Shown piece after piece: positions 1 to 64,000 of a stretch of 64,000 nt of DNA. Below the pieces are notes generated by a model. That model did no database searches. It was given only the letters and a program-made list of their open reading frames with translations, and was not told the origin of the DNA. The stretch covers positions 62,001 to 126,000 of the forward strand of contig NZ_JAELTI010000002.1 of assembly GCF_016428755.1 (NCBI RefSeq), in the 5' to 3' direction. Source of the DNA: Allobosea sp. ASV33 (GTDB lineage: Bacteria > Pseudomonadota > Alphaproteobacteria > Rhizobiales > Beijerinckiaceae). The position numbers and the translations under genes were made by a program. Within the stretch, counting starts at the first letter, position 1, and each line of letters starts with the position of its first letter.

Positions 1-110
1 TTCGGGCCGATGACGGCCAGGACTTCGGCGGGTTCGGCCGTGAGGTCGAGGCCCGCCAGCGCCGTCGTCGCACCGTAGCGGACGGATAGGCTTTCGATCC
101 GGACTTTCAC
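1..110 (-). CDS. ABC transporter ATP-binding protein, FecE-like (partial)
   Basis: Only the first 36 or so codons lie in the window. Read on the minus strand from a GTG at 110, the protein begins VKVRIESLSVRYG and reaches the stretch just before the Walker A loop (AVIGPN), which is the usual start of an ABC ATPase of the siderophore/cobalamin uptake class. The GTG overlaps the stop of the FecCD permease gene (GTGA), so the two are translationally coupled and this should be the permease's energising subunit. The Walker A lysine, signature and Walker B are outside the window and cannot be checked. Confidence 0.85.
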   Translation of the reverse strand, partial: MKVRIESLSVRYGATTALAGLDLTAEPAEVLAVIGP

Positions 111-1171
111 CAGAACGCCCTCCGGCTGCGGATGACGAGCCAGACGAAGAAGGGCACGCCGATCAGGGAGGTGACGATCCCGATCGGCACGATCGCGCCG
201 GGCAGCACCGTCTTGCTCGCGATGGAGGAGAGCGACAGCAAGAGCGCCCCGAACAGCGCCGAGGCCGGCAGCAGGCCGCGCTGGTCCTCGCCGACCAGCA
301 TGCGCGCGATATGCGGCGCGACGAGCCCGACGAAGCCGATCGTGCCGACGAAGGCGACGGCGACGCCGGTCAAGGCCGAGATGATGGCGAAAGACCGTAT
401 CCGCAGGCGGGAAACATCGACGCCAAGCCCGCGCGCCCGCTCGTCGCCGAGCTTCAACGCCGTCAATCGCCAGGCATCGAGGAGCAGCAGCGGCAGCGCC
501 ACTGCGAGCACGGCGACGATGATCCAGAGCTTCGACCAGCTTGCCTTCTGGAGGGAGCCGAACAGCCAGAACACGATCTGCTGGAGCGCTTCGGGCGATG
601 CAACGAATTGCAGCAATGCGAGCAGCGCCTGGAACAGGAAGAGCAGCGCGATGCCCCCGAGAACCAGCATCTCCGGGGAGGATCCGCGCAGGCTGCCGAT
701 GGCATAGACACCGCCGCAGGCGAGCGCTGCGAAGAGGAATGCCATGGTCGGGATCGCCCAGGCCTCCGGCAGCGGAATGGCGACGCCGAGCACGATGACC
801 AGTGCGGCGCCGAAGCCCGCCCCAGCCGAGACGCCCAGCGTATAGCTCGACGCCAGCGGGTTGTTGAGGATGGTCTGCATGATGCCGCCGGAGAGGCCGA
901 GCGCAGCCCCGACCGCCAGTGCGACGAAGGCGATCGGCAGGCGGATCGCCCAGACGATCGCATCGATCGTCCGGTCCTGCGCCAGCCCGAAGACGGATTT
1001 GGCTACGGCGCCGATAGGAAGCAGCGCCGGCCCCGTCGCAACATCGAGCACAAGGCTGATGGCGATGGCTGCGAGGCCAGACAGCAGCACCACGCGTCGC
1101 CGCAAGGCGAGGCGAGCATAGAGCGCCTCGACGCTGGCCGCTCCTGCGCCCTGGTTCCCGGTAGCGTTCAC
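107..1171 (-). CDS. FecCD-family ABC transporter permease
   Basis: Inner-membrane permease of 354 residues, the normal length for the FecCD/BtuC family that moves iron-siderophores, haem or cobalamin. It is strongly hydrophobic with about ten predicted membrane segments, and carries family stretches such as LGLSGGIMQTILNNPLA (about residues 91-107) and FVGLVAPHIARMLVGED (about 278-294), the latter near the coupling helix that contacts the ATPase. Its start overlaps the stop of the upstream binding-protein gene by 4 bases (ATGA), and its own stop overlaps the ATPase start. The substrate cannot be told from the permease; the copper-type genes upstream suggest a metal complex. Confidence 0.93.
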   Translation of the reverse strand: MNATGNQGAGAASVEALYARLALRRRVVLLSGLAAIAISLVLDVATGPALLPIGAVAKSVFGLAQDRTIDAIVWAIRLPIAFVALAVGAALGLSGGIMQTILNNPLASSYTLGVSAGAGFGAALVIVLGVAIPLPEAWAIPTMAFLFAALACGGVYAIGSLRGSSPEMLVLGGIALLFLFQALLALLQFVASPEALQQIVFWLFGSLQKASWSKLWIIVAVLAVALPLLLLDAWRLTALKLGDERARGLGVDVSRLRIRSFAIISALTGVAVAFVGTIGFVGLVAPHIARMLVGEDQRGLLPASALFGALLLSLSSIASKTVLPGAIVPIGIVTSLIGVPFFVWLVIRSRRAFW

Positions 1172-2286
1172 AGCTTCGCCATCCAGGTCCCGGTGAACCC
1201 GACGGGCAAGTAGCGCTCGTGGAACTCCTTGAGCGAATTGACCGGGTCGATATCGGCGAACTGCTCGGGATAGAGCTGCTTGGCGATGTATTGCAACGAG
1301 ATCCAGTCCGTGAGCGAGCGGATCAGCGAATGCTCGACGGTGCAGACATTTCCCGCCTTGACCGCCGGCAGTTCGCTCCAGCCCGGGCGCGAGAGATACG
1401 GCCGCAGCGTCTGGCGAGCCGTGTCGAGATCGACGTCGTAGCCGAGGCGCACCGCATGCGGCCGGTTCGCCCAGGACGAGCCGGTGATGAAGATGTGCTC
1501 GGGCCGGGCGGCCAGCACCTTTTCGGGCGCGATCGGAACGAAGCCCGCCGCCTGGGCGACCGCCTCGTTGGCGATGTTATCGGCGCCGATCGAATCGAGC
1601 ATCCGGCCCCACATGGTGTTCTTGTAGGTCGAGCCGAACTCGTTGGGGCCGAGCCAACCGATCTCGATATAGACCTTGGGCTTCAGGCCGCGATGCGCCT
1701 GCGCGCGCCGTCCGATATCGGCGATGCGGTCGCGATAGAGATCGGCGAGCTCCCGGGCTCGTCCCTTGGCGCCGATCGCCTGACCGATGGCGAGCGTGCT
1801 GGCGACGTGCTTGTCGACGGTCTGTGCGTTGTAGTCGGCAACGATGATCGGGATGCCGGCGGCCTCGATTGCCGCCGTCACGGCGCCGGAGCCCTGGATC
1901 GCCCAGGGCGGGACGACGACGAGATCCGGCCTCAGCTCCAGCACGCGCTCCGGCACTAGAACTTCGTTCTCGCCCAGTCCGACATCCGGCAGCGTGTCGA
2001 GCCGCGGGATCGCCTGGACGAAGCGCTCATAGGTCTTGGCGCGGTTGACCGCCCATTGGTGCTTGCGAAAGCCGACAACCCGATCCCAACCGATAGCTCC
2101 TCCGATCGCGGTGAACTCTTCGAGATAGAAGGCGAGCACGACGCGCTCCGCCGGCTTCGGCAAGGAGACCTGCCTGCCGAGCACGTCGGTAATGGTGATG
2201 GCGGCGCGCGCCTGCGCAGCCATACCCAGAACGAATGGCATGGCCAGGGCAGCGCGGCGTGTCGGCCGAAACGGATTGCGCGTCAT
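1168..2286 (-). CDS. Periplasmic metal-chelate binding protein (Peripla_BP_2), copy 1
   Basis: Solute-binding protein of 372 residues for the adjacent FecCD permease. The N-terminus has a twin-arginine-like signal (RPTRRAALAMPF) ending near ARA, so Tat export is possible. The mature part starts with DVLGRQVSLPKPAERVV, the standard opening of Fe3+-siderophore/cobalamin binding proteins, and keeps the central PDLVVVPPW region. It resembles the next upstream gene along its whole length (EEFTAIGG against EEFTAVGG; YNNTMWG-like and LYPEQFADIDPV segments), so the pair arose by tandem duplication. Coupled by ATGA overlap to the permease. Ligand unknown. Confidence 0.9.
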   Translation of the reverse strand: MTRNPFRPTRRAALAMPFVLGMAAQARAAITITDVLGRQVSLPKPAERVVLAFYLEEFTAIGGAIGWDRVVGFRKHQWAVNRAKTYERFVQAIPRLDTLPDVGLGENEVLVPERVLELRPDLVVVPPWAIQGSGAVTAAIEAAGIPIIVADYNAQTVDKHVASTLAIGQAIGAKGRARELADLYRDRIADIGRRAQAHRGLKPKVYIEIGWLGPNEFGSTYKNTMWGRMLDSIGADNIANEAVAQAAGFVPIAPEKVLAARPEHIFITGSSWANRPHAVRLGYDVDLDTARQTLRPYLSRPGWSELPAVKAGNVCTVEHSLIRSLTDWISLQYIAKQLYPEQFADIDPVNSLKEFHERYLPVGFTGTWMAKL

Positions 2287-2344
2287 GGAATGGTCCGGTC
2301 GGAGAAGAATGCGGGCTGGGATCAGTCCCGGCCCAGAGCGTGGA

Positions 2345-3460
2345 TTACGGCTTCAGCGGCAGCATCCAGGTGCCGCTGAAGGCCACCGGCAGATACTTCT
2401 CGTGATAGGCCTTGAGATCGGCGACCGGATCGACATCGGCGAACTGCTCGGGATAGAGCCGCTTGGCGATGTATTCGATGGCCGTGAAGTCGAAGAGCGT
2501 GCGGCCGAGCCCGTGCTCGACGGCGCTAATCTCGCCCGCTTTCACCGCCTTGAGATCGGCCCAGCCTGGACGCTCGGCATAGGGCTTCAAGCTCGCGCGC
2601 GTCTCTTCCGGCGTGACATCGTAGCCGGTGCGCACCGCCTTCGGCTTGCCGACCCAGGACGAGGAGGCGAACAGGATGACGTCCGGGTTGGCGGCGATGA
2701 CGGCTTCGGCGTTGAGGGGACCCCACGGCCCCGGGATCCGGCCGGTCGCGAGGTTTTCCGCGCCGAGCTGGGTGATGACCGCCCCCCACATCGTGTTGTT
2801 GTAGGTGTTGCCGATCGTGTCGGCCCCGGCCTGGCCGAGCTCGACATAGACCTTCTTGGTCGGGGCGCCGGCGGCCTTGGCCTTGGCGACGCGGGCCAGA
2901 ATGTCCTCGAAACGGGTCTTGTAGAGCGTGGCCAGTTCCTCCGCCCGCGCTTCCTGTCCCGTGATCTTGCCGAGCGCGCGCGTCGATGCGACATGCCGCT
3001 CCAGGAGCTGGGCATTGTAGTCGATCACCACGACGGGAATGCCGGCGCCCTCGATCTGCTCCATCTGGGTCCTGGCGGCCTTGTAGCCCCAATCGGACAT
3101 CAGCAGCACGTCGGGCTTGAGCCCGATGATCTTCTCGGCGCTAAGGCTGTTGTCCTCGGTGAAGCCGATATCCGGCATCGCCGCGAGATTGGGGATCACA
3201 GCCTTGTAGCGGTTGAAGATCAGAGGCCGCCAGCCTTCCCAGGGCGCGCGCGAGATACCGACAACCTTCTGCCAGGCCTCGACGCCGCCAACGGCGGTGA
3301 ACTCCTCGAAATTGAAGTTCACGACGACGCGCTTGACCGGAAGGTCGACCGTGACCTTGCGGCCGAGCGCATCGGAGATCTCGGTCGGAGCGGCGAGCGC
3401 CGAGACCGCCGAGGCGACGAGGGCGAAGGTGCTGAACGCGAATGATGCGAGTTTATTCAT
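2345..3460 (-). CDS. Periplasmic metal-chelate binding protein (Peripla_BP_2), copy 2
   Basis: A 371-residue paralogue of the following gene, with a conventional Sec signal (MNKLASFAFSTFALVASAVS, cut near ALA). It shares DALGRKVTVDLPVKRVVV, EEFTAVGGVEAW, NNTMWG and the C-terminal LYPEQFADVDPVADLKAYH with its neighbour. One copy appears to be a Sec substrate and the other a possible Tat substrate, which may mean that they bind different or differently folded ligands. The gap to the next gene is 58 bases. It lies 29 bases downstream of the CopC-CopD gene in the same direction, so the genes are probably co-transcribed. Confidence 0.9.
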   Translation of the reverse strand: MNKLASFAFSTFALVASAVSALAAPTEISDALGRKVTVDLPVKRVVVNFNFEEFTAVGGVEAWQKVVGISRAPWEGWRPLIFNRYKAVIPNLAAMPDIGFTEDNSLSAEKIIGLKPDVLLMSDWGYKAARTQMEQIEGAGIPVVVIDYNAQLLERHVASTRALGKITGQEARAEELATLYKTRFEDILARVAKAKAAGAPTKKVYVELGQAGADTIGNTYNNTMWGAVITQLGAENLATGRIPGPWGPLNAEAVIAANPDVILFASSSWVGKPKAVRTGYDVTPEETRASLKPYAERPGWADLKAVKAGEISAVEHGLGRTLFDFTAIEYIAKRLYPEQFADVDPVADLKAYHEKYLPVAFSGTWMLPLKP

Positions 3461-3489
3461 GGTTTCCTACTCTTTCGCAGTGGCAAGGC

Positions 3490-5079
3490 TCAGGGGCGGA
3501 TCACGACGACGTCCTTGATCCGCCGCATCTCGAAATCGGAGATCAGGATCGCGAGCTCGACCTCCCAGCGCCCTGAAACCGGCAAGGTCAGGTCCTCCAC
3601 GCGCCAGATCCCGTCCGGGCCGAGCTTGGCTTGCCGTTCGATCGACTCGATGCCTGCTGCCGGATTGCTGAAGCTGAGGCTGAGCTCCTTCGCTGGCAGC
3701 GGGCCGAACTCGCCGTTCATCAGCACGATCTCGACGGAGACTGGCCCTGCCCGGCCGGGCGAGACGGTGACGTCGGCCATCGCCTGCAAGGTATGGATAT
3801 GAAGGGAGGCCGGCTGCGATTGCGCCGCCATGATGGCGCGGGGCGGCGGCGTGAAGCGCCAGAGCGCGGCAATGCCGAAGACCGCGACGAGCGCCGTCAG
3901 CTCGACGGCCACGACACGCGCCATGATCCCGGCCGCGGGTTTGTCGCCTGCTTCGACCCGCCGCGTCAGCCGCCAGCGGTTGATCGCAGCGAACAGGAAG
4001 GCAATCGCGACGAGGCCCAGTTTGGCGAGGAGCACGCGACCATAGGCCGTGGAGAGGAGCGCAGCCGGCGTCTCGACCTGCACGACGGCCAGGACCACGC
4101 CGCTGAGCAGCAGCACGGCGACGATGACGGCGATGCCGGACGAGAAACGAAGCAGAGCGTTTCGGCCCCTGTCGGTAGGGAGGGCCAGAGCCAGAGGCAG
4201 CAGAGCGCCGACCCAAAGCGCGATCGCGCTCGCGTGCAACAACACAGCCGGGCGCATCAGCCATTGCGGATGAGCGGCGCTGGCATGGCCGCTGCTCGCG
4301 AGGGCAATTCCCGCTAGCAAGACGCTGAGAGGCCCTGCCACACTTGCTGCGGCTTCAAGCATCCGAATTCCGATGAGAGAGACGGTCAGAGCCAAGGCCG
4401 CGCCGATGATCGTCCAAAGATAGCTCGTCGCCATCGCGGCCTTCCAGACCGCCGGTTGGAAGACAGCGCCGAGTTGCGCTCCCATCGCGTCGAGCCCCTG
4501 CGCGCCCAGAGCGACGGGCAGGCAGACGAAGCCGAGCAAGGTCATGACGGTAGCGAAGCGTCGGCCTGCGCCGGTCAGTGGACCGACCCAGGCCCGGCTC
4601 GCAGCGGCGCCGCAGCCAAGGAATAATCCGAGATACAATCCCAGCCGGCTGAGCCAGACCGTGAGCCGGACGCTCGTGTCGACCTGCTCCACGGTTTCGG
4701 GCGCCGTTTTGCTTGGCGCGCCGATCGAGAACACCACTGTCCCGCCGACGGGGTGTCCGTCCTCCGAGACAACGCGCCAGCTCAGCGCGTAGGTGCCGGT
4801 CGTCAGCCCGGCCGGCACGGCGATCACGACCGTGCTTCCCTTCAGCTCGAAGCGATCGAGCGATCTGCTTGCGCCGTTCGGCCCGATCAGCCGTAGCGCC
4901 AGCGGAGAAACCGGCTCGCTGAACACGAGCTCGATCGGCGCGGGCGCTGCCGCCAATACACTTCCATCGGCCGGCACCGAGCTGTTCAATGCCGCATGCG
5001 CTAGCGCCAAGGCGGGCATGCCGAGGCAGGCCAGCAGGGCGAGCAGCACCAGGGTGTATCGGCGCAAGAAGGCGGGCAT
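3490..5079 (-). CDS. CopC-CopD fusion copper protein
   Basis: A 529-residue fusion. Residues 1-27 are a Sec signal ending ALA; the mature protein starts at His28 (HAALNSS), which in CopC is the N-terminal Cu(II) ligand. The CopC beta-sandwich runs to about residue 125 and ends with a DGHPVGG segment holding a second conserved His. From about residue 140 to 415 there are eight or so membrane segments of the CopD family (PF05425), followed by a short periplasmic tail of about 100 residues. CopC and CopD pass copper from periplasm to cytoplasm in characterised systems. Between ycnI and the binding proteins, it points to copper or copper-chelate traffic for the whole cluster. Confidence 0.9.
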   Translation of the reverse strand: MPAFLRRYTLVLLALLACLGMPALALAHAALNSSVPADGSVLAAAPAPIELVFSEPVSPLALRLIGPNGASRSLDRFELKGSTVVIAVPAGLTTGTYALSWRVVSEDGHPVGGTVVFSIGAPSKTAPETVEQVDTSVRLTVWLSRLGLYLGLFLGCGAAASRAWVGPLTGAGRRFATVMTLLGFVCLPVALGAQGLDAMGAQLGAVFQPAVWKAAMATSYLWTIIGAALALTVSLIGIRMLEAAASVAGPLSVLLAGIALASSGHASAAHPQWLMRPAVLLHASAIALWVGALLPLALALPTDRGRNALLRFSSGIAVIVAVLLLSGVVLAVVQVETPAALLSTAYGRVLLAKLGLVAIAFLFAAINRWRLTRRVEAGDKPAAGIMARVVAVELTALVAVFGIAALWRFTPPPRAIMAAQSQPASLHIHTLQAMADVTVSPGRAGPVSVEIVLMNGEFGPLPAKELSLSFSNPAAGIESIERQAKLGPDGIWRVEDLTLPVSGRWEVELAILISDFEMRRIKDVVVIRP

Positions 5080-5126
5080 TGCTTGTCCTCGCGGCGGAGC
5101 GCAGCACGCGCCCCGCCGCCGTCAGA

Positions 5127-5639
5127 TCACTTGGCGGGGGTGAGTTTCACGCCGGGAGCGGGGAACTTGTAGTCGTCGGCGACCTTCCCGGCGGCGGGAA
5201 TCTCGATCCAGCGTTCGACCGCGCCGCCTTCGCACTCCTGCACGACCGGCACATAGAGCGTGGTATCGGCCTTGAGATCCTTGGTGAGATAGCCCCGCAG
5301 GACGAACTCGTCATAGTGCTCGTCGAGCAGTTTGCCGCCGCTCCAGACCACCTCCTTCACGCCCTCCGAGGTCGGCGTACCGTAGTAGTCGTAGGACTTG
5401 TCGTACTTGCCCTTGACGGTTTCGAGGGTCCAGCCAGGCTTCGGCATGGGCTTCACCGCAATGACGCCTTCGGGGATCTGGACACGAACCTTCGTCGTCG
5501 CGGCTCCCTTGCAGCCGTGGGGTACGCGCAGCACCGCCTTGTAGGTCGAGCCGACCGGAGCCGAACCCGTTTCGAGCGTGATATGGGCGAGAGCGGGTCC
5601 GGCGACGAGCAAGCCGGCGAAGGCGAGAAGATATTTCAT
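5127..5639 (-). CDS. ycnI: YcnI/DUF1775 copper-binding periplasmic protein
   Basis: A 170-residue secreted protein. I place the start at 5639, where MKYLLAFAGLLVAGPALA forms a clean signal peptide behind an AGGA-type ribosome site; the open frame continues upstream but that extension looks non-coding. The mature protein starts at a histidine (HITLETGSAPVGS). In YcnI proteins, N-terminal His and a nearby Glu bind Cu(II). The DUF1775 core follows (VRVPHGCKGAATTKVRVQIP, then KEVVWSGG). YcnI genes commonly sit with CopC-CopD genes, as here, and are thought to act as extracytoplasmic copper chaperones. No C-terminal membrane anchor is visible. Confidence 0.92.
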   Translation of the reverse strand: MKYLLAFAGLLVAGPALAHITLETGSAPVGSTYKAVLRVPHGCKGAATTKVRVQIPEGVIAVKPMPKPGWTLETVKGKYDKSYDYYGTPTSEGVKEVVWSGGKLLDEHYDEFVLRGYLTKDLKADTTLYVPVVQECEGGAVERWIEIPAAGKVADDYKFPAPGVKLTPAK

Positions 5640-5753
5640 AGTGTTTGTCCTCGGTTGACGAAGGCCATCGTGACGGCCGGTTTGCGACAGGCTCGCAGCC
5701 CGCCGAATGGTGAAAAGCCGGAAGTGGAACGGAGCGAACAACGTCTCATGCCG

Positions 5754-6527
5754 TCAGCCCTTCAGCCTGGCGGCGGCGCGCTCGGCCGCTTCGCGCGCGG
5801 CGGCGAGAGCACGAGCGCGGCGGTGTAGAACGTCATCCGTCAGTGCCGGTCCGGCCTTGGCCGGCGATCCGCTGTCAAAGGGCGGCTGCGGATCGTATTC
5901 GAGGACGAGCTGGGCTCGACGCGCCCATTCTTCGCCGAGGAGCTGGGCTCCAAGCGTAAAACCGAAGTCGAGCCCCGCGGTGGCGCCGCCGCCGGTGACG
6001 ACGTTGCCGTCGGTCACCACGCGCTCGTCAGAGCGGAGCGCCCCGAAGAGCGGTAGCAGGTCGCGGATGTACCAGTGCCCGGTCGCCTTCCGGCCTTGAA
6101 GGAGGCCGGCGGCGCCGAGCAGCAGCGTGCCGGTACAGACGCCCGTGACGTAGCGCGCCTTGCCTCCGATCTCGCGCAGGAAGGCAATCGTCTCGCCGTC
6201 GTCGAGCATGGCGATCGTGCCGTCGAGCCCGCCGGGCACAAAGAGGACGTCGACGTCGCGAGGACATTCCGCGAAGGTCGTCGTCGGCGTCACCGGAATG
6301 CCAAGTTCGGTCTGAACCGGCGTCCGGTCCTTGCCGACCAGATGGATCTTGCCGCCGGTCAGATTGAAGACGCTGAGCGGACCGACCAGATCGATCATGA
6401 TTATCTTCGGGTGGACCAGCATCGCGAAGCTGGGGGCGTCGGGCTGCGCCGGACTTTGCGCCTTCGCATCAACAACTGCTGCGAGTCCGGCTATCGCCAA
6501 GCCGGATGTTACTTCTCTGCGATTCAT
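5754..6527 (-). CDS. DJ-1/PfpI family protein, exported type
   Basis: A 257-residue class I glutamine-amidotransferase-like protein. The nucleophile elbow VTGVCTGTLLLGAAGLL (Cys near residue 131) and the preceding FVPGG turn identify the DJ-1/PfpI superfamily, closest in feel to isonitrile hydratase-like members. The first 23 residues (MNRREVTSGLAIAGLAAVVD) form a signal with an Arg pair, so it may be exported by Tat, which is unusual for this mainly cytoplasmic family. It sits inside the copper cluster between ycnI and the DUF2946-like gene in the same direction. The substrate is unknown; a role in thiol or metal stress is only inference. Confidence 0.8.
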   Translation of the reverse strand: MNRREVTSGLAIAGLAAVVDAKAQSPAQPDAPSFAMLVHPKIIMIDLVGPLSVFNLTGGKIHLVGKDRTPVQTELGIPVTPTTTFAECPRDVDVLFVPGGLDGTIAMLDDGETIAFLREIGGKARYVTGVCTGTLLLGAAGLLQGRKATGHWYIRDLLPLFGALRSDERVVTDGNVVTGGGATAGLDFGFTLGAQLLGEEWARRAQLVLEYDPQPPFDSGSPAKAGPALTDDVLHRRARALAAAREAAERAAARLKG

Positions 6528-6632
6528 GGTGAGGATCCGCGCCCCTACGGCGTCGGATCAGGTCCATGACCTTGCTGACGACCGCGGGCAGGCTGAAGAC
6601 AGCCGTCGCGGACACTCGTCCGAGACGGCGGC

Positions 6633-7025
6633 TCAGGCCAGGGCTGGCGGTGCGCGCGGACTTCCCGGGGAATAGTCTGAGAGATAGCCAACGGGTTGAT
6701 CGAGCCGTTGGATAAACGCAACGAGATCGGATGGCCGCTGCGTCAGGAGCTCAAATTCTGGCTGGGTTGGATCACCAGAGGCCAATGCTTGGCACGCGGC
6801 CGTGCAACAGCTCATCCCGGCATGGGCTTGCGACTTGTCGTGATCACCGCCAGGAACAGCGTCGCCGCTCGGCGCGCAATGCGTCAGGGCGAGACTGCGA
6901 TCGAATGTGACCGCATTGGCATAAGCGCCCGCGGCCAGCCCTGTGAAAACCGCCTGAATCACGAGCAGATAGGCCGCGAAAACCGCGATCCATGACCTAC
7001 CCCGCGATGCGACGGAATTCGACAC
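6633..7025 (-). CDS. DUF2946-like small Cys/His protein
   Basis: A 130-residue protein starting at a GTG (7025) preceded by GGAGG at good spacing. It has one N-terminal hydrophobic segment (about residues 13-37), then a His/Cys-rich loop with HDKSQAHAGMSCCTAACQ, and a C-terminus rich in Pro/Ala (SPRAPPALA). This layout resembles DUF2946-type proteins found beside copper genes. It is first in the minus-strand metal cluster and could be a membrane-tethered metal-binding factor. Family assignment is from overall layout, so moderate certainty. Confidence 0.65.
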   Translation of the reverse strand: MSNSVASRGRSWIAVFAAYLLVIQAVFTGLAAGAYANAVTFDRSLALTHCAPSGDAVPGGDHDKSQAHAGMSCCTAACQALASGDPTQPEFELLTQRPSDLVAFIQRLDQPVGYLSDYSPGSPRAPPALA

Positions 7026-7239
7026 TCAGATCCTCCAGTGCGCTATCCATAGCGCCCGACCAGTCGGACGCAAAGCGACAAAGCGCCACTGCTGCGACAA
7101 GGAAAGGTCTACGGCAGAGGCGCTTCAGTGCCGCCTATCGATGAAAATCGAACGGGCGTGGGACAGGAGTTGTGCCGAAGTGTGATGGCCGGCCCGGTTC
7201 ATAAGGCCGGGCGGGCTCACGACATGGCAGAAGCCACGA

Positions 7240-8367
7240 TCACTCCCAGTTCAGCGCGCCGCCATTCTGGTACTCGATAACGCGGGTCTCGAAGAAGTTC
7301 TTCTCCTTCTTCAGGTCCATCGCTTCGCTCATCCAGGGGAACGGGTTCTCGGTTTCGGCGAAGACGGGAGTTAGCCCGAGCTGGCCGCAGCGGCGGTTGG
7401 CGATGAAGTGCATGTACTGCTCGCAGAGTGCCGCGTTCAGGCCGAGGAAGCCCCTCGGCATGGTGTCGCGGCCGTAAGCCGCCTCCAGCTCGGCCGCATC
7501 GTGGATCATGCCGCGGACCTCGTCCTGGAAGGCCTTGGTCCAGAGATGCGGGTTCTCGATCTTGATCTGGTTGATCACATCGATGCCGAAGTTCAGATGG
7601 ATCGACTCGTCGCGCAGGATGTACTGGTACTGCTCGGCGATGCCGACCATCTTGTTGCGCCGGCCGAGCGACAGGATCTGCGCGAAGCCGGTGTAGAACC
7701 ACATGCCCTCGAAGATCACGTAGAAGGTGATCAGGTCGCGCAGCAGCGCCTGGTCGTTTTCCGGCGTTCCCGTTTTGAAGTCCGGGTCCTCGATGTTCTG
7801 CGTATGCTTCAGCGCCCAGGCGGCCTTGTCGGTGATCGAGGGCACCTCGCGATACATGTTGAACAGCTCGCCCTCGTCGAGCCCGAGGCTCTCGACGATG
7901 TACTGGAAGGTGTGCGTGTGGATCGCCTCCTCGAAGGCCTGGCGCAGCAGATACTGCCGGCATTCGGGGTTGGTGAGGTGGCGGTAGATCGCCAGCACGA
8001 TGTTGTTGGCGACGAGGCTCTCGGACGCCGCGAAGAAGCCGAGATTGCGCTTGAGCATGCGCCGCTCGTCCTCGCTGAGGCCATCCTTCGACTTCCACAG
8101 CGCGATATCGGCCTGCATCGAGACCTCGGTAGGCATCCAGTGGTTGTTGCAGCCGGAGAGGTATTTCTCCCAGGCCCATTTGTACTTGAGCGGCAGAAGC
8201 TGGTTCACATCTGCACGGCAGTTGATCATCCGCTTCTCGTCGACGCTGACGCGGCCGCCCTTGCGGTCGATCTCGCCGAGGCCGGTGGCGTCGGCGGCGG
8301 GTGCCGGGTTGGTCAGGATGGCGGGGTTGGCCGGGGGCGCCGGCGTGGTGTCGGACCAGTCGAGCAT
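7240..8367 (-). CDS. nrdB: Ribonucleotide reductase R2 subunit, class Ic type
   Basis: A 375-residue R2 subunit. Metal ligands are visible at E116, E147, H150, E220, E254 and H257. Their spacing (31, 3, 73, 34, 3) matches what I recall for Chlamydia trachomatis R2 (E89, E120, H123, E193, E227, H230). The residue four after the first His is Phe154 ([14 protein letters not shown]), where class Ia enzymes have the radical Tyr. The first ligand is Glu rather than Asp, also as in class Ic. I therefore expect a Mn/Fe cofactor without tyrosyl radical. The C-terminal tail ([13 protein letters not shown]) keeps a Tyr suited to radical transfer to NrdA. It lies 89 bases downstream of nrdA and must share its riboswitch control. 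Confidence 0.95.
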
Positions 8368-8456
8368 GAGGATATTCCGTTCTTGATCTGAGGGCGCGGG
8401 CGCCCGGGGGCCACCCGGGGCGCTGTCATCGCGAAGAGTTCGAGCCGAAGCAGCCG

Positions 8457-11372
8457 CTACTGGCAGGCTTCGCAGGTGGGATCATCGATCGAACAGGCGT
8501 TGGGGACCGCCATGCCGTTCTCCAGCGGGATATCGACGATGATCGGCGCTGCCGCCTTGGCCGGGACCGGCACGGTGGCCGAGACGGCGTTGAGCTTGCC
8601 GTCGGTGCCCTTCAGCGTCGACTTCTCGACATGGGTCGCCGACAGCGCGCGCAGGTAATAGGTCGTCTTCAGGCCCAGCCGCCATGCCAGGCGGTAGGCC
8701 TCGTCGAGCTTCCGGCCGGAGGGCTGCGCCATGTAGAGGTTCAGCGACTGGCCCTGGTCGATCCATTTCTGCCGGCGGGCGGCGGCCTTGATCAGCCATT
8801 CCGTCGGGATCTCGAAGGAGGTGGCGTAGAGCGCCTTGAGATCGGCCGGGACGCGGTCGATCCCGCTGACCTTGCCGTCATAGTATTTGAGGTCAGAGAC
8901 CATCACCTCGTCCCAAAGCCCCCTCGCCTTCAGGTCGTGGACGAGCCCGGCATTCACCACCGTGAAGTCGCCCGACATGTTCGCCTTGACGTAGAGCTGG
9001 CTGTAGGACGGCTCGATCGACTGGGAGACGCCGACGATGTTGGAGATCGTCGCAGTCGGCGCGATCGCCATCGTGTTCGAGTTGCGCATGCCGGTGGTCT
9101 TCACCCGCTCGCGCAGGCTCTCCCAGTCCAGTGTCGAGGAGCGATCCAGCTCGACATCGCCGTCGCGGGCCTCCGAGAGGATGTCGAGCGAGTCGATCGG
9201 CAGGATACCCTTCGACCAGAGCGAACCCTCGAAGCTCGGATAGCGCCCGCGCTCGGCGGCGAGATCGACCGAGGCCGAGATCGCATGGAAGCTGATCACC
9301 TCCATCGACGTATCGGCGAAGGCGACGGCGCCTTCCGAGGCCGCCGGCAGACGCAGTGTCTGGAGCGCGTCCTGGAAACCCATCAGCCCCAAGCCCACCG
9401 GGCGATGGCGCAGGTTCGAGCGGCGTGCCTCGGGGATCGTGTAGAAATTGATGTCGACGACGTTGTCGAGCATCCGCATCGCAGTCTTCACGGTGCGGGC
9501 CAGCCGCGCCTGATCCAGCCCCTCCGCAGTGACATGCGCGGCGAGGTTCACCGAGCCGAGATTGCAGACCGCGACCTCGTCGGCCGAGGTGTTGAGCGTG
9601 ATCTCAGTGCAGAGGTTCGAGGAATGCACCACGCCGGCATGCTGCTGCGGCGAGCGCAGATTGCAGGCGTCCTTGAAGGTGATCCAGGGATGGCCGGTTT
9701 CGAACAGCATGGTCAGCATGCGCCGCCAGAGGTCGAGCGCCTTCACCCGTTTGAAGACCTTGATCTGGCCAGCGGCTACCTTCGCCTCATAAGCCTCGTA
9801 GGCCGTCTTGAATGGCTTGCCATAGAGGTCGTGCAGGTCCGGCACCTCGTCCGGCGAGAACAGCGTCCAGTCGGCGCCGGCCTCGACGCGCTGCATGAAC
9901 AGGTCGGGAATCCAGTTCGCCGTGTTCATGTCATGGGTGCGGCGGCGGTCGTCGCCGGTGTTCTTCCGGAGATCGAGGAACTCCTCGATATCGACATGCC
10001 AGGTCTCGAGATAGGCGCAGACCGCGCCCTTGCGCTTGCCGCCCTGGTTGACCGCGATGGCCGTGTCGTTGGCGACCTTCAGGAACGGCACGACGCCCTG
10101 GCTCTCGCCGTTCGTGCCCTTGATGTGAGCGCCAAGGCCCCGCACCGGCGTCCAGTCATTTCCGAGGCCGCCGGAATATTTGGCCAGCAGCGCATTGTCC
10201 TTCACCGCCTTGAAGATGCCGTCGAGATCGTCGGCGACCGTGGTCAGGAAGCAGGAAGAGAGCTGCGGCCGCAGCGTTCCCGAATTGAACAGGGTCGGCG
10301 TCGAGGCCATGAAGTCGAAGGACGACAGCAGGTCGTAGAACTCGATCGCCCGCGCCTCCCGGTCGATCTCTCGCAGCGCCAGCCCCATGGCGACGCGCAT
10401 GAAGAAGGCCTGCGGCAACTCGAAACGATTGCCGCGAACATGCAGGAAATAGCGGTCGTAGAGCGTCTGGAAGCCGAGATAGTCGAATTGCAGATCGCGC
10501 TCCGGCTTCAGCGCCGCCGAGATGCGGGCGATGTCGAAGCGGCCGAGCTCGGGGTCGATCAGCTCGTTCTCGATGCCGGTCTTGAGGTAGGCCGAGAAAT
10601 ACTCGCCATAGCCGGCGGCCATCTCTTCCTGCGACGCCTGCTCGGCATGGCCGTGGACGAAGCTCAGCGCCTCGCGACGGAGCTTGTCGAGCAGCAGGCG
10701 GGCCGAGACCTTGGCATAGTTCGGCTCGCTCTCGATCAGCGTCCGCGCCGCCAGGATCGGCGCCAGCGCCAGTTCGTCGAGGGAGATGCCGTCATAGAGG
10801 TTGCGGCGGGTTTCGGTCAGGATCGGCCCGGCCGAAACACCGTCGAGATCGGCGCAGGCCTCGCGCACCACCTTGTCGAGGCGCGCGGCGTCGAGCGGAA
10901 CGAGCGTTCCGTCGGCAACCTTCATATGCAGCGACGGCACCGCAACGGCGGAAGGCTTCGTCTCGGCGACCGCCTTGGCGCGCTCCCGCGCCCGCTCCTC
11001 GCGATAAAGCACATAGGCACGGGCGACCTTGTGGTGCTCGCCGCGCATCAGCGCGAGCTCGACCTGATCCTGCACGTCCTCGATGTGGAAGGTGCGGCCG
11101 TTCGCGGCCCGGCGGGTCAGTCCCGCCACGACCTGCTCGGTCATTTCCGCGACGGCTTCATGGATTCGACGCGAGGCGGCAGCATTTGACCCCTCGACCG
11201 CCAGGAACGCCTTGGTCAGCGCGACGGATATCTTCGATGGATCGAACGGCGTGACCGCACCGTTGCGGCGAATGACCTGGTAACCGGGTTCACTGCCGGA
11301 TGCCTTGGTGACCGCGAGATCGGCAGCCGGAGGAACGGCAACCGGCCGCTCGGCTTCAAGAGAAAGAGACAT
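8457..11372 (-). CDS. nrdA: Ribonucleoside-diphosphate reductase alpha subunit
   Basis: Catalytic subunit, 971 residues from the chosen ATG at 11372; the open frame extends to 11492, but that stretch runs into the riboswitch core. Two ATP-cone-like segments are visible at the N-terminus ([18 protein letters not shown], then [18 protein letters not shown]), fitting a large class I enzyme with dATP control. The catalytic barrel shows SSCFLTT (first redox Cys), NLCTEITLN (radical Cys and Glu), and VCNLGSVNL (second redox Cys). The C-terminal tail ends DDPTCEACQ, the CxxC that re-reduces the active site. It reduces ribonucleotides with the class Ic NrdB encoded next. Confidence 0.95.
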
Positions 11373-11496
11373 GGCATCAACCCCAAATGTTGGGGGCAAA
11401 GGCCAGAGCGGTTGCGTCGAGAAGGCGCGCGACACCACAAGGCCGCGACCTGCCAAGCGCACCACCGGGACACCCCGCCCGAGGACGTTCACTAGG

Positions 11497-11665
11497 TCGC
11501 GGCAGGTCTCCTGGCTCGCGGGTCAGCGCTCTGGTCCCGTCTTCCCAAAGCCTTTCGGCTTCAGTGACTTTGCTGGGCCCAGAACTCGCCGCTTACAGTT
11601 GCGGGGGCAGCGCCGGTATCGCACCGGCTTCCCTCTTAGCTCTCGATCTTGCGATTCGAGAGACC
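11497..11665 (-). ncRNA. Cobalamin riboswitch upstream of nrdAB
   Basis: On the minus strand this stretch has the landmarks of the AdoCbl riboswitch in order: a GAAGCCGGTGCGATACCGGC region, GCTGCCCCCGCAACTGTAAG core, a CACTG/GCCGAAAGGC/TGGGAAGACG middle part, and finally the B12 box GCCAGGAGACCTGCC at 11501-11515. It ends about 130 bases before the nrdA start. The known logic in Streptomyces and some Proteobacteria is that B12 shuts off the B12-independent class I reductase when a B12-dependent class II enzyme can work. I did not resolve the expression platform (terminator or ribosome-site masking). Confidence 0.95.
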
Positions 11666-11670
11666 ATCGA

Positions 11671-11686
11671 CCCCTATATTTAGTGG
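11671..11686 (-). promoter_or_regulatory. Possible NrdR box / promoter element of nrdAB
   Basis: The minus strand reads CCACTAAATATAGGGG, matching the NrdR box (ACACWATATATWGTGT) at about 12 of 16 positions, immediately upstream of the riboswitch where the nrdAB promoter should be. NrdR boxes usually come in pairs about 31 bases apart; I could not find a convincing partner, so this is tentative. The AT-rich centre could equally be the -10 region. Confidence 0.35.
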
Positions 11687-11722
11687 CCAAGGCCTTGCAA
11701 GTGTCAATCGGTCGTAAGCCCC

Positions 11723-12322
11723 CTAGCCGGATACCTGTGAAGAGCGGAGATCGATGTCGCGAGTCCCGACGCGGTCCCGTTCCCGCCATTCGGCGATGAT
11801 GTCGGGAGCCTGCGCCAGGCGTGCGATCCTGTCAGGTGGATGGAGAGGAAAGTGAATATCCTGCTTTCCTCGGCGAAATGATGCACTTCCCGAGATCGGC
11901 AGCCTACCATCCTTGATCCAACGCCGGCGTTCCCGGGAAGAGATTTCAAGGAGTTCATCGACCACCCGCGGGTGCAGACGTTCCCTTCGAAACTCGTCCA
12001 CACGTCGGTTCAGGTCGCTCAACAAGCGCTTTATGTTCGCTTCCGGCTCGCTCCCATCGAACACTGCGGAAACCTCATGTTCGTTGGCGACGAGAGACAG
12101 CGGTTTCGCGTGGCGGATCATCCGCCCGATGATCCGACGGAGTTCCTTTGCGCGCATTCGCGAGCCAAGCGTCGCATCGCGGGGGATGCGGCTCGTCAGG
12201 CGGTAACCATCGTCGCATTCTTCCAGCGTCGCGCATCGGCTCCGCTCATCGAGCGCCTTCATCCCGAACCCATCGTCTCCGCCCGTCAGCCCGCTCGACC
12301 GCGCTCCCCCCGGTCCGATCAC
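11723..12322 (-). CDS. Hypothetical protein, basic, operon partner of acyl regulator
   Basis: I do not recognise a named family. The open frame gives up to 199 residues from a GTG at 12322; an ATG at 12262 (MKALDERSRC) is an alternative start. It is rich in Arg and charged residues, with a mid segment MRAKELRRIIGRMIRHAKPL and a C-terminal part containing LLEISSRERRRWIKDGRLP, which has the look of a short helix-turn-helix or MerR-like recognition unit, then HFPLHPPDRIARL. It lies 13 bases after the acyl-responsive regulator in the same direction, so the two are likely co-transcribed. A DNA-binding accessory role is inference only. Confidence 0.6.
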   Translation of the reverse strand: MIGPGGARSSGLTGGDDGFGMKALDERSRCATLEECDDGYRLTSRIPRDATLGSRMRAKELRRIIGRMIRHAKPLSLVANEHEVSAVFDGSEPEANIKRLLSDLNRRVDEFRRERLHPRVVDELLEISSRERRRWIKDGRLPISGSASFRRGKQDIHFPLHPPDRIARLAQAPDIIAEWRERDRVGTRDIDLRSSQVSG

Positions 12323-12335
12323 GCCTGCCCAGGCT

Positions 12336-13757
12336 TTATTTCACCGCGTACGGCGCAAACGCGCTTCTCTGTTCGTCCACATGCAGCGGCCGTCCGACCG
12401 GAGGAAACGCGCGCTGGGGACAGGCCGGGCGTTCGCAAATCCTGCATCCGGCGCCGATTGGCGTCGCAGCATCGCCGTTCGTCAAGTCGAGGCCATCGGA
12501 ATAGACTAGGCGGCCCGCGTGGCGCAGGTCGCAGCCCAGGGCAACCGCAAAGGTCTTCCGGGGCTGGTGATAGCTTCCTCTGCCTCGGGAAACCGAGCGC
12601 GCCACCCAGAGATAGGTACGATCATCGGGCATCCGCGCCACCTGCGTCAGCACGCGACCAGGTTGGGCGAAGGCGTCATAGACGTTCCAGAGCGGGCAAG
12701 TTCCGCCGACCCGGGAGAAATGGAAATCCGTGGCCGATTGCCGTTTCGAGATGTTCCCGGCTCGATCGACACGGATGAAGAAGAACGGCACGCCCTGGGC
12801 ACCCGGCCGCTGCAAGGTCGAGAGCCGATGGCAGATGGTCTCGAATCCAACGCCAAATCGTTGGCCGAGAAGCTCGATATCGTATCGACACGCTTCCGCG
12901 GCCTTCAGGACGGTCCGATAGGGCAGCATCAGCGCCCCGGCGAAATAGTTGGCGAGTCCGATGCGGGCCAGGCGGCGGGAGTCATCGCTGCCGAAGCGGC
13001 CGGTCGCGACGAGATCGTCGATCGCTTCCCTGTGCTCCAGGAAGGCAAGTTGGGTCGCAATCTGGAAGGCGCGCTGCCCTTTCTCCAGATGGGAGGACAG
13101 CCGGAGCACGCCCTCCGCCGGATCGAAATGGCGCTGGCCGTCGTCCTCGCCGTTGAGTTTCAGATGGGCGACCCGAGTCGCATGCTTCGCTTGCAGGCGT
13201 TCGACCAGCGGCGCCTCAGCGTCCGCTCCATCGGCCCCGAGCTCCCGCGCGATCGCCTCGGCCGCCTGATCGAGCAAATCGATATGGTTATGCCGCTCAT
13301 AGAAGAAGTCCCGCACCTCCTCGAACGGCGTCGAGACCGTCGTGGTCAGCGTGGATTGACGGTCGTCACCCATCCGCAACGCCAACGCGGCGGATTGTTC
13401 GAGCGCGCTGCGATAGCGCCGATGAAGCGTAACGAGTGCCCGCCCGACGGCGGGCATGTTGGAGGCGAGTTCGCGCAACTCCGCCGTGGCAATCTGCTCG
13501 CCGATGCCCGGATCGGTCAGCGCCTCCCGCAGATCCCCGATGAGCCGCGCTTCGTCATCCTCGGAGAAGAGCTGCACATCGACGCCGAAGGCGGCATTCA
13601 GCCTGAGCAGGACCGGTACCGTCAGTGGCCGCTGGTTGTTCTCGAGCTGATTGAGATAGCTCAGCGATAGGCCGAGCGCCGAGGCAAGCGCGGCTTGAGT
13701 CAGGCGGCGCTCCTCGCGCAGTCGCTTGATGCGAACGCCCATGAAAGCCTTCTTCAT
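12336..13757 (-). CDS. Short-chain fatty acyl transcriptional regulator (XRE + IrrE-like)
   Basis: A 473-residue regulator of the ScfR/RamB/PrpR-type family. The start at 13757 has a strong GAGGGAAGG ribosome site. Residues 5-60 form an XRE helix-turn-helix (MGVRIKRLREERRLTQ, LGLSLSYLNQLENNQRPL). The middle is an ImmA/IrrE-like domain without an obvious active-site HEXXH. The C-terminal domain ends with CRICERPACPQRAFPP, a Cys cluster typical of the family. Such proteins sense acyl-CoA or methylcitrate-pathway intermediates and control propionate or acetate genes. It is transcribed away from the thioesterase-prpDCB operon with repeated TTCGCAA sites between them, so it almost certainly controls that operon and itself. 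Confidence 0.9.
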   Translation of the reverse strand: MKKAFMGVRIKRLREERRLTQAALASALGLSLSYLNQLENNQRPLTVPVLLRLNAAFGVDVQLFSEDDEARLIGDLREALTDPGIGEQIATAELRELASNMPAVGRALVTLHRRYRSALEQSAALALRMGDDRQSTLTTTVSTPFEEVRDFFYERHNHIDLLDQAAEAIARELGADGADAEAPLVERLQAKHATRVAHLKLNGEDDGQRHFDPAEGVLRLSSHLEKGQRAFQIATQLAFLEHREAIDDLVATGRFGSDDSRRLARIGLANYFAGALMLPYRTVLKAAEACRYDIELLGQRFGVGFETICHRLSTLQRPGAQGVPFFFIRVDRAGNISKRQSATDFHFSRVGGTCPLWNVYDAFAQPGRVLTQVARMPDDRTYLWVARSVSRGRGSYHQPRKTFAVALGCDLRHAGRLVYSDGLDLTNGDAATPIGAGCRICERPACPQRAFPPVGRPLHVDEQRSAFAPYAVK

Positions 13758-13783
13758 GGCCTTCCCTCGCAACCCACGGCGTC

Positions 13784-13874
13784 TTCGCAATCTTTGCAAC
13801 TTCGCCGCCCCACCTTCGCAAAACTCCGCAATTTCAGCCCTTTATGCGTCACCCCCTTCGCAGATATTGCGAAG
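13784..13874. promoter_or_regulatory. Operator cluster of the acyl regulator
   Basis: The divergent region holds three related sites. TTCGCAATCTTTGCAA lies at 13784-13799, TTCGCAAAACTCCGCAA at 13815-13831, and a perfect inverted repeat CTTCGCA-GATAT-TGCGAAG at 13856-13874. The half-site TTYGCAA resembles the TTTGCAA-type sequences bound by RamB/ScfR-class regulators. The palindrome is about 36 bases before the thioesterase ATG; the other two are nearer the regulator gene, which fits repression or activation in one direction and autoregulation in the other. Confidence 0.7.
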
Positions 13875-13909
13875 TCGACTGACGATTGCAAGCGGATGAG
13901 CACGACAGC

Positions 13910-14344
13910 ATGTCGATATCGGCACCCCGGAAGACCGGAGGCGAGGAAGCGCCGACGCGCTTCGTGGAAATGATTTTTCCGGAACAGGCCAACCATTACG
14001 GCACACTTTTCGGCGGCCATGTGCTGAGCCTGATGGGAAAGGCCGCCTTCGTCGCCGCGACACGCCGGGCGCGTTGCGCCGTCGTCATGGCGACCTCGGA
14101 GAAGGTCGAATTCCATGAACCCGTGAGGGTCGGTGAACTCGTCGAACTCAGTGCCGAGGTTACCCGGGTCGGCCGGTCCTCCATGACCGTGACGATCGAG
14201 GTCATCGCCGAGGCATTGATCTCCGGCGAACGCCGCCTCGCGGTGCGTGGCGCGTTCGAGATGGTGGCCGTGGCCGCAAACGGCCGACCCATCCGCATTC
14301 CGGTTTCATCAACCTCCACACCGCCCCAGGAAGTTCTGTCGTGA
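13910..14344 (+). CDS. Acyl-CoA thioesterase, hotdog fold (YciA-type)
   Basis: A 144-residue hotdog-fold thioesterase starting at the ATG at 13910. Signature segments are [15 protein letters not shown] (the helix and loop with the catalytic Asn/His region), [20 protein letters not shown], and [15 protein letters not shown], as in the YciA/BFIT group that hydrolyses short- and medium-chain acyl-CoAs. It overlaps prpD by 4 bases (GTGA), so it is the first gene of the propionate operon. A likely role is relief of toxic propionyl- or methylcitryl-CoA accumulation, but that is inference. Confidence 0.9.
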
Positions 14345-15891
14345 AGCAGCACAGCGTCCGCACCCACAAATCCGCAGAGCATCTGCCGCGCCCGGCGCAG
14401 CTTGCCTGGAAGCTTGCCGAGCTGGCCGCCGATCCCGTGCCGGTCGAGCCCGCCGTCGTCGAAATGATCGGCAACCGCATCATCGACAATGCCGCGGTCG
14501 CTGCGGCCTCGCTGATACGCCGCCCGGTCACCAGCGCCCGGACGCAGGCACTCGCCCACCCCTTCAAGCCCGGCGCGACCGTGTTCGGCCTGTCGGCGCA
14601 CCGCCGCGTATCTCCGGAATGGGCGGCTTGGGCCAATGGCGTCGCCGTCCGCGAGCTCGATTTCCACGACACCTTCCTCGCCGCCGACTACTCCCATCCC
14701 GGAGACAACATCCCGCCGGTGCTCGCGGTCGCCCAGCATTGCGGGCTCGACGGCGCGGCGTTGGTTCGAGGTCTCGCTGCGGCGTATGAAATCCATGTCG
14801 ACCTGGTGAAGGGCATCTGCCTGCACGAGCACAAGATCGACCACATCGCCCATCTCGGCCCGGCGGCGGCAGCAGGCATCGGTACCGCCCTCAACCTCCC
14901 GGTCGAAACGATCTACCAGGCGGTGCAGCAGGCGCTGCACGTCACCACCACGACGCGCCAGTCGCGCAAGGGCGAGATTTCGAGCTGGAAGGCCTATGCC
15001 CCCGCCTTCGCGGGAAAGATGGCGGTCGAGGCCGTCGACCGCGTCATGCGTGGCGAAGGCGCTCCCTCACCGGCCTGGGAAGGCGAGGACGGCTTCATCG
15101 CCTGGCTGCTCTCGGGCCCGAAGGCTGAGTACCAGGTGCCGCTGCCGGAAAAGGGCGAGCCCAAGCGTGCCATCCTGGAGACCTACACCAAGGAGCACTC
15201 GGCCGAGTACCAGAGCCAGGCGCTGATCGACCTCGCCCGCCGCATGGGCCCGAAGATCGTCGATCTCTCGCGGGTGAAGAGCGTCGTCATCCACACCAGC
15301 CATCACACCCATTACGTCATCGGCACCGGCGCGGGCGACCCGCAGAAGATGGACCCGAAGGCGAGCCGCGAGACGCTCGACCACTCGATCATGTACATCT
15401 TCGCCGTAGCGCTCGAGGACGGCGGCTGGCACCACGAGCGCTCCTATACGCCCGAGCGCGCCAACCGCCCCGAGACGGTGGCGCTCTGGCACAAGATCTC
15501 GACGGTCGAGGATCCGGAGTGGACGCGGCGCTATCACAACCATGATCCCAAAGAGAAGGCGTTCGGCGGCCGCGTCGTCGTCACGCTTCAGGACGGGTCA
15601 GCCGTCACCGACGAGCTCGCCATCGCCGATGCGCATCCGCTCGGCGCCCGCCCCTTCGCCCGCGCCCAGTACATCGAGAAGTTCCGCACGCTGGCCGAGG
15701 GCATCGTCTCCGCCGCCGAGCAGGAGCGCTTCCTCGGCGCCGTCGCGCGGCTGGAGCGGCTCAAGGCGGACGATCTCGCGAGCCTGAACTTCGCGGTCGA
15801 TCCCAGTCTGCTCGGCGCGCGCACCACCGGCATCTTCGATTGGAACGGCGGCCATGGCGAGGCCCGCTCCGGGCTTTCCGTCGTGGCCTGA
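14341..15891 (+). CDS. prpD: 2-methylcitrate dehydratase (MmgE/PrpD family)
   Basis: A 516-residue MmgE/PrpD protein with a GTG start inside the stop of the thioesterase gene. It contains the family helical-domain segment [20 protein letters not shown], with the active-site region Asp/His, and the later [11 protein letters not shown] and [15 protein letters not shown]. PrpD dehydrates 2-methylcitrate to 2-methyl-cis-aconitate; with PrpC and PrpB encoded directly after it, this assignment is firm. MmgE-type citrate dehydratases are close relatives, so some activity on citrate cannot be excluded. Confidence 0.93.
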
Positions 15892-15905
15892 CGAGGGAAG
15901 ATATC

Positions 15906-17093
15906 ATGAGTCAGGAAAGTATCGCACCGGCCAAGCCGGCTCCGAAGAAGTCCGTGGCGTTGTCCGGTGTCGTCGCCGGCAACACCGCCCTGTGCACCGT
16001 CGGGCGGACCGGCAACGACCTGCACTATCGCGGTTACGATATCCTCGATGTCGCCGAGACCTGTGAGTTCGAGGAGATCGCCCATCTTCTCGTTCACGGA
16101 GCGCTGCCGACGACGGCCGAGCTTTCAGCCTACAAGGTCAAGCTCCGCTCCCTGCGCGGCCTACCGGCGGCGGTGCGGGCTACTCTGGAAGCCATCCCGG
16201 CCGCGGCTCATCCGATGGACGTGATGCGCTCGGGCGTCTCGGCGCTCGGCTGCGTCCTCCCGGAGGCGCACGATCACAACCACCCCGGCGCGCGCGACAT
16301 CGCCGACCGATTGATGGCCTCTCTCGGTTCGATGCTGCTCTACTGGCATCATTTCGCCCAGAATGGTCGCCGGATCGAGGTGGAGACCGATGACGACAGC
16401 ATCGGCGGTCATTTCCTGCACCTGCTGCACGGCAAGCCCCCGAGCGCGGAGCATGTGCGGGCGATGCATACCTCGCTTGTCCTCTATGCCGAGCACGAGT
16501 TCAACGCCTCGACCTTCACCGCCCGCTCGATTGCAGGAACCGGCTCCGACATCTATTCGGCGATCACCGGAGCGATCGGCGCGCTGCGCGGGCCCAAGCA
16601 TGGCGGCGCCAACGAGGCAGCCTTCGACATCCAGAAGCGCTATGCCGATGCCGACGAGGCCGAGGCGGATATCCGCCGCCGGGTCGAGGCGAAGGAGGTC
16701 GTGATCGGCTTCGGCCATCCGGTCTATACCCTCGCCGATCCGCGCAATGCAGTGATCAAGGAAGTGGCGCGGCAGCTTTCGCGCCAAGCGGGCGCGATGA
16801 AAATGTTCGAGATTGCCGACCGGATCGAAGCGGTCATGGCCGAGACAAAGAAGATGTTCGCCAATCTCGACTGGTTCAGCGCGGTCTCCTACCACCTGCT
16901 CGGCGTTCCGACCGCAATGTTCACGCCACTCTTCGTGATCTCCCGCACCTCGGGCTGGGCCGCGCACATCATCGAGCAGCGGCAGGACAACAAGATCATC
17001 CGGCCTTCCGCCAACTATGTCGGCCCGGAAAACCTGCCCTTCGTGCCGCTGGAGGCGCGCGGTCGCACCGCCTCCCCGGCCCGGGCCGCGTAA
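15906..17093 (+). CDS. prpC: 2-methylcitrate synthase (citrate synthase family)
   Basis: A 395-residue citrate-synthase family enzyme. I start at 15906 ([10 protein letters not shown]) because a GAGGGA ribosome site precedes it, 14 bases after prpD. The catalytic residues are visible: His in [13 protein letters not shown], His in [14 protein letters not shown], and Asp in [14 protein letters not shown]. The short N-terminus ([17 protein letters not shown]) and the flanking prpD and prpB are typical of PrpC, which condenses propionyl-CoA with oxaloacetate in the cytoplasm. Confidence 0.94.
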
Positions 17094-17104
17094 GGAGATT
17101 GCAG

Positions 17105-18040
17105 ATGCCCTATCTCGTCGGTTCCGAAATCTCGGACCAGCCCGCAGGCCAGCGCTTCCGCGCCCTGGTCGAGCGTGGCGGCATTGCCCGCCTGCCTGGC
17201 GCCCATAATGGCATGGCCGCCCTCCAGGCCAAGGCTGCGGGCTTCGAGGGCCTCTATCTGTCCGGCGCAGCGATGACGGCATCGATGGGCATCCCCGATC
17301 TCGGCATCATCACCGTCGACGAGGTCGCCTTCTTCATACGTCAGATCGCCCGAGCCTCCGGCCTGCCGCTGCTTGTCGATGGCGACACCGGATACGGCGA
17401 GGCGCTCAATGTCATGCATATGGTGCGCGTGTTCGAGGAGGCGGGCGCAGGCGCCGTCCATATCGAGGACCAGCTCCTGCCCAAGAAATGCGGGCACCTC
17501 AACGACAAGAAGCTGGCCGATGCCCATGACATGGCGGCCAAGGTCGCTGCCTCAGCGAAGGCGCGTCGCCACCTCTACCTGATCGCCCGTACCGATGCGG
17601 CTGCGAGCGAAGGCATGGACGGCGCCGTCGCGCGGGCGAAGCTCTATGTGGAAGCCGGCGCCGACGCGATCTTCCCGGAGGCGTTGACCACTGCCGAGAT
17701 GTTCCGCGAGTTCGCTCGGCGCATGCCCGGCGTGCCGCTGCTCGCCAACATGACCGAGTTCGGCCGCACACCCTTCTTCACCGCCGACGAATTCGAGAGC
17801 ATGGGATACCGCATGGTAATCTGGCCGGTCTCCTCGCTGCGCGCCGCCAACAAGGCCCAGCAGCGTCTCTACACGACCATCGCGCGAGACGGCGGGACCC
17901 ACGCCATGGTCGATCAGATGCAGACCCGCGCGGAGCTCTACCAGACAATCGGGCTTGCCGATTACGAGACGCTCGACGCCTCGATCGTTGCCACGGTCAT
18001 TCCGGAAGGGATGCCGCAGCGCGATCGCAAGGCGTCGTGA
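17105..18040 (+). CDS. prpB: 2-methylisocitrate lyase
   Basis: A 311-residue lyase of the isocitrate lyase/PEP mutase family. The start is at 17105 behind AAGGAG; the prpC stop is 11 bases upstream. The active-site loop KKCGHLNDKKL, with the catalytic Cys, is the PrpB signature, and DGDTGYGEALNVM plus IEDQLLPKKCG supply the Mg2+ and substrate contacts. It splits 2-methylisocitrate to pyruvate and succinate, completing the methylcitrate cycle. Last gene of the operon; it faces metR with 44 bases between them and no obvious terminator hairpin. Confidence 0.95.
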   Translation: MPYLVGSEISDQPAGQRFRALVERGGIARLPGAHNGMAALQAKAAGFEGLYLSGAAMTASMGIPDLGIITVDEVAFFIRQIARASGLPLLVDGDTGYGEALNVMHMVRVFEEAGAGAVHIEDQLLPKKCGHLNDKKLADAHDMAAKVAASAKARRHLYLIARTDAAASEGMDGAVARAKLYVEAGADAIFPEALTTAEMFREFARRMPGVPLLANMTEFGRTPFFTADEFESMGYRMVIWPVSSLRAANKAQQRLYTTIARDGGTHAMVDQMQTRAELYQTIGLADYETLDASIVATVIPEGMPQRDRKAS

Positions 18041-18084
18041 CACGAGGGACGTCTGCGCGGTCGCGGATCGTTCGTCGGCATGAG

Positions 18085-18972
18085 TCAGGCCGATGTCTGA
18101 CGCGACGTCCCCAGAAACCCGGCGATGAAATCGATGGTTTCGTCGCCGGTTCTCAAGCCCAGATGGATGCTTTTCTGAATACCTGACTCGCCGATACGAA
18201 CGGGACGAACGCCGAGCGCCTCCTCCTGCTGGCGCACCAGCCAGTTCGGGATCGCGCTGACCCCGCGACCTGCCGCCACGAGCTGAAGCATCATCTCCGT
18301 GGTCTCGACATTCCGGTGGTGGCGCGGGCGGCTGTTGGCGGGCACCAGGAACTGCGTGAAAATGTCGAGCCGCTCCGGCGGCACCGGGTAGGTGAAGAGC
18401 GTTTCTTCAAGCAGATGTATAGGCTCCGCATGATCTTCGGCTGCCAGTGGATGACCGGCCGGGACGGCGAGCACCAGCTCATAATCGAACACCGGTAGGT
18501 AATGGATTCCCGGCGCCTCGAGCGGGTCCGGCGTGATCAGGATATCGATCTCATATCCCGTCAGGGCTGCCACACCGCCGAAGGCGAATGATGTCGTCAG
18601 TTCCAGGTCCACATTCGGCCAAGCCATGAGATAGGGCTTCGTCACGCCCATCAGCCATTGATGGCAGGGATGACACTCCATACCGATCTTCAAGGACCCG
18701 CGCTGGCCATCGCGATAGTCCGACAGCGCCTCCTCGGCCCTCTCGATCTGGGGCAGAACGCGCTGCGCCAGCGTCACGACGGAGCGGCCGGCCTCGGTGA
18801 GGCGGACCTTGCGGCCGTCCTTCTCCCACATGGCAACGCCATAGCGTTCCTCCAGCTTGCGCACCGTGTGGCTGAGAGCGGATTGCGTGACGTTCAGCCG
18901 CTCCGCCGCAGCCGTCAGGCTGCCCATCCGGTCGACTTCACGCAGGATCGAGAGATGTTGCCTGTCCAGCAT
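18085..18972 (-). CDS. metR: LysR-family regulator, MetR type
   Basis: A 295-residue LysR-type regulator started at 18972 (MLDRQHLSILREVDRMG). The N-terminal helix-turn-helix (SLTAAAERLNVTQSALSHTV) is followed by a sensor domain opening with LKIGMECHPCHQWLMGV. The ECHxCxQWL segment is characteristic of MetR, which senses homocysteine and activates methionine-synthesis genes. It is divergent from mesX-mesD, the methionine synthase genes, which strongly supports this role. A 16-base inverted repeat sits between them and overlaps its own likely -10 site, as expected for autoregulation. Confidence 0.9.
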   Translation of the reverse strand: MLDRQHLSILREVDRMGSLTAAAERLNVTQSALSHTVRKLEERYGVAMWEKDGRKVRLTEAGRSVVTLAQRVLPQIERAEEALSDYRDGQRGSLKIGMECHPCHQWLMGVTKPYLMAWPNVDLELTTSFAFGGVAALTGYEIDILITPDPLEAPGIHYLPVFDYELVLAVPAGHPLAAEDHAEPIHLLEETLFTYPVPPERLDIFTQFLVPANSRPRHHRNVETTEMMLQLVAAGRGVSAIPNWLVRQQEEALGVRPVRIGESGIQKSIHLGLRTGDETIDFIAGFLGTSRQTSA

Positions 18973-19020
18973 CGCTATGCCTGCCCACTTCCCGGCGCTT
19001 GCGGCAACCAATGACGATCA

Positions 19021-19077
19021 CTCATGCATTCATGAGACATTACCATTTTTTGTCAACGATTGCGTCCGCTATAAAGG
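19021..19077. promoter_or_regulatory. metR/mesX divergent control region
   Basis: An inverted repeat CTCATG-CATT-CATGAG lies at 19021-19036 and contains a T-N11-A LysR-type pattern, so it is a candidate MetR site. On the minus strand a perfect TTGACA (19051-19056) stands 17 bases from ATGAAT inside the repeat, a plausible metR promoter. On the plus strand TTGTCA (19050-19055) with a TATAAA/TAAAGG element near 19070-19077 may serve mesX. The two -35 elements overlap, so the regulator could switch between directions. Confidence 0.5.
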
Positions 19078-19202
19078 ACAAAATGTTTTGCCTGAAGACG
19101 GGCAGATGACTGCCGCTGGAGGTAGCCCCGAAGAAAAATGGGGCCATCCTGGAAAAGCAGGCAGTCATCGAAGGATCGTCTTGGAAGTTGGGGTGCCGGA
19201 TC

Positions 19203-20189
19203 ATGACGAGCCAGGATTTCACGTTTAATATCAAAACGATCCGCTTCGACGAGGATTATCATCCCTCGGAGAGCACGCGCGCCACGACCAACTTCGCCAA
19301 CTTGGCCCGGGGCGACAATCGGCGAGAGAACCTGCGCAATGCGCTCAAGATGATCGACAGCCGATTCAACAGCCTGGCGCATTGGGACAATCCGAACGCG
19401 GACCGTTATTCCGTCCAGCTTGAGATCATCTCCGTCGAGATGAACGTCGGCGAGGGCGACACCAGCGGTGCGTTCCCGCTAATCGAGATTTTGAAAACCA
19501 GCATCGTCGACCGCGAGACGAGCGAGGTGACCGAAGGAATCGTCGGAAACAACTTCTCGTCCTACGTCCGGGATTACGATTTCAGCGTTCTTCTCCCGGA
19601 GCACAACAAGAACCGGACCGATTTCAGCACGCCGGAGAAATTCGGCGAGTTGCATGGCAATCTGTTCAAGCTCTTCCTGAACTCGAAGGCTTACAGGGAT
19701 CACTTTAGCAAGCCGCCCGTCATCTGCTTGAGCGCCTCAAGCAGCAAGACCTATCAGCGCACTGACAATCAGCATCCCATCCTCGGCGTCGAGTATGTTC
19801 AGAACGCATTTTCGCCGACGGATGAGTATTTCAGAAAGATGGGTCTGAAGGTTCGCTTCTTCATGCCGCCGAACAGCGTCGCGCCGTTCGCCTTCTACTT
19901 CATGGGCGACATCCTCCGCGACTACACCAATCTGGAACTCATCAGCACCATCAGCACGATGGAGACGTTCCAGAAGATTTATCGGCCCGAAATCTATAAC
20001 GCCAATGCTGCCGCAGGCACCTGCTATCAGCCGAGCCTGAAGAACGAGGATTATTCGCTGACCCGGATCGTCTACGATCGCGAGGAGCGCAGCCGGCTGG
20101 CGCTGGAGCAGGGAAAGTTCGCCGAGGAAAAATTCATCGCGCCCTACAGGACCATGCTCGAGCAGTGGTCTGCCAATTACGCCTCCTGA
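19203..20189 (+). CDS. mesX: MesX (DUF1852), putative oxygenase partner of MesD
   Basis: A 328-residue DUF1852 protein started at 19203 (MTSQDFTFNIKTIRFDEDYH). The family is recognisable from NIKTIRFDEDYHPSESTRAT, TNFANLARGDNRRENLRNAL and the C-terminal AAGTCYQPSLKNEDYSL. Comparative and fitness studies of folate-independent methionine synthases named it MesX and showed that it works with MesD, probably in an oxygen-requiring reaction that supplies the methyl group; its chemistry is unsettled. No membrane segment or signal peptide. mesD follows after 27 bases. Confidence 0.93.
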   Translation: MTSQDFTFNIKTIRFDEDYHPSESTRATTNFANLARGDNRRENLRNALKMIDSRFNSLAHWDNPNADRYSVQLEIISVEMNVGEGDTSGAFPLIEILKTSIVDRETSEVTEGIVGNNFSSYVRDYDFSVLLPEHNKNRTDFSTPEKFGELHGNLFKLFLNSKAYRDHFSKPPVICLSASSSKTYQRTDNQHPILGVEYVQNAFSPTDEYFRKMGLKVRFFMPPNSVAPFAFYFMGDILRDYTNLELISTISTMETFQKIYRPEIYNANAAAGTCYQPSLKNEDYSLTRIVYDREERSRLALEQGKFAEEKFIAPYRTMLEQWSANYAS

Positions 20190-20216
20190 CGAACCGAAGA
20201 CACAAGGCTGCCGATC

Positions 20217-21248
20217 ATGAAGACACTGTTGCCCACCTCGACCGCCGGCAGCTTGCCGAAACCGTCCTGGCTTGCGGAGCCCGAGAAGCTCTGGTCGCCC
20301 TGGAAGCTTCAGGACGAGGAATTGGCCGAGGGCAAGCGTGACGCTCTGCTCCTGTCTCTGGAAGCTCAATCCCAGTCCGGCATCGATATCGTCAGCGACG
20401 GCGAGCAGACGCGCCAGCATTTCGTCACGACGTTCATCGAGAACCTCGACGGCGTCGATTTCGAGAAGCGCGAGACTGTCAGAATTCGCAATCGGTATGA
20501 CGCGAGCGTGCCGACGGTTGTCGGCGCTGTGTCTCGCCCGAAGTCGGTTTTCGTCGACGACGCCAAGTTTCTGCGCCAGCAGACCAGGCAGCCGATCAAA
20601 TGGGCCCTGCCCGGCCCGATGACGATGATCGATACGCTCTTCGACAGCCATTACAAGAGCCGCGAAAAGTTGGCCTGGGAGTTTGCTAAGATCCTCAATG
20701 AGGAAGCCAAGGAACTGGAGGCTGCCGGCGTCGACATCATCCAATTCGACGAGCCCTCGTTTAACGTCTTCTTCGACGAGGTGAACGACTGGGGCATCGC
20801 CACTCTGGAAAAGGCGGCTGAAGGCCTCAAATGCGAGACCGCCGTGCACATCTGCTATGGCTACGGCATCAAGGCCAATACGGACTGGAAGAAGACCCTG
20901 GGTTCGGAGTGGAGGCAGTACGAGCAGACGTTCCCGAAGCTCCAGAAATCCAGCATCGATATCGTCTCGCTCGAATGCCAGAACTCCCACGTTCCGATGG
21001 ACCTGATCGAACTCCTCCGGGGCAAGAAGGTTATGGTCGGGGCCATCGACGTCGCGAGTGACACCATCGAGACGCCCGCGCAGGTCGCCGACACGCTTCG
21101 GAAGGCGCTCAAGTTCGTCGATGCCGATAAGCTCTATCCTTGCACCAACTGCGGAATGGCGCCCCTGTCCCGCCGCGTCGCGAGGGGCAAGCTGAGCGCT
21201 CTGGGCGCAGGAGCAAAGATCGTTCGAGAGGAACTCGGAGCGGCCTAG
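20217..21248 (+). CDS. mesD: Folate-independent methionine synthase (core-MetE type)
   Basis: A 343-residue protein equal to the C-terminal catalytic domain of cobalamin-independent methionine synthase, lacking the MetE N-terminal half that binds folate. The zinc site is visible as His and Cys in VHICYGYG and Cys in YPCTNCGMAPLSRR, with the intervening Glu in SLECQNSH; homocysteine would bind here. DIIQFDEPSFN is the MetE-core Asp/Glu motif. With mesX upstream it belongs to the MesD family, which makes methionine without methyl-folate from an unidentified methyl donor. Confidence 0.93.
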   Translation: MKTLLPTSTAGSLPKPSWLAEPEKLWSPWKLQDEELAEGKRDALLLSLEAQSQSGIDIVSDGEQTRQHFVTTFIENLDGVDFEKRETVRIRNRYDASVPTVVGAVSRPKSVFVDDAKFLRQQTRQPIKWALPGPMTMIDTLFDSHYKSREKLAWEFAKILNEEAKELEAAGVDIIQFDEPSFNVFFDEVNDWGIATLEKAAEGLKCETAVHICYGYGIKANTDWKKTLGSEWRQYEQTFPKLQKSSIDIVSLECQNSHVPMDLIELLRGKKVMVGAIDVASDTIETPAQVADTLRKALKFVDADKLYPCTNCGMAPLSRRVARGKLSALGAGAKIVREELGAA

Positions 21249-21371
21249 CACAGGCGATGTTCGCCGACATGTTGGCGGCCTGATCGCCATCGGGACCGCC
21301 AACAAAGTCAACATGGCGTCCCCGCGCTCGCCGGACGACCGCGACGATCCCGTCGGAATAGTCTTTCAGGC

Positions 21372-21382
21372 GGGGGGGGGGG
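21372..21382 (+). repeat. Poly-G tract (11 bases)
   Basis: A run of 11 G lies in the 210-base gap between mesD and the flavin reductase gene, about 77 bases before its start codon. Such runs are prone to slippage during replication and to miscalling during sequencing. If its length varies in the population it could alter the spacing of an upstream control element. Confidence 0.8.
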
Positions 21383-21458
21383 CCGTAACCGAATGCGAGC
21401 AAGGGATGGCGTGCGACCGCTTCGGTTCTGCCAGTCCCGACTTCGTCGAGAGGCCGAT

Positions 21459-21959
21459 ATGGGGATGATGAACCACAGCTTCGACATCGTGGACAAAGCC
21501 GCATTTCGCAACGGCATGTCGCGCCTCGGCTCGGCGGTCAACGTCGTCACCGCCAGATCCGGTGGCGAGCGTTATGGCTTCACGGCCTCAGCCGTCTGTA
21601 GCGTCAGCGACACCCCAGCGACGCTCCTCGTCTGTATCAATCGTGCGAGTTCGTGTTTCCACGCCTTCGAGAACGCGCGGCATTTTTGCGTGAATACGTT
21701 ACTGCCAGGCCAGGAGGACATCTCCAACGTTTTCGGCGGAAGAAATCCGGTGCGGGACAGGTTCGCGCTTGGCGAATGGAGGGAGGGCCTGACGGGCGTC
21801 CCGGTCTTGGCCAACGCCTCGGTCAGCTTCGAATGCGAGCTCACCAATGCCGTGGACGAGGCAACCCACCGCATCCTCTTCGGGCGCGTCATCGACGTTC
21901 GCGAGCACGAAGAGCAAGCGACGCTGCTCTATTGCATGCGTCGCTATCTAAAGGGATAG
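21459..21959 (+). CDS. Flavin reductase-like protein (FMN-binding)
   Basis: A 166-residue flavin reductase of the HpaC/RutF class, started at 21459 behind GAGAGG. Family motifs are SRLGSAVNVVTARSGGERYG, FTASAVCSVSDTPATLLVCI and HFCVNTLLPGQEDISNVFGG. These small enzymes use NAD(P)H to reduce free FMN or FAD for a partner monooxygenase. Being downstream of mesX-mesD, it is a natural electron supply for MesX if MesX is a flavin-dependent oxygenase. The 210-base gap leaves open whether it is in the same transcript. Confidence 0.9.
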   Translation: MGMMNHSFDIVDKAAFRNGMSRLGSAVNVVTARSGGERYGFTASAVCSVSDTPATLLVCINRASSCFHAFENARHFCVNTLLPGQEDISNVFGGRNPVRDRFALGEWREGLTGVPVLANASVSFECELTNAVDEATHRILFGRVIDVREHEEQATLLYCMRRYLKG

Positions 21960-22040
21960 AGCCCAAGAAACGCGCCGAACGAACCGCTCTGCCCAGGAAT
22001 GATTTCGCACAACGAAGGAGACGCTGTCGGCGAGGCGTGC

Positions 22041-22074
22041 TTGACTCGCCGTTCTGTTTGTTCTCTTTATGTTC
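22041..22074 (+). promoter_or_regulatory. SOS promoter with LexA box (GTTC-N7-GTTC)
   Basis: TTGACT at 22041-22046 and CTTTAT at 22065-22070 form a sigma70-like promoter with an 18-base spacer. GTTC at 22060-22063 and GTTC at 22071-22074 are separated by exactly 7 bases, the alphaproteobacterial LexA consensus, and the box covers the -10 element. It is 22 bases upstream of the first gene of the helicase group, so that group should be damage-inducible. Confidence 0.8.
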
Positions 22075-22095
22075 CATCAATTGAGGACATGACCG

Positions 22096-22329
22096 ATGGC
22101 AGCAGTCGAGGCTTCCCGCCCGCCTGAACCAGATCCGTTTGCCGTTTCCGATGAGGAGGTCGATGCGGTCCTGGAGGAAGCCAGCGGAGATTCCCGGGAG
22201 GCGATCCGGATGGTTCTCCGGGATATTGCTGTCATGGCTGCCGACGCCGATGCAGCTTCGTCGCGCGGTTTCTTGCGCGGTCGCTTTTCGGAGGGGCGGC
22301 GCCGTCCTCGCGTCGTCGACGAAACATGA
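22096..22329 (+). CDS. Small SOS-controlled hypothetical protein
   Basis: A 77-residue acidic-to-basic protein, first gene after the LexA-boxed promoter, with a GAGG-type ribosome site. The N-terminal part is acidic and helical (DEEVDAVLEEASGDSREAIR), followed by VLRDIAVMAADADAASSRG and a basic tail GRFSEGRRRPR. I recognise no named family; small proteins of this sort are common in Hyphomicrobiales. The position before a UvrD-family helicase under SOS control suggests an accessory role in repair, but there is no direct evidence. Confidence 0.7.
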   Translation: MAAVEASRPPEPDPFAVSDEEVDAVLEEASGDSREAIRMVLRDIAVMAADADAASSRGFLRGRFSEGRRRPRVVDET

Positions 22330-22359
22330 GACGGAAGGGAGAGCTGCCGCCCTCGGAGG

Positions 22360-22650
22360 TTGACCTTCGCTGGCCTCACCAGCGCAGTCGAGATCCCGCC
22401 GGGCCATGGGCTCGGCATTGTCCCATCGACAGGACCCCTATCCTCGCTCGCGCCACGGGGCCATGAGGTCGCGTATGACGGCAAGCGATATCGCGTGTTT
22501 TGCTTCTCCGATCCCGATCAGGCCGCGCGCTTCAGGGAGATTATGGGCGGGCTCGATTTCGATCATCGAGATCGCGGCCGCGGAGCCTATTGGGGAACCT
22601 GGTATCGGGGGCGTGGAGCCGCCCGCGATGCCAAGCGCAGCCGATCCTGA
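22360..22650 (+). CDS. Small hypothetical protein in the SOS helicase group
   Basis: Up to 96 residues from a TTG at 22360; the real start may be later. The second half looks properly coding: RGHEVAYDGKRYRVFCFSD, then PDQAARFREIMGGLDFDHRD and WGTWYRG. The first 30 residues are of low quality and may be untranslated. It lies between the 77-residue protein and the helicase in the same direction. No family recognised. Confidence 0.5.
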   Translation: MTFAGLTSAVEIPPGHGLGIVPSTGPLSSLAPRGHEVAYDGKRYRVFCFSDPDQAARFREIMGGLDFDHRDRGRGAYWGTWYRGRGAARDAKRSRS

Positions 22651-22707
22651 CGCGCGCTTATCATTCGACATGGTAGGTTCGGGCGAATCATCATCCAGCA
22701 GATCCTC

Positions 22708-24780
22708 ATGAACGCCGTCGCCCCGATCAGCTATCTCGACACGCTCAATTCGGCGCAGCGGCGCGCCGTCGTTCATGGCGTGGGCGCAATAGTGTCGTCT
22801 CCGCTCCTGGTCATTGCGGGCGCCGGATCGGGCAAGACCAACACGTTAGCGCATCGGGTCGCGCACCTGCTGGTCAGCGGCGCCGACCCGCGGCGCATTC
22901 TGCTGATGACCTTCTCGCGCCGCGCGGCATCGGAGATGGCGAAGCGCGTCGAGCGCATCGCGCGGAAGGTTCTTGGTGACGGTGCCGGGGTGCTGAGCGA
23001 TGCCCTCACCTGGGCAGGCACCTTCCACGGCATTGGAGCCCGGCTCCTTCGGGATTGCGCCGATCAGCTCGGCCTCGACCCTGCCTTCACCATCCATGAT
23101 CGGGAGGATTCTGCCGATCAGATGAACCTGGTTCGCCATGAGCTCGGTTTCTCGAAGACCGAGTCACGGTTTCCGACGAAGGGGACCTGCCTTGCGATCT
23201 ATTCGCGCTGCGTAAACGCGGAAGCGCCCATTGAGGAAGTCCTCGGCCGGTCCTATCCCTGGTGCGTCGCCTGGGCGGCGGAGCTGAAGGACCTCTTCGC
23301 GGCCTACGTCGAGGCCAAGCAGAGCCAGAACGTCCTCGATTACGACGACCTGCTGCTCTACTGGGCGCAGGCGATGACCGACCCGGACATCGCTGCGGAT
23401 ATCGGCGCGCGCTTCGACCATGTGATGGTCGACGAGTACCAGGACACCAACCGCCTCCAGTCCTCCATCCTGCTCGCGCTCAAGCCGGATGGTCGCGGTC
23501 TCACGGTGGTCGGCGACGACGCGCAATCGATCTATTCGTTCCGCGCCGCGAGGGTCCGCAACATCCTCGACTTCCCCGCCGCATTCTCGCCCCCTGCGGA
23601 GGTCGTCACCCTCGACCAGAATTACCGCTCGACCGAGGCCATCCTCTCGGCCGCCAATGCGGTGATCGATCTGGCCACGGAACGTTTTACCAAGAACCTC
23701 TGGACCGACCGCGCCAACGGGTCGCCTCCCCAGCTCGTGCATGTTCGCGACGAGGCCGATCAGGCCCGTTTCATCGCCGATAAGGTCCTCGAGAACCGCG
23801 AAGGCGGCTCGACGCTGAAGCAGCAGGCGATCCTGTTCCGGGCGTCGCACCATAGCGGTCCGCTCGAAATCGAGCTGACCCGCCGCAACATTCCGTTCGT
23901 GAAGTTCGGCGGGCTGAAGTTCCTCGATAGTGCGCATATCAAGGATCTGCTGGCGATGCTCCGGTTCGTGGAGAACCCGCGGGACAAGGTCGCCGGCTTC
24001 CGCGTGATGCAACTTCTCCCGGGAGTGGGGCCGACATCGGCGCAGCGTGTGCTCGCTCACATCGCACAGGCGGCCTCCCCGATCGAAGCGCTGGAGAACG
24101 CCCCTGCCCCACAGCGCGCCGGCGACGACTGGCCCGGGTTTCTCGCTGCGGTCGCCGAGATCCGCTCCGGCGGCGCTGGCTGGCCCGGTGAGATTGAGCG
24201 CGCCCGGCGCTGGTACGAGCCGCATCTCGAAAGAATTCACGAGGACGCATCCACGCGACAGGCCGACCTGGTGCAGCTCGAGCAGATCGCCAGCGGCTAC
24301 CCTTCCCGGGAGCGCTTCCTAACCGAGCTCACGCTCGATCCCCCCGATGCGACAAGCGACCAGGCCGGGGTACCGCATCTCGACGAAGACTACCTGATCC
24401 TGTCGACAATCCATTCCGCCAAAGGCCAGGAATGGAAGTCGGTCTTCGTCATGAACACCGTCGACGGCTGCCTTCCCATTGACCTTGGGACTGGATCGAG
24501 GGACGAGATCGAGGAGGAACGGCGCCTGCTCTATGTCGCGATGACGCGGGCGAAGGACGACCTTCACCTGATCGTGCCGCAACGCTTTTTCACGTCCGGC
24601 CAGTCCGGAACCGGTGACCGCCACGTTTACGCCAACCGCACGAGGTTCATCCCGAATGGCTTGCTCGGTCATTTCGAGCGGATCGCCTGGCCGATCGCCT
24701 CAGGGACGGAAACCGGCCGGACGCCGAGCGGTGCCCCGAAGGTCGACGTTCGAGCCAAGATGCGCGGCATGTGGAGATGA
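22708..24780 (+). CDS. UvrD/Rep-family ATP-dependent DNA helicase
   Basis: A 690-residue superfamily 1A helicase. The motifs run in order: Q-motif region LNSAQRRAVV (about 13-22), Walker A AGAGSGKT (about 37-44), motif Ia TFSRRAASEM, Walker B/motif II VDEYQDTNRLQ, motif III VVGDDAQSIYSFR, motif IV LDQNYRSTEAIL, motif V STIHSAKGQEWKSVF, motif VI LLYVAMTRAKDDL. It unwinds DNA 3' to 5' in repair or replication restart. The last gene of a LexA-boxed cluster, so it is presumably SOS-induced. Somewhat shorter than E. coli UvrD (720), and its C-terminus lacks a visible RNA-polymerase-binding Tudor extension. Confidence 0.94.
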   Translation: MNAVAPISYLDTLNSAQRRAVVHGVGAIVSSPLLVIAGAGSGKTNTLAHRVAHLLVSGADPRRILLMTFSRRAASEMAKRVERIARKVLGDGAGVLSDALTWAGTFHGIGARLLRDCADQLGLDPAFTIHDREDSADQMNLVRHELGFSKTESRFPTKGTCLAIYSRCVNAEAPIEEVLGRSYPWCVAWAAELKDLFAAYVEAKQSQNVLDYDDLLLYWAQAMTDPDIAADIGARFDHVMVDEYQDTNRLQSSILLALKPDGRGLTVVGDDAQSIYSFRAARVRNILDFPAAFSPPAEVVTLDQNYRSTEAILSAANAVIDLATERFTKNLWTDRANGSPPQLVHVRDEADQARFIADKVLENREGGSTLKQQAILFRASHHSGPLEIELTRRNIPFVKFGGLKFLDSAHIKDLLAMLRFVENPRDKVAGFRVMQLLPGVGPTSAQRVLAHIAQAASPIEALENAPAPQRAGDDWPGFLAAVAEIRSGGAGWPGEIERARRWYEPHLERIHEDASTRQADLVQLEQIASGYPSRERFLTELTLDPPDATSDQAGVPHLDEDYLILSTIHSAKGQEWKSVFVMNTVDGCLPIDLGTGSRDEIEEERRLLYVAMTRAKDDLHLIVPQRFFTSGQSGTGDRHVYANRTRFIPNGLLGHFERIAWPIASGTETGRTPSGAPKVDVRAKMRGMWR

Positions 24781-24856
24781 TCGGGGTGGCCGAGCATGGG
24801 CCTCACCAGGTTGAGATCGAAGTTCCCCCCGCCGGGTTCCAGATGAAGCTCCCGCG

Positions 24857-25072
24857 ATGGAGACATGGTTGCAGGAATGGGAAATCCGTTACCGCATCGG
24901 ATCCTCGCTCGGCGCGACAGGGCAGATGCGCGTTTGCTTCACGGAGGAGAAAATCGTCCGGGCATTCCCGCATTACCACGGCAGCCGGATCGTCCCCGTC
25001 GATGAAGTTGCGGGGGCTCTTGCGGCCGATGCTGATGATGAGGCTTTCTATGACAGCTTGTCGGGCGGTTGA
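24857..25072 (+). CDS. Small hypothetical protein
   Basis: A 71-residue open frame beginning METWLQEWEIRYRIGSSLG and ending DDEAFYDSLSGG. The composition is normal for this genome and the frame has good third-position GC, so I think it is real. It follows the helicase by 76 bases in the same direction and may belong to the SOS group. No recognisable domain. Confidence 0.5.
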   Translation: METWLQEWEIRYRIGSSLGATGQMRVCFTEEKIVRAFPHYHGSRIVPVDEVAGALAADADDEAFYDSLSGG

Positions 25073-25666
25073 CGGCACTGACGTGGCGATGGCCAGCCGA
25101 CGTTGCGCAAAGGCAGGAAGCGTACGCTCGCTCTCGCGCCTCAGTTCCACGCTCGGATGGCGTAGGTGTCCACCAGTTCGGGGTTTCCCTCTACAAATGA
25201 TTGGCAAGCCTGTTTGAGGCTGAAGACTCCTTCGGGCTGTAGTTTGGGTGCTCGCCATCCAGCTTGAGGTCGGCATCGACCATGAGCACTCTCTTTTCGC
25301 CATCAAGATTCATCCGAATGATGCTCGTCGCTTTGGCGTTCTGATGAACGATCATGGTGTTGGCCCGTTGGTGCGGCGGCTTATTCGGCACTCAAGAGTG
25401 AGGTCTTGGCGCAGGTTCCGCAACGGGTCGGGAGCGGAAGTTCGGCGGCAGGATGAGTTTCTGCCGATGCGCGCCAGATCCAGACGCTCGTCATTCTCCA
25501 GTAAGCAGACATTGCGCGAATGGCCGATATCGACCCTTCAGCAGCATTCGCTCAGAAACAGCGAATGCTGCTCATTTGGGCGGCTCGGTCGAAACGCGGC
25601 CGAATAGCCTAGAGCTGGCCTCGACCATTCGAGGTTGCCACGCCGACGCCCTAGCAACCATAAGGA
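25073..25666. other. Gene-poor gap with one strong hairpin
   Basis: I see no convincing gene in these 594 bases. Several short frames on both strands have poor composition. The GC content falls and the stretch looks like decayed coding sequence, with a perfect long inverted repeat near its end (listed separately). Confidence 0.5.
25540..25572. repeat. Perfect 13-bp inverted repeat
   Basis: AGCAGCATTCGCT (25540-25552) and AGCGAATGCTGCT (25560-25572) are exact reverse complements around a 7-base loop. No T-run follows on either strand, so it is not a standard terminator; it could be a dispersed palindromic element or a structured RNA upstream of the ABC exporter, whose start is about 95 bases away. 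Confidence 0.75.
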
Positions 25667-27520
25667 ATGATGTTCAGGTTCTTCGATTCTCTCGTTGATT
25701 CGACAGCATCGCCCCCGGGCGAGCCTCCCAGCGGACTACGAAGGTTCTATTGGCATTTCGTCCGCCAGGCGAAGGGCCTGTTCGCAGCGCTGTTCATGCT
25801 CGGCTTTGCGCTTGCCGTCGTTGACGCCGTGGTGCCTTATCTGATCGGGCGCCTCGTCTCTGTCCTGTCGTCGATGCCGCGCGAGCGCGTTTTCGACGCT
25901 GCCGGCCATCTGCTTCTGATCCTGGCGGCGATCGTGCTCGTGGTGCGGCCGCTGGGCACGATCCTGTTTCGCCTGCTCGTGAACCACGCGATCGCCGTCT
26001 CTTTCACGACGCTGATTAACTGGCAGAATTACTGGCACGTCGTGCGCCAGCCGCTTGCCTTCTTTCATGACGACTTCGCCGGGCGCTTGGCCAACCGGGT
26101 CATGCAGACGGGCCGGCCCCTGCGGGATACGATCGTCTCCTTCGTTCGCGCGGTCTGGCAGATCCTCATTTTTGGCGCGACCGCGATCGGTCTTCTCGGT
26201 ACGCAAGACATTCGGCTCGCCGCGCCGATGATGGCCTGGTTTCTGTTTTACGGCGCGCTCCTCGCCTACACGCTGCCGAAGGTGCAGGTCCGTTCGCGCG
26301 AGACCTCGGAGACGCGCTCGGCCATCTCCGGCAAGATCGTCGACACCTTCACCAACATGATGACCGTCAAGCTGTTCGGGCGCCGGACCGATGATGACGC
26401 CTATATGCGCGACGGCTTCCGACGCTTCCAGGCCGCTTTCGCCCGCCAGCAGCGGCTCAACACCGTCTATGTGTTCTGCCTGGTCTGCCTCAACGCGATC
26501 CTGCTGGCGGCGACGGGCGGTATCGGCGTCTGGCTGTTCTCGCTAGGACGCGTCGATGCGGGCACGCTGACGACCGCCGTTCTCCTGACAACCCAGATCA
26601 TCGCCATGTCAAATTGGGTGGCGTTCGAAATCGCCGGCATCTTCGAGAATATTGGCATCGTGCAGGAAGGCATGAAGACGATCGCGCAGCCGCTAAGCCA
26701 GCTCGACAAGCCTGGCGCGCGTCCGCTCGAGGCTCCCCATGGTGAGATCCGGTTCGAGGATCTGCATTTTCACTACACGCAGCCGCACCGCGTGGTGGAC
26801 GGGCTGTCCCTGACCGTCGGCGCCGGTGAAAAGATCGGTCTGGTCGGGCGCTCGGGCGCGGGCAAGTCCACGCTCGTCAATCTGCTGCTGCGCTTCTACG
26901 AACCGCAATCGGGCCGAATCCTGATCGACGGTCAGGACATCGCCGCAGTCACCGAAGAGTCATTGCGCGCCCGGATCGCATTGGTGGCTCAGGATTCCTC
27001 GCTCCTGCACCGCTCCATCGGCGAGAACATCCTCTACGCCCGCCACGACGCCGATCAGCAGATGATGCGTGACGCCGCCCGGAAGGCGCAAGCCGACGGC
27101 TTCATCGACAAGCTGGTGGACAGCAAGGGGCGCTATGGTTTCGAAGCCTTCGTCGGCGAACGCGGCGTCAGACTCTCCGGGGGACAGCGTCAACGCATCG
27201 CCATTGCGCGGGTGATCCTGAAGGACGCCCCTATCCTCCTGCTCGACGAGGCGACGTCATCCCTCGACTCGCAGGTCGAGGCCGCGATCCAGGATGCGCT
27301 CTCGGATCTCATGCGCGGGAAGACCGTCATCGCTATCGCGCATCGCCTGTCCACGCTGCAACTCATGGACCGGCTTGTGGTGATGGATGGCGGGCGCATT
27401 GTTGAGCAAGGCTCCCATGCGGAATTGCTAAATCGCGGCGGGCTCTACGCCGATCTGTGGGCGCATCAATCGGGAGGCTTTATCGTGCCCCCACGCCCGC
27501 AGGGTTCCCGCATGCCGTAA
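25667..27520 (+). CDS. ABC transporter, fused permease and ATPase (exporter type)
   Basis: A 617-residue half-transporter. The N-terminal type IV ABC membrane domain has six helices within about residues 35-310, and the ATPase runs from about 365 to the end: Walker A GRSGAGKST, Q-loop ALVAQDSSLLHR, signature VRLSGGQRQRIAIAR, Walker B ILLLDEATSSLDS, H-loop AIAHRLSTL. It should work as a homodimer in the inner membrane. The substrate is unknown; multidrug, lipid or sulfur-compound export are all possible. The two consecutive ATGs at 25667 and 25670 leave the exact start open. It stands alone. Confidence 0.92.
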   Translation: MMFRFFDSLVDSTASPPGEPPSGLRRFYWHFVRQAKGLFAALFMLGFALAVVDAVVPYLIGRLVSVLSSMPRERVFDAAGHLLLILAAIVLVVRPLGTILFRLLVNHAIAVSFTTLINWQNYWHVVRQPLAFFHDDFAGRLANRVMQTGRPLRDTIVSFVRAVWQILIFGATAIGLLGTQDIRLAAPMMAWFLFYGALLAYTLPKVQVRSRETSETRSAISGKIVDTFTNMMTVKLFGRRTDDDAYMRDGFRRFQAAFARQQRLNTVYVFCLVCLNAILLAATGGIGVWLFSLGRVDAGTLTTAVLLTTQIIAMSNWVAFEIAGIFENIGIVQEGMKTIAQPLSQLDKPGARPLEAPHGEIRFEDLHFHYTQPHRVVDGLSLTVGAGEKIGLVGRSGAGKSTLVNLLLRFYEPQSGRILIDGQDIAAVTEESLRARIALVAQDSSLLHRSIGENILYARHDADQQMMRDAARKAQADGFIDKLVDSKGRYGFEAFVGERGVRLSGGQRQRIAIARVILKDAPILLLDEATSSLDSQVEAAIQDALSDLMRGKTVIAIAHRLSTLQLMDRLVVMDGGRIVEQGSHAELLNRGGLYADLWAHQSGGFIVPPRPQGSRMP

Positions 27521-27677
27521 ACGTCCCGTCGGCGCAACTCCTGTAGGCTTGCAAGCGAGCCTGTCCGAAAGCAGACTCTCTTAGTGTGCGCATAGGGCCA
27601 ACCTCGGCCGCAAAGCGAACGCGCGGCCAATGTCCGAGTTGGGTCGTGAGCGGACGGTACAGTTCGTCATGCGGTCG

Positions 27678-28697
27678 CTAGCCGACTGTCGGCTTGTGCA
27701 TCTGCACGATGACCTTGCCCTTCGCCCGCCCGGTTTCGAGATAGGCAAACGCCTGCTCGATTTCCGCGAATGGGAACACCCGGTCGACGATTGGACGAAG
27801 CCGGCCGGCATCGACGAGAGTGACCAACTCGGAAAGCTCGGCTCCGCTGGGATGCATGAACAGGAAGCGGTAGCGCGCGCCGTGCTTTCGCGCCTTCATC
27901 CGCAGCGAAAGACTGGCGAACCAGAATAGCCCTGCCAGCATCAGGCCGCGCCCGAGGTCCTTCCGAGCGGTCTCGGGTTCCGGCGTGGCGGTGATTGAAA
28001 CGACCGTGCCGCCGGGCTTCACCAGTGCGAACGATTGGTCGAGCGTCTCGCCGCCAACGAGATCGAAGACACCGTCGACATTTCGGATGCGATCTCCGAG
28101 CCGCTCGGCCGTATAGTCGATGATCGTATCGGCACCGAGCTCTTCGACAAGGGCGCGGCCACGTGGCGATACAGTCGTGACGACCTGAGCGCCGAGCCAT
28201 TTGGCGATCTGGATCGCGAGGGTGCCGACCCCGCCGGCGCCTCCGGAGATGAAGACCTGGTTTCCCGGCCGCAGATGCAGCTCATCACGCAGCGCCTGCA
28301 AAGCCGTAAGCCCTGCCAGCGGAATGGCGGCGGCTGCATCGAAATCAAGGGTTTCCGGCATGGCCGCGACCACCTGTTCAGGCACGCAAGCGTATTCGGC
28401 GAAGGCTCCCATCCTGTCCTTCGGAACGCGCGCAAAAACCCGATCGCCCGGAGCGAAGCGGGAGACGGCCCCGCCACATGCCTCGACGATGCCCGCAAAC
28501 TCGTTCCCGAGCACGATCGGTAGCGGGTAGCCCTGGATGACGCGCAGCTTGCCCTCGCGGGTCTTGAAGTCGACGGGGTTCAGACCTGCCGAGCATACGC
28601 GCACGAGCACGTCGCCACCCCCCGGAACCGGTTTGGGGACATTGCAGAGCTGTGCTGTCTCAGGTCCGCCATATCGTGTGAGGACAAAGGCCTTCAT
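27678..28697 (-). CDS. Medium-chain zinc-free alcohol dehydrogenase / quinone reductase family
   Basis: A 339-residue medium-chain dehydrogenase of the quinone oxidoreductase branch. Motifs include VRVCSAGLNPVDFKTREG, VLGNEFAGIVEACGG, and the nucleotide-binding VFISGGAGGVGTLAIQIAKWLGAQVV, of which the glycine-rich AGGVG is diagnostic. The structural zinc Cys cluster of true alcohol dehydrogenases is absent. It likely reduces quinones or enones with NADPH. Not obviously in an operon; it is divergent from the small genes at 28765. Confidence 0.9.
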   Translation of the reverse strand: MKAFVLTRYGGPETAQLCNVPKPVPGGGDVLVRVCSAGLNPVDFKTREGKLRVIQGYPLPIVLGNEFAGIVEACGGAVSRFAPGDRVFARVPKDRMGAFAEYACVPEQVVAAMPETLDFDAAAAIPLAGLTALQALRDELHLRPGNQVFISGGAGGVGTLAIQIAKWLGAQVVTTVSPRGRALVEELGADTIIDYTAERLGDRIRNVDGVFDLVGGETLDQSFALVKPGGTVVSITATPEPETARKDLGRGLMLAGLFWFASLSLRMKARKHGARYRFLFMHPSGAELSELVTLVDAGRLRPIVDRVFPFAEIEQAFAYLETGRAKGKVIVQMHKPTVG

Positions 28698-28764
28698 GTC
28701 GGCACTATGCGGCTTGTCGCGTCATCGGAAAAGCTCAGCTACAGGTGAGGGATCACGAGGCACC

Positions 28765-29000
28765 ATGACGGATGCCGTTCGGAGCTCTGTTCCGAGCGTC
28801 CCGCTCCGTCGCGCAGATGGTTTGCTCGAGCGCATCGTTATGTTGAAGGCGGACATGCACGCGGCTTCGGTACTCTCGCGTATTTCCTCGAGGTTGCGAG
28901 TATCGAAGCCGAGCTTCAAGCCGACCGCATAGCCGAGGAACAAGTGACCGGGGAGCGCGTACCGGATGAATTATGGCGACCGACCACGGACCGGGATTGA
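28765..29000 (+). pseudogene. Small gene interrupted by a frameshift
   Basis: An ATG at 28765 with a good GAGG site starts MTDAVRSSVPSVPLRRADGL, and continues LERIVMLKADMHA; that frame then ends at 28932 in poor sequence. From about 28863 the -1 frame reads GFGTLAYFLEVASIEAELQA and DRIAEEQVTGERVPDELW, clearly coding in style, and stops at 28998-29000 in a TGATG junction with the next gene. Joining the two halves gives one plausible protein of about 77 residues. Either a base is missing (mutation or sequencing error) or a -1 shift is programmed. No family recognised. Confidence 0.55.
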
Positions 29001-29221
29001 TGGCGAAGAAGCCTGGCGAGCTGCCTGAAATCGATCTCGACGTCGTTGACGTGAGGCAGGTGGCGATAATGACCGATCCTCAGGGAGAAACGATGATCAG
29101 CCTGGAGATGGCCGGCGGCCAGGTCATGAACTTGGTCTTCACGCCCGGGTTGCTGGCCAAGCTCGAAGCCTTCCTCGCGAAGGCCAACGAGGAGCAGGCC
29201 AAGATTTCTCCCATTCAATAG
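29000..29221 (+). CDS. Small conserved-looking hypothetical protein
   Basis: A 73-residue protein starting at 29000 (MAKKPGELPEIDLDVVDVRQ) in a TGATG overlap with the frameshifted gene, so it is translationally coupled to it. The body ISLEMAGGQVMNLVFTPGLL and LAKLEAFLAKANEEQAKIS looks like a compact beta-alpha unit. It lies 12 bases before the SRAP gene, so the three form an operon. Function not recognised. Confidence 0.7.
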   Translation: MAKKPGELPEIDLDVVDVRQVAIMTDPQGETMISLEMAGGQVMNLVFTPGLLAKLEAFLAKANEEQAKISPIQ

Positions 29222-29233
29222 GGGCAGCACCCG

Positions 29234-29965
29234 ATGTGCGGACGTTTCAGCCAAGCCTACACCTGGGAAGAGATCGTCGCGTTCAGCCAGCCACTGACCG
29301 TGCCCGCGGATCGGCCGAACCTTCAGGCCCGCTACAACATCGCGCCGACCACCGAAATCGACATCATCGTGAAGACCGAGGCGGGGCGGGAACTTCGGAA
29401 GGCCCGATGGGGCCTGGTTCCGGCATGGTGGAAGAAGACCGTTTCGGAGGTCGGGTCGACCCATAACGCTCGCTCCGACCGAATGAGCGACAGCGCGATG
29501 TTTCGCTCGGCCTTCGTCAAGCGGCGCTGCATCATCCCGGCAAGCGCGTTCTATGAGTGGACGGGCACGAAGGGCGAAAAGGTCCCGCACCTGATCAGCG
29601 CTGCGGATGGCGGATTGCTGGCGTTCGCAGGGCTGTGGGATCGATGGACCGATCCGGAGACCGGGGAGGAGATCGTCTCCTGCACAATTATTACCCGGGA
29701 CGCCGATAAGTGGATGTCAGCCATCCATCATCGGATGCCCGCAATGCTGCACCCCAGGGATTTCGACGCCTGGCTCGACGGCACCGGCGGGAAGGAGCTC
29801 CTCGACCAGCCTCCACCCGAGCTTCGAGAATGGGTCGTCAACAGCAGGATGAACAACGCAAAGGTCGGCGACGACGATCCTGCCACCGAGGAGCCCGTCC
29901 CCGCCGAAAGCCCGCCAGCGAAACGTCCGCCCGAGGAACCGCCTCCCCAGGGCAGCTTATTCTAA
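29234..29965 (+). CDS. yedK: SRAP domain protein (YedK/HMCES family)
   Basis: A 243-residue SOS-response-associated peptidase family protein. The catalytic Cys2 (MCGRFSQ), Asn78 (THNARSD), Glu108 (ASAFYEW) and His166 (AIHHRMP) line up with E. coli YedK (C2, N75, E105, H160). After removal of Met1, Cys2 forms a thiazolidine cross-link with abasic sites in single-stranded DNA, shielding them from breakage. The C-terminus has a Pro-rich linker and ends QGSLF, which looks like a beta-clamp binding peptide. It is the third gene of a small operon. Confidence 0.95.
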   Translation: MCGRFSQAYTWEEIVAFSQPLTVPADRPNLQARYNIAPTTEIDIIVKTEAGRELRKARWGLVPAWWKKTVSEVGSTHNARSDRMSDSAMFRSAFVKRRCIIPASAFYEWTGTKGEKVPHLISAADGGLLAFAGLWDRWTDPETGEEIVSCTIITRDADKWMSAIHHRMPAMLHPRDFDAWLDGTGGKELLDQPPPELREWVVNSRMNNAKVGDDDPATEEPVPAESPPAKRPPEEPPPQGSLF

Positions 29966-29999
29966 GCGATTGGTTCCCCCCGCTTGGGTTTCAGCAGAC

Positions 30000-31652
30000 C
30001 TATCCGAGGAAACGCTTCACGATCTCCCGCAGCAACCGGGGCAATTCATCGAAAGCGTAAGGAGTGTGCACTCGCTCGAGCCTTTGATGAAATTCCCGTC
30101 CCCACGGGCCAATGTTCACAACCGGGAAGGACAGGACATCTTCCCGCGCTGCGTCGACAAGCTCGCTGGCCGGGGTATTGGCGGCAACGGTGTCGCTATC
30201 GGCGTCGGATGGGCGATGTCCAAAAAAGCTCATGTCCGAAATTCCGGTGAAGTACTCACGATACTTTAGCGCTCCTCCACCGACGCTCTCATGCGCGAGC
30301 CGCGCGCTTTCGATCGCGTCGGCAAAGCGGGAGGGGTTTGCCGTCCTGGAGAGGTGGGTCGAGGGATATACGAGACTGCTGAAGCCATAGACGATGGCAG
30401 GACCGGTCACGCTGGCTTCCGTAACCATGGCACCGACGATCGCACGCGTCTGAGCGAGAGGATCGTCGGAGGCGCGCCACTCGAGCTCTACATCGTTAAC
30501 CCGGGCAACTGCATCGGCTCCGCCGACCTGCTCGACCCGCTTCATCAGTTCTCCGACCGTGATAAGCGACGCGGCTGCCACCGGGGCCGCCTGTGGTATT
30601 CCCAGCATCGCCGAATAGCTGTGCGCACGCTGATTGAACTGCTCGATGGCCCCAGCCGCGGCCGTTCGGACGGTTTGTTCGAAGAGACTCAGAAGCTCAG
30701 GGGCCGTCCAGTTGTGCGAGAGCCAGTTGAAAGCGATCCAGACCCGCTCGGGCGTGGTGACCTCATAGCCTCCTCGTAGGTCCTTCGCCTCCAGGCAGAT
30801 CGGCGGCGGGGAGACCTCGCCCCCTGCCCTGTCGGACAGCACAGGGTTAGCCTCCACGGCCTTCGTGATCTCCGACGCGATCAGTTGTGCGCTGACACCC
30901 TCGAACGGATAGCTTGCATGGGAGGAATGGCCGACGACGAACGCGAAGGGCAAGGCCTTACCGATCGTGCCGCGATAGATCGCGCGGCCCTCTGTTCCAT
31001 TTCCCTGATCGCTCGTCGCATCTAGGTTGATGCCTGCCTCGATCTCAAGTCCGAATTCGGCCGCGATGGTCGGAAGCGCATCGCGTAGGCTACGCATTCC
31101 CCGCGAGCCACGTTCCTCGTCGGGTGTCGCGATGAGGATGAGATTGCCGAGCCGGTCCGGATCGGCTGCGAAGGCTTCGAGAACGGCGATCCCGACAGCT
31201 ATGCCGCTCTTCATATCGAGGAGCCCGCGACCGGGCAGGAACTCGCCGCTCCTGAAGTCCTCCAGAGCGCGACGTTCACCTGCGTTGAGCGGTCGGCTCT
31301 CCAGATCGGCAATCAACGCCGCCAGCAACTCGTCGGGCTTGAACGCCAGCGGAGCCAGTTCCCGGTAATTTTCGACCGAGACGACGTCGTAGTGCCCCGC
31401 CATGGCCAGTGCACGGGACCCTTTTCCCCGGACAATGGCCACCACGCTTCGCCTCATCGGATCGCCATGGCTATCCACCAACCGCACCTGGTCCGGATGA
31501 TCTCGGAAGTACGGAATGCCGCGAAGCATTGCGGCCATTCGCTCTCCGAATTCGGCCTCGCCCGGTGAGCCGGTTTCGCTACCCCAGCCGACCAGACAGC
31601 AGGACAGCTCTCGAACTCGAGGGCCGGGATTCCAAGTCGGTCGGGATTTCAT
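30000..31652 (-). CDS. rocB: M20-family peptidase, RocB-like
   Basis: A 550-residue metallopeptidase of the M20 family, close to arginine-utilisation protein RocB by length and motifs. Metal-site residues are in AMAGHYDVVSVEN (His, Asp), GRGLLDMKSGIAVG (Asp) and TPDEERGSRGM (catalytic Glu pair), with VVGHSSHASYPFEG in the dimerisation lid. Substrate unknown: RocB is genetically tied to arginine catabolism but poorly characterised. Divergent from an Lrp/AsnC regulator 130 bases away, which probably controls it. It converges on the SRAP gene with only 34 bases between. Confidence 0.88.
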   Translation of the reverse strand: MKSRPTWNPGPRVRELSCCLVGWGSETGSPGEAEFGERMAAMLRGIPYFRDHPDQVRLVDSHGDPMRRSVVAIVRGKGSRALAMAGHYDVVSVENYRELAPLAFKPDELLAALIADLESRPLNAGERRALEDFRSGEFLPGRGLLDMKSGIAVGIAVLEAFAADPDRLGNLILIATPDEERGSRGMRSLRDALPTIAAEFGLEIEAGINLDATSDQGNGTEGRAIYRGTIGKALPFAFVVGHSSHASYPFEGVSAQLIASEITKAVEANPVLSDRAGGEVSPPPICLEAKDLRGGYEVTTPERVWIAFNWLSHNWTAPELLSLFEQTVRTAAAGAIEQFNQRAHSYSAMLGIPQAAPVAAASLITVGELMKRVEQVGGADAVARVNDVELEWRASDDPLAQTRAIVGAMVTEASVTGPAIVYGFSSLVYPSTHLSRTANPSRFADAIESARLAHESVGGGALKYREYFTGISDMSFFGHRPSDADSDTVAANTPASELVDAAREDVLSFPVVNIGPWGREFHQRLERVHTPYAFDELPRLLREIVKRFLG

Positions 31653-31782
31653 CAGACGCTCCGCGAGTGCAGCCAGGCGGCAACATATCCGAGCACATGG
31701 AGAGCAGAAACGTTGCCCAAGCTCACAATCGATGATGGATTGCCCATACTGTCAGAAAGACTGACGGAATCGGCAGAGTCTT

Positions 31783-32199
31783 ATGGATGATCTCGACCAT
31801 CGCCTGATCGCAGAGCTGCGTATCAACGCGCGAGCAACGGTCCCCACGTTGGCGAAGCTCCTGGGCGTTGCGCGGGGCACTGTCCAAACCCGTATGGATC
31901 GACTGATCGCGAACGGAGTTATCGCCGGCTTCACCGTTCGATTGAAAGACCACGACGCGACCAACCGAATCCGCGGCATCATGATGATCGAACTGGAGGG
32001 GCGGAACGTGAAAGGCGTCGTGGCGAGCTTGAGAAAGAACCCGGGTTTCGCCGCGCTTCACACCACGAACGGACTTTGGGACCTGATCGCGGAAATCGAC
32101 GTCCCCAGCATGGCCGAGTTCAACCGGCTCCTCACCGGCATCCGGATCATGGAAGGTATATCGAAATCCGAAACACACCTCTTGCTCGGCCCAGCGTGA
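31783..32199 (+). CDS. Lrp/AsnC family transcriptional regulator
   Basis: A 138-residue regulator: N-terminal winged helix (MDDLDHRLIAELRINARAT, VPTLAKLLGVARGTVQTRM) and C-terminal ligand-binding RAM domain (GIMMIELEGRNV, NGLWDLIAEIDV). Lrp/AsnC proteins respond to amino acids and often control the gene beside them; here that is the divergent RocB-like peptidase, so an arginine- or peptide-derived effector is plausible. Confidence 0.92.
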   Translation: MDDLDHRLIAELRINARATVPTLAKLLGVARGTVQTRMDRLIANGVIAGFTVRLKDHDATNRIRGIMMIELEGRNVKGVVASLRKNPGFAALHTTNGLWDLIAEIDVPSMAEFNRLLTGIRIMEGISKSETHLLLGPA

Positions 32200-32355
32200 T
32201 CGGTTGGCAGCCCGGATTGTCATCACATATGGCTGGCTTGATCGCAGCAAAACTGAGACAACAATGAACGCGGCTAGAACCTGAGCCAATCTTGGATCAG
32301 CACAGCGCGAAAGCCTGCCGCCCTCGGCGAGCGACGCAATGGGCTAATCCGGACA

Positions 32356-34461
32356 CTATTCTGCCGCCTCGCGCAAATGTCGATTGAATTCGGCCAGATC
32401 GAGCCGTTTGAAAAGCGGCGCTTCGATTGCCGTTCTCACATCGATTTCTTCGCCTGAGAGTGCACGCTGGATTGCGAGCCCCAGGACGCGGGAAAGTCTC
32501 GGGGGAAAGGCGTTGGCCATCTGCCTGAATTGCGCCTGACGCGATCCGGAGAAGCCCCAATCGTCTGGGAAGTCCTGGAGCCGCGCGAGCATCGGAAGGG
32601 TCAGACAGGGGATTCCATCGAAGTCCGGGTCGGGCGCTTCCTTGGCAGGCTTTCTGGGATCTACGCCGATATTGAACCAGGCCTGCCGCGAATTTGGTTG
32701 GGCCAAATCGATGCCCATCTTCTTCGCGCTTCCCCCGATCAGCGTGGGCGCGAGGCCGTCCGCTCCGGCGACCCATTGATCCAATCGAACCCAGCCGCGG
32801 GCTCCCATCAAATCCTTCAACCGGCTGCCGACCGACGTCGGCGCCATTTCCGGAGCGAGTGGCCAACGGAAGCGGTGCATCAGGCCGCGACGGAGCGCGA
32901 CAAGGATCGCGCGGCGACGATTCTGAGCCAGTCCGAAGTCGGGACCCTCGATGATCCTCCACTCCGCGTCGTAACCCATACGCTCGAGCTCAGAGTATAC
33001 TTGAAGTCGGCGCGCTCCGTGGGTGACCTGGGAGATGCCAACCACATTCTCAATCAGGATCGCCTTCGGCTGGACTAGCTCGATGATCTGAAGAGCTCGA
33101 TCGAAAAGATCCCGTTCGTCCCCTGCGCCGCGCCGCTCTCCTGCCTGCGAATAAGGTTGGCAAGGCAGGCCGCCGGCAACAAGATCCACGCCCCGGTAGC
33201 GACTGAGATCGATCGTATTGATATCCGCCTCGAACACCGGCCATTTGGGACGATTGGCACGTAGGGTTGCGACAGCTTCGGGAGCTTTCTCAAAGATTCC
33301 GGCGTGCCAGAATCCAGCGGCGTGCAGACCGATCGCCTGACCTCCAGCGCCAGCACACAGCTCGAGCACCGAGTACTGATAGGGCTTCGCAGGCCGGGAC
33401 CTGGAACTCTTCGGATGGCGATCGAGTGCGACGACGCCCTGGCCGAGCCGACGTCGATGACGGCTCAACTCCGGCAACTCTTGTCCGAGTGCCCACATCA
33501 AGGGCTCGTGCCGGCTCTCGTCGATCCAAAGCGGATCCACGTCCGGCCAAGACAATCCTTCGATAGAACACAGCCTGCGATCTGCGAGTAGATTCAGCGT
33601 ACGAAGTACGCGGCTCCACGAATGCTGGGGCCATTCGTCGCCTGAAGTCAGGAAATCGACCGGTACGAGCCTCTGGAGCTGGGCTGCAAGCCGACGAGCA
33701 TTTTCGGCAAGCGCATCGACCCTGGAAACCGTTTCGGGCGAGCGATCCTCAGGGCTTGTCTCGTTGTAAAGATCGGTAAAATCGTTAGCCAATCCGCCCA
33801 GGCCTTCGAGGAAGCGGTCCACGAACTCCCGTGCCTTCAACCTGACGGCACTCTTCAAGTCTGGGACGGCGCTACGATCCGGCTTTCCGGAGACCGCTGC
33901 TTCGGCCGCGAGCACGTCGCGCCGAAGCAATCGCAGATCCGCAAGCGACATGGACCTTCCCGAACGCAACATCGTAAGCGCCTCGTCCCGAACCGCTGGC
34001 GGCTGCTTAGCCAGGCGGCACAGGACACTGACGTCGATCGCACTCTGCTGGAGATCGGCTCGTTCCGGATCGGCGAAGTCGGCCAGCAGCAGGTAAGCAC
34101 TTGCCTCCGTCCGAGACACGCGGCACTCGGCCCTGATGAACGCGATGAGATGCGCTTTCGGCAAGTGCTGGGCGAAGACCTTGCATTGATCAGCAAGGGC
34201 GAACGCATCAGCAATGGCGCGGCGACGACCGGCGAGCGCGCGATCACGAACCTTCTTGAGGCTCTCCAGAAGCTCGCGATCGCCCCCTGCACCCAGGTTC
34301 TCGTCAGAGCCCTCCCGCTTTTCGTCAACTGAGCGCCCTCGCCGGCTTTCGCGTGAGCCCCCAGATTGATCCGTCCCCGGCTCGGACGAGGTTTCTTCGA
34401 GCGTTGAGGTTTTGGGCCCAGCGGGAAAATCACTGCTGGCGAGGTAGGCTTCTTCGCTCAT
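32356..34461 (-). CDS. C5-cytosine DNA methyltransferase with N-terminal extension
   Basis: A 701-residue protein (start ATG at 34461). The C-terminal half is a 5-methylcytosine methyltransferase; in numbering two residues longer, motif I LELCAGAGGQAIGL is near 369, motif IV GGLPCQPYSQAG has catalytic Cys near 436, motif VI ENVVG is near 473, motif VIII QNRRRA is near 515, and motif X is the variant RQMANAFPP. The first 350 residues are not part of a normal methyltransferase; a stretch around 90-130 (AFALADQCKVFAQHLPKAHL) resembles DUF3102-like DNA-binding segments. It is divergent from the ABC-3C system and may protect self DNA from it. Target sequence unknown. Confidence 0.92.
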   Translation of the reverse strand: MSEEAYLASSDFPAGPKTSTLEETSSEPGTDQSGGSRESRRGRSVDEKREGSDENLGAGGDRELLESLKKVRDRALAGRRRAIADAFALADQCKVFAQHLPKAHLIAFIRAECRVSRTEASAYLLLADFADPERADLQQSAIDVSVLCRLAKQPPAVRDEALTMLRSGRSMSLADLRLLRRDVLAAEAAVSGKPDRSAVPDLKSAVRLKAREFVDRFLEGLGGLANDFTDLYNETSPEDRSPETVSRVDALAENARRLAAQLQRLVPVDFLTSGDEWPQHSWSRVLRTLNLLADRRLCSIEGLSWPDVDPLWIDESRHEPLMWALGQELPELSRHRRRLGQGVVALDRHPKSSRSRPAKPYQYSVLELCAGAGGQAIGLHAAGFWHAGIFEKAPEAVATLRANRPKWPVFEADINTIDLSRYRGVDLVAGGLPCQPYSQAGERRGAGDERDLFDRALQIIELVQPKAILIENVVGISQVTHGARRLQVYSELERMGYDAEWRIIEGPDFGLAQNRRRAILVALRRGLMHRFRWPLAPEMAPTSVGSRLKDLMGARGWVRLDQWVAGADGLAPTLIGGSAKKMGIDLAQPNSRQAWFNIGVDPRKPAKEAPDPDFDGIPCLTLPMLARLQDFPDDWGFSGSRQAQFRQMANAFPPRLSRVLGLAIQRALSGEEIDVRTAIEAPLFKRLDLAEFNRHLREAAE

Positions 34462-34806
34462 TAACACTGGGGCTCCGAGACTTACCGGACCCTATGCCGG
34501 CTAGGCCGTGCATTTCGGGTGAGCGTGATTGCTAAAATCCGAAGGACCTTCGAACGTGGAGTTCTGGCACACGTGCTTCACGATTAGTGCCATGTCTTTC
34601 GGCGGCTTCGACCCCATTCTGCCGTCACGAGGGCAGACAGTTGCGAGATTTCGAGCGCTCGAAGGCTTTCTCATCAAGGGGCAGAAAGGCTGATAAAGAA
34701 ATTGCAACTGATAAATCTGAATTCGCGGGTCTACGCAGGCACGAAGTGTTGTCGGCATGGCGCGCCGATGCGATACGTGGGCGAATGAAACGATTCAGGG
34801 GCGACC
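34462..34806. other. Intergenic region between methyltransferase and ABC-3C genes
   Basis: The 345 bases between the two divergent units must hold both promoters. Short frames on each strand have no coding character. The stretch is richer in A and T than its surroundings. I see no clear operator; CAGGGG just before 34807 is the ribosome site of the nuclease gene. Confidence 0.5.
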
Positions 34807-35811
34807 GTGACGAAGCCGGCGACGCGCATCGTCGAACTTGAGGACGACGAACTCGAAGAATTCGTCGAGATATTCGCCGAACGAAAATCGAAAGACTACG
34901 TCGAAGTCGAGCGCATTGGCGGAGCCAATGACAAGGGCCGTGACGTCATAGGTTTCCTCTCGCGCTCCCGCCACGAGGGAGACTGGGACCTTTACCAGTG
35001 TAAACGGAAGACACGCGGCTCCAAACTCCGGGTTGGCGAGGCCATGACGGAGCTGGGCAAGGTCTTTCACCATCATGATGCCGGGGCGTACGCAACCCTC
35101 CCGCGACGGTACGTTTTCGTTTCGCCGCGAGGTATGGAGGGGTCGCTGACTACAATGCTGCTGAATCCTTCCCTCATCAGGAAGACACTGCTGGAGACCT
35201 GGGACAAGAATTGCCGGACGAGGATCACCGGCCGGAATCCTGTCGAACTCACGGCCGGCATCCGCGCGCTGATCGAGGCGTACGACTTCTCAGCGGTCGA
35301 GTGCCTGACCGCGCCGAAACTGGCCAAGGATCCCGCCGCGCTTCCTGCTCTTGTTCAGGTGTTGCGCCTACCCCCCGGCGAAGCGCCCGAAGGCGAAACG
35401 CCTGATGAAGTCAGCGACACTGAGCTGACTTATATTGCGCAGCTTCGGGATGTGTACGCGGGGTCGGCCGGGTCGGATTTCGCGACACTGGACGACGTTT
35501 TCGCGCACCCCAGGTTCGGGGAGCATCTCAGGATTCAGCGGCAGCGCTACTATCAGGCATGCGCTTTCCGTGATTTTCACCGCGATAATACGGCGGCGAG
35601 ATCGGTCGACGTATTCAAGAACGACATCTACCATTTACTGATCGACGTTTATAATGAGGAGCACCCGTCGCCCCTGGCAAGGATCGACGCGGTGATGAAA
35701 CATACGGGGGCTGCACCTGCGGGAATCCTGGGCACAATGGCTAGGCCTCCCGTGAAACAGGGTACGTGTCATCACCTTGTTTCGGACGGCAAGATCAGGT
35801 GGAGCCCATGA
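34807..35811 (+). CDS. ABC-3C system effector with Mrr-like nuclease domain
   Basis: A 334-residue protein from a GTG at 34807 behind CAGGGG. The N-terminal third is a PD-(D/E)xK domain of the Mrr type: GRDVIGF (Asp46), then DLYQCKRKT (Gln64-x-Lys66), with Glu in the first helix (EEFVEIFAE). The C-terminal part, from about residue 210 (ELTYIAQLRDVYAG) through VDVFKNDIYHLLIDVYNE, looks like the C-terminal domain that ABC three-component (ABC-3C) effectors use to dock on the other subunits. The gene overlaps the next by ATGA. Predicted action: DNA cleavage on invasion, triggered through the ATPase. Confidence 0.82.
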   Translation: MTKPATRIVELEDDELEEFVEIFAERKSKDYVEVERIGGANDKGRDVIGFLSRSRHEGDWDLYQCKRKTRGSKLRVGEAMTELGKVFHHHDAGAYATLPRRYVFVSPRGMEGSLTTMLLNPSLIRKTLLETWDKNCRTRITGRNPVELTAGIRALIEAYDFSAVECLTAPKLAKDPAALPALVQVLRLPPGEAPEGETPDEVSDTELTYIAQLRDVYAGSAGSDFATLDDVFAHPRFGEHLRIQRQRYYQACAFRDFHRDNTAARSVDVFKNDIYHLLIDVYNEEHPSPLARIDAVMKHTGAAPAGILGTMARPPVKQGTCHHLVSDGKIRWSP

Positions 35812-36293
35812 GCGTAAGCATTTCCGACCTGTATCATACGCCGCTTGAAGCGGGGATCCGTGCCGTCGTGGTGCTCGAGCATCTTCGGCCGATCACTGCC
35901 GATCTGAGCGAGGTCGTCCTTTACGACCACGTTGTCGTCCACGCATCCGACGTCGGCGGACCGATGTCGCTTCACGCTGCGGTCTCCGGCCGGAGGGGCG
36001 AGCTGCTCGTTCGACGCGGCATTGTGGAGGCAGGACTCGACCTCATGCGCAGATGCCACCTCCTGGAGAAGGTCGCCGACGATGAGGGCTTCACTTGGCG
36101 AGCTTCCGAGGAGGCCGCCTCGTATGTCGAACTGCTGGAGTCCTCCTATTCAGAAGATCTGAAGACCTGCGCGAGCTGGCTCGCAGAGCAGGTTCGGGAG
36201 CTGTCGAAGGCTGGCTTCAAGTCCATGGTTGTCGGTCACATCGGGGAATGGACCGAAAGTTTCGGGCATGGCACTGCCCAGGCGGGCGCCTGA
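35808..36293 (+). CDS. ABC-3C middle component
   Basis: A 161-residue protein started at the ATG overlapping the nuclease stop. It carries the middle-component pattern of ABC three-component systems: ISDLYHTPLEAGIRAVVVLE, then VVLYDHVVVHASDVGGPMSL and RRGELLVRRGIVEAGLDLM. In ABC-3C systems (defined by comparative genomics) the middle component is thought to bridge effector and ATPase. The start of the ATPase follows after one base, so the three proteins are made from one message in coupled fashion. Confidence 0.85.
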   Translation: MSVSISDLYHTPLEAGIRAVVVLEHLRPITADLSEVVLYDHVVVHASDVGGPMSLHAAVSGRRGELLVRRGIVEAGLDLMRRCHLLEKVADDEGFTWRASEEAASYVELLESSYSEDLKTCASWLAEQVRELSKAGFKSMVVGHIGEWTESFGHGTAQAGA

Positions 36294-36294
36294 T

Positions 36295-38172
36295 ATGCCG
36301 CCATCTCGGTTCATCCTGCGGCGCCTGGCTTTTACCGGACCGGATAGACAGAGCGTCGGCCTCGACTTCGCTTCGGGATTGACTGTCGTCTGGGGTGGCT
36401 CGCAGGCAGGCAAATCCTACGCGGTCAAAGCGCTCGACTACATGTTCGGTGGCGGATCTGCCCTGCCGGGCCTGACCGAAGCCGTCGGATATGACAGGTG
36501 CTGGCTAGAAATGGATCTGCCGAAGTCCGGTCGGATCACTCTCGCACGTTCGATGTCAAAGGGTGGATACGATCTTTTCGAGGGCGAGTTCGACCAAGCG
36601 CTCGCGCGGAAAAGCGACCGCACTCTGGCCGAAAATCACACCACTAAGAAGGAGAGCCTCTCGACATTCCTCCTTGGAGAACTCGGCGTCGGCGACACGG
36701 AAATCGCCCGGACCCAGAGCGGAGACAAGTCGACCTTCACGATCCGGCATTTCGCCAGTTACCTGTTCACCGAAGAGACCCCGATGATCGCGGAAGAAAG
36801 CCCGATTGTCGTGGACCGCCAAAGTAGTGACACGTTCAATAAGAACGTCCTCAAGTTCATCCTCACAGGCGTCGACGACAAGTCGATGGTGAAAGTCCCC
36901 GATACGAAGCAGCAGAGACAGACGAACGCGGGCCGCATTGAAATCGTTGAGGAGATGCTGAACGCGGCTGTGGCAGAACTTGCAGCCATGTACCCGGGCG
37001 TCGAGGATTTGACGACCTTGAAACTCGACCAGCAGGCCGAGCGGCTGGATGCGACGTTGGAAGCCTTCCGATCGAACTTGGCGAAGGGTCATTCGGCTCT
37101 CGACTCGCTTTCCATGGAACGCCGACTGCTGGTTTCCGAGCGTGAGGAACTGACGGAACGGGCGGACGAGGCAGCATTAACCATCGAGCGCTTCGAATTG
37201 CTGGCCACCAGCTTTGCAAGCGATATCCGCAGATTGATAATGTTGGAAGAAGGGGCCGCGGCCCTTATGGCAGGTGCGAAACGTACATGCGTTCTGTGCG
37301 GCGCCGATCCAGAACATCAGCATGTCGAGCACGGTTTCGAGGCCGTGGAAACTTCCCAGAAGGCCGTTTCCGCTGAGTTGAGGAAGGTCCGTGCCGAAAG
37401 CGCCGGATTGGCGAAGGCGATAGCGTCGCTCAAGGCCGAAGCGATCGGGATGCGGAGGCGGATTGATTCCCTTTTCGGTGACATCGAAGTCAAGGATGGG
37501 CTGATCGAGGCTGCGCGAAATGCCGCGGTCAAAACACGCGAACAGTACGAAGCGATCGATGTGGCGCGCAAGAAGCTCCATGATGCGATGTCCGTCGAGC
37601 GGAGGATTAGCGGACTAGGGGCTCGTCACGCGGAGCTGTCGAGGTTCAAGCCGAAGGGCGTCGCCAGGGGAAGCGTCATCACCGGAGTCGGCACCGTGGT
37701 CGGCGATGAACTCGCGGCTGCGGTGCAGAGCATCTTCAAAGAATGGAAGTACCCGGGAGATCCTCGGATCACATTTCACGAGCAGACCCATGATATCCTA
37801 CTGAACGGGAAGCAGCGGAACGCCAACGGCAAGGGCGTAAGGGCATTGCTGAACGCCGCATTCAAGATCGGCGTCATGGATGTCTGCCGGACTCGCAAAC
37901 TTCCACATCCGGGCATCGTCGTCCTCGACAGCCCGCTTCTCAGCTACCGAGATCCGCTCAAGTCCAAGCACAAGGAACTGAGCGCAGACGAAGCCACCGT
38001 GGCCGCGGCAGGGCTGAACGTGCACTTTTACAACTATCTTATCAAACGCTCCAATGACGCGCAGTTCATCGTCATCGAGAACCAGGATCCTCCGTTCCCG
38101 CTTCCAGAAAGTGTGCGCGAGCATGTCTTCGCAGGCGAACACGGCAACTCGGGCCGACGCGGTCTGTTTTGA
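36295..38172 (+). CDS. ABC-3C SMC/Rad50-like ATPase
   Basis: A 625-residue ATPase started at 36295, one base after the middle component. Walker A is GGSQAGKS (about 34-41). Long helical segments from about 210 to 460 form a short coiled coil with a zinc-hook-like CVLC (Cys333, Cys336) at the turn. The C-terminal lobe has IVVLDSPLLSYRDP, the Walker B/D-loop part. This is the architecture of Rad50-like sensors in ABC-3C conflict systems, where DNA or an invader signal would drive nuclease activation. The last gene of the unit; the exonuclease gene converges on it 38 bases away. Confidence 0.88.
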   Translation: MPPSRFILRRLAFTGPDRQSVGLDFASGLTVVWGGSQAGKSYAVKALDYMFGGGSALPGLTEAVGYDRCWLEMDLPKSGRITLARSMSKGGYDLFEGEFDQALARKSDRTLAENHTTKKESLSTFLLGELGVGDTEIARTQSGDKSTFTIRHFASYLFTEETPMIAEESPIVVDRQSSDTFNKNVLKFILTGVDDKSMVKVPDTKQQRQTNAGRIEIVEEMLNAAVAELAAMYPGVEDLTTLKLDQQAERLDATLEAFRSNLAKGHSALDSLSMERRLLVSEREELTERADEAALTIERFELLATSFASDIRRLIMLEEGAAALMAGAKRTCVLCGADPEHQHVEHGFEAVETSQKAVSAELRKVRAESAGLAKAIASLKAEAIGMRRRIDSLFGDIEVKDGLIEAARNAAVKTREQYEAIDVARKKLHDAMSVERRISGLGARHAELSRFKPKGVARGSVITGVGTVVGDELAAAVQSIFKEWKYPGDPRITFHEQTHDILLNGKQRNANGKGVRALLNAAFKIGVMDVCRTRKLPHPGIVVLDSPLLSYRDPLKSKHKELSADEATVAAAGLNVHFYNYLIKRSNDAQFIVIENQDPPFPLPESVREHVFAGEHGNSGRRGLF

Positions 38173-38210
38173 ACCCGTGGGTCACGCGTAATTTTAGCCA
38201 GCGCAAATAT

Positions 38211-39197
38211 TCAGGCACGAAATCGATCAAGCGCCGTTAGCCGCTGGGTCAGCGGTTCGGCATCCTCCCAGCAATAGATGTCGGACCTCAGATAACGTAG
38301 CTCCTCGTCATAGAGCTCCTCGTCGATTTCGATCCACCAAGCTCTGGGCCGTCCGTCGCTCCCATCCGACCAGCGATAGCCGCGGGTCTTGAGCTGGTCC
38401 TTCATGTCGAAGGGCGCGTTCTCGGCGAAGATGCGGACCCTGCTCTGCGCGCTCGATCGCAATAGCTCTGCGAACGGGCGCGTACCATTAGGCCCCGCTG
38501 GCCGTGCCAGCACCTCCAGGAGAGCGTGGCAGTCATCGGTTGCACGATGCCCTTCATGGAATAGTCCGGACTGACCGACGAGGTACCCGAGCTTGTTGCC
38601 TTCGAAGCCCAGGTCGGCCCACCTGATCTCGGTGACCGAGCATGCCCAGGCTTTCGACGCAAAGGTTGGCGAAAGCCCTTCGCAGAATGGGCGATCGAAT
38701 GCGGCATTGTGCGCAATGACGAGGTCGGCCGGTTCAACGAGAGCGTCGAGCGCGGCGATATCGATGTAGCGGCCAGACACCATCTCGTCCGTGATGCCGG
38801 TCAGCCTGGTAATCTCTGCTGGGATTGGCGCCGATGGCTGACGCAAGCCGCTGTAGACCCCGATGACGTCCCCAATCATGCCCACATCGTTGTAGGTGAA
38901 GCTCACTGCGCCGATTTCGATGATCTCGTCCCGGGAATGAAACAGCCCGGTGGTTTCTGTATCCACCAGCACCGCGACGTTCGGGAACGCGCTTTGCTCC
39001 CGGGCAACGATCGGACGGGGTACCAGCTTCCGCAGAACCTTGAAGCGTCCAGTCTCCTCTAGTCTTTGGGCAAGCTCCTCATCATCGCTGGATGGCAACA
39101 GGACTTCGGACCGGCGTTTCCTGGGAGATGGTCGGGGCGTCTGCCGATAACCCGGCGCATCGTCGAAAAGGTCGATCTGGGTGGATGCCATCTTCAT
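38211..39197 (-). CDS. DnaQ-like 3'-5' exonuclease
   Basis: A 328-residue DEDDh exonuclease. Exo I is VLVDTETTGL (Asp79, Glu81), Exo II is VIAHNAAFDRPF, and Exo III is HRATDDCHALLEVL (His and Asp). The N-terminus reads MKMASTQIDLFDDAP; QIDLF matches the beta-clamp binding consensus QL(S/D)LF. A C-terminal segment after about 230 (RVRIFAENAPFDMKDQLKTR, then RWSDGSDGRPRAWW) is a small extra domain. It resembles the epsilon-like exonucleases used in repair or phage defence rather than the replicative proofreader. Confidence 0.9.
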   Translation of the reverse strand: MKMASTQIDLFDDAPGYRQTPRPSPRKRRSEVLLPSSDDEELAQRLEETGRFKVLRKLVPRPIVAREQSAFPNVAVLVDTETTGLFHSRDEIIEIGAVSFTYNDVGMIGDVIGVYSGLRQPSAPIPAEITRLTGITDEMVSGRYIDIAALDALVEPADLVIAHNAAFDRPFCEGLSPTFASKAWACSVTEIRWADLGFEGNKLGYLVGQSGLFHEGHRATDDCHALLEVLARPAGPNGTRPFAELLRSSAQSRVRIFAENAPFDMKDQLKTRGYRWSDGSDGRPRAWWIEIDEELYDEELRYLRSDIYCWEDAEPLTQRLTALDRFRA

Positions 39198-39285
39198 CCG
39201 GCGACCTTATCCGTTTTTTCGTCACCGACTGCCAGGAGTCGTCATCAGCAGAAATTGAGGAAGCCGCGACACGACGGGCTGATGT

Positions 39286-39465
39286 TCATCCCAACCACAT
39301 GATCGCCGCTAGGTTGAGCACGATGATGGCGATGATCCCCGTGAGCACCGGCAAAACGAAGATGCCGTAGCCGGTGGCCGTCCCCTCGATCCATTTCGAG
39401 CGGAATTGGACGAAATGCTCGGATTTCGGCTTTCGGCGGTTCGGGGGCTTCGGCTCAGCGGCCAT
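39286..39465 (-). CDS. Small single-pass membrane protein
   Basis: A 59-residue frame starting at 39465: a basic, Pro-rich N-terminus (MAAEPKPPNRRKPKSEHFVQ), then FRSKWIEGTATGYG and a hydrophobic helix FVLPVLTGIIAIIVLNLAAI before the end at MWLG. The layout is typical of small one-helix inner-membrane proteins with a cytoplasmic N-terminus. No family recognised. It is alone, in the same direction as the exonuclease but 88 bases upstream of it. Confidence 0.6.
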   Translation of the reverse strand: MAAEPKPPNRRKPKSEHFVQFRSKWIEGTATGYGIFVLPVLTGIIAIIVLNLAAIMWLG

Positions 39466-40004
39466 CGGTCGGCCCTCTCAGCAAGAAGAAACTTGAGAGG
39501 CCGTCTGGGCTACAAAGTTTTATAACGCCCGAAATTGTTGTCGCTGCAAGTAAAGCACGCAGGTTGCCCACACCAGAATCACCAAGCTCGTCCATAAATA
39601 TACGAAATCACTAGTGAATATTTCGATTCGTGTATTTGGCGCTGAAGCGAAATTTTCCAACCCTGAAGGCCGTTTCACCCGAATCAATCCAGGCACCTCG
39701 GAGAGACCCTTCACCCACGTCTCCCCAGGAACGGTAGCCGGCGTCCGGCACCGAAGTCCCGACCGATCATAAAGTCCCCTCTGAAACATTTTCCGTCGCA
39801 TTTGGAACAGTGAACCCGTATGGCCGATCCAATATTAGTCGACCAATTCAAAACGCCGGGCGCAAAGCCAGCCAGCGAATTGGCGAATTAAATCGCTGCC
39901 TGATGACACATTGGAAGTCGCTGATACGGCAACTTTCAATACGTAACTTTTTTGTCCGAATATAAAATCCAAGAATAACAATATTTGCAGAGGGGATTTC
40001 TGCA
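39466..40004. other. AT-richer promoter region of the sarcosine-type operon
   Basis: These 539 bases are distinctly poorer in G and C than the flanking genes. A frame on the minus strand (39520-39801) has a hydrophobic stretch but poor coding character, so I do not call it. The last 60 bases contain TTGTCC near 39953 and AT-rich blocks that could be the promoter for the long plus-strand operon, and an inverted repeat over its ribosome site. Confidence 0.5.
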
Positions 40005-40005
40005 A
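39985..40005 (+). promoter_or_regulatory. Inverted repeat over the ribosome site of the first operon gene
   Basis: TTGCAGA (39985-39991) and TCTGCAA (39999-40005) are perfect complements around GGGGATT. The ribosome site GAGGGG and the A of the ATG fall inside the structure, so an RNA hairpin would mask translation; alternatively it is a DNA operator. Confidence 0.55.
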
Positions 40006-41579
40006 TGTCTCGCGTAGATGAACGGTCGACGGCTGGCAAGCCGTTGCCTGTACGGGAACATTTGCGCCTTCTCGTCGTCGGCGCCGGTCCGGCTGGCCTC
40101 GCTGCGGCGCTGGAAGCTGCTCGACGCGGCGTTGAAGTCGTATTGGTCGATGAACATCCCGTCGACAGCGCCCTGATGGGCCTCGACGTCCCTTTCCATT
40201 TCGGCCAGCGCATGAGCGGAGCGACCCGCAACAAGACGCGAATGATGGAAGCGATCGCGGCTTCCGATGAACGGATCGCGGACGCCTTCGAAGCCGGAGT
40301 TGACGTTCGTCTTGGCGTCTCCGCCTGGGGCCTGTTCTCCCCCAAGCCCGGCCTCCGTTGGCTGACCGGGCCGGTCGTCGGTCTCAGCGATGGCGAGAGC
40401 AGTTGGTACGCTTCCTTCGATGCCGCGATCCTCGCCACCGGGCGGCGGGACATCGGGCTGGCCTTCCCGGGCTGGGAACTGCCGGGCGTCATGGGTGTCA
40501 CCGCAGCGCAGACGTTGCTGCAACGCTATGACGCGCTAGAGAGCCAGCGGATCGTCATCCTCGGCTCCGGTGCGGAAGCGACGAGCTTCGCCGAAGCAGC
40601 CGTCGCGGCAGGGCGGACCGTCGTCGCGATGGTCGAGGTCGCGGATGCTCTCCGCGACGCGAAGGGTTGCGCGAAGCTCGCGTCCCAGGGCGTGGCGGTC
40701 CTGACGGGAGCCATGGTCGCTCGCGCGGCTGGCGGATCGGACGGCGTCGAAGACGTGGAGCTGACCGGAACCGACGGCCGCCACCTTCCCTGCGACACGG
40801 TGGTGCTCGCCATCGGCACTGCGCCCGTGATCGAACTGTTCGACGTCGCCGGTGCCGAGATTGCTTTCATGAGTTCTCGCGGCGGTCACGTTCCGCTTAC
40901 GGACACCGATGGGCGAACCTCCATCCCAGGCCTCTTCGCAGCCGGGGACTGCGCCGGGATTACCCAGGACAAGACCGCCGATCCCGCGATCGCGGCGGAG
41001 GAAGGTCGTCGCGCTGCCGCCGCGGCCTGCTCGGAGCTGGAGAGCGGCTCGCACGCTTCATGGCAGGCCCTGCCCGCCGATGGCACGGCAACCGACGATG
41101 TCGAAGCCAGCCGCTCGGCGTGGATCGAAGCGGCGATGACCGTCGCGGATACCGAAACGCACATCTGCCAGTGCGAGGAAGTCAGCATCCCCGATCTTCT
41201 CGGCGTTCGACCGCCGCATTACCTTCCGCGAGATCAAGCCCCCATGCTGGCGCGCGACCTCGCCTCTCTCGCCAACGACGGCCTCGTCCATCAGGACCAG
41301 ATCAAGCGGCTGACCCGTGCGGGCATGGGACCTTGCCAAGGACGACGTTGCCGTGAACAGGTCAGCGCGGTGCTGGCACGGGCAACGGGGACGCCGCTCG
41401 CGAAGCTTCCGCTGCCGAGCTATCGCGCGCCGGTCCGACCGCTCCCGCTCTCCGCCTTCGCGGAGGATCTCGAACCCGGCGTTGTCAGCGACAACTGGGA
41501 GGGTTGGTTCGGCATATCCGGCCAATGGGACCCGTTCTGGACGCTTGCCGATGGCGCCAGCGCGGAGGAGCGCTCATGA
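40005..41579 (+). CDS. FAD/NAD oxidoreductase with [2Fe-2S] domain (OoxA/HcnB-like)
   Basis: A 524-residue subunit similar to opine oxidase OoxA and hydrogen cyanide synthase HcnB. The N-terminal FAD-binding motif is LLVVGAGPAGLAAALEAARR (about 22-41); the second Rossmann motif is IVILGSGAEATSFAEAAVAA; the FAD-contact segment is IPGLFAAGDCAGI. From about residue 380 a Cys-rich BFD-type [2Fe-2S] site is seen: HICQCEEVSI and GPCQGRRCREQV. It should pass electrons from a partner dehydrogenase to a carrier. The partner is the next gene, which it overlaps by ATGA. Confidence 0.88.
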   Translation: MSRVDERSTAGKPLPVREHLRLLVVGAGPAGLAAALEAARRGVEVVLVDEHPVDSALMGLDVPFHFGQRMSGATRNKTRMMEAIAASDERIADAFEAGVDVRLGVSAWGLFSPKPGLRWLTGPVVGLSDGESSWYASFDAAILATGRRDIGLAFPGWELPGVMGVTAAQTLLQRYDALESQRIVILGSGAEATSFAEAAVAAGRTVVAMVEVADALRDAKGCAKLASQGVAVLTGAMVARAAGGSDGVEDVELTGTDGRHLPCDTVVLAIGTAPVIELFDVAGAEIAFMSSRGGHVPLTDTDGRTSIPGLFAAGDCAGITQDKTADPAIAAEEGRRAAAAACSELESGSHASWQALPADGTATDDVEASRSAWIEAAMTVADTETHICQCEEVSIPDLLGVRPPHYLPRDQAPMLARDLASLANDGLVHQDQIKRLTRAGMGPCQGRRCREQVSAVLARATGTPLAKLPLPSYRAPVRPLPLSAFAEDLEPGVVSDNWEGWFGISGQWDPFWTLADGASAEERS

Positions 41580-42757
41580 ACGCAACCGTCGGGACCAAGG
41601 GCGCCAGCGTCATCGTCATAGGTGGCGGCGTCACCGGCCTGAGTAGCGCCTGGTGGCTTGCCCGGGCGGGCGTCGACGTCATGGTCATCGAGAAGGGCAT
41701 CGTCGGCTGGGGCGCCTCCGGACGAAACGGCGGCGGCGCGACGCACCATCAAAGCCCCCTCTTCCTCGAGGAGCAGCGGCTGTGGCCGCAGATGGATGAA
41801 CTGCTCGGCTATCCGACCGAGTTCCAGCCGAAGCGCATCCGCATCGCTTTGAGCGATCAGCAGGTCGAGGAATTCAAGATCGGCGTCGAGAATACGCGCG
41901 GTCAGGGCTTTCCGGCCGAATGGCTCGACCCGAAGCAGGTCCGCGATCTCGTCCCCCTCGCCGGAAACAATGTCGTCGGCGGCGTCTATTACGAGCGAGG
42001 CGGCCACGCGAACCCGCAACGAACAGTGCAGGCCTATGCCTGGGCCTTGCAGGATCTCGGCGGACGCATCCTGCAACATACCGCGGTCACCGGCTTTCAA
42101 CGCCGGGGCGGCAAGGTCGCCGCCGTCGAAACCAACGCGGGCGTCTTCTCCTGCGACACGCTGATCCTGGCGGCCGGGCCGCAGACCGGTCGGCTCTCGG
42201 CCCTGCTCGACAGCGAAGTCCCGGTCACCGCGGCACGGGCCGAGATGATCGTCACGGAACCGCTGCCGTTGATGCCGATCGGCGGTGTCGACGGCAATCA
42301 TCTCTACGGCCGCCAGACCTTACGCGGGAATCTCGCCTATGGCGGCGGGCCGCATGAATGGCTTAGGCCGGAGGATGACGCGGTCGCTGCGCGCCCCTCG
42401 AGCCCGCTCGCCCGCAACGTCGCCAAGCGCCTCGCCGAACTCTTTCCGAAGGCCGCCCATATCCGCGTAATCCGTAGTTGGGCCGGGGTCATCGAAAACA
42501 CGCCAGACGGCCGCCCCGTGATCGATCGGCTCCCGACCGCCGCGAACGCGATCGTCGCGACCATGTCGAGCGTGGGCTTCGGCCTGTCACCGGCAACGGG
42601 ACGCGCGATCTCGCAGCTCGTGATCGACGGCCGGTGCGACTTCGCCGACCTGTCGAGCTTTCGCTTGTCGCGCTTCGGCAACCTGAGCCCGGACTGGCGC
42701 GAAGAGCGCGGCTGGCTTCCCCCTCAAACGGAAGATGACGATGCCCGCGCGGCCTGA
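41576..42757 (+). CDS. FAD-dependent amino-acid oxidase family subunit (OoxB/HcnC-like)
   Basis: A 393-residue DAO-family flavoprotein started at the ATG overlapping the upstream stop. The dinucleotide motif VIVIGGGVTGLSSAWWLARA is at residues 11-30 or so, and the C-terminal FAD loop is VIENTPDGRPVIDRL. Such subunits oxidise a secondary amine (opine, sarcosine, hydroxyproline) and hand electrons to a HcnB/OoxA partner, here the preceding gene. The third small [2Fe-2S] subunit (HcnA type) is missing as a separate gene. The gene overlaps soxB by 23 bases. Confidence 0.87.
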   Translation: MNATVGTKGASVIVIGGGVTGLSSAWWLARAGVDVMVIEKGIVGWGASGRNGGGATHHQSPLFLEEQRLWPQMDELLGYPTEFQPKRIRIALSDQQVEEFKIGVENTRGQGFPAEWLDPKQVRDLVPLAGNNVVGGVYYERGGHANPQRTVQAYAWALQDLGGRILQHTAVTGFQRRGGKVAAVETNAGVFSCDTLILAAGPQTGRLSALLDSEVPVTAARAEMIVTEPLPLMPIGGVDGNHLYGRQTLRGNLAYGGGPHEWLRPEDDAVAARPSSPLARNVAKRLAELFPKAAHIRVIRSWAGVIENTPDGRPVIDRLPTAANAIVATMSSVGFGLSPATGRAISQLVIDGRCDFADLSSFRLSRFGNLSPDWREERGWLPPQTEDDDARAA

Positions 42758-44018
42758 ACCGATCGCCGATCGCTATTCGGCCTGGCGCCTGCTGAAGGAG
42801 AGCTTCTCCGGCAATCAAGGCTGGAGACCCGCCTGGCGCAAGCCCGAGCCCAAGGCTTCCTATGACGTGATTATCGTCGGCGGCGGCGGCCACGGGCTGG
42901 CGACGGCGCATTACCTCGCCAGCGTTCACGGCATTACCAATGTCGCGGTGGTCGAGAAGGGGCCGATCGGCCTCGGCAATGGCGGGCGCAACACCACGAT
43001 CGTGCGCTCGAATTACGGACTGCCGAGTAATACGCGCTTCTACGAGCACTCGCTGAAGCTCTGGGAGGGCCTCGAGCAGGACCTCAACTACAACGTCATG
43101 ATGAGCCAGCGCGGCGTGCTCAACCTGTTCCATTCGGACTCGCAGCGCGATGCCGCCGCCAGGCGCGGCAACTCGATGCGGCTTCAGGGCGTCGACGCGG
43201 AACTGCTGGATCGAGACGGGGTGCGCGCATACGCGCCGTTCATCGAGATGGATAATCCGATGTTCCCGATCTTTGGCGGCCTGATGCAGCGGCGCGGAGG
43301 CACCGCACGGCACGACGCGGTGATCTGGGGGTTCGCCCGGGCAGCCGACCGACGCGGCGTCGATATCATCGAGCAGTGCGAGGTTACGGGCATCCGCCGC
43401 GAAGGCGGGCGCGTCACCGGCGTCGAGACCCCTCGGGGCTTCATCGGCGCCAAGAAGGTCGGCGTCGCCGTTGCCGGAAATACATCGCGCCTGGCGACGA
43501 TGGCTGGCCTTAGCCTGCCGGTGGAATCGCACCTGCTCCAGGCCTTCGTCTCCGAGGCGATCAAGCCGATGATCGATGGCGTCGTGACCTTCGGCGCCGG
43601 GCACTTCTACATCAGCCAGTCGGACAAGGGTGGCCTCGTCTTCGGCGGCGACCTCGACGGCTACAATTCCTATTCCCAGCGCGGAAATCTTCCGGTGGTC
43701 GAGCACCTGCTGGGTGCGGCCGTCTCGATGATCCCTGCCCTGTCCCGTCTGCGGGTGCTGCGGCAATGGGCCGGCATCATGGACATGACGATGGATTCCT
43801 CTCCCTTCATCTGCAAGACGCCGATCGACGGCCTCTATTTCAACGGCGGCTGGTGCTACGGCGGCTTTAAGGCCACCCCGGGCTCAGGCTGGTGCTTCGC
43901 CCATACAATCGCGCGGGACGAACCCCACGCCTTCAACGCCGACCTGACGATCGACCGCTTCCGCGACGGCCGCATGATCGACGAACGGGGTGCCGGCCCC
44001 AACCCCTGGGCGCAGTGA
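42735..44018 (+). CDS. soxB: Sarcosine oxidase beta subunit
   Basis: A 427-residue subunit of heterotetrameric sarcosine oxidase. The FAD motif is VIIVGGGGHGLATAHYLAS; the GLGNGGRNTTIVRSNY block and GTARHDAVIWGFARAADRRG are typical, with the His in the latter matching the residue that binds FMN covalently in bacterial SoxB. It carries out sarcosine oxidation at the FAD. The start at 42735 overlaps the previous gene; a second ATG two codons on is possible. Followed by soxD, soxA and soxG in the usual order. Confidence 0.96.
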   Translation: MTMPARPEPIADRYSAWRLLKESFSGNQGWRPAWRKPEPKASYDVIIVGGGGHGLATAHYLASVHGITNVAVVEKGPIGLGNGGRNTTIVRSNYGLPSNTRFYEHSLKLWEGLEQDLNYNVMMSQRGVLNLFHSDSQRDAAARRGNSMRLQGVDAELLDRDGVRAYAPFIEMDNPMFPIFGGLMQRRGGTARHDAVIWGFARAADRRGVDIIEQCEVTGIRREGGRVTGVETPRGFIGAKKVGVAVAGNTSRLATMAGLSLPVESHLLQAFVSEAIKPMIDGVVTFGAGHFYISQSDKGGLVFGGDLDGYNSYSQRGNLPVVEHLLGAAVSMIPALSRLRVLRQWAGIMDMTMDSSPFICKTPIDGLYFNGGWCYGGFKATPGSGWCFAHTIARDEPHAFNADLTIDRFRDGRMIDERGAGPNPWAQ

Positions 44019-44031
44019 GGCGGCGGCGGCA

Positions 44032-44307
44032 ATGCATCTGATCCCCTGCCCCTATTGCGGCGAACGTCCCCAGGACGAGTTTCACTATCGCGGGGACGCG
44101 ACGGTGAAGCGACCGGCCCCGGATTCCGGCGAACAGGCCTTCTACGACTACGTCTACACGCGGGCCAATCCGCGCGGCTGGCACGATGAATGGTGGCACC
44201 ACTACGCGGGCTGCCGACAGTGGATCAAGGTTCGGCGAAACACGCTGACTCATGTCGTCGCGGCCTCGGCCGGACCTGCGGATGCGCTGCCGGAGGCGAC
44301 GCCATGA
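44032..44307 (+). CDS. soxD: Sarcosine oxidase delta subunit
   Basis: A 91-residue zinc-binding delta subunit, started at 44032 (MHLIPCPYCGERPQDEFHY). The CPYCG knuckle with a later Cys/His (HHYAGCRQW) forms the zinc site, and FYDYVYTRANPRGWHDEWW is the strongly conserved core. Small structural subunit of the tetramer. Its stop overlaps the soxA start by ATGA. Confidence 0.96.
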   Translation: MHLIPCPYCGERPQDEFHYRGDATVKRPAPDSGEQAFYDYVYTRANPRGWHDEWWHHYAGCRQWIKVRRNTLTHVVAASAGPADALPEATP

Positions 44308-47228
44308 CTTCGAAGCGCTTGCCCTCCGGCGGATCCGTCGATCGCGCCCAGACAATCCGCTTCAGCTTCGACGGCCGTACCTTCACCGGCCACCCGGGCG
44401 ACACCCTCGCCTCGGCCTTGCTCGCGAACGGCGTCAGGCTCGTCGGGAGGTCCTTCAAGTATCATCGGCCGCGCGGCATCATGACGGCTGGGTCGGAGGA
44501 ACCGAACGCGCTCGTCGAGCTGCGGGATGGCGCGCGGCGCGAGCCGAACAGCAAGGCCACAGAGATCGAGCTGCACGACGGCCTTGTCAGCGCCAGCCAG
44601 AATCGCTGGCCCTCGCTCGCCTTCGACCTGATGGCGGTCAATGGGCTTGCCGGTTCTGTCTTCTCGGCCGGGTTCTACTACAAGACCTTCATGTGGCCGA
44701 AGAGCTTCTGGGAGAAGCTGTATGAGCCGCTGATCCGCCGCGCCGCCGGTCTCGGACGCGCGGCCTCGCAACCCGATCCCGATCACTACGAAGCGATGCA
44801 CGCGCATTGCGACGTGCTCGTGGTCGGTTCGGGCGCGGCCGGTCTCACCGCGGCGCGCGCGGCCGGCGAAGCCGGAGCCCGCGTCATCCTCTGCGAACGC
44901 GACTTCCTTCTCGGCGGTGGCCTCCTCCTGTCACCCGCAGATGAATCCTGGCGGAAGGAGATGCTGGCGTCCCTGGAGAAACTGCCGAACGTCGAGATCC
45001 TGACCCGCACCAACGTGTTCGGCTATTACGACCACAACCTGCTGGGAGCCGTGGAGCGCGTCGCGGACCATAAGGTCCAGCCCGACCCGCATGAGGTTCG
45101 CCAGCGCTATCGGACATTCCGAGCGAAGCAGGTCGTGCTGGCCACCGGCGCGAGCGAGAGACTGATCGCGCTTCCCGGGAACGATCGCCCCGGCACGATG
45201 ATGGCCGGAGCGGCGCTCACCTATCTTCGCCGCTTCGGCGTAGCGCCCGGCAGAAATGCCGTCGTCTTCACGAACAACGACAGCGCCTACGAAACCGCCC
45301 TCGCCCTTGCCGAGGCGAGGACCGGAAAGGTCACGCTCGTCGACGTCCGGGCGCAGAGCTCGCTCGCCGACGCACTGACTGCGCGCGGCATCAACGTCAG
45401 GCTCGGCTGCGAGGTCGCGTCCTTCGATGGCAAGACGGCGATGATCCGCCGTCGCGGCGGCGCCGGGGGCGAGAAGATCGTCGCCGACCTCCTCAGTCTC
45501 TCCGGAGGTTGGAACCCGAACGTTCAGCTTGCCAGCCAGTCCGGAGCGAAGCCCCGCTGGGACGCGACGCTGGCGAGCCATGTCTCCGGAGACCCGGTGC
45601 AGGCCGAACGGTCGGCGGGGGCGGCGAATGGCAGTTTCGGCATCGGAGCGGCCGCGCAGGAAGGCGCGAAGGCCGGGCGAGATGCGGCGGCAGCGGCCGG
45701 GTTCGAAAAGGCATCGGAGTTCGCCCTGCCCCAACCCGGTAAGGCCGAGCAGCCGATCGCGCCCTTCTGGGAGGTCAAGGCTCCCGGCAAGAGCTTCGTT
45801 GACCTGCAACACGACGTCACCGCCGCGGACATCAGGCTCGCTCATCGCGAGGGCTTCAGCCATGTCGAACACGCCAAGCGCTACACGACGCACGGCATGG
45901 CGACCGACCAGGGCAAGCTCGGCAGTCTGGTCGGGTCCGCGATCCTGGCCGAGGCGCGCGGGGAAACGGTCGACGCCGTCGGCGTGCCGACGCACCGGCC
46001 CTACACCATGCCGGTCGCCTTCGGAGCGCTGGCGGGTCATGCCTCGGGCGCGCACTTCCAGCCCGTCCGCCGCACGGCATTGCATGATTGGCACCTGCGA
46101 AACGGTGCCGCGATGCAGCCGACAGGGGCTTGGATGCGCCCCTTCTTCTATCCCAAGCCCGGCGAGACCGGCTGGGATCCGATCTTCCGCGAGGCGCGCG
46201 CCGTCCGGTCGTCCGTCGGAATCTGCGACGTCTCCACGCTCGGCAAGATCGACGTCCAGGGACCCGATGCCGCGACCTTCCTGGATCGCCTCTACATCAA
46301 CACCTTCTCGACGCTAGCGGTCGGCAAATGCCGCTACGGTGTGATGCTCCGCGAGGACGGCATCGTCTTCGACGACGGCACCACATCCCGGCTGGCCGAG
46401 GATCACTTCCTGGTCACCACGACCACGGGCAACGCCGCGCCGGTGTTGGAACACATGGAGTTCCACGCGCAGACCGTCTGGCCCGAACTCGACGTCCAGT
46501 TCTGCTCGGTGACCGACCAGTGGGCGCAGATCGCCGTCGCCGGGCCGAAATCCCGCGAGACGCTCGCCACCGCCGTCGAGGGTCTCGACCTCTCCAATGA
46601 GGCCTTCCCTTTCATGGGCGTGGGCGAAGGCAAGATTGCCGGGGTCCCGGTCCGCCTGTTCCGGATCAGCTTCTCCGGCGAACTCGCCTACGAGATCGCG
46701 GTAACGTCCGGTCAGGCCGAGACCGTCTGGGAAGCGATCCTGGCAGCGGGCAAGCCGTTCGGCATCGTGCCGTACGGGCTCGAGGCCATGAGCCTGATGC
46801 GGGTCGAGAAGGGCCATGCCGCAGGCCCCGAGCTGAACGGGCAGACGACCGCCGCCGATCTCGGCATGGGCCGGATGATGAAGAAGAGTGGCGACGTGAT
46901 CGGGCGCGTCCTCGCTGGTCGCCCGGGCCTGGCCGATCCCGGCCGCCCACGCCTCGTCGGCATCCGCCCGGTCGATACGAGCAAGCGCCTGCGCGGCGGC
47001 GCCCACATCGTGCGGGAGCCGAGCTCGGGAACCAGCATGGGTTGGGTCAGCAGCGTGACCCAGTCGATCGAGCACAATTGCTGGATCGGCCTGGCCCTCG
47101 TCGAGAACGGCGAGGTCCTGAAAAGCCAGCGGCTCTTCGCCGTCTCGCCGCTCCATGACGAGAGCGTCGAGGTGACAATCACCAGTCCCCATCATGTCGA
47201 TCCGGAGAACGCTCGTGTCCGCGCCTGA
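44304..47228 (+). CDS. soxA: Sarcosine oxidase alpha subunit
   Basis: A 974-residue alpha subunit started at 44304. The N-terminal domain (DTLASALLANGVRLVGRSFK) is the ferredoxin-like part; a Rossmann NAD-binding fold follows near residue 165 (DVLVVGSGAAGLTAARAAGE), and the C-terminal third from about 610 (GICDVSTLGKIDVQGPDA) is the GcvT-like folate domain that accepts the methylene group to make 5,10-methylene-THF. Length and order match the heterotetrameric enzyme. The product is glycine, peroxide and methylene-THF. Overlaps soxG by 14 bases. Confidence 0.96.
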   Translation: MTSKRLPSGGSVDRAQTIRFSFDGRTFTGHPGDTLASALLANGVRLVGRSFKYHRPRGIMTAGSEEPNALVELRDGARREPNSKATEIELHDGLVSASQNRWPSLAFDLMAVNGLAGSVFSAGFYYKTFMWPKSFWEKLYEPLIRRAAGLGRAASQPDPDHYEAMHAHCDVLVVGSGAAGLTAARAAGEAGARVILCERDFLLGGGLLLSPADESWRKEMLASLEKLPNVEILTRTNVFGYYDHNLLGAVERVADHKVQPDPHEVRQRYRTFRAKQVVLATGASERLIALPGNDRPGTMMAGAALTYLRRFGVAPGRNAVVFTNNDSAYETALALAEARTGKVTLVDVRAQSSLADALTARGINVRLGCEVASFDGKTAMIRRRGGAGGEKIVADLLSLSGGWNPNVQLASQSGAKPRWDATLASHVSGDPVQAERSAGAANGSFGIGAAAQEGAKAGRDAAAAAGFEKASEFALPQPGKAEQPIAPFWEVKAPGKSFVDLQHDVTAADIRLAHREGFSHVEHAKRYTTHGMATDQGKLGSLVGSAILAEARGETVDAVGVPTHRPYTMPVAFGALAGHASGAHFQPVRRTALHDWHLRNGAAMQPTGAWMRPFFYPKPGETGWDPIFREARAVRSSVGICDVSTLGKIDVQGPDAATFLDRLYINTFSTLAVGKCRYGVMLREDGIVFDDGTTSRLAEDHFLVTTTTGNAAPVLEHMEFHAQTVWPELDVQFCSVTDQWAQIAVAGPKSRETLATAVEGLDLSNEAFPFMGVGEGKIAGVPVRLFRISFSGELAYEIAVTSGQAETVWEAILAAGKPFGIVPYGLEAMSLMRVEKGHAAGPELNGQTTAADLGMGRMMKKSGDVIGRVLAGRPGLADPGRPRLVGIRPVDTSKRLRGGAHIVREPSSGTSMGWVSSVTQSIEHNCWIGLALVENGEVLKSQRLFAVSPLHDESVEVTITSPHHVDPENARVRA

Positions 47229-47829
47229 TCGCCGTTCGCGCTTCCCGATCTCCCGCTCGCTTTCCGGTGGGCGGAACGGAGGAGATGCCCTCACCATCAC
47301 GGAGCAGCATGCTGCGCTGGTGCAGGTCACCGCACGCAAGGGGCGTCAGAACGACGTCTCCGCCACCCTCGGCCACACCTTTTCGATTGAGCTGCCCGCT
47401 TCCGGTCGCGTCGCCAGCGGTTCGGCCGGAACGGCGATCTGGGTCCAGCCCGGAAGCTGGCTGATCCGGGCATCGGGCGATCAGCGGGAGGACCTGGCGG
47501 CGCGTCTCCGCCAAGCCCTCGATGGCACCGCCGCGGTGGTCGATCAAAGCCATGGTCGAAGCGTGTTCGAGCTCAGCGGCAAGCATGCGCACGCGGTTCT
47601 CGCGCGCCTGTGCCGACTCGATCTGCACGATCGGGCGTTCCCGCTCGGGAGCAGTGCCTCGACCATCGTCGGCCATGTTTCCTGCCAGCTCTACCGAAAC
47701 GAAGCGCCGGTCCCCTCATTCAGCCTGATCGTCGGCTCGACCTTCGCCGAATGGCTTCTCGACGAACTCCAAGGCGCGGCCGCCAGCGATGGCTGGAGAT
47801 TCCAGCCCGCGCAGGGCGCCGCCGCATGA
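47215..47829 (+). CDS. soxG: Sarcosine oxidase gamma subunit
   Basis: Gamma subunit of about 204 residues from GTG 47215 (or 211 from ATG 47194). This small subunit resembles the GcvT folate fold without the cofactor. Identifiable segments are WVQPGSWLIRASGDQREDLA and DQSHGRSVFELSGKHAHAVL, and the C-terminal IVGSTFAEWLLDEL. It completes soxBDAG; the next gene starts 34 bases later. Confidence 0.92.
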   Translation: MSAPDRRSRFPISRSLSGGRNGGDALTITEQHAALVQVTARKGRQNDVSATLGHTFSIELPASGRVASGSAGTAIWVQPGSWLIRASGDQREDLAARLRQALDGTAAVVDQSHGRSVFELSGKHAHAVLARLCRLDLHDRAFPLGSSASTIVGHVSCQLYRNEAPVPSFSLIVGSTFAEWLLDELQGAAASDGWRFQPAQGAAA

Positions 47830-47863
47830 TTTCTCCCACCGACCAGCACCGGAACAGCGCGCC

Positions 47864-49069
47864 ATGACAGCTCATCGTTCCAATCGTCAGCTCGGCTTCG
47901 AGACGCGATCAATCCACGAGGGCTACGACCCGCTGTTGGAGCGCGGCGCGGTCTCGCCGCCGATCTACATGACGTCGACCTTCGCCTTCCCCAATGTGGC
48001 GGCGGCCGACGCGGTGGTCGCCGATGAGGCCGAGGGGTTCCTCTATGGACGCGAGCACAACCCGACGCAGCAATTGCTGGAACAGCGCGTTGCCTCGCTG
48101 GAAGGCGCGGAAGCCGGAGTCACGGCCGCATCCGGCATGGCGGCGATCAGCTCGCTCTTCCTGTCTCTGCTCTCGCCGGGCGACGAGATCATCGTCCACC
48201 GAACCCTCTACAACAACACGACGGCGCTGACGGGCGAGGGTCTGCCGCGCCTTGGGATCAATGTCGTCAAGGTCGACCTCTCGGATCCCTCCAACCTGAC
48301 AGCGGCCGTCACGGAGAGAACCCGGCTCGTCTACTTCGAGACTCCGATCAACCCCACTGGAGAAGTGCTTGATATCGCCGCGATCTCGGCTCTGGCGCAC
48401 CAGGCCGGATTGCGGGTCGTGGTCGACTCGACCTTCGCTTCACCCGCCTTGCAGCGGCCGCTGGAGCATGGCGCGGATATCGTCGTCCATTCACTGACCA
48501 AGTACATCAACGGCCACGGAGACCTGCTCGGGGGTATCGTGCTCGGCGATGCCGAGACCATGCACAAGGTGCGCGGGCTGGGTCTTCGTTATCTGACCGG
48601 CGCGACGCTCTCGCCGATGGCCTGCTTCCTCGTCCTGCGCGGTCTCAAGACGCTCAAGGTGCGGATGCGCCAGCATAGCGAGAATGCGCTCGCCGTAGCT
48701 CAGATGTTGGATGCCCACCCGGCCGTCCGCGTCGTTCGCTATCCCTTCCTCGAGAGCAGCCCCGGATATGCGATCGCCCGCAAACAGATGAGCGGCGGCA
48801 GCGGCATGATGTCGTTCGAACTGCACGCGGGCTACGACGGTGCGGTGCGGATGATGGACAGGCTGAAGCTGATCGCCCGCGCCGTCAGCCTGGGCGACGT
48901 CGAGTCGCTCATCATGCACCCGGGCGGTTTGTTGCAGGCGCGACGCAAGGTCTACCCCGAAGCCCAACTCGGCACCGGCGTGACCATGGACCTGATGCGC
49001 CTGTCTATCGGCCTTGAAGATGCCGACGACCTGATCGCCGACCTCGAACAAGCACTGAGCGGAGACTGA
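47864..49069 (+). CDS. Cys/Met metabolism PLP-dependent lyase
   Basis: A 401-residue fold-type I enzyme of the cystathionine gamma-synthase/methionine gamma-lyase family, started at 47864. PLP-binding Lys213 is in VVHSLTKYINGHGD, Tyr61 is in FLYGREHNPTQQ, and the Asp is in VVVDSTFASP. The loop TLYNNTTAL carries Asn where characterised methionine gamma-lyases have a Cys (TLYGCTFA), so the substrate is likely not plain methionine. Position in the middle of a sarcosine oxidase operon is unusual and suggests that a sulfur- or O-acyl-containing product of the pathway is cleaved. Four bases separate it from the transporter genes. Confidence 0.9.
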   Translation: MTAHRSNRQLGFETRSIHEGYDPLLERGAVSPPIYMTSTFAFPNVAAADAVVADEAEGFLYGREHNPTQQLLEQRVASLEGAEAGVTAASGMAAISSLFLSLLSPGDEIIVHRTLYNNTTALTGEGLPRLGINVVKVDLSDPSNLTAAVTERTRLVYFETPINPTGEVLDIAAISALAHQAGLRVVVDSTFASPALQRPLEHGADIVVHSLTKYINGHGDLLGGIVLGDAETMHKVRGLGLRYLTGATLSPMACFLVLRGLKTLKVRMRQHSENALAVAQMLDAHPAVRVVRYPFLESSPGYAIARKQMSGGSGMMSFELHAGYDGAVRMMDRLKLIARAVSLGDVESLIMHPGGLLQARRKVYPEAQLGTGVTMDLMRLSIGLEDADDLIADLEQALSGD

Positions 49070-49072
49070 GCC

Positions 49073-50038
49073 ATGAGCGGAGACGTCATCGGTTACGTCC
49101 TGCGCCGGATCCTGCATTCGATCCCGCTCGTCATCGGCGTCTCCATCATCGGCTTCGGCATCATGCACCTGGCGCCCGGCGGGCCGCTGGCGGTCTACAC
49201 CTTGAATCCGACAATCACCGTCACGGATATCGAACGTCTCCGCGTCGCGCTCGGCCTCGATCAGCCCATCCACCTGCAATATCTGAGCTGGGCGAAAGCG
49301 ATGCTGACGGGCTCCTGGGGAGTCACCTTCTTCGGCGGTCGTCCGGTTCTCGAAGTCATCCTCGAGCGTGTGCCGGCGACGATGATCCTGATGGGCACGT
49401 CTTTGGCGCTGGCCATCGTCATCGGCACGCTGATCGGCATCCTGGGCGCGGTCAAGCGCAGCTCGATCTTCGATTATCTGGCCACGACGGGCGCCATGCT
49501 CGCCTTGTCCTTTCCGACCTTCTGGTTCGGGCTGATGGCGATTTATGTCTTCGCGATCCAGCTCGGCTGGCTGCCGTCCGGCGGCATGTACGAGCTTGGC
49601 GAGGAGGGTAACCCCTGGGACTTGGCCCGCCACCTCGTATTGCCCGTGATGGTGCTGACGCTGGTCCTGCTGGCTACCTGGAGCCGCTATTCGCGCTCGA
49701 GCTTCCTCGATGTGATCCAGCAGGACTACATCCGTACCGCGCGGTCGAAGGGGCTCGGCGAGCGCCAAATTCTCTTCCGTCACGCTCTTCGCAACGCAGT
49801 GATCCCGCTCGTCGCTCTGCTCGGCGTGCAGTTGCCAACCCTGTTCTCCGGCGCCCTCGTCGCGGAGACGATCTTCAGTTGGCCTGGGATGGGGCGCCTC
49901 TTCGTCGATGCGCTCAATATGAAGGAATACCCCATCCTGATGGGGATGATCATGTTCACGGCGCTCTTCGTCATCGTCGGCAATCTGATCGCGGACGTCG
50001 CCATCGCGGCGATCGATCCGCGCGTGAAATTGGCCTGA
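49073..50038 (+). CDS. ABC transporter permease, DppB/OppB type
   Basis: A 321-residue inner-membrane permease with six helices. The N-terminal MSGDVIGYVLRRILHSIPLV and the EAA loop DYIRTARSKGLGERQILFRH identify the dipeptide/oligopeptide permease family. It is paired with the DppC-type gene 10 bases downstream. Together with the binding protein it should import the operon's substrate, likely a peptide- or opine-like compound. Confidence 0.95.
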   Translation: MSGDVIGYVLRRILHSIPLVIGVSIIGFGIMHLAPGGPLAVYTLNPTITVTDIERLRVALGLDQPIHLQYLSWAKAMLTGSWGVTFFGGRPVLEVILERVPATMILMGTSLALAIVIGTLIGILGAVKRSSIFDYLATTGAMLALSFPTFWFGLMAIYVFAIQLGWLPSGGMYELGEEGNPWDLARHLVLPVMVLTLVLLATWSRYSRSSFLDVIQQDYIRTARSKGLGERQILFRHALRNAVIPLVALLGVQLPTLFSGALVAETIFSWPGMGRLFVDALNMKEYPILMGMIMFTALFVIVGNLIADVAIAAIDPRVKLA

Positions 50039-50048
50039 GGACGCGGAC

Positions 50049-50936
50049 ATGGCTGACATCTCCGTTTCCGACGCCGTCCCGGCCCGTTCCTACGCACAGA
50101 CGATCGCGCGGCGCTTCCTGTCCCATCGTCTCGCCGTCGCGGGCGCCATCATGGTCGTGCTGCTCTGCGCCTCAGCGCTGTTCGCGCAGCTCGTCTCGCC
50201 GCAGGATCCGATGCGGATCGACACCTCCCAGCGCTTTCTGCCGCCTTTCGTCTCGTGGAGCCATGTGCTGGGCACGGACGACCTTGGCCGCGACACGCTG
50301 AGCCGCCTGCTCTATGGCGGCCAGGTTTCGCTTGCGGTCGGCATCGTCGCGATGTTGACGACCATGGTTACGGGGACGCTGGTCGGGCTCGCGGCGGGCT
50401 ATTACGGCGGGATCATCGACAACCTGCTGATGCGCCTAGTCGACACACTGCTCTGCTTCCCGCAGGTGTTCCTGCTGCTCGTCATTGCGGCGTTCGTGCC
50501 CCCGACCATCCTGTCGATCTCGCTGATCATCGGCCTGACCTCCTGGATGGAGGTGTCCCGCATCGTCAGGGCGCAGGTCTCATCCCTCAAGGAGATGGAC
50601 TTCATCCAGGCCTCGCGCGGCTTCGGTGCCTCGAACTGGAGGATCATGCTGGTCGAGCTGCTGCCGAACATCATGGCGCCGGTGCTGGTCGCCGCGACGC
50701 TCAAGGTCGCGACGGCGGTGCTGATGGAGTCCTACATCAGCTTCCTCGGCTATGGCGTCCAGCCGCCGATGGCGAGTTGGGGCAACATGCTGACCAACGC
50801 CCAGGGCTACTTCGACACCGTGCCCTTCCTGGCGATCCTCCCGGGCGTCCTGATCACCTTCACCGTCATGAGCTTCAATTTCCTGGGCGATGGCCTCCGC
50901 GACGCCATCGACGCCCGGCTGAAGATCGATCCCTGA
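50049..50936 (+). CDS. ABC transporter permease, DppC/OppC type
   Basis: A 295-residue partner permease. Typical of DppC: LGTDDLGRDTLSRLLYGGQV near residue 75, and the EAA loop EMDFIQASRGFGASNWRIML. A soluble N-terminal segment precedes the first helix. It functions as a heterodimer with the preceding permease. There are no DppD/DppF ATPase genes in this operon, so these must come from elsewhere. Confidence 0.95.
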   Translation: MADISVSDAVPARSYAQTIARRFLSHRLAVAGAIMVVLLCASALFAQLVSPQDPMRIDTSQRFLPPFVSWSHVLGTDDLGRDTLSRLLYGGQVSLAVGIVAMLTTMVTGTLVGLAAGYYGGIIDNLLMRLVDTLLCFPQVFLLLVIAAFVPPTILSISLIIGLTSWMEVSRIVRAQVSSLKEMDFIQASRGFGASNWRIMLVELLPNIMAPVLVAATLKVATAVLMESYISFLGYGVQPPMASWGNMLTNAQGYFDTVPFLAILPGVLITFTVMSFNFLGDGLRDAIDARLKIDP

Positions 50937-50969
50937 ACCAAATTCCAACCAGAAAGAGGGGAATGCGCG

Positions 50970-52607
50970 ATGCCTACTAAGTTCTCACCCACCCGCCGCA
51001 CCGTGCTCAAGGGCGCCGCGGCATCCGGTCTGATCGTCCCGGTGACGGGCATCTATAGCCCCGCCATCGCGCAGAAGCGTGACCGCATCATTCTCGGCAC
51101 CACCCAGGAGCCGGTGCAGTTCAATCCGCTGCTCTATGTGAATGCCGGTGCCGAGAATATCCCGGAAGCTTGCCTGTTCGACGCGCTCTGGGACGTCAAT
51201 GAGAAGGGCGAGTTCATCCCCAATCTCGCCGCGCGCATCCCTTCGGTCGAGAACGGGGATATCTCAGCCGACGGAAAGGTTTGGCGCATCAACCTCAAGC
51301 GCGACGTCAAATGGAGCGACGGCCAACCCTTTACTGCCAAGGACGTCGAATTCACCTACCAGACCATCATCAATCCCAAGGTCGCAGTGCGCTCGCGCAG
51401 CGGTTTCGATCTGATCAAGAACTTCAAGGTCGCTGATCCACACACCGTCGAGATCGAGCTCGAACGGCCGTTCGTGCCCTTCATGTGGGCCTGGCAGAAC
51501 ATGCACATCGTGCCCCACCACCTGCTGTCGAAGGAGGAGAACATCAACACCTCCGGCTTCAACGCGCAGCCTATCGGAACCGGCCCCTACCTGCTCAAAA
51601 CCCGCACAGCAGGTAGCCACATGGTCTACGAGGCCAACCCGAACTATCACCGCGGCGCGCCCAAGATCCGGCAGTTCATCCACAAATTCGTGCCCGATCA
51701 GCTTGTGGCCTATGGCCAGGCCAGGACGGGCGAGATCGACTACATCGGCGTGTCCGGGGTGCCGTTCGATCGGTGGACCGAGGCCGCCAAGCTCCCCGAC
51801 CGGCACTTCTTCCCGCTCGCGCAGCCCTGGGTCCAGTTCGTCTACTTCAACTGCGGCAAGCCCCAGTTCAAGGATCCCAAGGTCCGCAAGGCCCTGTACG
51901 TCGCCCTCGAGATGCAGAAGGCGATCGATGACGTGTTCTTCGGTGCCTACAAGCGCACCCTATCCTATCTGCATACGACCCACTGGGCCTACAACCACGA
52001 TCTCAAGGACTCCGGCCCCAATCCGCAGCTCGCGGCCAAGATGCTCGACGAAGCCGGCTGGAAGGTCGGAGCCGACGGCGTCCGCGAGAAGGACGGCGTC
52101 AAGATGAAGTTCTCGATGTCGACGACGGCCGGGTTCCCGGCGCGCCAAGCGACCCAAGCCATCTTTCAGCAGAACTGGAAGGCGATCGGCGTCGAGATGG
52201 AGATCAAGAACATGCCCGCCTCGGTCGTCTGGGGCGAGTACACGACCAAGTCGCAGTTCGACACGCTCCTCGTGTCGTGGGAGCCGACCGTCGGTATGGA
52301 TCCCGACTACACCGCCCGCGCGCACTCCAAGATGATCCCGGCGAAGACCGGCAGCGGCTCGAACTACACCCAGTACGAGAACGCCGAGGTCGACCGGCTG
52401 CTCGAGGAGGGTGTCCGCCAGACCAGCGTGGACGAACGCAAGAAGACCTATGCCCGCATCCAGGAGATCCTGCTGGAGGAAGTCCCGTTCGGACCGCAGG
52501 GCGGCGTCTATCAGGGCCAGATGACGCACAAGGCGCTGCAAGGCATCAAGCCGAACCAGTACGTGGTCGACGCCGCCTGGAACGTCCACGAGTGGTCTTG
52601 GGGCTGA
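50970..52607 (+). CDS. Extracellular solute-binding protein family 5
   Basis: A 545-residue periplasmic binding protein of the SBP_bac_5 (DppA/OppA) family. The N-terminus is a twin-arginine signal (SPTRRTVLKGAAASGLIV) cut near AIA, so Tat export is likely. ILGTTQEPVQFNPLLYVNAG starts the mature protein, and KWSDGQPFTAKDVEFTYQTI is the family signature. The 33-base gap from the permease has an AGAAAGAGGGG site. The ligand is expected to be the substrate consumed by the upstream oxidases. Confidence 0.95.
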   Translation: MPTKFSPTRRTVLKGAAASGLIVPVTGIYSPAIAQKRDRIILGTTQEPVQFNPLLYVNAGAENIPEACLFDALWDVNEKGEFIPNLAARIPSVENGDISADGKVWRINLKRDVKWSDGQPFTAKDVEFTYQTIINPKVAVRSRSGFDLIKNFKVADPHTVEIELERPFVPFMWAWQNMHIVPHHLLSKEENINTSGFNAQPIGTGPYLLKTRTAGSHMVYEANPNYHRGAPKIRQFIHKFVPDQLVAYGQARTGEIDYIGVSGVPFDRWTEAAKLPDRHFFPLAQPWVQFVYFNCGKPQFKDPKVRKALYVALEMQKAIDDVFFGAYKRTLSYLHTTHWAYNHDLKDSGPNPQLAAKMLDEAGWKVGADGVREKDGVKMKFSMSTTAGFPARQATQAIFQQNWKAIGVEMEIKNMPASVVWGEYTTKSQFDTLLVSWEPTVGMDPDYTARAHSKMIPAKTGSGSNYTQYENAEVDRLLEEGVRQTSVDERKKTYARIQEILLEEVPFGPQGGVYQGQMTHKALQGIKPNQYVVDAAWNVHEWSWG

Positions 52608-52624
52608 TATCGACCCCTAAGAGT

Positions 52625-52650
52625 CGCTGGGCTTCCCGCGAAGCCCAGCG
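52625..52650 (+). terminator. Stem-loop after the binding-protein gene
   Basis: CGCTGGGCTTC and GAAGCCCAGCG form an 11-bp perfect stem with a CCGC loop, 17 bases after the stop codon. No T-run follows, so it may be a stabilising 3' structure or a processing site rather than a strict Rho-independent terminator. Confidence 0.6.
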
Positions 52651-52729
52651 CGCCTTTGGGCAGCGAGCGCCGCTTTTCCCGGGCGAGCTAGCTGAGGCGC
52701 GCAGAGCGAGCCTCTGACATCCGACTGGA

Positions 52730-52765
52730 GGCGATCACCCAACCGGCCACTTCGGCTGGATCGCC
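52730..52765 (+). promoter_or_regulatory. Possible structured leader of purU
   Basis: GGCGATC (52730-52736) and GATCGCC (52759-52765) pair around an inner arm with CCGGCC and GGCTGG. This lies 70 bases before purU, in a 228-base gap. It could be a folate- or glycine-linked regulatory RNA, but it matches no riboswitch class that I can name. Confidence 0.3.
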
Positions 52766-52835
52766 TTCCCATGTCCAAGAACCTTCCGGGCGGGCTCATC
52801 ATCCGAGCGTTGTCCGCAACTTAAGAGAAATCGCG

Positions 52836-53696
52836 ATGCCGACCGATCAACATGTCCTGACCTTGTCATGCCGGAACCGCCCCGGAATCGTGGCGGCGGT
52901 ATCGCGTTGCCTGTTCGATCACGGCGGAAACATCCTCGGCGCCAATCAGTTCGACGACGTCGAAACCGACAAGTTCTTCATGAGGGTCGTATTCAATTTC
53001 TCCGGCGAAGGATCGCTGGGCGGGTTCTCGCGGGAGTTCTCGGAGGTCGCCGATAGCTTCGGAATGACATGGAGCGCGCGGCGGCGCGATGAACGTCAGC
53101 GGTTGCTCCTGCTCGTGTCGCGCTTCGATCACTGCCTCGTCGACTTGCTCTATCGTTGGCGTATCGGCGAACTCCCGATGGACATTGCCGGGGTCGTCTC
53201 AAACTATCCGCGCGAAACCTTTCCCGATCTGGATTTCGGCGAGATTCCGTTCCACCACTTCCCCATCACCAAGGAGACCAAGCCGGAGCAGGAGGCGCGC
53301 ATCTGGGCGCTGGTCGAGCAGGAACGCGTCGATCTCGTCATCCTCGCTCGCTACATGCAGGTCCTTTCGGACGAACTCAGCGCGCGCTTGAGCCATCGAT
53401 GCATCAATATCCACCATTCGTTCCTGCCGGGGTTCAAGGGAGCGAAACCGTATCACCAAGCCCATACCCGGGGCGTGAAGCTGATCGGGGCCACCGCGCA
53501 CTATGTCACCGCCGACCTCGATGAAGGGCCGATCATCGAACAGGACGTCGAGCGCATTTCGCATAACGACACCCCCGAGGACCTAGTCCGCAAGGGGCGC
53601 GATATCGAGCGCCGCGTGCTCGCTCGAGCCGTGGCTTGGCACCTGGACGGGCGCGTTCTTGCCAACGGCAGCAAGACCATTGTCTTCCGCGATTGA
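52836..53696 (+). CDS. purU: Formyltetrahydrofolate deformylase
   Basis: A 286-residue PurU. The N-terminal ACT domain ([35 protein letters not shown]) is followed by a formyltransferase-like domain: [20 protein letters not shown], then [19 protein letters not shown] with the active-site His, and [17 protein letters not shown] with the catalytic Asp. It hydrolyses 10-formyl-THF to THF and formate. After sarcosine oxidase it regenerates free THF needed to accept more methylene groups, a common arrangement in demethylation operons. Confidence 0.96.
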
Positions 53697-53751
53697 GTGG
53701 CGGCCCGACCGATGCAGACGTCCATCGCCGCGTGCGCTGGAGATTGATTAA

Positions 53752-54918
53752 GTGGCCCGCCGGTCGTCAACGAATACTGACCCGGTCGACGAGAAAGATG
53801 GCACTGCCCGGCCGCCCTCTTCCGATCCGGGCCAAATCGGCGATGAACAGGACAATTGGACATCGCCATTGACCTTCGACGCCGTGCCCGGCCCAAATGG
53901 GCCGGGCGGGCCGCTTCCCGCCGGACATTCGCCCAATGCGGTTCTCGGGTGCCCAGTGGCCACGACGTTCGGATTTCTCGTAAACGACGGTTTCCCGTTG
54001 CTTTCCTTGGCATCGTCGGTCGAGTCACTTCGGGCCGCGAACGCGGTGACGGGGAAGGAGCTGTACCGATGGTGCTTCCTGACGACGAGCGGCCGCGACA
54101 CGCTGTCGTCATGCCGGATGCTCGTGCGACCGGACAACGACAGCTTCGAGGCGGTATCGGTCGACATCATGGTCGTATGCGCTGGCGATAGTGCAATCCA
54201 TTTTCATGACGATCGGATATTCGCATTCCTCCGACGGCTCTCTCGGAAAGGCGTGCGGATTGGGGGTCTGTCGGGTGGCACCTTCGTTCTAGCTAGGGCC
54301 GGTCTCCTGGAAGGAAAGCGCTGCACCGCTCACTGGGATCATGTTCCGGCCCTGCGCGAGCAGTTTCCCAAACTCAAGTTGAAGCAGACGCTCTTCGAAT
54401 TCGACGGACAGTGCTTCACATGCGCCGGCGGCAACGCGGCATTGGACATGATGAATGCCTTGATCGCCACCGACCATGGTCCAGCGGTGGCCCGCAATGC
54501 CAGCGAATGGTTGATCCAAACTCAAATCCGGCAGGCCGAAGACCATCAGAGAATGACCGTCCGTCAGAGGTTCGGACTTTTCCATCCGTTGCTCATAAAG
54601 GCACTGGACCGCATCGAGGCCACGGTCGACGAGCCCATTGAACGCGAAGCACTGGCGGATGCCGTGGGATTGTCACTGAGGCAGTTGGAGCGGCTTTTTG
54701 CGACGCATCTCCACATGACCATCCACCAGTACATTGTGAAGCTGAGGATCGAAAGAGCGAAGATACTCATTCGACAGACGTCCCTGCCGCTCGGCGAGAT
54801 CGCGATTGCGTCGGGCTTCTCGAACTTCAGCCACTTCTCAAAGGTCTATAAGCGCCAAATCGGGGTGTCTCCACGAGATACTCGCGCCAACGAGAAAGCC
54901 AGTCCGGTTCGCGCTTGA
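53752..54918 (+). CDS. GlxA-type AraC regulator (DJ-1-like sensor + AraC HTH)
   Basis: A 388-residue regulator from a GTG at 53752. The N-terminal two thirds (from about 65, GCPVATTFGFLVNDGFPLLS) is a DJ-1/GATase1-like domain; the nucleophile position reads GGLSGGTFVLARAG, with no Cys, so it is a sensor, not an enzyme. The C-terminal AraC domain has DAVGLSLRQLERLFATHLHM and IAIASGFSNFSHFSKVYKR. Related regulators (GbdR, SouR, CdhR) control glycine-betaine, sarcosine and carnitine use. It presumably activates the upstream operon in response to its substrate. Confidence 0.92.
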   Translation: MARRSSTNTDPVDEKDGTARPPSSDPGQIGDEQDNWTSPLTFDAVPGPNGPGGPLPAGHSPNAVLGCPVATTFGFLVNDGFPLLSLASSVESLRAANAVTGKELYRWCFLTTSGRDTLSSCRMLVRPDNDSFEAVSVDIMVVCAGDSAIHFHDDRIFAFLRRLSRKGVRIGGLSGGTFVLARAGLLEGKRCTAHWDHVPALREQFPKLKLKQTLFEFDGQCFTCAGGNAALDMMNALIATDHGPAVARNASEWLIQTQIRQAEDHQRMTVRQRFGLFHPLLIKALDRIEATVDEPIEREALADAVGLSLRQLERLFATHLHMTIHQYIVKLRIERAKILIRQTSLPLGEIAIASGFSNFSHFSKVYKRQIGVSPRDTRANEKASPVRA

Positions 54919-54931
54919 CCACGCGATAGCG

Positions 54932-55180
54932 TCACGACTGCTTCGCGCTAAGGTCCAAAACGACTCCTTTGGCGCCGGCCACATCAACGAAGCGGACGCC
55001 TTCAGCATCGAGTACGCCGAGTACTGCATCGCGAACCCGGGCCTGCGGGCGGCGGACGTCACCTTCGAATTCCGCAAGCGTCTGCCGCCGGATACTCGCT
55101 CGTTCGGCAAGCTCCGCCTGCCCCCATCCGAGAAGGCCCCGCGCACCAACTACCAATCGGCCGGTAACCATGTCGCGCAT
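54932..55180 (-). CDS. XRE-family small repressor
   Basis: An 82-residue helix-turn-helix protein started at 55180 (MRDMVTGRLVVGARGLLGWG). The HTH is LLGWGQAELAERASIRRQTL, then AEFEGDVRRPQARVRDAVLG and a C-terminal LDAEGVRFVDVAGAKGVVL, the pattern of small XRE regulators common in alphaproteobacterial mobile elements. It is divergent from the three-gene unit that starts at 55357, with a palindrome between, so it is probably its repressor. Confidence 0.8.
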   Translation of the reverse strand: MRDMVTGRLVVGARGLLGWGQAELAERASIRRQTLAEFEGDVRRPQARVRDAVLGVLDAEGVRFVDVAGAKGVVLDLSAKQS

Positions 55181-55320
55181 TATGATTCGCACATTTTGTT
55201 CGAAATCGGCATTGAGCTCTCGTGGCCTCGAGGGCGCTTGATCACCCGGCATCACGCCCCTCCTCCGCCGCAACCATTCGAACGGTCCGCGAAGGGATTC
55301 GCGGGTTCTTGAAACCAACG

Positions 55321-55338
55321 TCCGAAAACCATTTCGGA
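55321..55338. promoter_or_regulatory. 18-base palindromic operator
   Basis: TCCGAAA-ACCA-TTTCGGA is a perfect inverted repeat ending 18 bases before the ATG at 55357 and lying between divergent genes. This size and position suit the dimeric XRE regulator encoded at 54932-55180. Confidence 0.6.
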
Positions 55339-55356
55339 TGAAGGCGGAGCACTGTC

Positions 55357-55941
55357 ATGAACGTTACGATATCGAGAATAACCGATCTCCCGACGCCTCT
55401 TGATAACTTTCGACGGCAACATTGCCTGGATGACATCCTTGATGCTCGGCTAGTCGCTGATCGAAGAGTAGTGGATTTCCATGGAAGCAGCAGACAGGAT
55501 TCAATCCTTCAGTCCTCCGATGCTCCGCCGGGTTCGGTCATCAGGATCGCCCGGTTACCGGATCGGATTCTCCAGATCGTTGCAATCTCCGATGGCTTCA
55601 ACCACCAACGTCTCGGCCGAAGATTGCGACGACACTCGCCGGGCGCAAACATTCTCGTCGTCAGCGAACTCTGGCTCCGTCGGCGCCCTCATCTCGATGT
55701 CTCCGAACTCATCGTCGCGAGCGCTCGATACCCCGTTTCGCCGCTCGCCCACCTTCATCTCGCAGAGCACCTGACAGATCATGGCGGCAGCGCTCCCCTG
55801 ATCGATTGCGCAGCCCTCATGACGCAAGCCGAAGATCCGGTTCGGGCGGTACTGGCAGTTGCTGCATCGAAGGCCATATCGATCGACATCTCCCGCCCGC
55901 TGGGACCCTATACCAAGGTCACAATCTCGTCCGCGCGGTGA
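55357..55941 (+). CDS. Hypothetical protein, first gene of the FtsH-like unit
   Basis: A 194-residue protein behind a GGAG site. No named family recognised. The first half is polar (MNVTISRITDLPTPLDNFRR); the second half has a helical-looking VSPLAHLHLAEHLTDHGGSA and PLIDCAALMTQAEDPVRAVL, ending in SIDISRPLGPYTKVTISSA. The last part resembles the winged-helix ends of some transposon proteins (including the C-terminal domain of TnsA), but I see no nuclease motif in it. It is the first of three same-direction genes ending in the AAA+ protease. Confidence 0.65.
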   Translation: MNVTISRITDLPTPLDNFRRQHCLDDILDARLVADRRVVDFHGSSRQDSILQSSDAPPGSVIRIARLPDRILQIVAISDGFNHQRLGRRLRRHSPGANILVVSELWLRRRPHLDVSELIVASARYPVSPLAHLHLAEHLTDHGGSAPLIDCAALMTQAEDPVRAVLAVAASKAISIDISRPLGPYTKVTISSAR

Positions 55942-56048
55942 AGCGCAGTCCACGAGGCGGCTCTGACCCGCCAAGCGATTTCATATTTGCACATCTGAAA
56001 ATGATCGCAACGGTTTGGCACTCCCTGACCGCGCGATGGAGCACGCCG

Positions 56049-56393
56049 ATGATCTACCCCCACCCTGACCTCCGTCCCGTTCCCGAACTGGCACCCGAAA
56101 TCGAAAAGCTGAGGCACCTCGTACGCGATCTCGACCGGATACGGATGGGCAAACACCCGGGGGTCCGGGAGCTTGGCGGGGCACCCACGATCACGGACTG
56201 GTCCCCCGCGGAGCGGCGTGAGGTCGCCCTGGTCGGCCGGGTCCACGGCCATCCCACGATCGAAGATGGCCGCCAGGCAGGCACTTCCATCCTCTTCTTC
56301 CTGGCCCCGGAACTCGGCTACGCGCGGACTCTCAGCCGCTTCTACAAGCTCGGCGATCGCTTCCAGCTCTCGGACCGATGGGATTTCCGATGA
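56049..56393 (+). CDS. Hypothetical protein preceding the AAA+ protease (possibly DUF6634-like)
   Basis: A 114-residue protein started at 56049 behind GGAG. It begins MIYPHPDLRPVPELAPEIEK, then LRHLVRDLDRIRMGKHPGVR, a charged helix, and ends with GTSILFFLAPELGYARTLSR and FYKLGDRFQLSDRWDFR. It resembles small proteins I associate with DUF6634, which tend to sit beside AAA ATPase genes; that label is uncertain. The stop overlaps the start of the ATPase by ATGA, so the two proteins are made in a fixed ratio and probably interact. Confidence 0.7.
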   Translation: MIYPHPDLRPVPELAPEIEKLRHLVRDLDRIRMGKHPGVRELGGAPTITDWSPAERREVALVGRVHGHPTIEDGRQAGTSILFFLAPELGYARTLSRFYKLGDRFQLSDRWDFR

Positions 56394-58366
56394 TCTCGCG
56401 CAGATCGCTGGACAGCCGGTATCGAGACGCCAGTGCGGTTCTGGCTCGATCGCTGATTACCCGTGCCCTGCGCCGCGCAGACCTTCGGCATTTCCTGCTA
56501 GGTCAGCCGGGCATCGTCGGGGTCATTGTTCCCGAGGTCGACGCCGAGAGTTACGTCAGCACCGCCACCTTGATGCTTAAGCCGCGAGGCACCGCTTACG
56601 ACGGCGATGTCGAAGTCATTCATTTTGACGGCGTGCCTCCGAAACGTGGTTTCCGGACGCAAGCCGAGACATTCAAGGATGTATTGCCGAAATCTGACAG
56701 GATCATCGGTGTAGCGTCCAGAGAGAGCGATATCCCGGACGCGTTCCGGCGAATTGCCGACGCGATCGTGGTGGTCGACCCCGTCGATATCACGGCCTTG
56801 CAAGGTGTCTGCGCAACCCTGCTCGGTCGCATTCCTTCCGATGCCGAGCTCGCACCCGCGATCGGCGCTCCACTGCACATTCTCGGTGCAGCGATCAAGC
56901 GCGGGCGTAACGCCGGTTGGGCCCTCCGGAGATTGCGCGGGTTCGTGGCCGCCGCGTCCACTCCCAACCCGACACCGAACATATCACGAGCCGGACCGAT
57001 GCTGTCAGAACTCCACGGCTATGGAGCGGCACGAGAATGGGGACATGCGCTCGCGGCCGATCTTGCCGACTATCGCGCGGGAGTGATTTCTTGGGCCGAA
57101 GTGGACCGAGGCATAGTCCTCGTCGGTGCACCGGGTGTCGGCAAGACAATCTTCGGCTTTGCGTTGGGACGCACCTGCAATGTTCCGGTTTTCGCGCACT
57201 CGCTCGCCCAATGGCAGGCGACCGGATACCTCAACGACGTCATCAAGGCGATGCGGGCAGCGTTCGCCGAAGCGCTTCGGAATGCTCCAAGCCTTCTGAT
57301 CGTCGATGAACTCGACTCATTCGGAGATCGCGAACGGCTTTCGGGGCACAGCGAAAACTACTGTCGCGAAGTGATCAACGCGTTTCTCGAGTGTCTCGAC
57401 GGAGGGCACTCACGTGAAGGTGTCGTGGTGATCGGGACGACGAACCTAATCGAGAAGGTCGATCGCGCGATCCTTCGGCCGGGTCGGCTCGAAAGGCAGG
57501 TCAACATCCCCCTGCCGGATGCTCTCGCTCGCGAGGGCATTCTTCGCCATCACCTCCGCGGGGACCTTCCCGACGCGGACTTGCTCGATGTCTCGGAACG
57601 ACTGGAGGGAACATCGGGCGCGGGTATTGAGCAACTCGTTCGCGACGCCCGACGGCGAGCTCGCTCCGAGCTACGCCCCCTAATCACGGATGACCTCGTC
57701 GCCAGCCTGCCCGCTCGAGTTCGCCTGTCCGAGGCGGCGTTTCGAAGAGCATGCATTCACGAGGCCGGCCACGCCGTGGCGGGACATGTCCTTCGCCAGG
57801 AATCTTCGTCCACGCCGGTGGAGGCCAAGGTTTTCCGGGAGGTCCGCGACGGTGCCTGCGGGCGAACGAACTTCGATAATGAATTCGGCGCTGAACGCAC
57901 GAAGGCCTTCCACCTTGCCCGGATCACCGTCCTTCTGGCGGGATTGGCGGCGGAGCAAATCGTTCTGGGCGAGCACGGAGACGGAGGTGGCGGAGAGGAG
58001 CCGTCCGATCTCCACTCAGCCACCATGCTGGCAGCCAGCCTGGACCTCTCCTATGGCCTCGGCCAAGGCCTCGCCTACCTCTCCTCGCGCAAGGAAGAGG
58101 CGCTCGCGGCCTGGCTGCGGGGCGATCCTCAGCTCCGGCGGCGCGTCGAGGCCGACCTCGATGTGTGCTTCCGGCGCGCCCAGGATGTCCTGACCAAACA
58201 CCGCCGCGGAGTCGAGGAGATTGCAACCGCCCTCGCCGCTCTCGGAAGCATTGGGCGCGAGGACATTGCTCGCATCGTGGATCAGCGATCCACGGAGCTG
58301 TGTCCCGAGAATTGTCGGATTGACGTCAACTCATGCGCAACCATGAGCCGGAGCGCTCGGCAATGA
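56390..58366 (+). CDS. Soluble FtsH-like AAA+ zinc metalloprotease
   Basis: A 658-residue protein. Residues 1-230 are an N-terminal region without membrane segments. The AAA+ module has Walker A VGAPGVGKT (about 245-253), Walker B LLIVDELDSFGDR (about 302-314) and arginine-finger/second-region-of-homology ILRPGRLERQVNIPLPD. The M41-like peptidase follows: zinc site HEAGH (about 457-461), then VLLAGLAAEQIVLGEHGDG and EEPSDLHSATMLA, where the Asp (about 540) fits the third ligand of FtsH. The two N-terminal transmembrane helices of true FtsH are absent. It is predicted to unfold and degrade a target protein in the cytoplasm. Coupled to the small gene upstream. Confidence 0.85.
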   Translation: MISRRSLDSRYRDASAVLARSLITRALRRADLRHFLLGQPGIVGVIVPEVDAESYVSTATLMLKPRGTAYDGDVEVIHFDGVPPKRGFRTQAETFKDVLPKSDRIIGVASRESDIPDAFRRIADAIVVVDPVDITALQGVCATLLGRIPSDAELAPAIGAPLHILGAAIKRGRNAGWALRRLRGFVAAASTPNPTPNISRAGPMLSELHGYGAAREWGHALAADLADYRAGVISWAEVDRGIVLVGAPGVGKTIFGFALGRTCNVPVFAHSLAQWQATGYLNDVIKAMRAAFAEALRNAPSLLIVDELDSFGDRERLSGHSENYCREVINAFLECLDGGHSREGVVVIGTTNLIEKVDRAILRPGRLERQVNIPLPDALAREGILRHHLRGDLPDADLLDVSERLEGTSGAGIEQLVRDARRRARSELRPLITDDLVASLPARVRLSEAAFRRACIHEAGHAVAGHVLRQESSSTPVEAKVFREVRDGACGRTNFDNEFGAERTKAFHLARITVLLAGLAAEQIVLGEHGDGGGGEEPSDLHSATMLAASLDLSYGLGQGLAYLSSRKEEALAAWLRGDPQLRRRVEADLDVCFRRAQDVLTKHRRGVEEIATALAALGSIGREDIARIVDQRSTELCPENCRIDVNSCATMSRSARQ

Positions 58367-58718
58367 AACCTTCCGTTTCGAAGGCTCATGATATACGAGC
58401 GCCCTCCCTCGCACCGTTTCCGTCGCCTGAAGGACTCAATCCCTTCTGCGGAGTTCGCGAGGTAGACGTCATCCGTATCGCTCCACAACGGAACGAACGC
58501 AGCCAGGGGAGGCATGAAGATGATCGCATTCACCTGCCCCAACTCCGGACACTCCCGCGCCTCCGCGCACCTCCACCGCATATCGGCCTGACACCACCGG
58601 ACCACGGTCCGTCTCGTCAGCCCCATCGCAGGCGCCTGCCTGCGGCGGTCAAGCCTCGACGCGCGCCGACGCGTCGAAACGATGGAGTGTGTCATGAGCG
58701 CAAGACAGCGAATTCTGA
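58367..58718. other. Gap between the protease gene and the transposon genes
   Basis: I see no convincing gene here. It holds a 12-bp perfect palindrome GCAGGCGCCTGC (58628-58639) and an inverted repeat (58656-58677), then an ATG with a GGAG site at 58694 whose frame ends after 27 codons at 58776. In Tn7-like elements the end of the transposon lies just outside tnsA, so an element end with TnsB sites may be in this stretch; I could not pick out the repeats by eye. Confidence 0.4.
58656..58677. repeat. Inverted repeat upstream of the tnsA region
   Basis: TCGACGCG (58656-58663) and CGCGTCGA (58670-58677) are exact complements around a 6-base centre. It could be the terminator of the FtsH-like unit or an operator or end-site of the transposon. 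Confidence 0.6.
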
Positions 58719-58958
58719 AACAGATTACCGAAGGGAACTGGTGCGTGGCCGGCTTGGAAAGGAGCTTGTCCATATAGCGCTTCGACCTCCGCTCTCCGAG
58801 CGGCCGCGCCGATCTCGGGAGTCCTCGGTGGCGACTGCTATCGGTCGACTTCTCCCGATCGTAGGCCCGCACCGAAGAAGGACGGAGCGCCCGTCGGCGT
58901 CATCACCGATCCGTTCCGTCGTCGAACATATGTCTACGAAAGCCGCAACGAGCGCGCG

Positions 58959-59498
58959 GTGCTCATTCTTCTCATTGCCCATCCGGGAGTCGCAGAGATC
59001 CGCGAGCAGGTCACTACGCGCTACCAGCGGCATGGCGTCGACCGTAGCTACACCTTCGACATCGTCGTGCGTATGCGCGACGGCTGGGTCGAGGCAATCG
59101 CCGTGAAGGGCAAGGAGGAGGAACTGGCGGCGGACGATACTTGCGGGACCCTCAGGGCGATTCACGCCCAGCACGGCGCTCGCTTCGCCAACGCGTATCG
59201 CGCGATTACCTACGAAAAGCTCGATCCCATCGCGCTGAAGAATGCCGAACTTATCCTTCGCTGCGGCGGAGACCGCGATATCGAGGGCCAGACGCAAGTT
59301 CGCGAAGCACTCGCTGACCTCCCGGCGACGGTGACGCCGCGCGAGATCGGCGACGCGACGAAGCTCGGGCGTCGCGGGATTCGCGCCGCGTTCGCCCTGG
59401 TGCAGGCGGGCATTCTTATGCCCCCCCCTGGACAGGAATTGGATCCGGATCTGCCGCTCGAGAACCGCGCATCAGCAACCGGTAACTACGCTCCTTAG
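58959..59498 (+). CDS. tnsA: TnsA-like endonuclease, start missing or frameshifted
   Basis: The first canonical in-frame start is the GTG at 58959 (180 codons with stop), but similarity to TnsA begins upstream: codons from about 58872 read PKKDGAPVGVITDPFRRRTY and then VYESRNERAVLILLIAHPGV. The frame is open from 58719 with no ATG, GTG or TTG before 58959. The expected catalytic Glu (SRNER, codon 58950) is thus outside the canonical gene. Inside it are VAEIREQ, the Asp of YTFDIVVRMRD, and an AVK where TnsA usually has QxK. After about residue 90 comes the winged-helix-like C-terminal domain. TnsA cuts the 5' ends of the element. Either a start was lost by a frameshift (the ATG at 58694 is in another frame) or a non-standard start is used. 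Confidence 0.65.
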   Translation: MLILLIAHPGVAEIREQVTTRYQRHGVDRSYTFDIVVRMRDGWVEAIAVKGKEEELAADDTCGTLRAIHAQHGARFANAYRAITYEKLDPIALKNAELILRCGGDRDIEGQTQVREALADLPATVTPREIGDATKLGRRGIRAAFALVQAGILMPPPGQELDPDLPLENRASATGNYAP

Positions 59499-59559
59499 CG
59501 CAATCTCCAGTTCTGGAGCGGGATGGTGCCGACCTCCCGCTCCGAAGACAGAGGAAACG

Positions 59560-61770
59560 ATGCAGGCGACGCGTTACAGGCTGGGTAGTCACGATCGGAT
59601 CAAGATCGCCGGCGCAGCTTATCGCCCCGTCCAGAAAATCGGGCGCGAGCACCTGCTTCAGCTCGTCACCGAAGGAGTGCTTCAGCAGCACTTCCGGCTC
59701 GTCAGCGACGAGGAGATCGGTGATCTTCTCCGTAATCGCCGAGTGCGGATTGAAGAGAACCACTACTCGCTCGCCCGTCAATTCCTGCTCGCCAAGGGCG
59801 ACGATTCCAATCTCCACGGGCTGGAAGAGGACGAAATCCGCTCGATCGCGTGGAAGGCGGAATGGTGCCGACGCTTCGAGGAAGCTCAGGCCGGGGGGCG
59901 ATTCAGTCGTTCGATGCGCGACTTTGAATCCTTCATCGAGCAAGCCAAGGATTCAATCCATCGCTGGTACATCGAAGAGTTCCGCGCCGCACGCCCTCTC
60001 GGACGGGACCTCAGCGGCGAGGAACGCAAGACGTTCGACTATCCCAGCGCATCGACGTTGCGATACTGGCTCAACCGCTACGCTGCGGCAGATCGTCGGC
60101 GCGCCGCATTTCGCCCGCGCTATGAAAACTGTGGCAACAAGGATCAGCTCGACCCGCGGGTCGCAATAATCGTCGAGAAGAACGTCAACAGGTATGCGAG
60201 TCGCGCGAGGCCAAGAATTGCCGACATCTACGAGGCTGTCGAGGCGGATATCGATGAACTCAATCACAGCCTTCCGGAGGGACCCAAGGTTTACGTCAGC
60301 GAGCGCGCGATACGGCGCCGAATACGACGCTTGCCACCCCTCTTCGTAGACCTCGGCCATCTCGGCCCCGATCGAACGAAGAAGAAGTATTCTCCCGTTG
60401 GAAGCGGTCTCGGCGAGTTGGCTCGGATGGAACGTGTCGAGATGGACGATTGGGAGATGGATCTCCAGGCCGTCCTGCGTCACAAGCACGCGCGCTATTT
60501 CGTAACCGAACAGGCCCGGTCGGCGGCGAACAAGCTTCGCCGTTTGAAGATCACGGTGCGCTGCACCATCACGGCCGCAATCGATGTTGGCACGAAATGT
60601 ATCGTTGGACTGGCGGTCAGTCCATTCGCGCCTTCGACCGCAGGCTCGAAGTCCGCGCTACGTTCCATCATCGTGGACAAGAGCGAGCTGGCGAAGGCTG
60701 CCGGTGCCGCGAGCGACTGGCCAATGACCGCCCGCCCCCGTGCGATCGTCACCGACGGTGGCCCGGCCTTCCGCGGCGAATTCTCGGAAAGCGTCTCAAA
60801 GCTCAACATCGAGCATTCTCTACCGGGGGGAAACCCAAGAAATCGCGGAACGATCGAGTCCTTCTTCCGCACCTTCAAGAGATTCTGCCGCCAGTTCACC
60901 GGCCAAGCCTTTTCCAACGTCGTCGAGAAAGGCGATTACCCGTCAGAACAGATGGCCAGCCTCGTCGTCGAAGACCTTGAGCGGCTTCTGACACGCTTCA
61001 TCGTCGACAGCTACCATCACCGGCCTCATCGCGGGCTGGGCGGGGACCGTCCCTATAACGCATGGGCCCACTCCACGGCTGATTTGGACGTCCCTCCCGA
61101 TCACATTCAGCGACTTATCGCGTTTGGCGTCGAGCTGCACGACAGGGCTATTTCGGCAACCGGAATTCGATATTTCCACGTCGATTATAAGCACTCCAGG
61201 ATGGCCGCCCTATTCGGCTTGGCCGCCAAGGAGCGCCTGACGGCGATCGTCGATCCTCACGATATGGGCACCATGCTGGTCTTGGTGAAGGACGAATTTC
61301 GGGATCATTTCACCGACGACCGCCACGGCAACTACTTGATCTTCACCGCCGAGGGCTACGAGGGCACCAGCGTCGCCGAACACTTTCGCTCCAACCGGGT
61401 ACTGCGCGAGTTTGAACGCGAGCAGGCGGCGTTGGGAGCGCCGTTCCGGCTCGGTGCGCTCCGCGCGATCCGACAGGAGGCGGAGGCGGCCCGCATCAGG
61501 GCGGGTATCCCCTCGGACGAGGTCGATGCCAAGGCGTTCCGAAATTTCGTTCGCTATCTGGAACGGAAAGGGGCCATCGCCGTCGAGCCTCGCCGCCAGC
61601 CGTCCGGGGAGCCGATGAACATGGATGATGGCCTCACCAGTGTCGGAACCCTCATCGCAGGAAGCGAGCCGCCACCGAAGGTGAAGACCACCGGAACACA
61701 GCAATCTCCGGGTAGCCCATCGATCCTCCCGCGATCCATCAATCTGTACGACGACGAGTCCGACGAATGA
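59560..61770 (+). CDS. tnsB: Tn7-like transposase TnsB (DDE integrase)
   Basis: A 736-residue DDE transposase of the TnsB/TniA/Mu class. N-terminal helix-turn-helix DNA-binding domains occupy about residues 1-270 (LRYWLNRYAAADRRR). The RNase H core has Asp296 (RVEMDDWEMDLQ), Asp399 (AIVTDGGPAFRG) and Glu433 (RNRGTIESFFRTFKR). A beta-barrel follows (HVDYKHSRMAALFGL) and the C-terminal tail, rich in charged residues, would bind TnsC. It joins the 3' ends to target DNA. 61 bases follow tnsA; the stop overlaps the tnsC start by ATGA. Confidence 0.95.
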   Translation: MQATRYRLGSHDRIKIAGAAYRPVQKIGREHLLQLVTEGVLQQHFRLVSDEEIGDLLRNRRVRIEENHYSLARQFLLAKGDDSNLHGLEEDEIRSIAWKAEWCRRFEEAQAGGRFSRSMRDFESFIEQAKDSIHRWYIEEFRAARPLGRDLSGEERKTFDYPSASTLRYWLNRYAAADRRRAAFRPRYENCGNKDQLDPRVAIIVEKNVNRYASRARPRIADIYEAVEADIDELNHSLPEGPKVYVSERAIRRRIRRLPPLFVDLGHLGPDRTKKKYSPVGSGLGELARMERVEMDDWEMDLQAVLRHKHARYFVTEQARSAANKLRRLKITVRCTITAAIDVGTKCIVGLAVSPFAPSTAGSKSALRSIIVDKSELAKAAGAASDWPMTARPRAIVTDGGPAFRGEFSESVSKLNIEHSLPGGNPRNRGTIESFFRTFKRFCRQFTGQAFSNVVEKGDYPSEQMASLVVEDLERLLTRFIVDSYHHRPHRGLGGDRPYNAWAHSTADLDVPPDHIQRLIAFGVELHDRAISATGIRYFHVDYKHSRMAALFGLAAKERLTAIVDPHDMGTMLVLVKDEFRDHFTDDRHGNYLIFTAEGYEGTSVAEHFRSNRVLREFEREQAALGAPFRLGALRAIRQEAEAARIRAGIPSDEVDAKAFRNFVRYLERKGAIAVEPRRQPSGEPMNMDDGLTSVGTLIAGSEPPPKVKTTGTQQSPGSPSILPRSINLYDDESDE

Positions 61771-62828
61771 GCCAGAACGACGACGACAGCTCCAACCACC
61801 TTGAAGCCGATCCCTTCGCTGACGACGACGCCTTCTTAGCGATGATGAAGGCGCGCATGCCCCAGCGCGGCCAACGCATCGTCGAACGCCTGGAGCGCGT
61901 CAAATCTGTCTACGTGACCTGTGGTCGCGACAAGGCCCTCGCCGACAGCTTCGATGGCTTCATGCGCAACTTCTTTGCACGGCGAGGTTCAGGCCGTGAT
62001 GAGGCGGAGGTATTCTTTGTCACCGGCGAAAGCGGGGCAGGCAAGAGCGCCGCGATTGAGCGTCTTCTATCGCGCGAGCCGTTATTGAAGCCGATCGAGG
62101 GGCCCTTCGGAACGACTTCGCCTTACGTCTCGATCAAACTTCGTGGCTTCACGCATCCGCGCATCGCAGGTCGAAATATCATTTCCGCCGCCGGATACCC
62201 GATCCGCCAGGATACGCAACGGGCAGAAATCTGGGATGTCATGGCGGCCCGGCTCAAGGCCAGGCGGGTTTTTCTGGTCCACATCGACGAAACCCAGCAT
62301 CTGATCAAGCAATCCGCCTCGCAGAAGGAACGCGAGGAACTGGCGAACGCGATCAAGGGCGTCTCCATCGATCGCGATTGGCCGGTGGCTTTCTTGCTTT
62401 CCGGCCTGCCTGGGGTGGCCCAGTTACCGCTCAATGACGAGCAGTTCGAGCGCCGCGGCGGAGCGTTCATCGCTTTCACCGATGTGAAGCTTCCCGAGGA
62501 GCGCAAGCTCGTCACGAAAATTCTCGTCAAGATGTGCGAGGCAGCCGGATTGGGCGTCTCGCGCTTGCTGGAAACCGATCTGCCGGAGCGCCTGGCCCAT
62601 GCCGCTCGGTACCGCTACGCCCGAATATGCCAGATCACTCTCGAGGCCATCCATGCCGCTCTTGCTGCCGACGACGACCCTCACGAGCTGACCCTCACCG
62701 ACTTCGCGAGGGCCTATGCGACCCGCTCCCATGCGCTGGGGCGCGACGACATGAATCCCTTCCTCGTAGATCGGTGGACGGCCCTGAAACCAGGCTCGTT
62801 CCTGATCGACGACACCGACGAGAACTAG
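61767..62828 (+). CDS. tnsC: Transposition AAA+ ATPase TnsC (TniB-like)
   Basis: A 353-residue AAA+ protein. Walker A is VTGESGAGKSAAIE (GESGAGKS about 87-94), Walker B is FLVHIDETQHLI (Asp175, Glu176), and FLLSGLPGVAQL is the sensor-1 region. The N-terminus EADPFADDDAFLAMMKARMP fits the part that meets TnsA/TniQ. In Tn7-like elements it forms a filament on target DNA, recruited by TniQ, and activates TnsB. Three bases separate it from tniQ. Confidence 0.92.
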   Translation: MSQNDDDSSNHLEADPFADDDAFLAMMKARMPQRGQRIVERLERVKSVYVTCGRDKALADSFDGFMRNFFARRGSGRDEAEVFFVTGESGAGKSAAIERLLSREPLLKPIEGPFGTTSPYVSIKLRGFTHPRIAGRNIISAAGYPIRQDTQRAEIWDVMAARLKARRVFLVHIDETQHLIKQSASQKEREELANAIKGVSIDRDWPVAFLLSGLPGVAQLPLNDEQFERRGGAFIAFTDVKLPEERKLVTKILVKMCEAAGLGVSRLLETDLPERLAHAARYRYARICQITLEAIHAALAADDDPHELTLTDFARAYATRSHALGRDDMNPFLVDRWTALKPGSFLIDDTDEN

Positions 62829-62831
62829 GCG

Positions 62832-64000
62832 ATGCCGAGCCACTCGCCGATCCAGCCCTTAGGTTGGGCGCACCCACTCCAGAAGCGAGAACCGGCGAGC
62901 GGATTTGCCTCTCGTCTGGCGGCCCTGAACGGCGTGGACCTTCCCACCTTGATGGTCGACATGGCCATTCCGCAGGCGGATGTCTTCTGCGGCACGGAAG
63001 CTGCGGCGCGCGACATCGCGGCGCTGGGAGGGCTTGGCGCCGCCGACACGGACGAACTGGTCCGCTACACCCCCTTGCGATTGTCCGCAAACGGCTCGAC
63101 CAGGGTGACGACGGAGCATCTCGATAGGGGAACGGTGAGCCGGGCGTTCATTCGCTACTGCCCGCATTGCATCCGGGAAGACATCGAAACGTTCAAGGGA
63201 CCCGAGGCCGCGCGCCCTTGGCAGCGGACTGAGTGGCTGATCGAGAACATCCGAAGCTGTCGGACCCACAACGTCTGGCTCGTCCGCGCCGCCGCGAGCC
63301 GCGGAAGGAGCGCAGCGCCCGACTTCGCCGCGACGATCAGCCTGGCGGCGTTGCCAAACCTGGACACGCTGCTGCGAGACGCCGTTGCCTCCCCGCCTTC
63401 GGCGTTTGAGGACTGGATCGTCGCGCGATTGGATGGAACTCGCGAGCCATCGAACGGGCTCGACGACATGCCATTGCGGGTAGGCATCGATTTCTGCGAA
63501 GCGCTAGGCGTGTCTTCGCTCCACCCTCCCCGCGCAGGTGTCGGAAAGCTTTCGGTGATCGAATGGGCGAGAGCTGCCGAGGAAGGGTTCGGCTTCGCCT
63601 CAGGAGGAGAGAACGGCATCGAAAAACTGCTCTCGCGGCTGGTCGAGCAGCAAAACATGACCCGCGGCCAGATGGGCTTGTTCGACACCTATGGCTATGT
63701 GGTCAGGCGCCTGCAAAGGACCAAAGGCGATCCCGACTACCAGAAGCCACGCTCGGTACTGCGCCGCCATGCCCTTGAAGCTATTCCGCTCGCCCCGGGG
63801 ACCGACGTGCTTGGCGAGATCTTGGATCGCCGTCGCCTCCATACCATCCATACGGCCTCCCTGGAGGCAGGTGTGAACGTCCGAGCAATCCGCACCTTGC
63901 TCGTCAGAAAGGGCCTATATACGGCTGACGAGGCAGCCGATCTCACGAATCACCGCATCAAACTGAGCGTGGAGGAATTCGAGCGCGAAATCCGAAGGCT
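62832..64000 (+). CDS. tniQ: TniQ/TnsD family target-selection protein (partial)
   Basis: Starts at the ATG 62832 and runs off the window, giving 389 codons. The TniQ zinc-finger domain is present: IRYCPHCIREDIETFKGPEA, then PWQRTEWLIENIRSCRTHNV with the Cys/His knuckle. Downstream (RGQMGLFDTYGYVVRRLQRT) it continues into helix-turn-helix-like segments. It recruits TnsC to the target; the length beyond 389 residues suggests a TnsD-like form that reads a specific attachment site, but the end is not visible. Confidence 0.92.
   Translation, partial: MPSHSPIQPLGWAHPLQKREPASGFASRLAALNGVDLPTLMVDMAIPQADVFCGTEAAARDIAALGGLGAADTDELVRYTPLRLSANGSTRVTTEHLDRGTVSRAFIRYCPHCIREDIETFKGPEAARPWQRTEWLIENIRSCRTHNVWLVRAAASRGRSAAPDFAATISLAALPNLDTLLRDAVASPPSAFEDWIVARLDGTREPSNGLDDMPLRVGIDFCEALGVSSLHPPRAGVGKLSVIEWARAAEEGFGFASGGENGIEKLLSRLVEQQNMTRGQMGLFDTYGYVVRRLQRTKGDPDYQKPRSVLRRHALEAIPLAPGTDVLGEILDRRRLHTIHTASLEAGVNVRAIRTLLVRKGLYTADEAADLTNHRIKLSVEEFEREIRR

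Follow-up and report, generated by a model that had tools for sequence, protein, structure and literature searches.

The locus described here occupies positions 54932-58366 of a 64,000-nucleotide stretch (the window) from Allobosea sp. ASV33, hereafter Bosea, and consists of a small XRE-type gene, an 18-bp palindrome and, divergent from that gene, three genes on the same strand (55357-55941, 56049-56393 and 56390-58366). The original prediction, made from the sequence alone, had proposed this layout next to a Tn7-like element, and all its parts are present, with TnsB- and TnsC-like genes downstream, followed by a TniQ gene. Beyond that prediction, the 114-aa product was found to be a DUF6634 protein and the 194-aa product to be related to TnsA. 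The features are as follows.

54932..55318, minus strand: XRE-type regulator gene, 128 aa from TTG, divergent from the other genes; weak HTH_19 and HTH_3 matches, below the Pfam cut-offs
55287..55304, no strand: second palindrome, CCGCGAA-N4-TTCGCGG, in the divergent region
55321..55338, no strand: 18-bp palindrome TCCGAAA-ACCA-TTTCGGA, candidate operator; same arms at the corresponding place in locus L035 (8666)
55357..55941, plus strand: 194-aa TnsA-related protein, TnsA-like part C-terminal, catalytic lysine replaced (profile comparison, phmmer, alignment)
56049..56393, plus strand: 114-aa DUF6634 protein (PF20339), predicted helix and six-stranded beta part (Pfam; AlphaFold2)
56390..58366, plus strand: 658-aa soluble AAA+ metalloprotease, FtsH-like, M41, with an N-domain of ~200 residues (Pfam, alignment, fold match, tree, hydropathy)
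57758..57772, plus strand: HEAGH motif, residues 457-461; H457, E458, G460 and H461 invariant in 27/27 rows
58007-58009, plus strand: third-ligand position D540, invariant in 27/27 rows
58959..59498, plus strand: TnsA-like protein of the Tn7-like element; Pfam TnsA N-terminal domain at 15.3 bits, below 26.5; matches TnsA of L035 and L060
59560..61770, plus strand: TnsB-like transposase; rve_3 and Mu-transpos_C, both below cut-off
61767..62828, plus strand: TnsC-like ATPase (TniB family); TniB 34.9 bits versus a cut-off of 22.4
62832..64000, continuing past the window's end (L053:8833-10734), plus strand: TniQ target selector; PF06527 52.5 bits versus 27

The 658-aa protein combines an AAA domain (PF00004, 86.7 bits, above the Pfam cut-off) with Peptidase_M41 (PF01434, 47.5 bits versus a cut-off of 29.9), and the motifs read from the sequence at the outset are intact: G251, K252, D306, E307, R363 and R366 (Walker A, Walker B and arginine) are as invariant in the 27 aligned rows, the window's included, as the HEAGH residues and D540, which by its position we take to be the third ligand, and the catalytic residues are also invariant in a second alignment of 19 rows. 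FtsH-type proteases are usually membrane-held in bacteria. By hydropathy, the Bosea protease is soluble, as anticipated, since its highest 19-residue value is 1.61 and no stretch is membrane-like; the highest value among 45 accessory proteases is 2.05, and 15 of 17 housekeeping FtsH proteins (two do not) reach at least 2.1 in their first 250 residues. The domain order of the protein, AAA+ and then M41 zinc protease with the same motifs, is shared with FtsH, m-AAA and i-AAA, and the protein's best fold match is FtsH (3kds, E 5.4e-28), whereas the N-domain stands in place of their membrane part. Among the matches listed, 9/50 place this N-domain over D1 and D2 of p97, Cdc48, NVL or Rix7, in alignments of 340-410 residues with rmsd 12.7-14.1, which supports the view that the N-domain may be a degenerate AAA+ domain. 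In two loci (L170 and L172), unfoldase and protease are encoded by separate overlapping genes.

A housekeeping or recent FtsH paralogue was ruled out by the tree and by the phylum-wide scores, so that the reservation attached to the original prediction, namely that homologues might prove to be such a paralogue, no longer applies. Indeed, one branch at 100/100 separates the 45 accessory proteases from the 17 housekeeping FtsH proteins, in a tree built without FtsH2 of Pseudomonas aeruginosa clone C. The NCBIfam FtsH equivalog TIGR01241 gave 147.7 bits versus a curated cut-off of 600. In the phylum-wide sample, at least 16 genomes carried a strong match (407 bits or more), all in the window's class, with one partial match at 332 bits and all other listed matches at 321 or less; these counts are lower bounds, since three candidates per genome were scored and split-gene forms, L257 among them, fall below a 400-bit line.

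These results also bear on whether the unit is stress or protein quality-control cargo, a general protease aiding the host under stress like the extra FtsH of clone C, which we consider rather unlikely. To our knowledge, FtsH2 of clone C has no DUF6634 or TnsA-like partner. According to PMC6629908 and PMC10850787, FtsH2 is likewise an additional M41 AAA+ protease on a genomic island, where, as reported in PMC6629908, this xenolog adds to fitness. It is, however, membrane-spanning and associated with the inner membrane, whereas the Bosea-type family is, by hydropathy, soluble, differs in its N-domain, has dedicated neighbours, and stands on its own branch relative to the 17 housekeeping proteins (FtsH2 itself being outside the tree).

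The protease gene overlaps the preceding 114-aa gene by ATGA at 56390-56393, in line with the coupling that had been proposed; the overlap is retained in L034 and L035 and absent in L060. The 114-aa protein passes the DUF6634 gathering cut-off narrowly (28.1 bits versus 27; 26.3 bits, just under it, for the same place in the whole-genome search), and a DUF6634 match was obtained in 15/15 aligned members at E up to 10. No paper on DUF6634 was found in the literature searched. Among 20 DUF6634-centred stretches, 8 of which had been picked because no protease had been found nearby, the protease is present in 8 and, in 7 others, an AAA+ ATPase lacking HExxH, and in L257 the DUF6634 gene sits between an unfoldase gene and a protease gene (L241, taken in as a DUF6634 locus, was left out as such an ORF is absent there). 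Because it is linked to AAA+ ATPases both with and without a protease, DUF6634 is likely a partner of AAA+ ATPases. Its AlphaFold2 model (pLDDT 83.6, pTM 0.73, from 6 sequences) has no significant structure match by Foldseek; the best is a SANTA domain (9r6h_A, Foldseek E 0.19; Z 5.8 against a noise guide of 8, rmsd 3.4 over 67 residues). Pfam SANTA matched none of 15 DUF6634 members, and a comparison with the sequences of solved structures gave no convincing relative (best E 0.021, a designed coiled coil), so that a bacterial SANTA-like domain is only a lead from the model. A fusion of DUF6634 to a MinD-like domain in L056 was also considered and was not borne out: the profile of separate ~230-aa genes (L037-L039, L041), labelled MinD-like by eye and with no Pfam match over cut-off, scores 82 bits with L258 and 27 bits with part of L042, and finds neither L056 nor L243.

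TnsA is the end-nuclease of Tn7. For the 194-aa protein, Pfam gave no match with an E-value of 0.1 or lower, and its relation to TnsA comes from profile comparison, in which it reached 96.8% with the TnsA set (E 2.9e-10) and at most 0.4% with ten unrelated sets, and it matched TnsA of L045 by phmmer (E 1.1e-6). Note that these E-values apply to chosen pairs, for which the ten unrelated sets serve as the control; the three TnsA-related families likewise scored 95.6-97.7% against TnsA and no more than 1.0% against those sets. In the alignment, the lysine position of the PD-(D/E)xK catalytic site is replaced in the 194-aa protein, and this lysine is missing in both TnsA-related families that were aligned.

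The neighbourhood proves conserved in relatives, as the co-occurrence search suggested with the original prediction has now shown. In 150 relatives, the protease is found within 3 kb of 24/32 DUF6634 places, where roughly 0.02 would be expected, and within 10 kb of 9 of the 38 TnsB places (E up to 1e-10), where roughly 0.05 would be expected; both expectations take placement to be uniform and genomes to measure 5.2 Mb. At the Pfam level, DUF6634 is missing within 4 kb of 23/47 protease places; together with the DUF6634 genes found beside protease-free AAA+ ATPases, this means that neither needs the other. Gene order was compared in 34 loci (20 stretches, 6 of 42 plasmid records and 8 of 80 contig-scan loci), of which L049 and L057 are one locus, leaving 33 distinct loci; the contig scan used a generic pattern and most of its 80 loci are housekeeping FtsH, of which L060-L064 and L066-L068 were kept, L065 being a fragment. 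Many opposite-strand shadow ORFs were ignored in neighbour clustering. In the window, L034, L035 and L060, the protease gene is followed on its own strand by tnsA, tnsB and tnsC in that order; TnsB-like genes stand near the protease in 9/33 distinct loci (a 19-bit TnsB match to an annotated ISNCY transposase in L049/L057 was left uncounted), and a gene of one of the three TnsA-related families stands upstream of it in 11/33, or 12 counting a weak one.

The tnsB, tnsC and tniQ genes occur together, TniB and TniQ being over cut-off and TnsB resting on below-cut-off matches, and we sought the limits of the element. The 18-bp repeat GGAACAAAACTTTGGGTC is present in three copies after tniQ in the window's genome, and its 17-bp core in two exact copies in L034; within the window it has no copy at up to 3 mismatches, nor an inverted copy near the module, and such direct repeats were not seen in seven other elements, where the stretch covered may end before the element does. 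On the other side, two Bosea genomes that lack the unit match the window up to the araC 3' end (~54884-54899), ~33 bp before the stop of the XRE gene; past this break the three genomes differ, so that there is no clean empty site. Judged from these sequence comparisons, it is possible that the module lies inside the transposon. The repeat search did not find the second end of the element, and the module may therefore be mere cargo or a neighbour.

This arrangement raises the question of transposon control, in which the AAA+ protease would act on the Tn7-like transpososome, remodelling or destroying it: TnsABC on DNA would be marked by DUF6634 or by the nuclease-dead TnsA-like protein, and the ring would dismantle the complex after strand transfer or keep transposition rare. 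ClpX disassembles Mu transposase complexes, and would be comparable as an AAA+ unfoldase serving a transposition complex, unlike the Bosea enzyme in that it is host-encoded and has no fused protease. The upstream TnsA-related genes with their missing lysine, the TnsB proximity and the shared gene order argue for such a role, whereas 24/33 distinct protease loci have no tnsB in the stretch covered (including the TnsA-like-bearing plasmid loci L054 and L055), 29/38 TnsB places have no module within 10 kb, and the missing second end leaves the module as possible cargo; on balance we regard it as somewhat unlikely. Its boldest form is unlikely: the nuclease-dead TnsA-like protein and DUF6634 would guide the soluble FtsH-like ring to transpososomes, of Tn7 type or otherwise, as a transposon-encoded disassembly or immunity protease, with protease-free DUF6634-AAA+ pairs acting by unfolding alone.

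The predicted regulator has its own place among the explanations. The XRE-type ORF reaches 20.9 bits with HTH_19 versus a Pfam cut-off of 30.2, and, to judge from the sequence, translation may well begin further in, at an ATG close to 55180 or 55171, in which case the divergent promoter would span ~180 bp. The 18-bp palindrome is the sole such site in the window at up to 2 mismatches, with 0.35 expected, so that the count alone is not striking. In L035 (protease 59% identical), both 7-bp arms occur at the same place, in the gap separating the XRE gene from the 194-aa gene, with a different spacer. An XRE-type gene with a candidate operator is supported; for the second palindrome, no conservation was seen. 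ImmA cuts ImmR, and a comparable derepression switch, in which the protease's main substrate would be an XRE repressor, either its own or one from another element, agrees with the divergent gene and the conserved arms; we nevertheless hold it to be quite improbable, as XRE-type relatives were recovered in only 15/34 protease loci (in 11 of these upstream on the opposite strand). A toxin-antitoxin-type stability device of a plasmid or island appears very improbable: MbcA/Xre-type antitoxin relatives adjoin the protease or DUF6634 in 4/33 distinct loci (Pfam-checked in one) and L057 has a RES-domain gene, but no toxin gene was recognised in the window's unit and most loci lack such genes.

The unit is supported as accessory and linked to Tn7-like elements, and further signs of mobility come from 42 plasmid records that carry protease relatives (E up to 1e-40) and from 13 family members, at 33-43% identity, out of 80 viral-contig loci. 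Several of these viral-contig members stand at a contig edge and could be host DNA beside a prophage. A phage origin of the protease was rejected, as none of 27 phage records covers 80% of the query and identity is at most 31% among the 20 listed.

According to PMC8649781, cargo of Tn7-like elements frequently includes defence genes; 'protease' has 0 occurrences in its main text. The Bosea unit resembles Tn7-like transposons in its adjoining TnsA-, TnsB-, TnsC- and TniQ-like genes and differs in that its AAA+ protease operon holds an additional TnsA-like gene that is nuclease-dead, of which the passages of PMC8649781 consulted give no example. Genes annotated in protease-locus neighbourhoods include CBASS with HORMA, Kiwa-like, TIR, SIR2, DUF1837 and methylase or restriction genes, and a GIY-YIG neighbour matches PADLOC PDC-S14 (122 bits). 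Defence-type genes were annotated within 8 kb in 8/12 plasmid loci versus 1/6 control stretches (p 0.13), or 2/6 if a HEPN/nucleotidyltransferase gene is included (p 0.32), an enrichment which is not significant and which relies on annotation names in hand-picked records, two of the eight loci (L055 and L262) looking like one island. These neighbours are no more than hints of a defence role. In addition, PADLOC model PDC-S10 matches the first half of 9/10 metallophosphoesterase neighbours (35-55 bits); this model has no cut-off and may simply describe a metallophosphoesterase family.

The IetAS anti-phage system consists of an AAA+ ATPase and an S8 protease. The Bosea protease likewise couples an AAA+ ATPase to a protease and its AAA domain matches IetA models, whereas its protease is an M41 metalloprotease in the same chain and not a separate serine protease. 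Its PADLOC matches are confined to the shared AAA domain (IetA 55.6 bits), the IetA NCBIfam model gave 57.9 bits versus a cut-off of 510, and a Pfam scan of the eight proteins from 53752 to 62828 found no adjacent S8 serine protease gene. No account of a system with this architecture was found in the literature searched, in line with the original prediction.

Altogether, our favoured reading, held tentatively and at a little less than an even chance, is a mobile-element-borne accessory module of regulated proteolysis used for defence or conflict. At rest, the XRE protein would repress the unit from the palindrome and hold it low. On sensing of phage, plasmid or transposon DNA that invades or competes, DUF6634, as an adaptor, and a second partner (TnsA-like here, another family in other loci) would supply the AAA+ ring, presumably a hexamer, with a specific target, either a protein or a nucleoprotein complex. 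The ring would unfold this target and, by ATP-driven proteolysis, degrade it inside the M41 chamber. For the element and its host, the benefit would be defence or an advantage in inter-element competition.

The TnsA relation of the 194-aa gene, the possible degenerate AAA+ N-domain, the protease-free DUF6634-AAA+ neighbours and the split unfoldase and protease genes are new. A branch of soluble FtsH-like AAA+ proteases travelling with plasmids, islands and Tn7-like elements is now marked out, and DUF6634 gains a testable role as a partner of AAA+ ATPases. If the defence role is true, a fused AAA+ metalloprotease joins the known defence machines, and if a role in transposition is true, mobile elements encode their own complex-dismantling protease. 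A soluble FtsH-like enzyme would also be simpler to study than membrane FtsH.

The XRE-type ORF, the palindrome and the three same-direction genes of the original prediction were all found in the window, which is part of a 150-kb contig; the whole genome spans 5.66 Mb:

54932-55318, minus strand: XRE-type ORF, Pfam HTH-type matches below cut-off
55321-55338: palindrome between the divergent genes
55357-55941, plus strand: 194-aa protein gene, TnsA-related by profile comparison
56049-56393, plus strand: 114-aa protein gene, DUF6634 (Pfam 28.1 bits, cut-off 27)
56390-58366, plus strand: 658-aa protease gene (Pfam AAA 86.7 bits, Peptidase_M41 47.5 bits)

The divergent minus-strand ORF proposed as a small XRE regulator is present, but its Pfam XRE matches stay below the cut-off, while the coupling of the protease gene to its 114-residue partner was confirmed as an ATGA overlap. 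At up to two mismatches, 0.35 occurrences of the palindrome were expected in the window. Identical arms with a different spacer occupy the same position between divergent genes in L035, another compared locus, and this identity is the best evidence for 55321-55338 as a candidate operator. The 14 other divergent regions compared, besides these two, lacked the palindrome sequence and held other palindromes or none.

As predicted, the last gene encodes an AAA+ protein with HEAGH and without a membrane-like stretch. Walker A (G251, K252), Walker B (D306, E307), R363, R366, H457, E458, H461 and D540 (presumably the position of the third zinc ligand of FtsH) were invariant in 27/27 aligned accessory (soluble FtsH-like) proteases, and no segment of the 658-aa protein reaches membrane-helix hydrophobicity. 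The AlphaFold2 model (19 sequences, mean pLDDT 81.4, pTM 0.45) gave FtsH as top Foldseek match (3kds, E 5.4e-28), and residues 14-189 were predicted as a helix/strand alternation followed by helices. Since the N-terminal part plus the AAA+ domain aligns to both rings of p97, Cdc48, NVL or Rix7 (9 of 50 matches listed), the modelled N-terminal part may be an AAA+ domain without an ATP site. Regarding a housekeeping FtsH paralogue, a 100/100 branch of the protein tree separated 45 accessory from 17 housekeeping proteins; the three M41 places of the window's genome scored 235.3 (housekeeping), 60 (contig 204) and 49.9 bits (window). At least 16 of the 398 genomes drawn from the phylum, the window's included, matched the protease above 400 bits, all 16 in the window's own class; the rest of the matches listed were one partial at 332 bits and others at up to 321. 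A protease gene of this kind also lies on plasmid pB32-2 (205,401 bp) of Bosea sp. F3-2 and, in the matching position, on an equally long contig of G062, a same-genus genome.

Across 150 relatives, 30 genomes carry the protease, with 47 places in all (E ≤ 1e-40), and 25 genomes carry DUF6634, with 32 places in all (E ≤ 0.001). The neighbourhood is conserved across genomes, since 24/32 DUF6634 places have a protease gene no more than 3 kb away (~0.02 expected), and of the protease places 24/47 have a DUF6634 gene no more than 4 kb away. DUF6634 itself is rare (12/398 genomes of the phylum). Twenty DUF6634-centred stretches, 8 of them selected for no protease nearby, comprised 8 with the protease, 7 others with an AAA+ ATPase (388-589 aa) without HExxH, and 5 with neither or fragments only; among the 8 selected, one turned out to hold a protease, five an AAA+ ATPase and two neither. 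Because most of these stretches hold an AAA+ ATPase with or without the protease, DUF6634 accompanies AAA+ ATPases in general. Two overlapping genes encode unfoldase and M41 protease separately in L170 (3505-6299) and L172 (4804-7493); in L257 (5559-8637) they are likewise split, with DUF6634 encoded in between. XRE-type genes neighboured 15, metallophosphoesterases 10, and a ~230-aa family (MinD-like by eye only) 5 of 34 protease loci (33 distinct).

The window's genome carries a second accessory copy on contig 204 (L052, 7830-11647), in the order DUF6634, TnsA-related gene, protease and two MbcA/Xre-type antitoxin relatives. DUF6634 has a long N-terminal extension in L056 (4532-5542) and L243 (7803-8753), neither of which matched the profile of the MinD-like genes. 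In L242, L244, L246, L247 and L254, DUF6634 adjoins a ~520-590-aa AAA+ ATPase family without protease, which is a sister system; metallophosphoesterase-like genes occur in L254 (by profile), L244 and L246 (by eye). On a Rhodovastum plasmid (L059, 1269-4969), phage portal and terminase genes are found close to the protease gene, and viral contig L200 has an identical AAA+ and M41 part.

The 194-aa protein matched no Pfam family. Its family (members in the window, L034, L035, L048 and L064) and two further families upstream of the protease (L054, L055, L060; L047, L049, L052) matched TnsA of these Tn7-like elements at 96.8%, 97.7% and 95.6% in profile-profile comparison, whereas none of ten unrelated sets drawn from these neighbourhoods exceeded 1.0%; phmmer matched the window protein to TnsA of L045 (E 1.1e-6). 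The window-type family aligns over its C-terminal two thirds, and the presumed catalytic lysine of TnsA is absent from the window-type and L054-type families. To our knowledge, a TnsA-related protein without nuclease residues has not been described inside an AAA+ protease operon.

Genes of the Tn7-like element reported next to the unit were recovered, with tnsA-, tnsB- and tnsC-like genes 3' of the unit and tniQ continuing past the window end. After tniQ come three 18-bp direct repeats, GGAACAAAACTTTGGGTC (11179-11264 of L053, the extended window locus), probably the transposon end; in the L034 element, their 17-bp core appears twice without mismatch. The element's other end was looked for and not found. 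The boldest alternative is that the unit acts on Tn7-type complexes: 9/38 TnsB places in the 150 relatives lie within 10 kb of the protease (~0.05 expected), although both may simply reside on shared islands. Against mere sharing of islands, the window, L034, L035 and L060 all carry protease, tnsA, tnsB and tnsC in this succession on a single strand.

In two Bosea genomes without the unit, homology to the window stops at the araC 3' end. A piece 77% identical to a DnaQ-like exonuclease ORF (by eye, window 38849-39236) sits directly after araC in a Bosea genome without the unit (L153, 7053-7441), which suggests a hot spot for islands that the genomes share. A cytosine methylase-type ORF (32356-34467) and a large ATPase-type ORF (36229-38172), both read by eye, possibly form a second island or defence locus.

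Full-text searches returned no paper on DUF6634 (most subscription papers being outside their reach), one FtsH mention for Tn7-like elements, in a figure legend on HflK within the accessible text, and nothing related by title for soluble FtsH in anti-phage defense, FtsH-like protein on a genomic island or AAA+ M41 protease in phage defense.

Annotated genes within 8 kb were considered at 12 plasmid loci hand-picked from 42 records, two of which (L055 and L262) are apparently one island. Defence-type genes were present at 8/12 loci (Kiwa-like, TIR, ABC-three component with RES, CBASS with HORMA, SIR2, DUF1837, methylase or restriction genes) and absent at 4/12, against 1/6 control stretches of the same plasmids (Shedu, S8 protease with ATPase; Fisher p 0.13), or 2/6 when a HEPN/nucleotidyltransferase gene is counted (p 0.32). 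In PADLOC, PDC-S10 was matched by 9/10 metallophosphoesterase neighbours (35-55 bits) and PDC-S14 by one GIY-YIG neighbour (122 bits), both models presumably being phage-defence candidates; the other partner proteins scanned gave no match, save one AAA+ ATPase through its AAA domain. Given this tally and these matches, our chosen reading, held tentatively and at slightly less than even chances, is that the unit is a putative mobile-element-borne defence or conflict module, which would act through regulated proteolysis.
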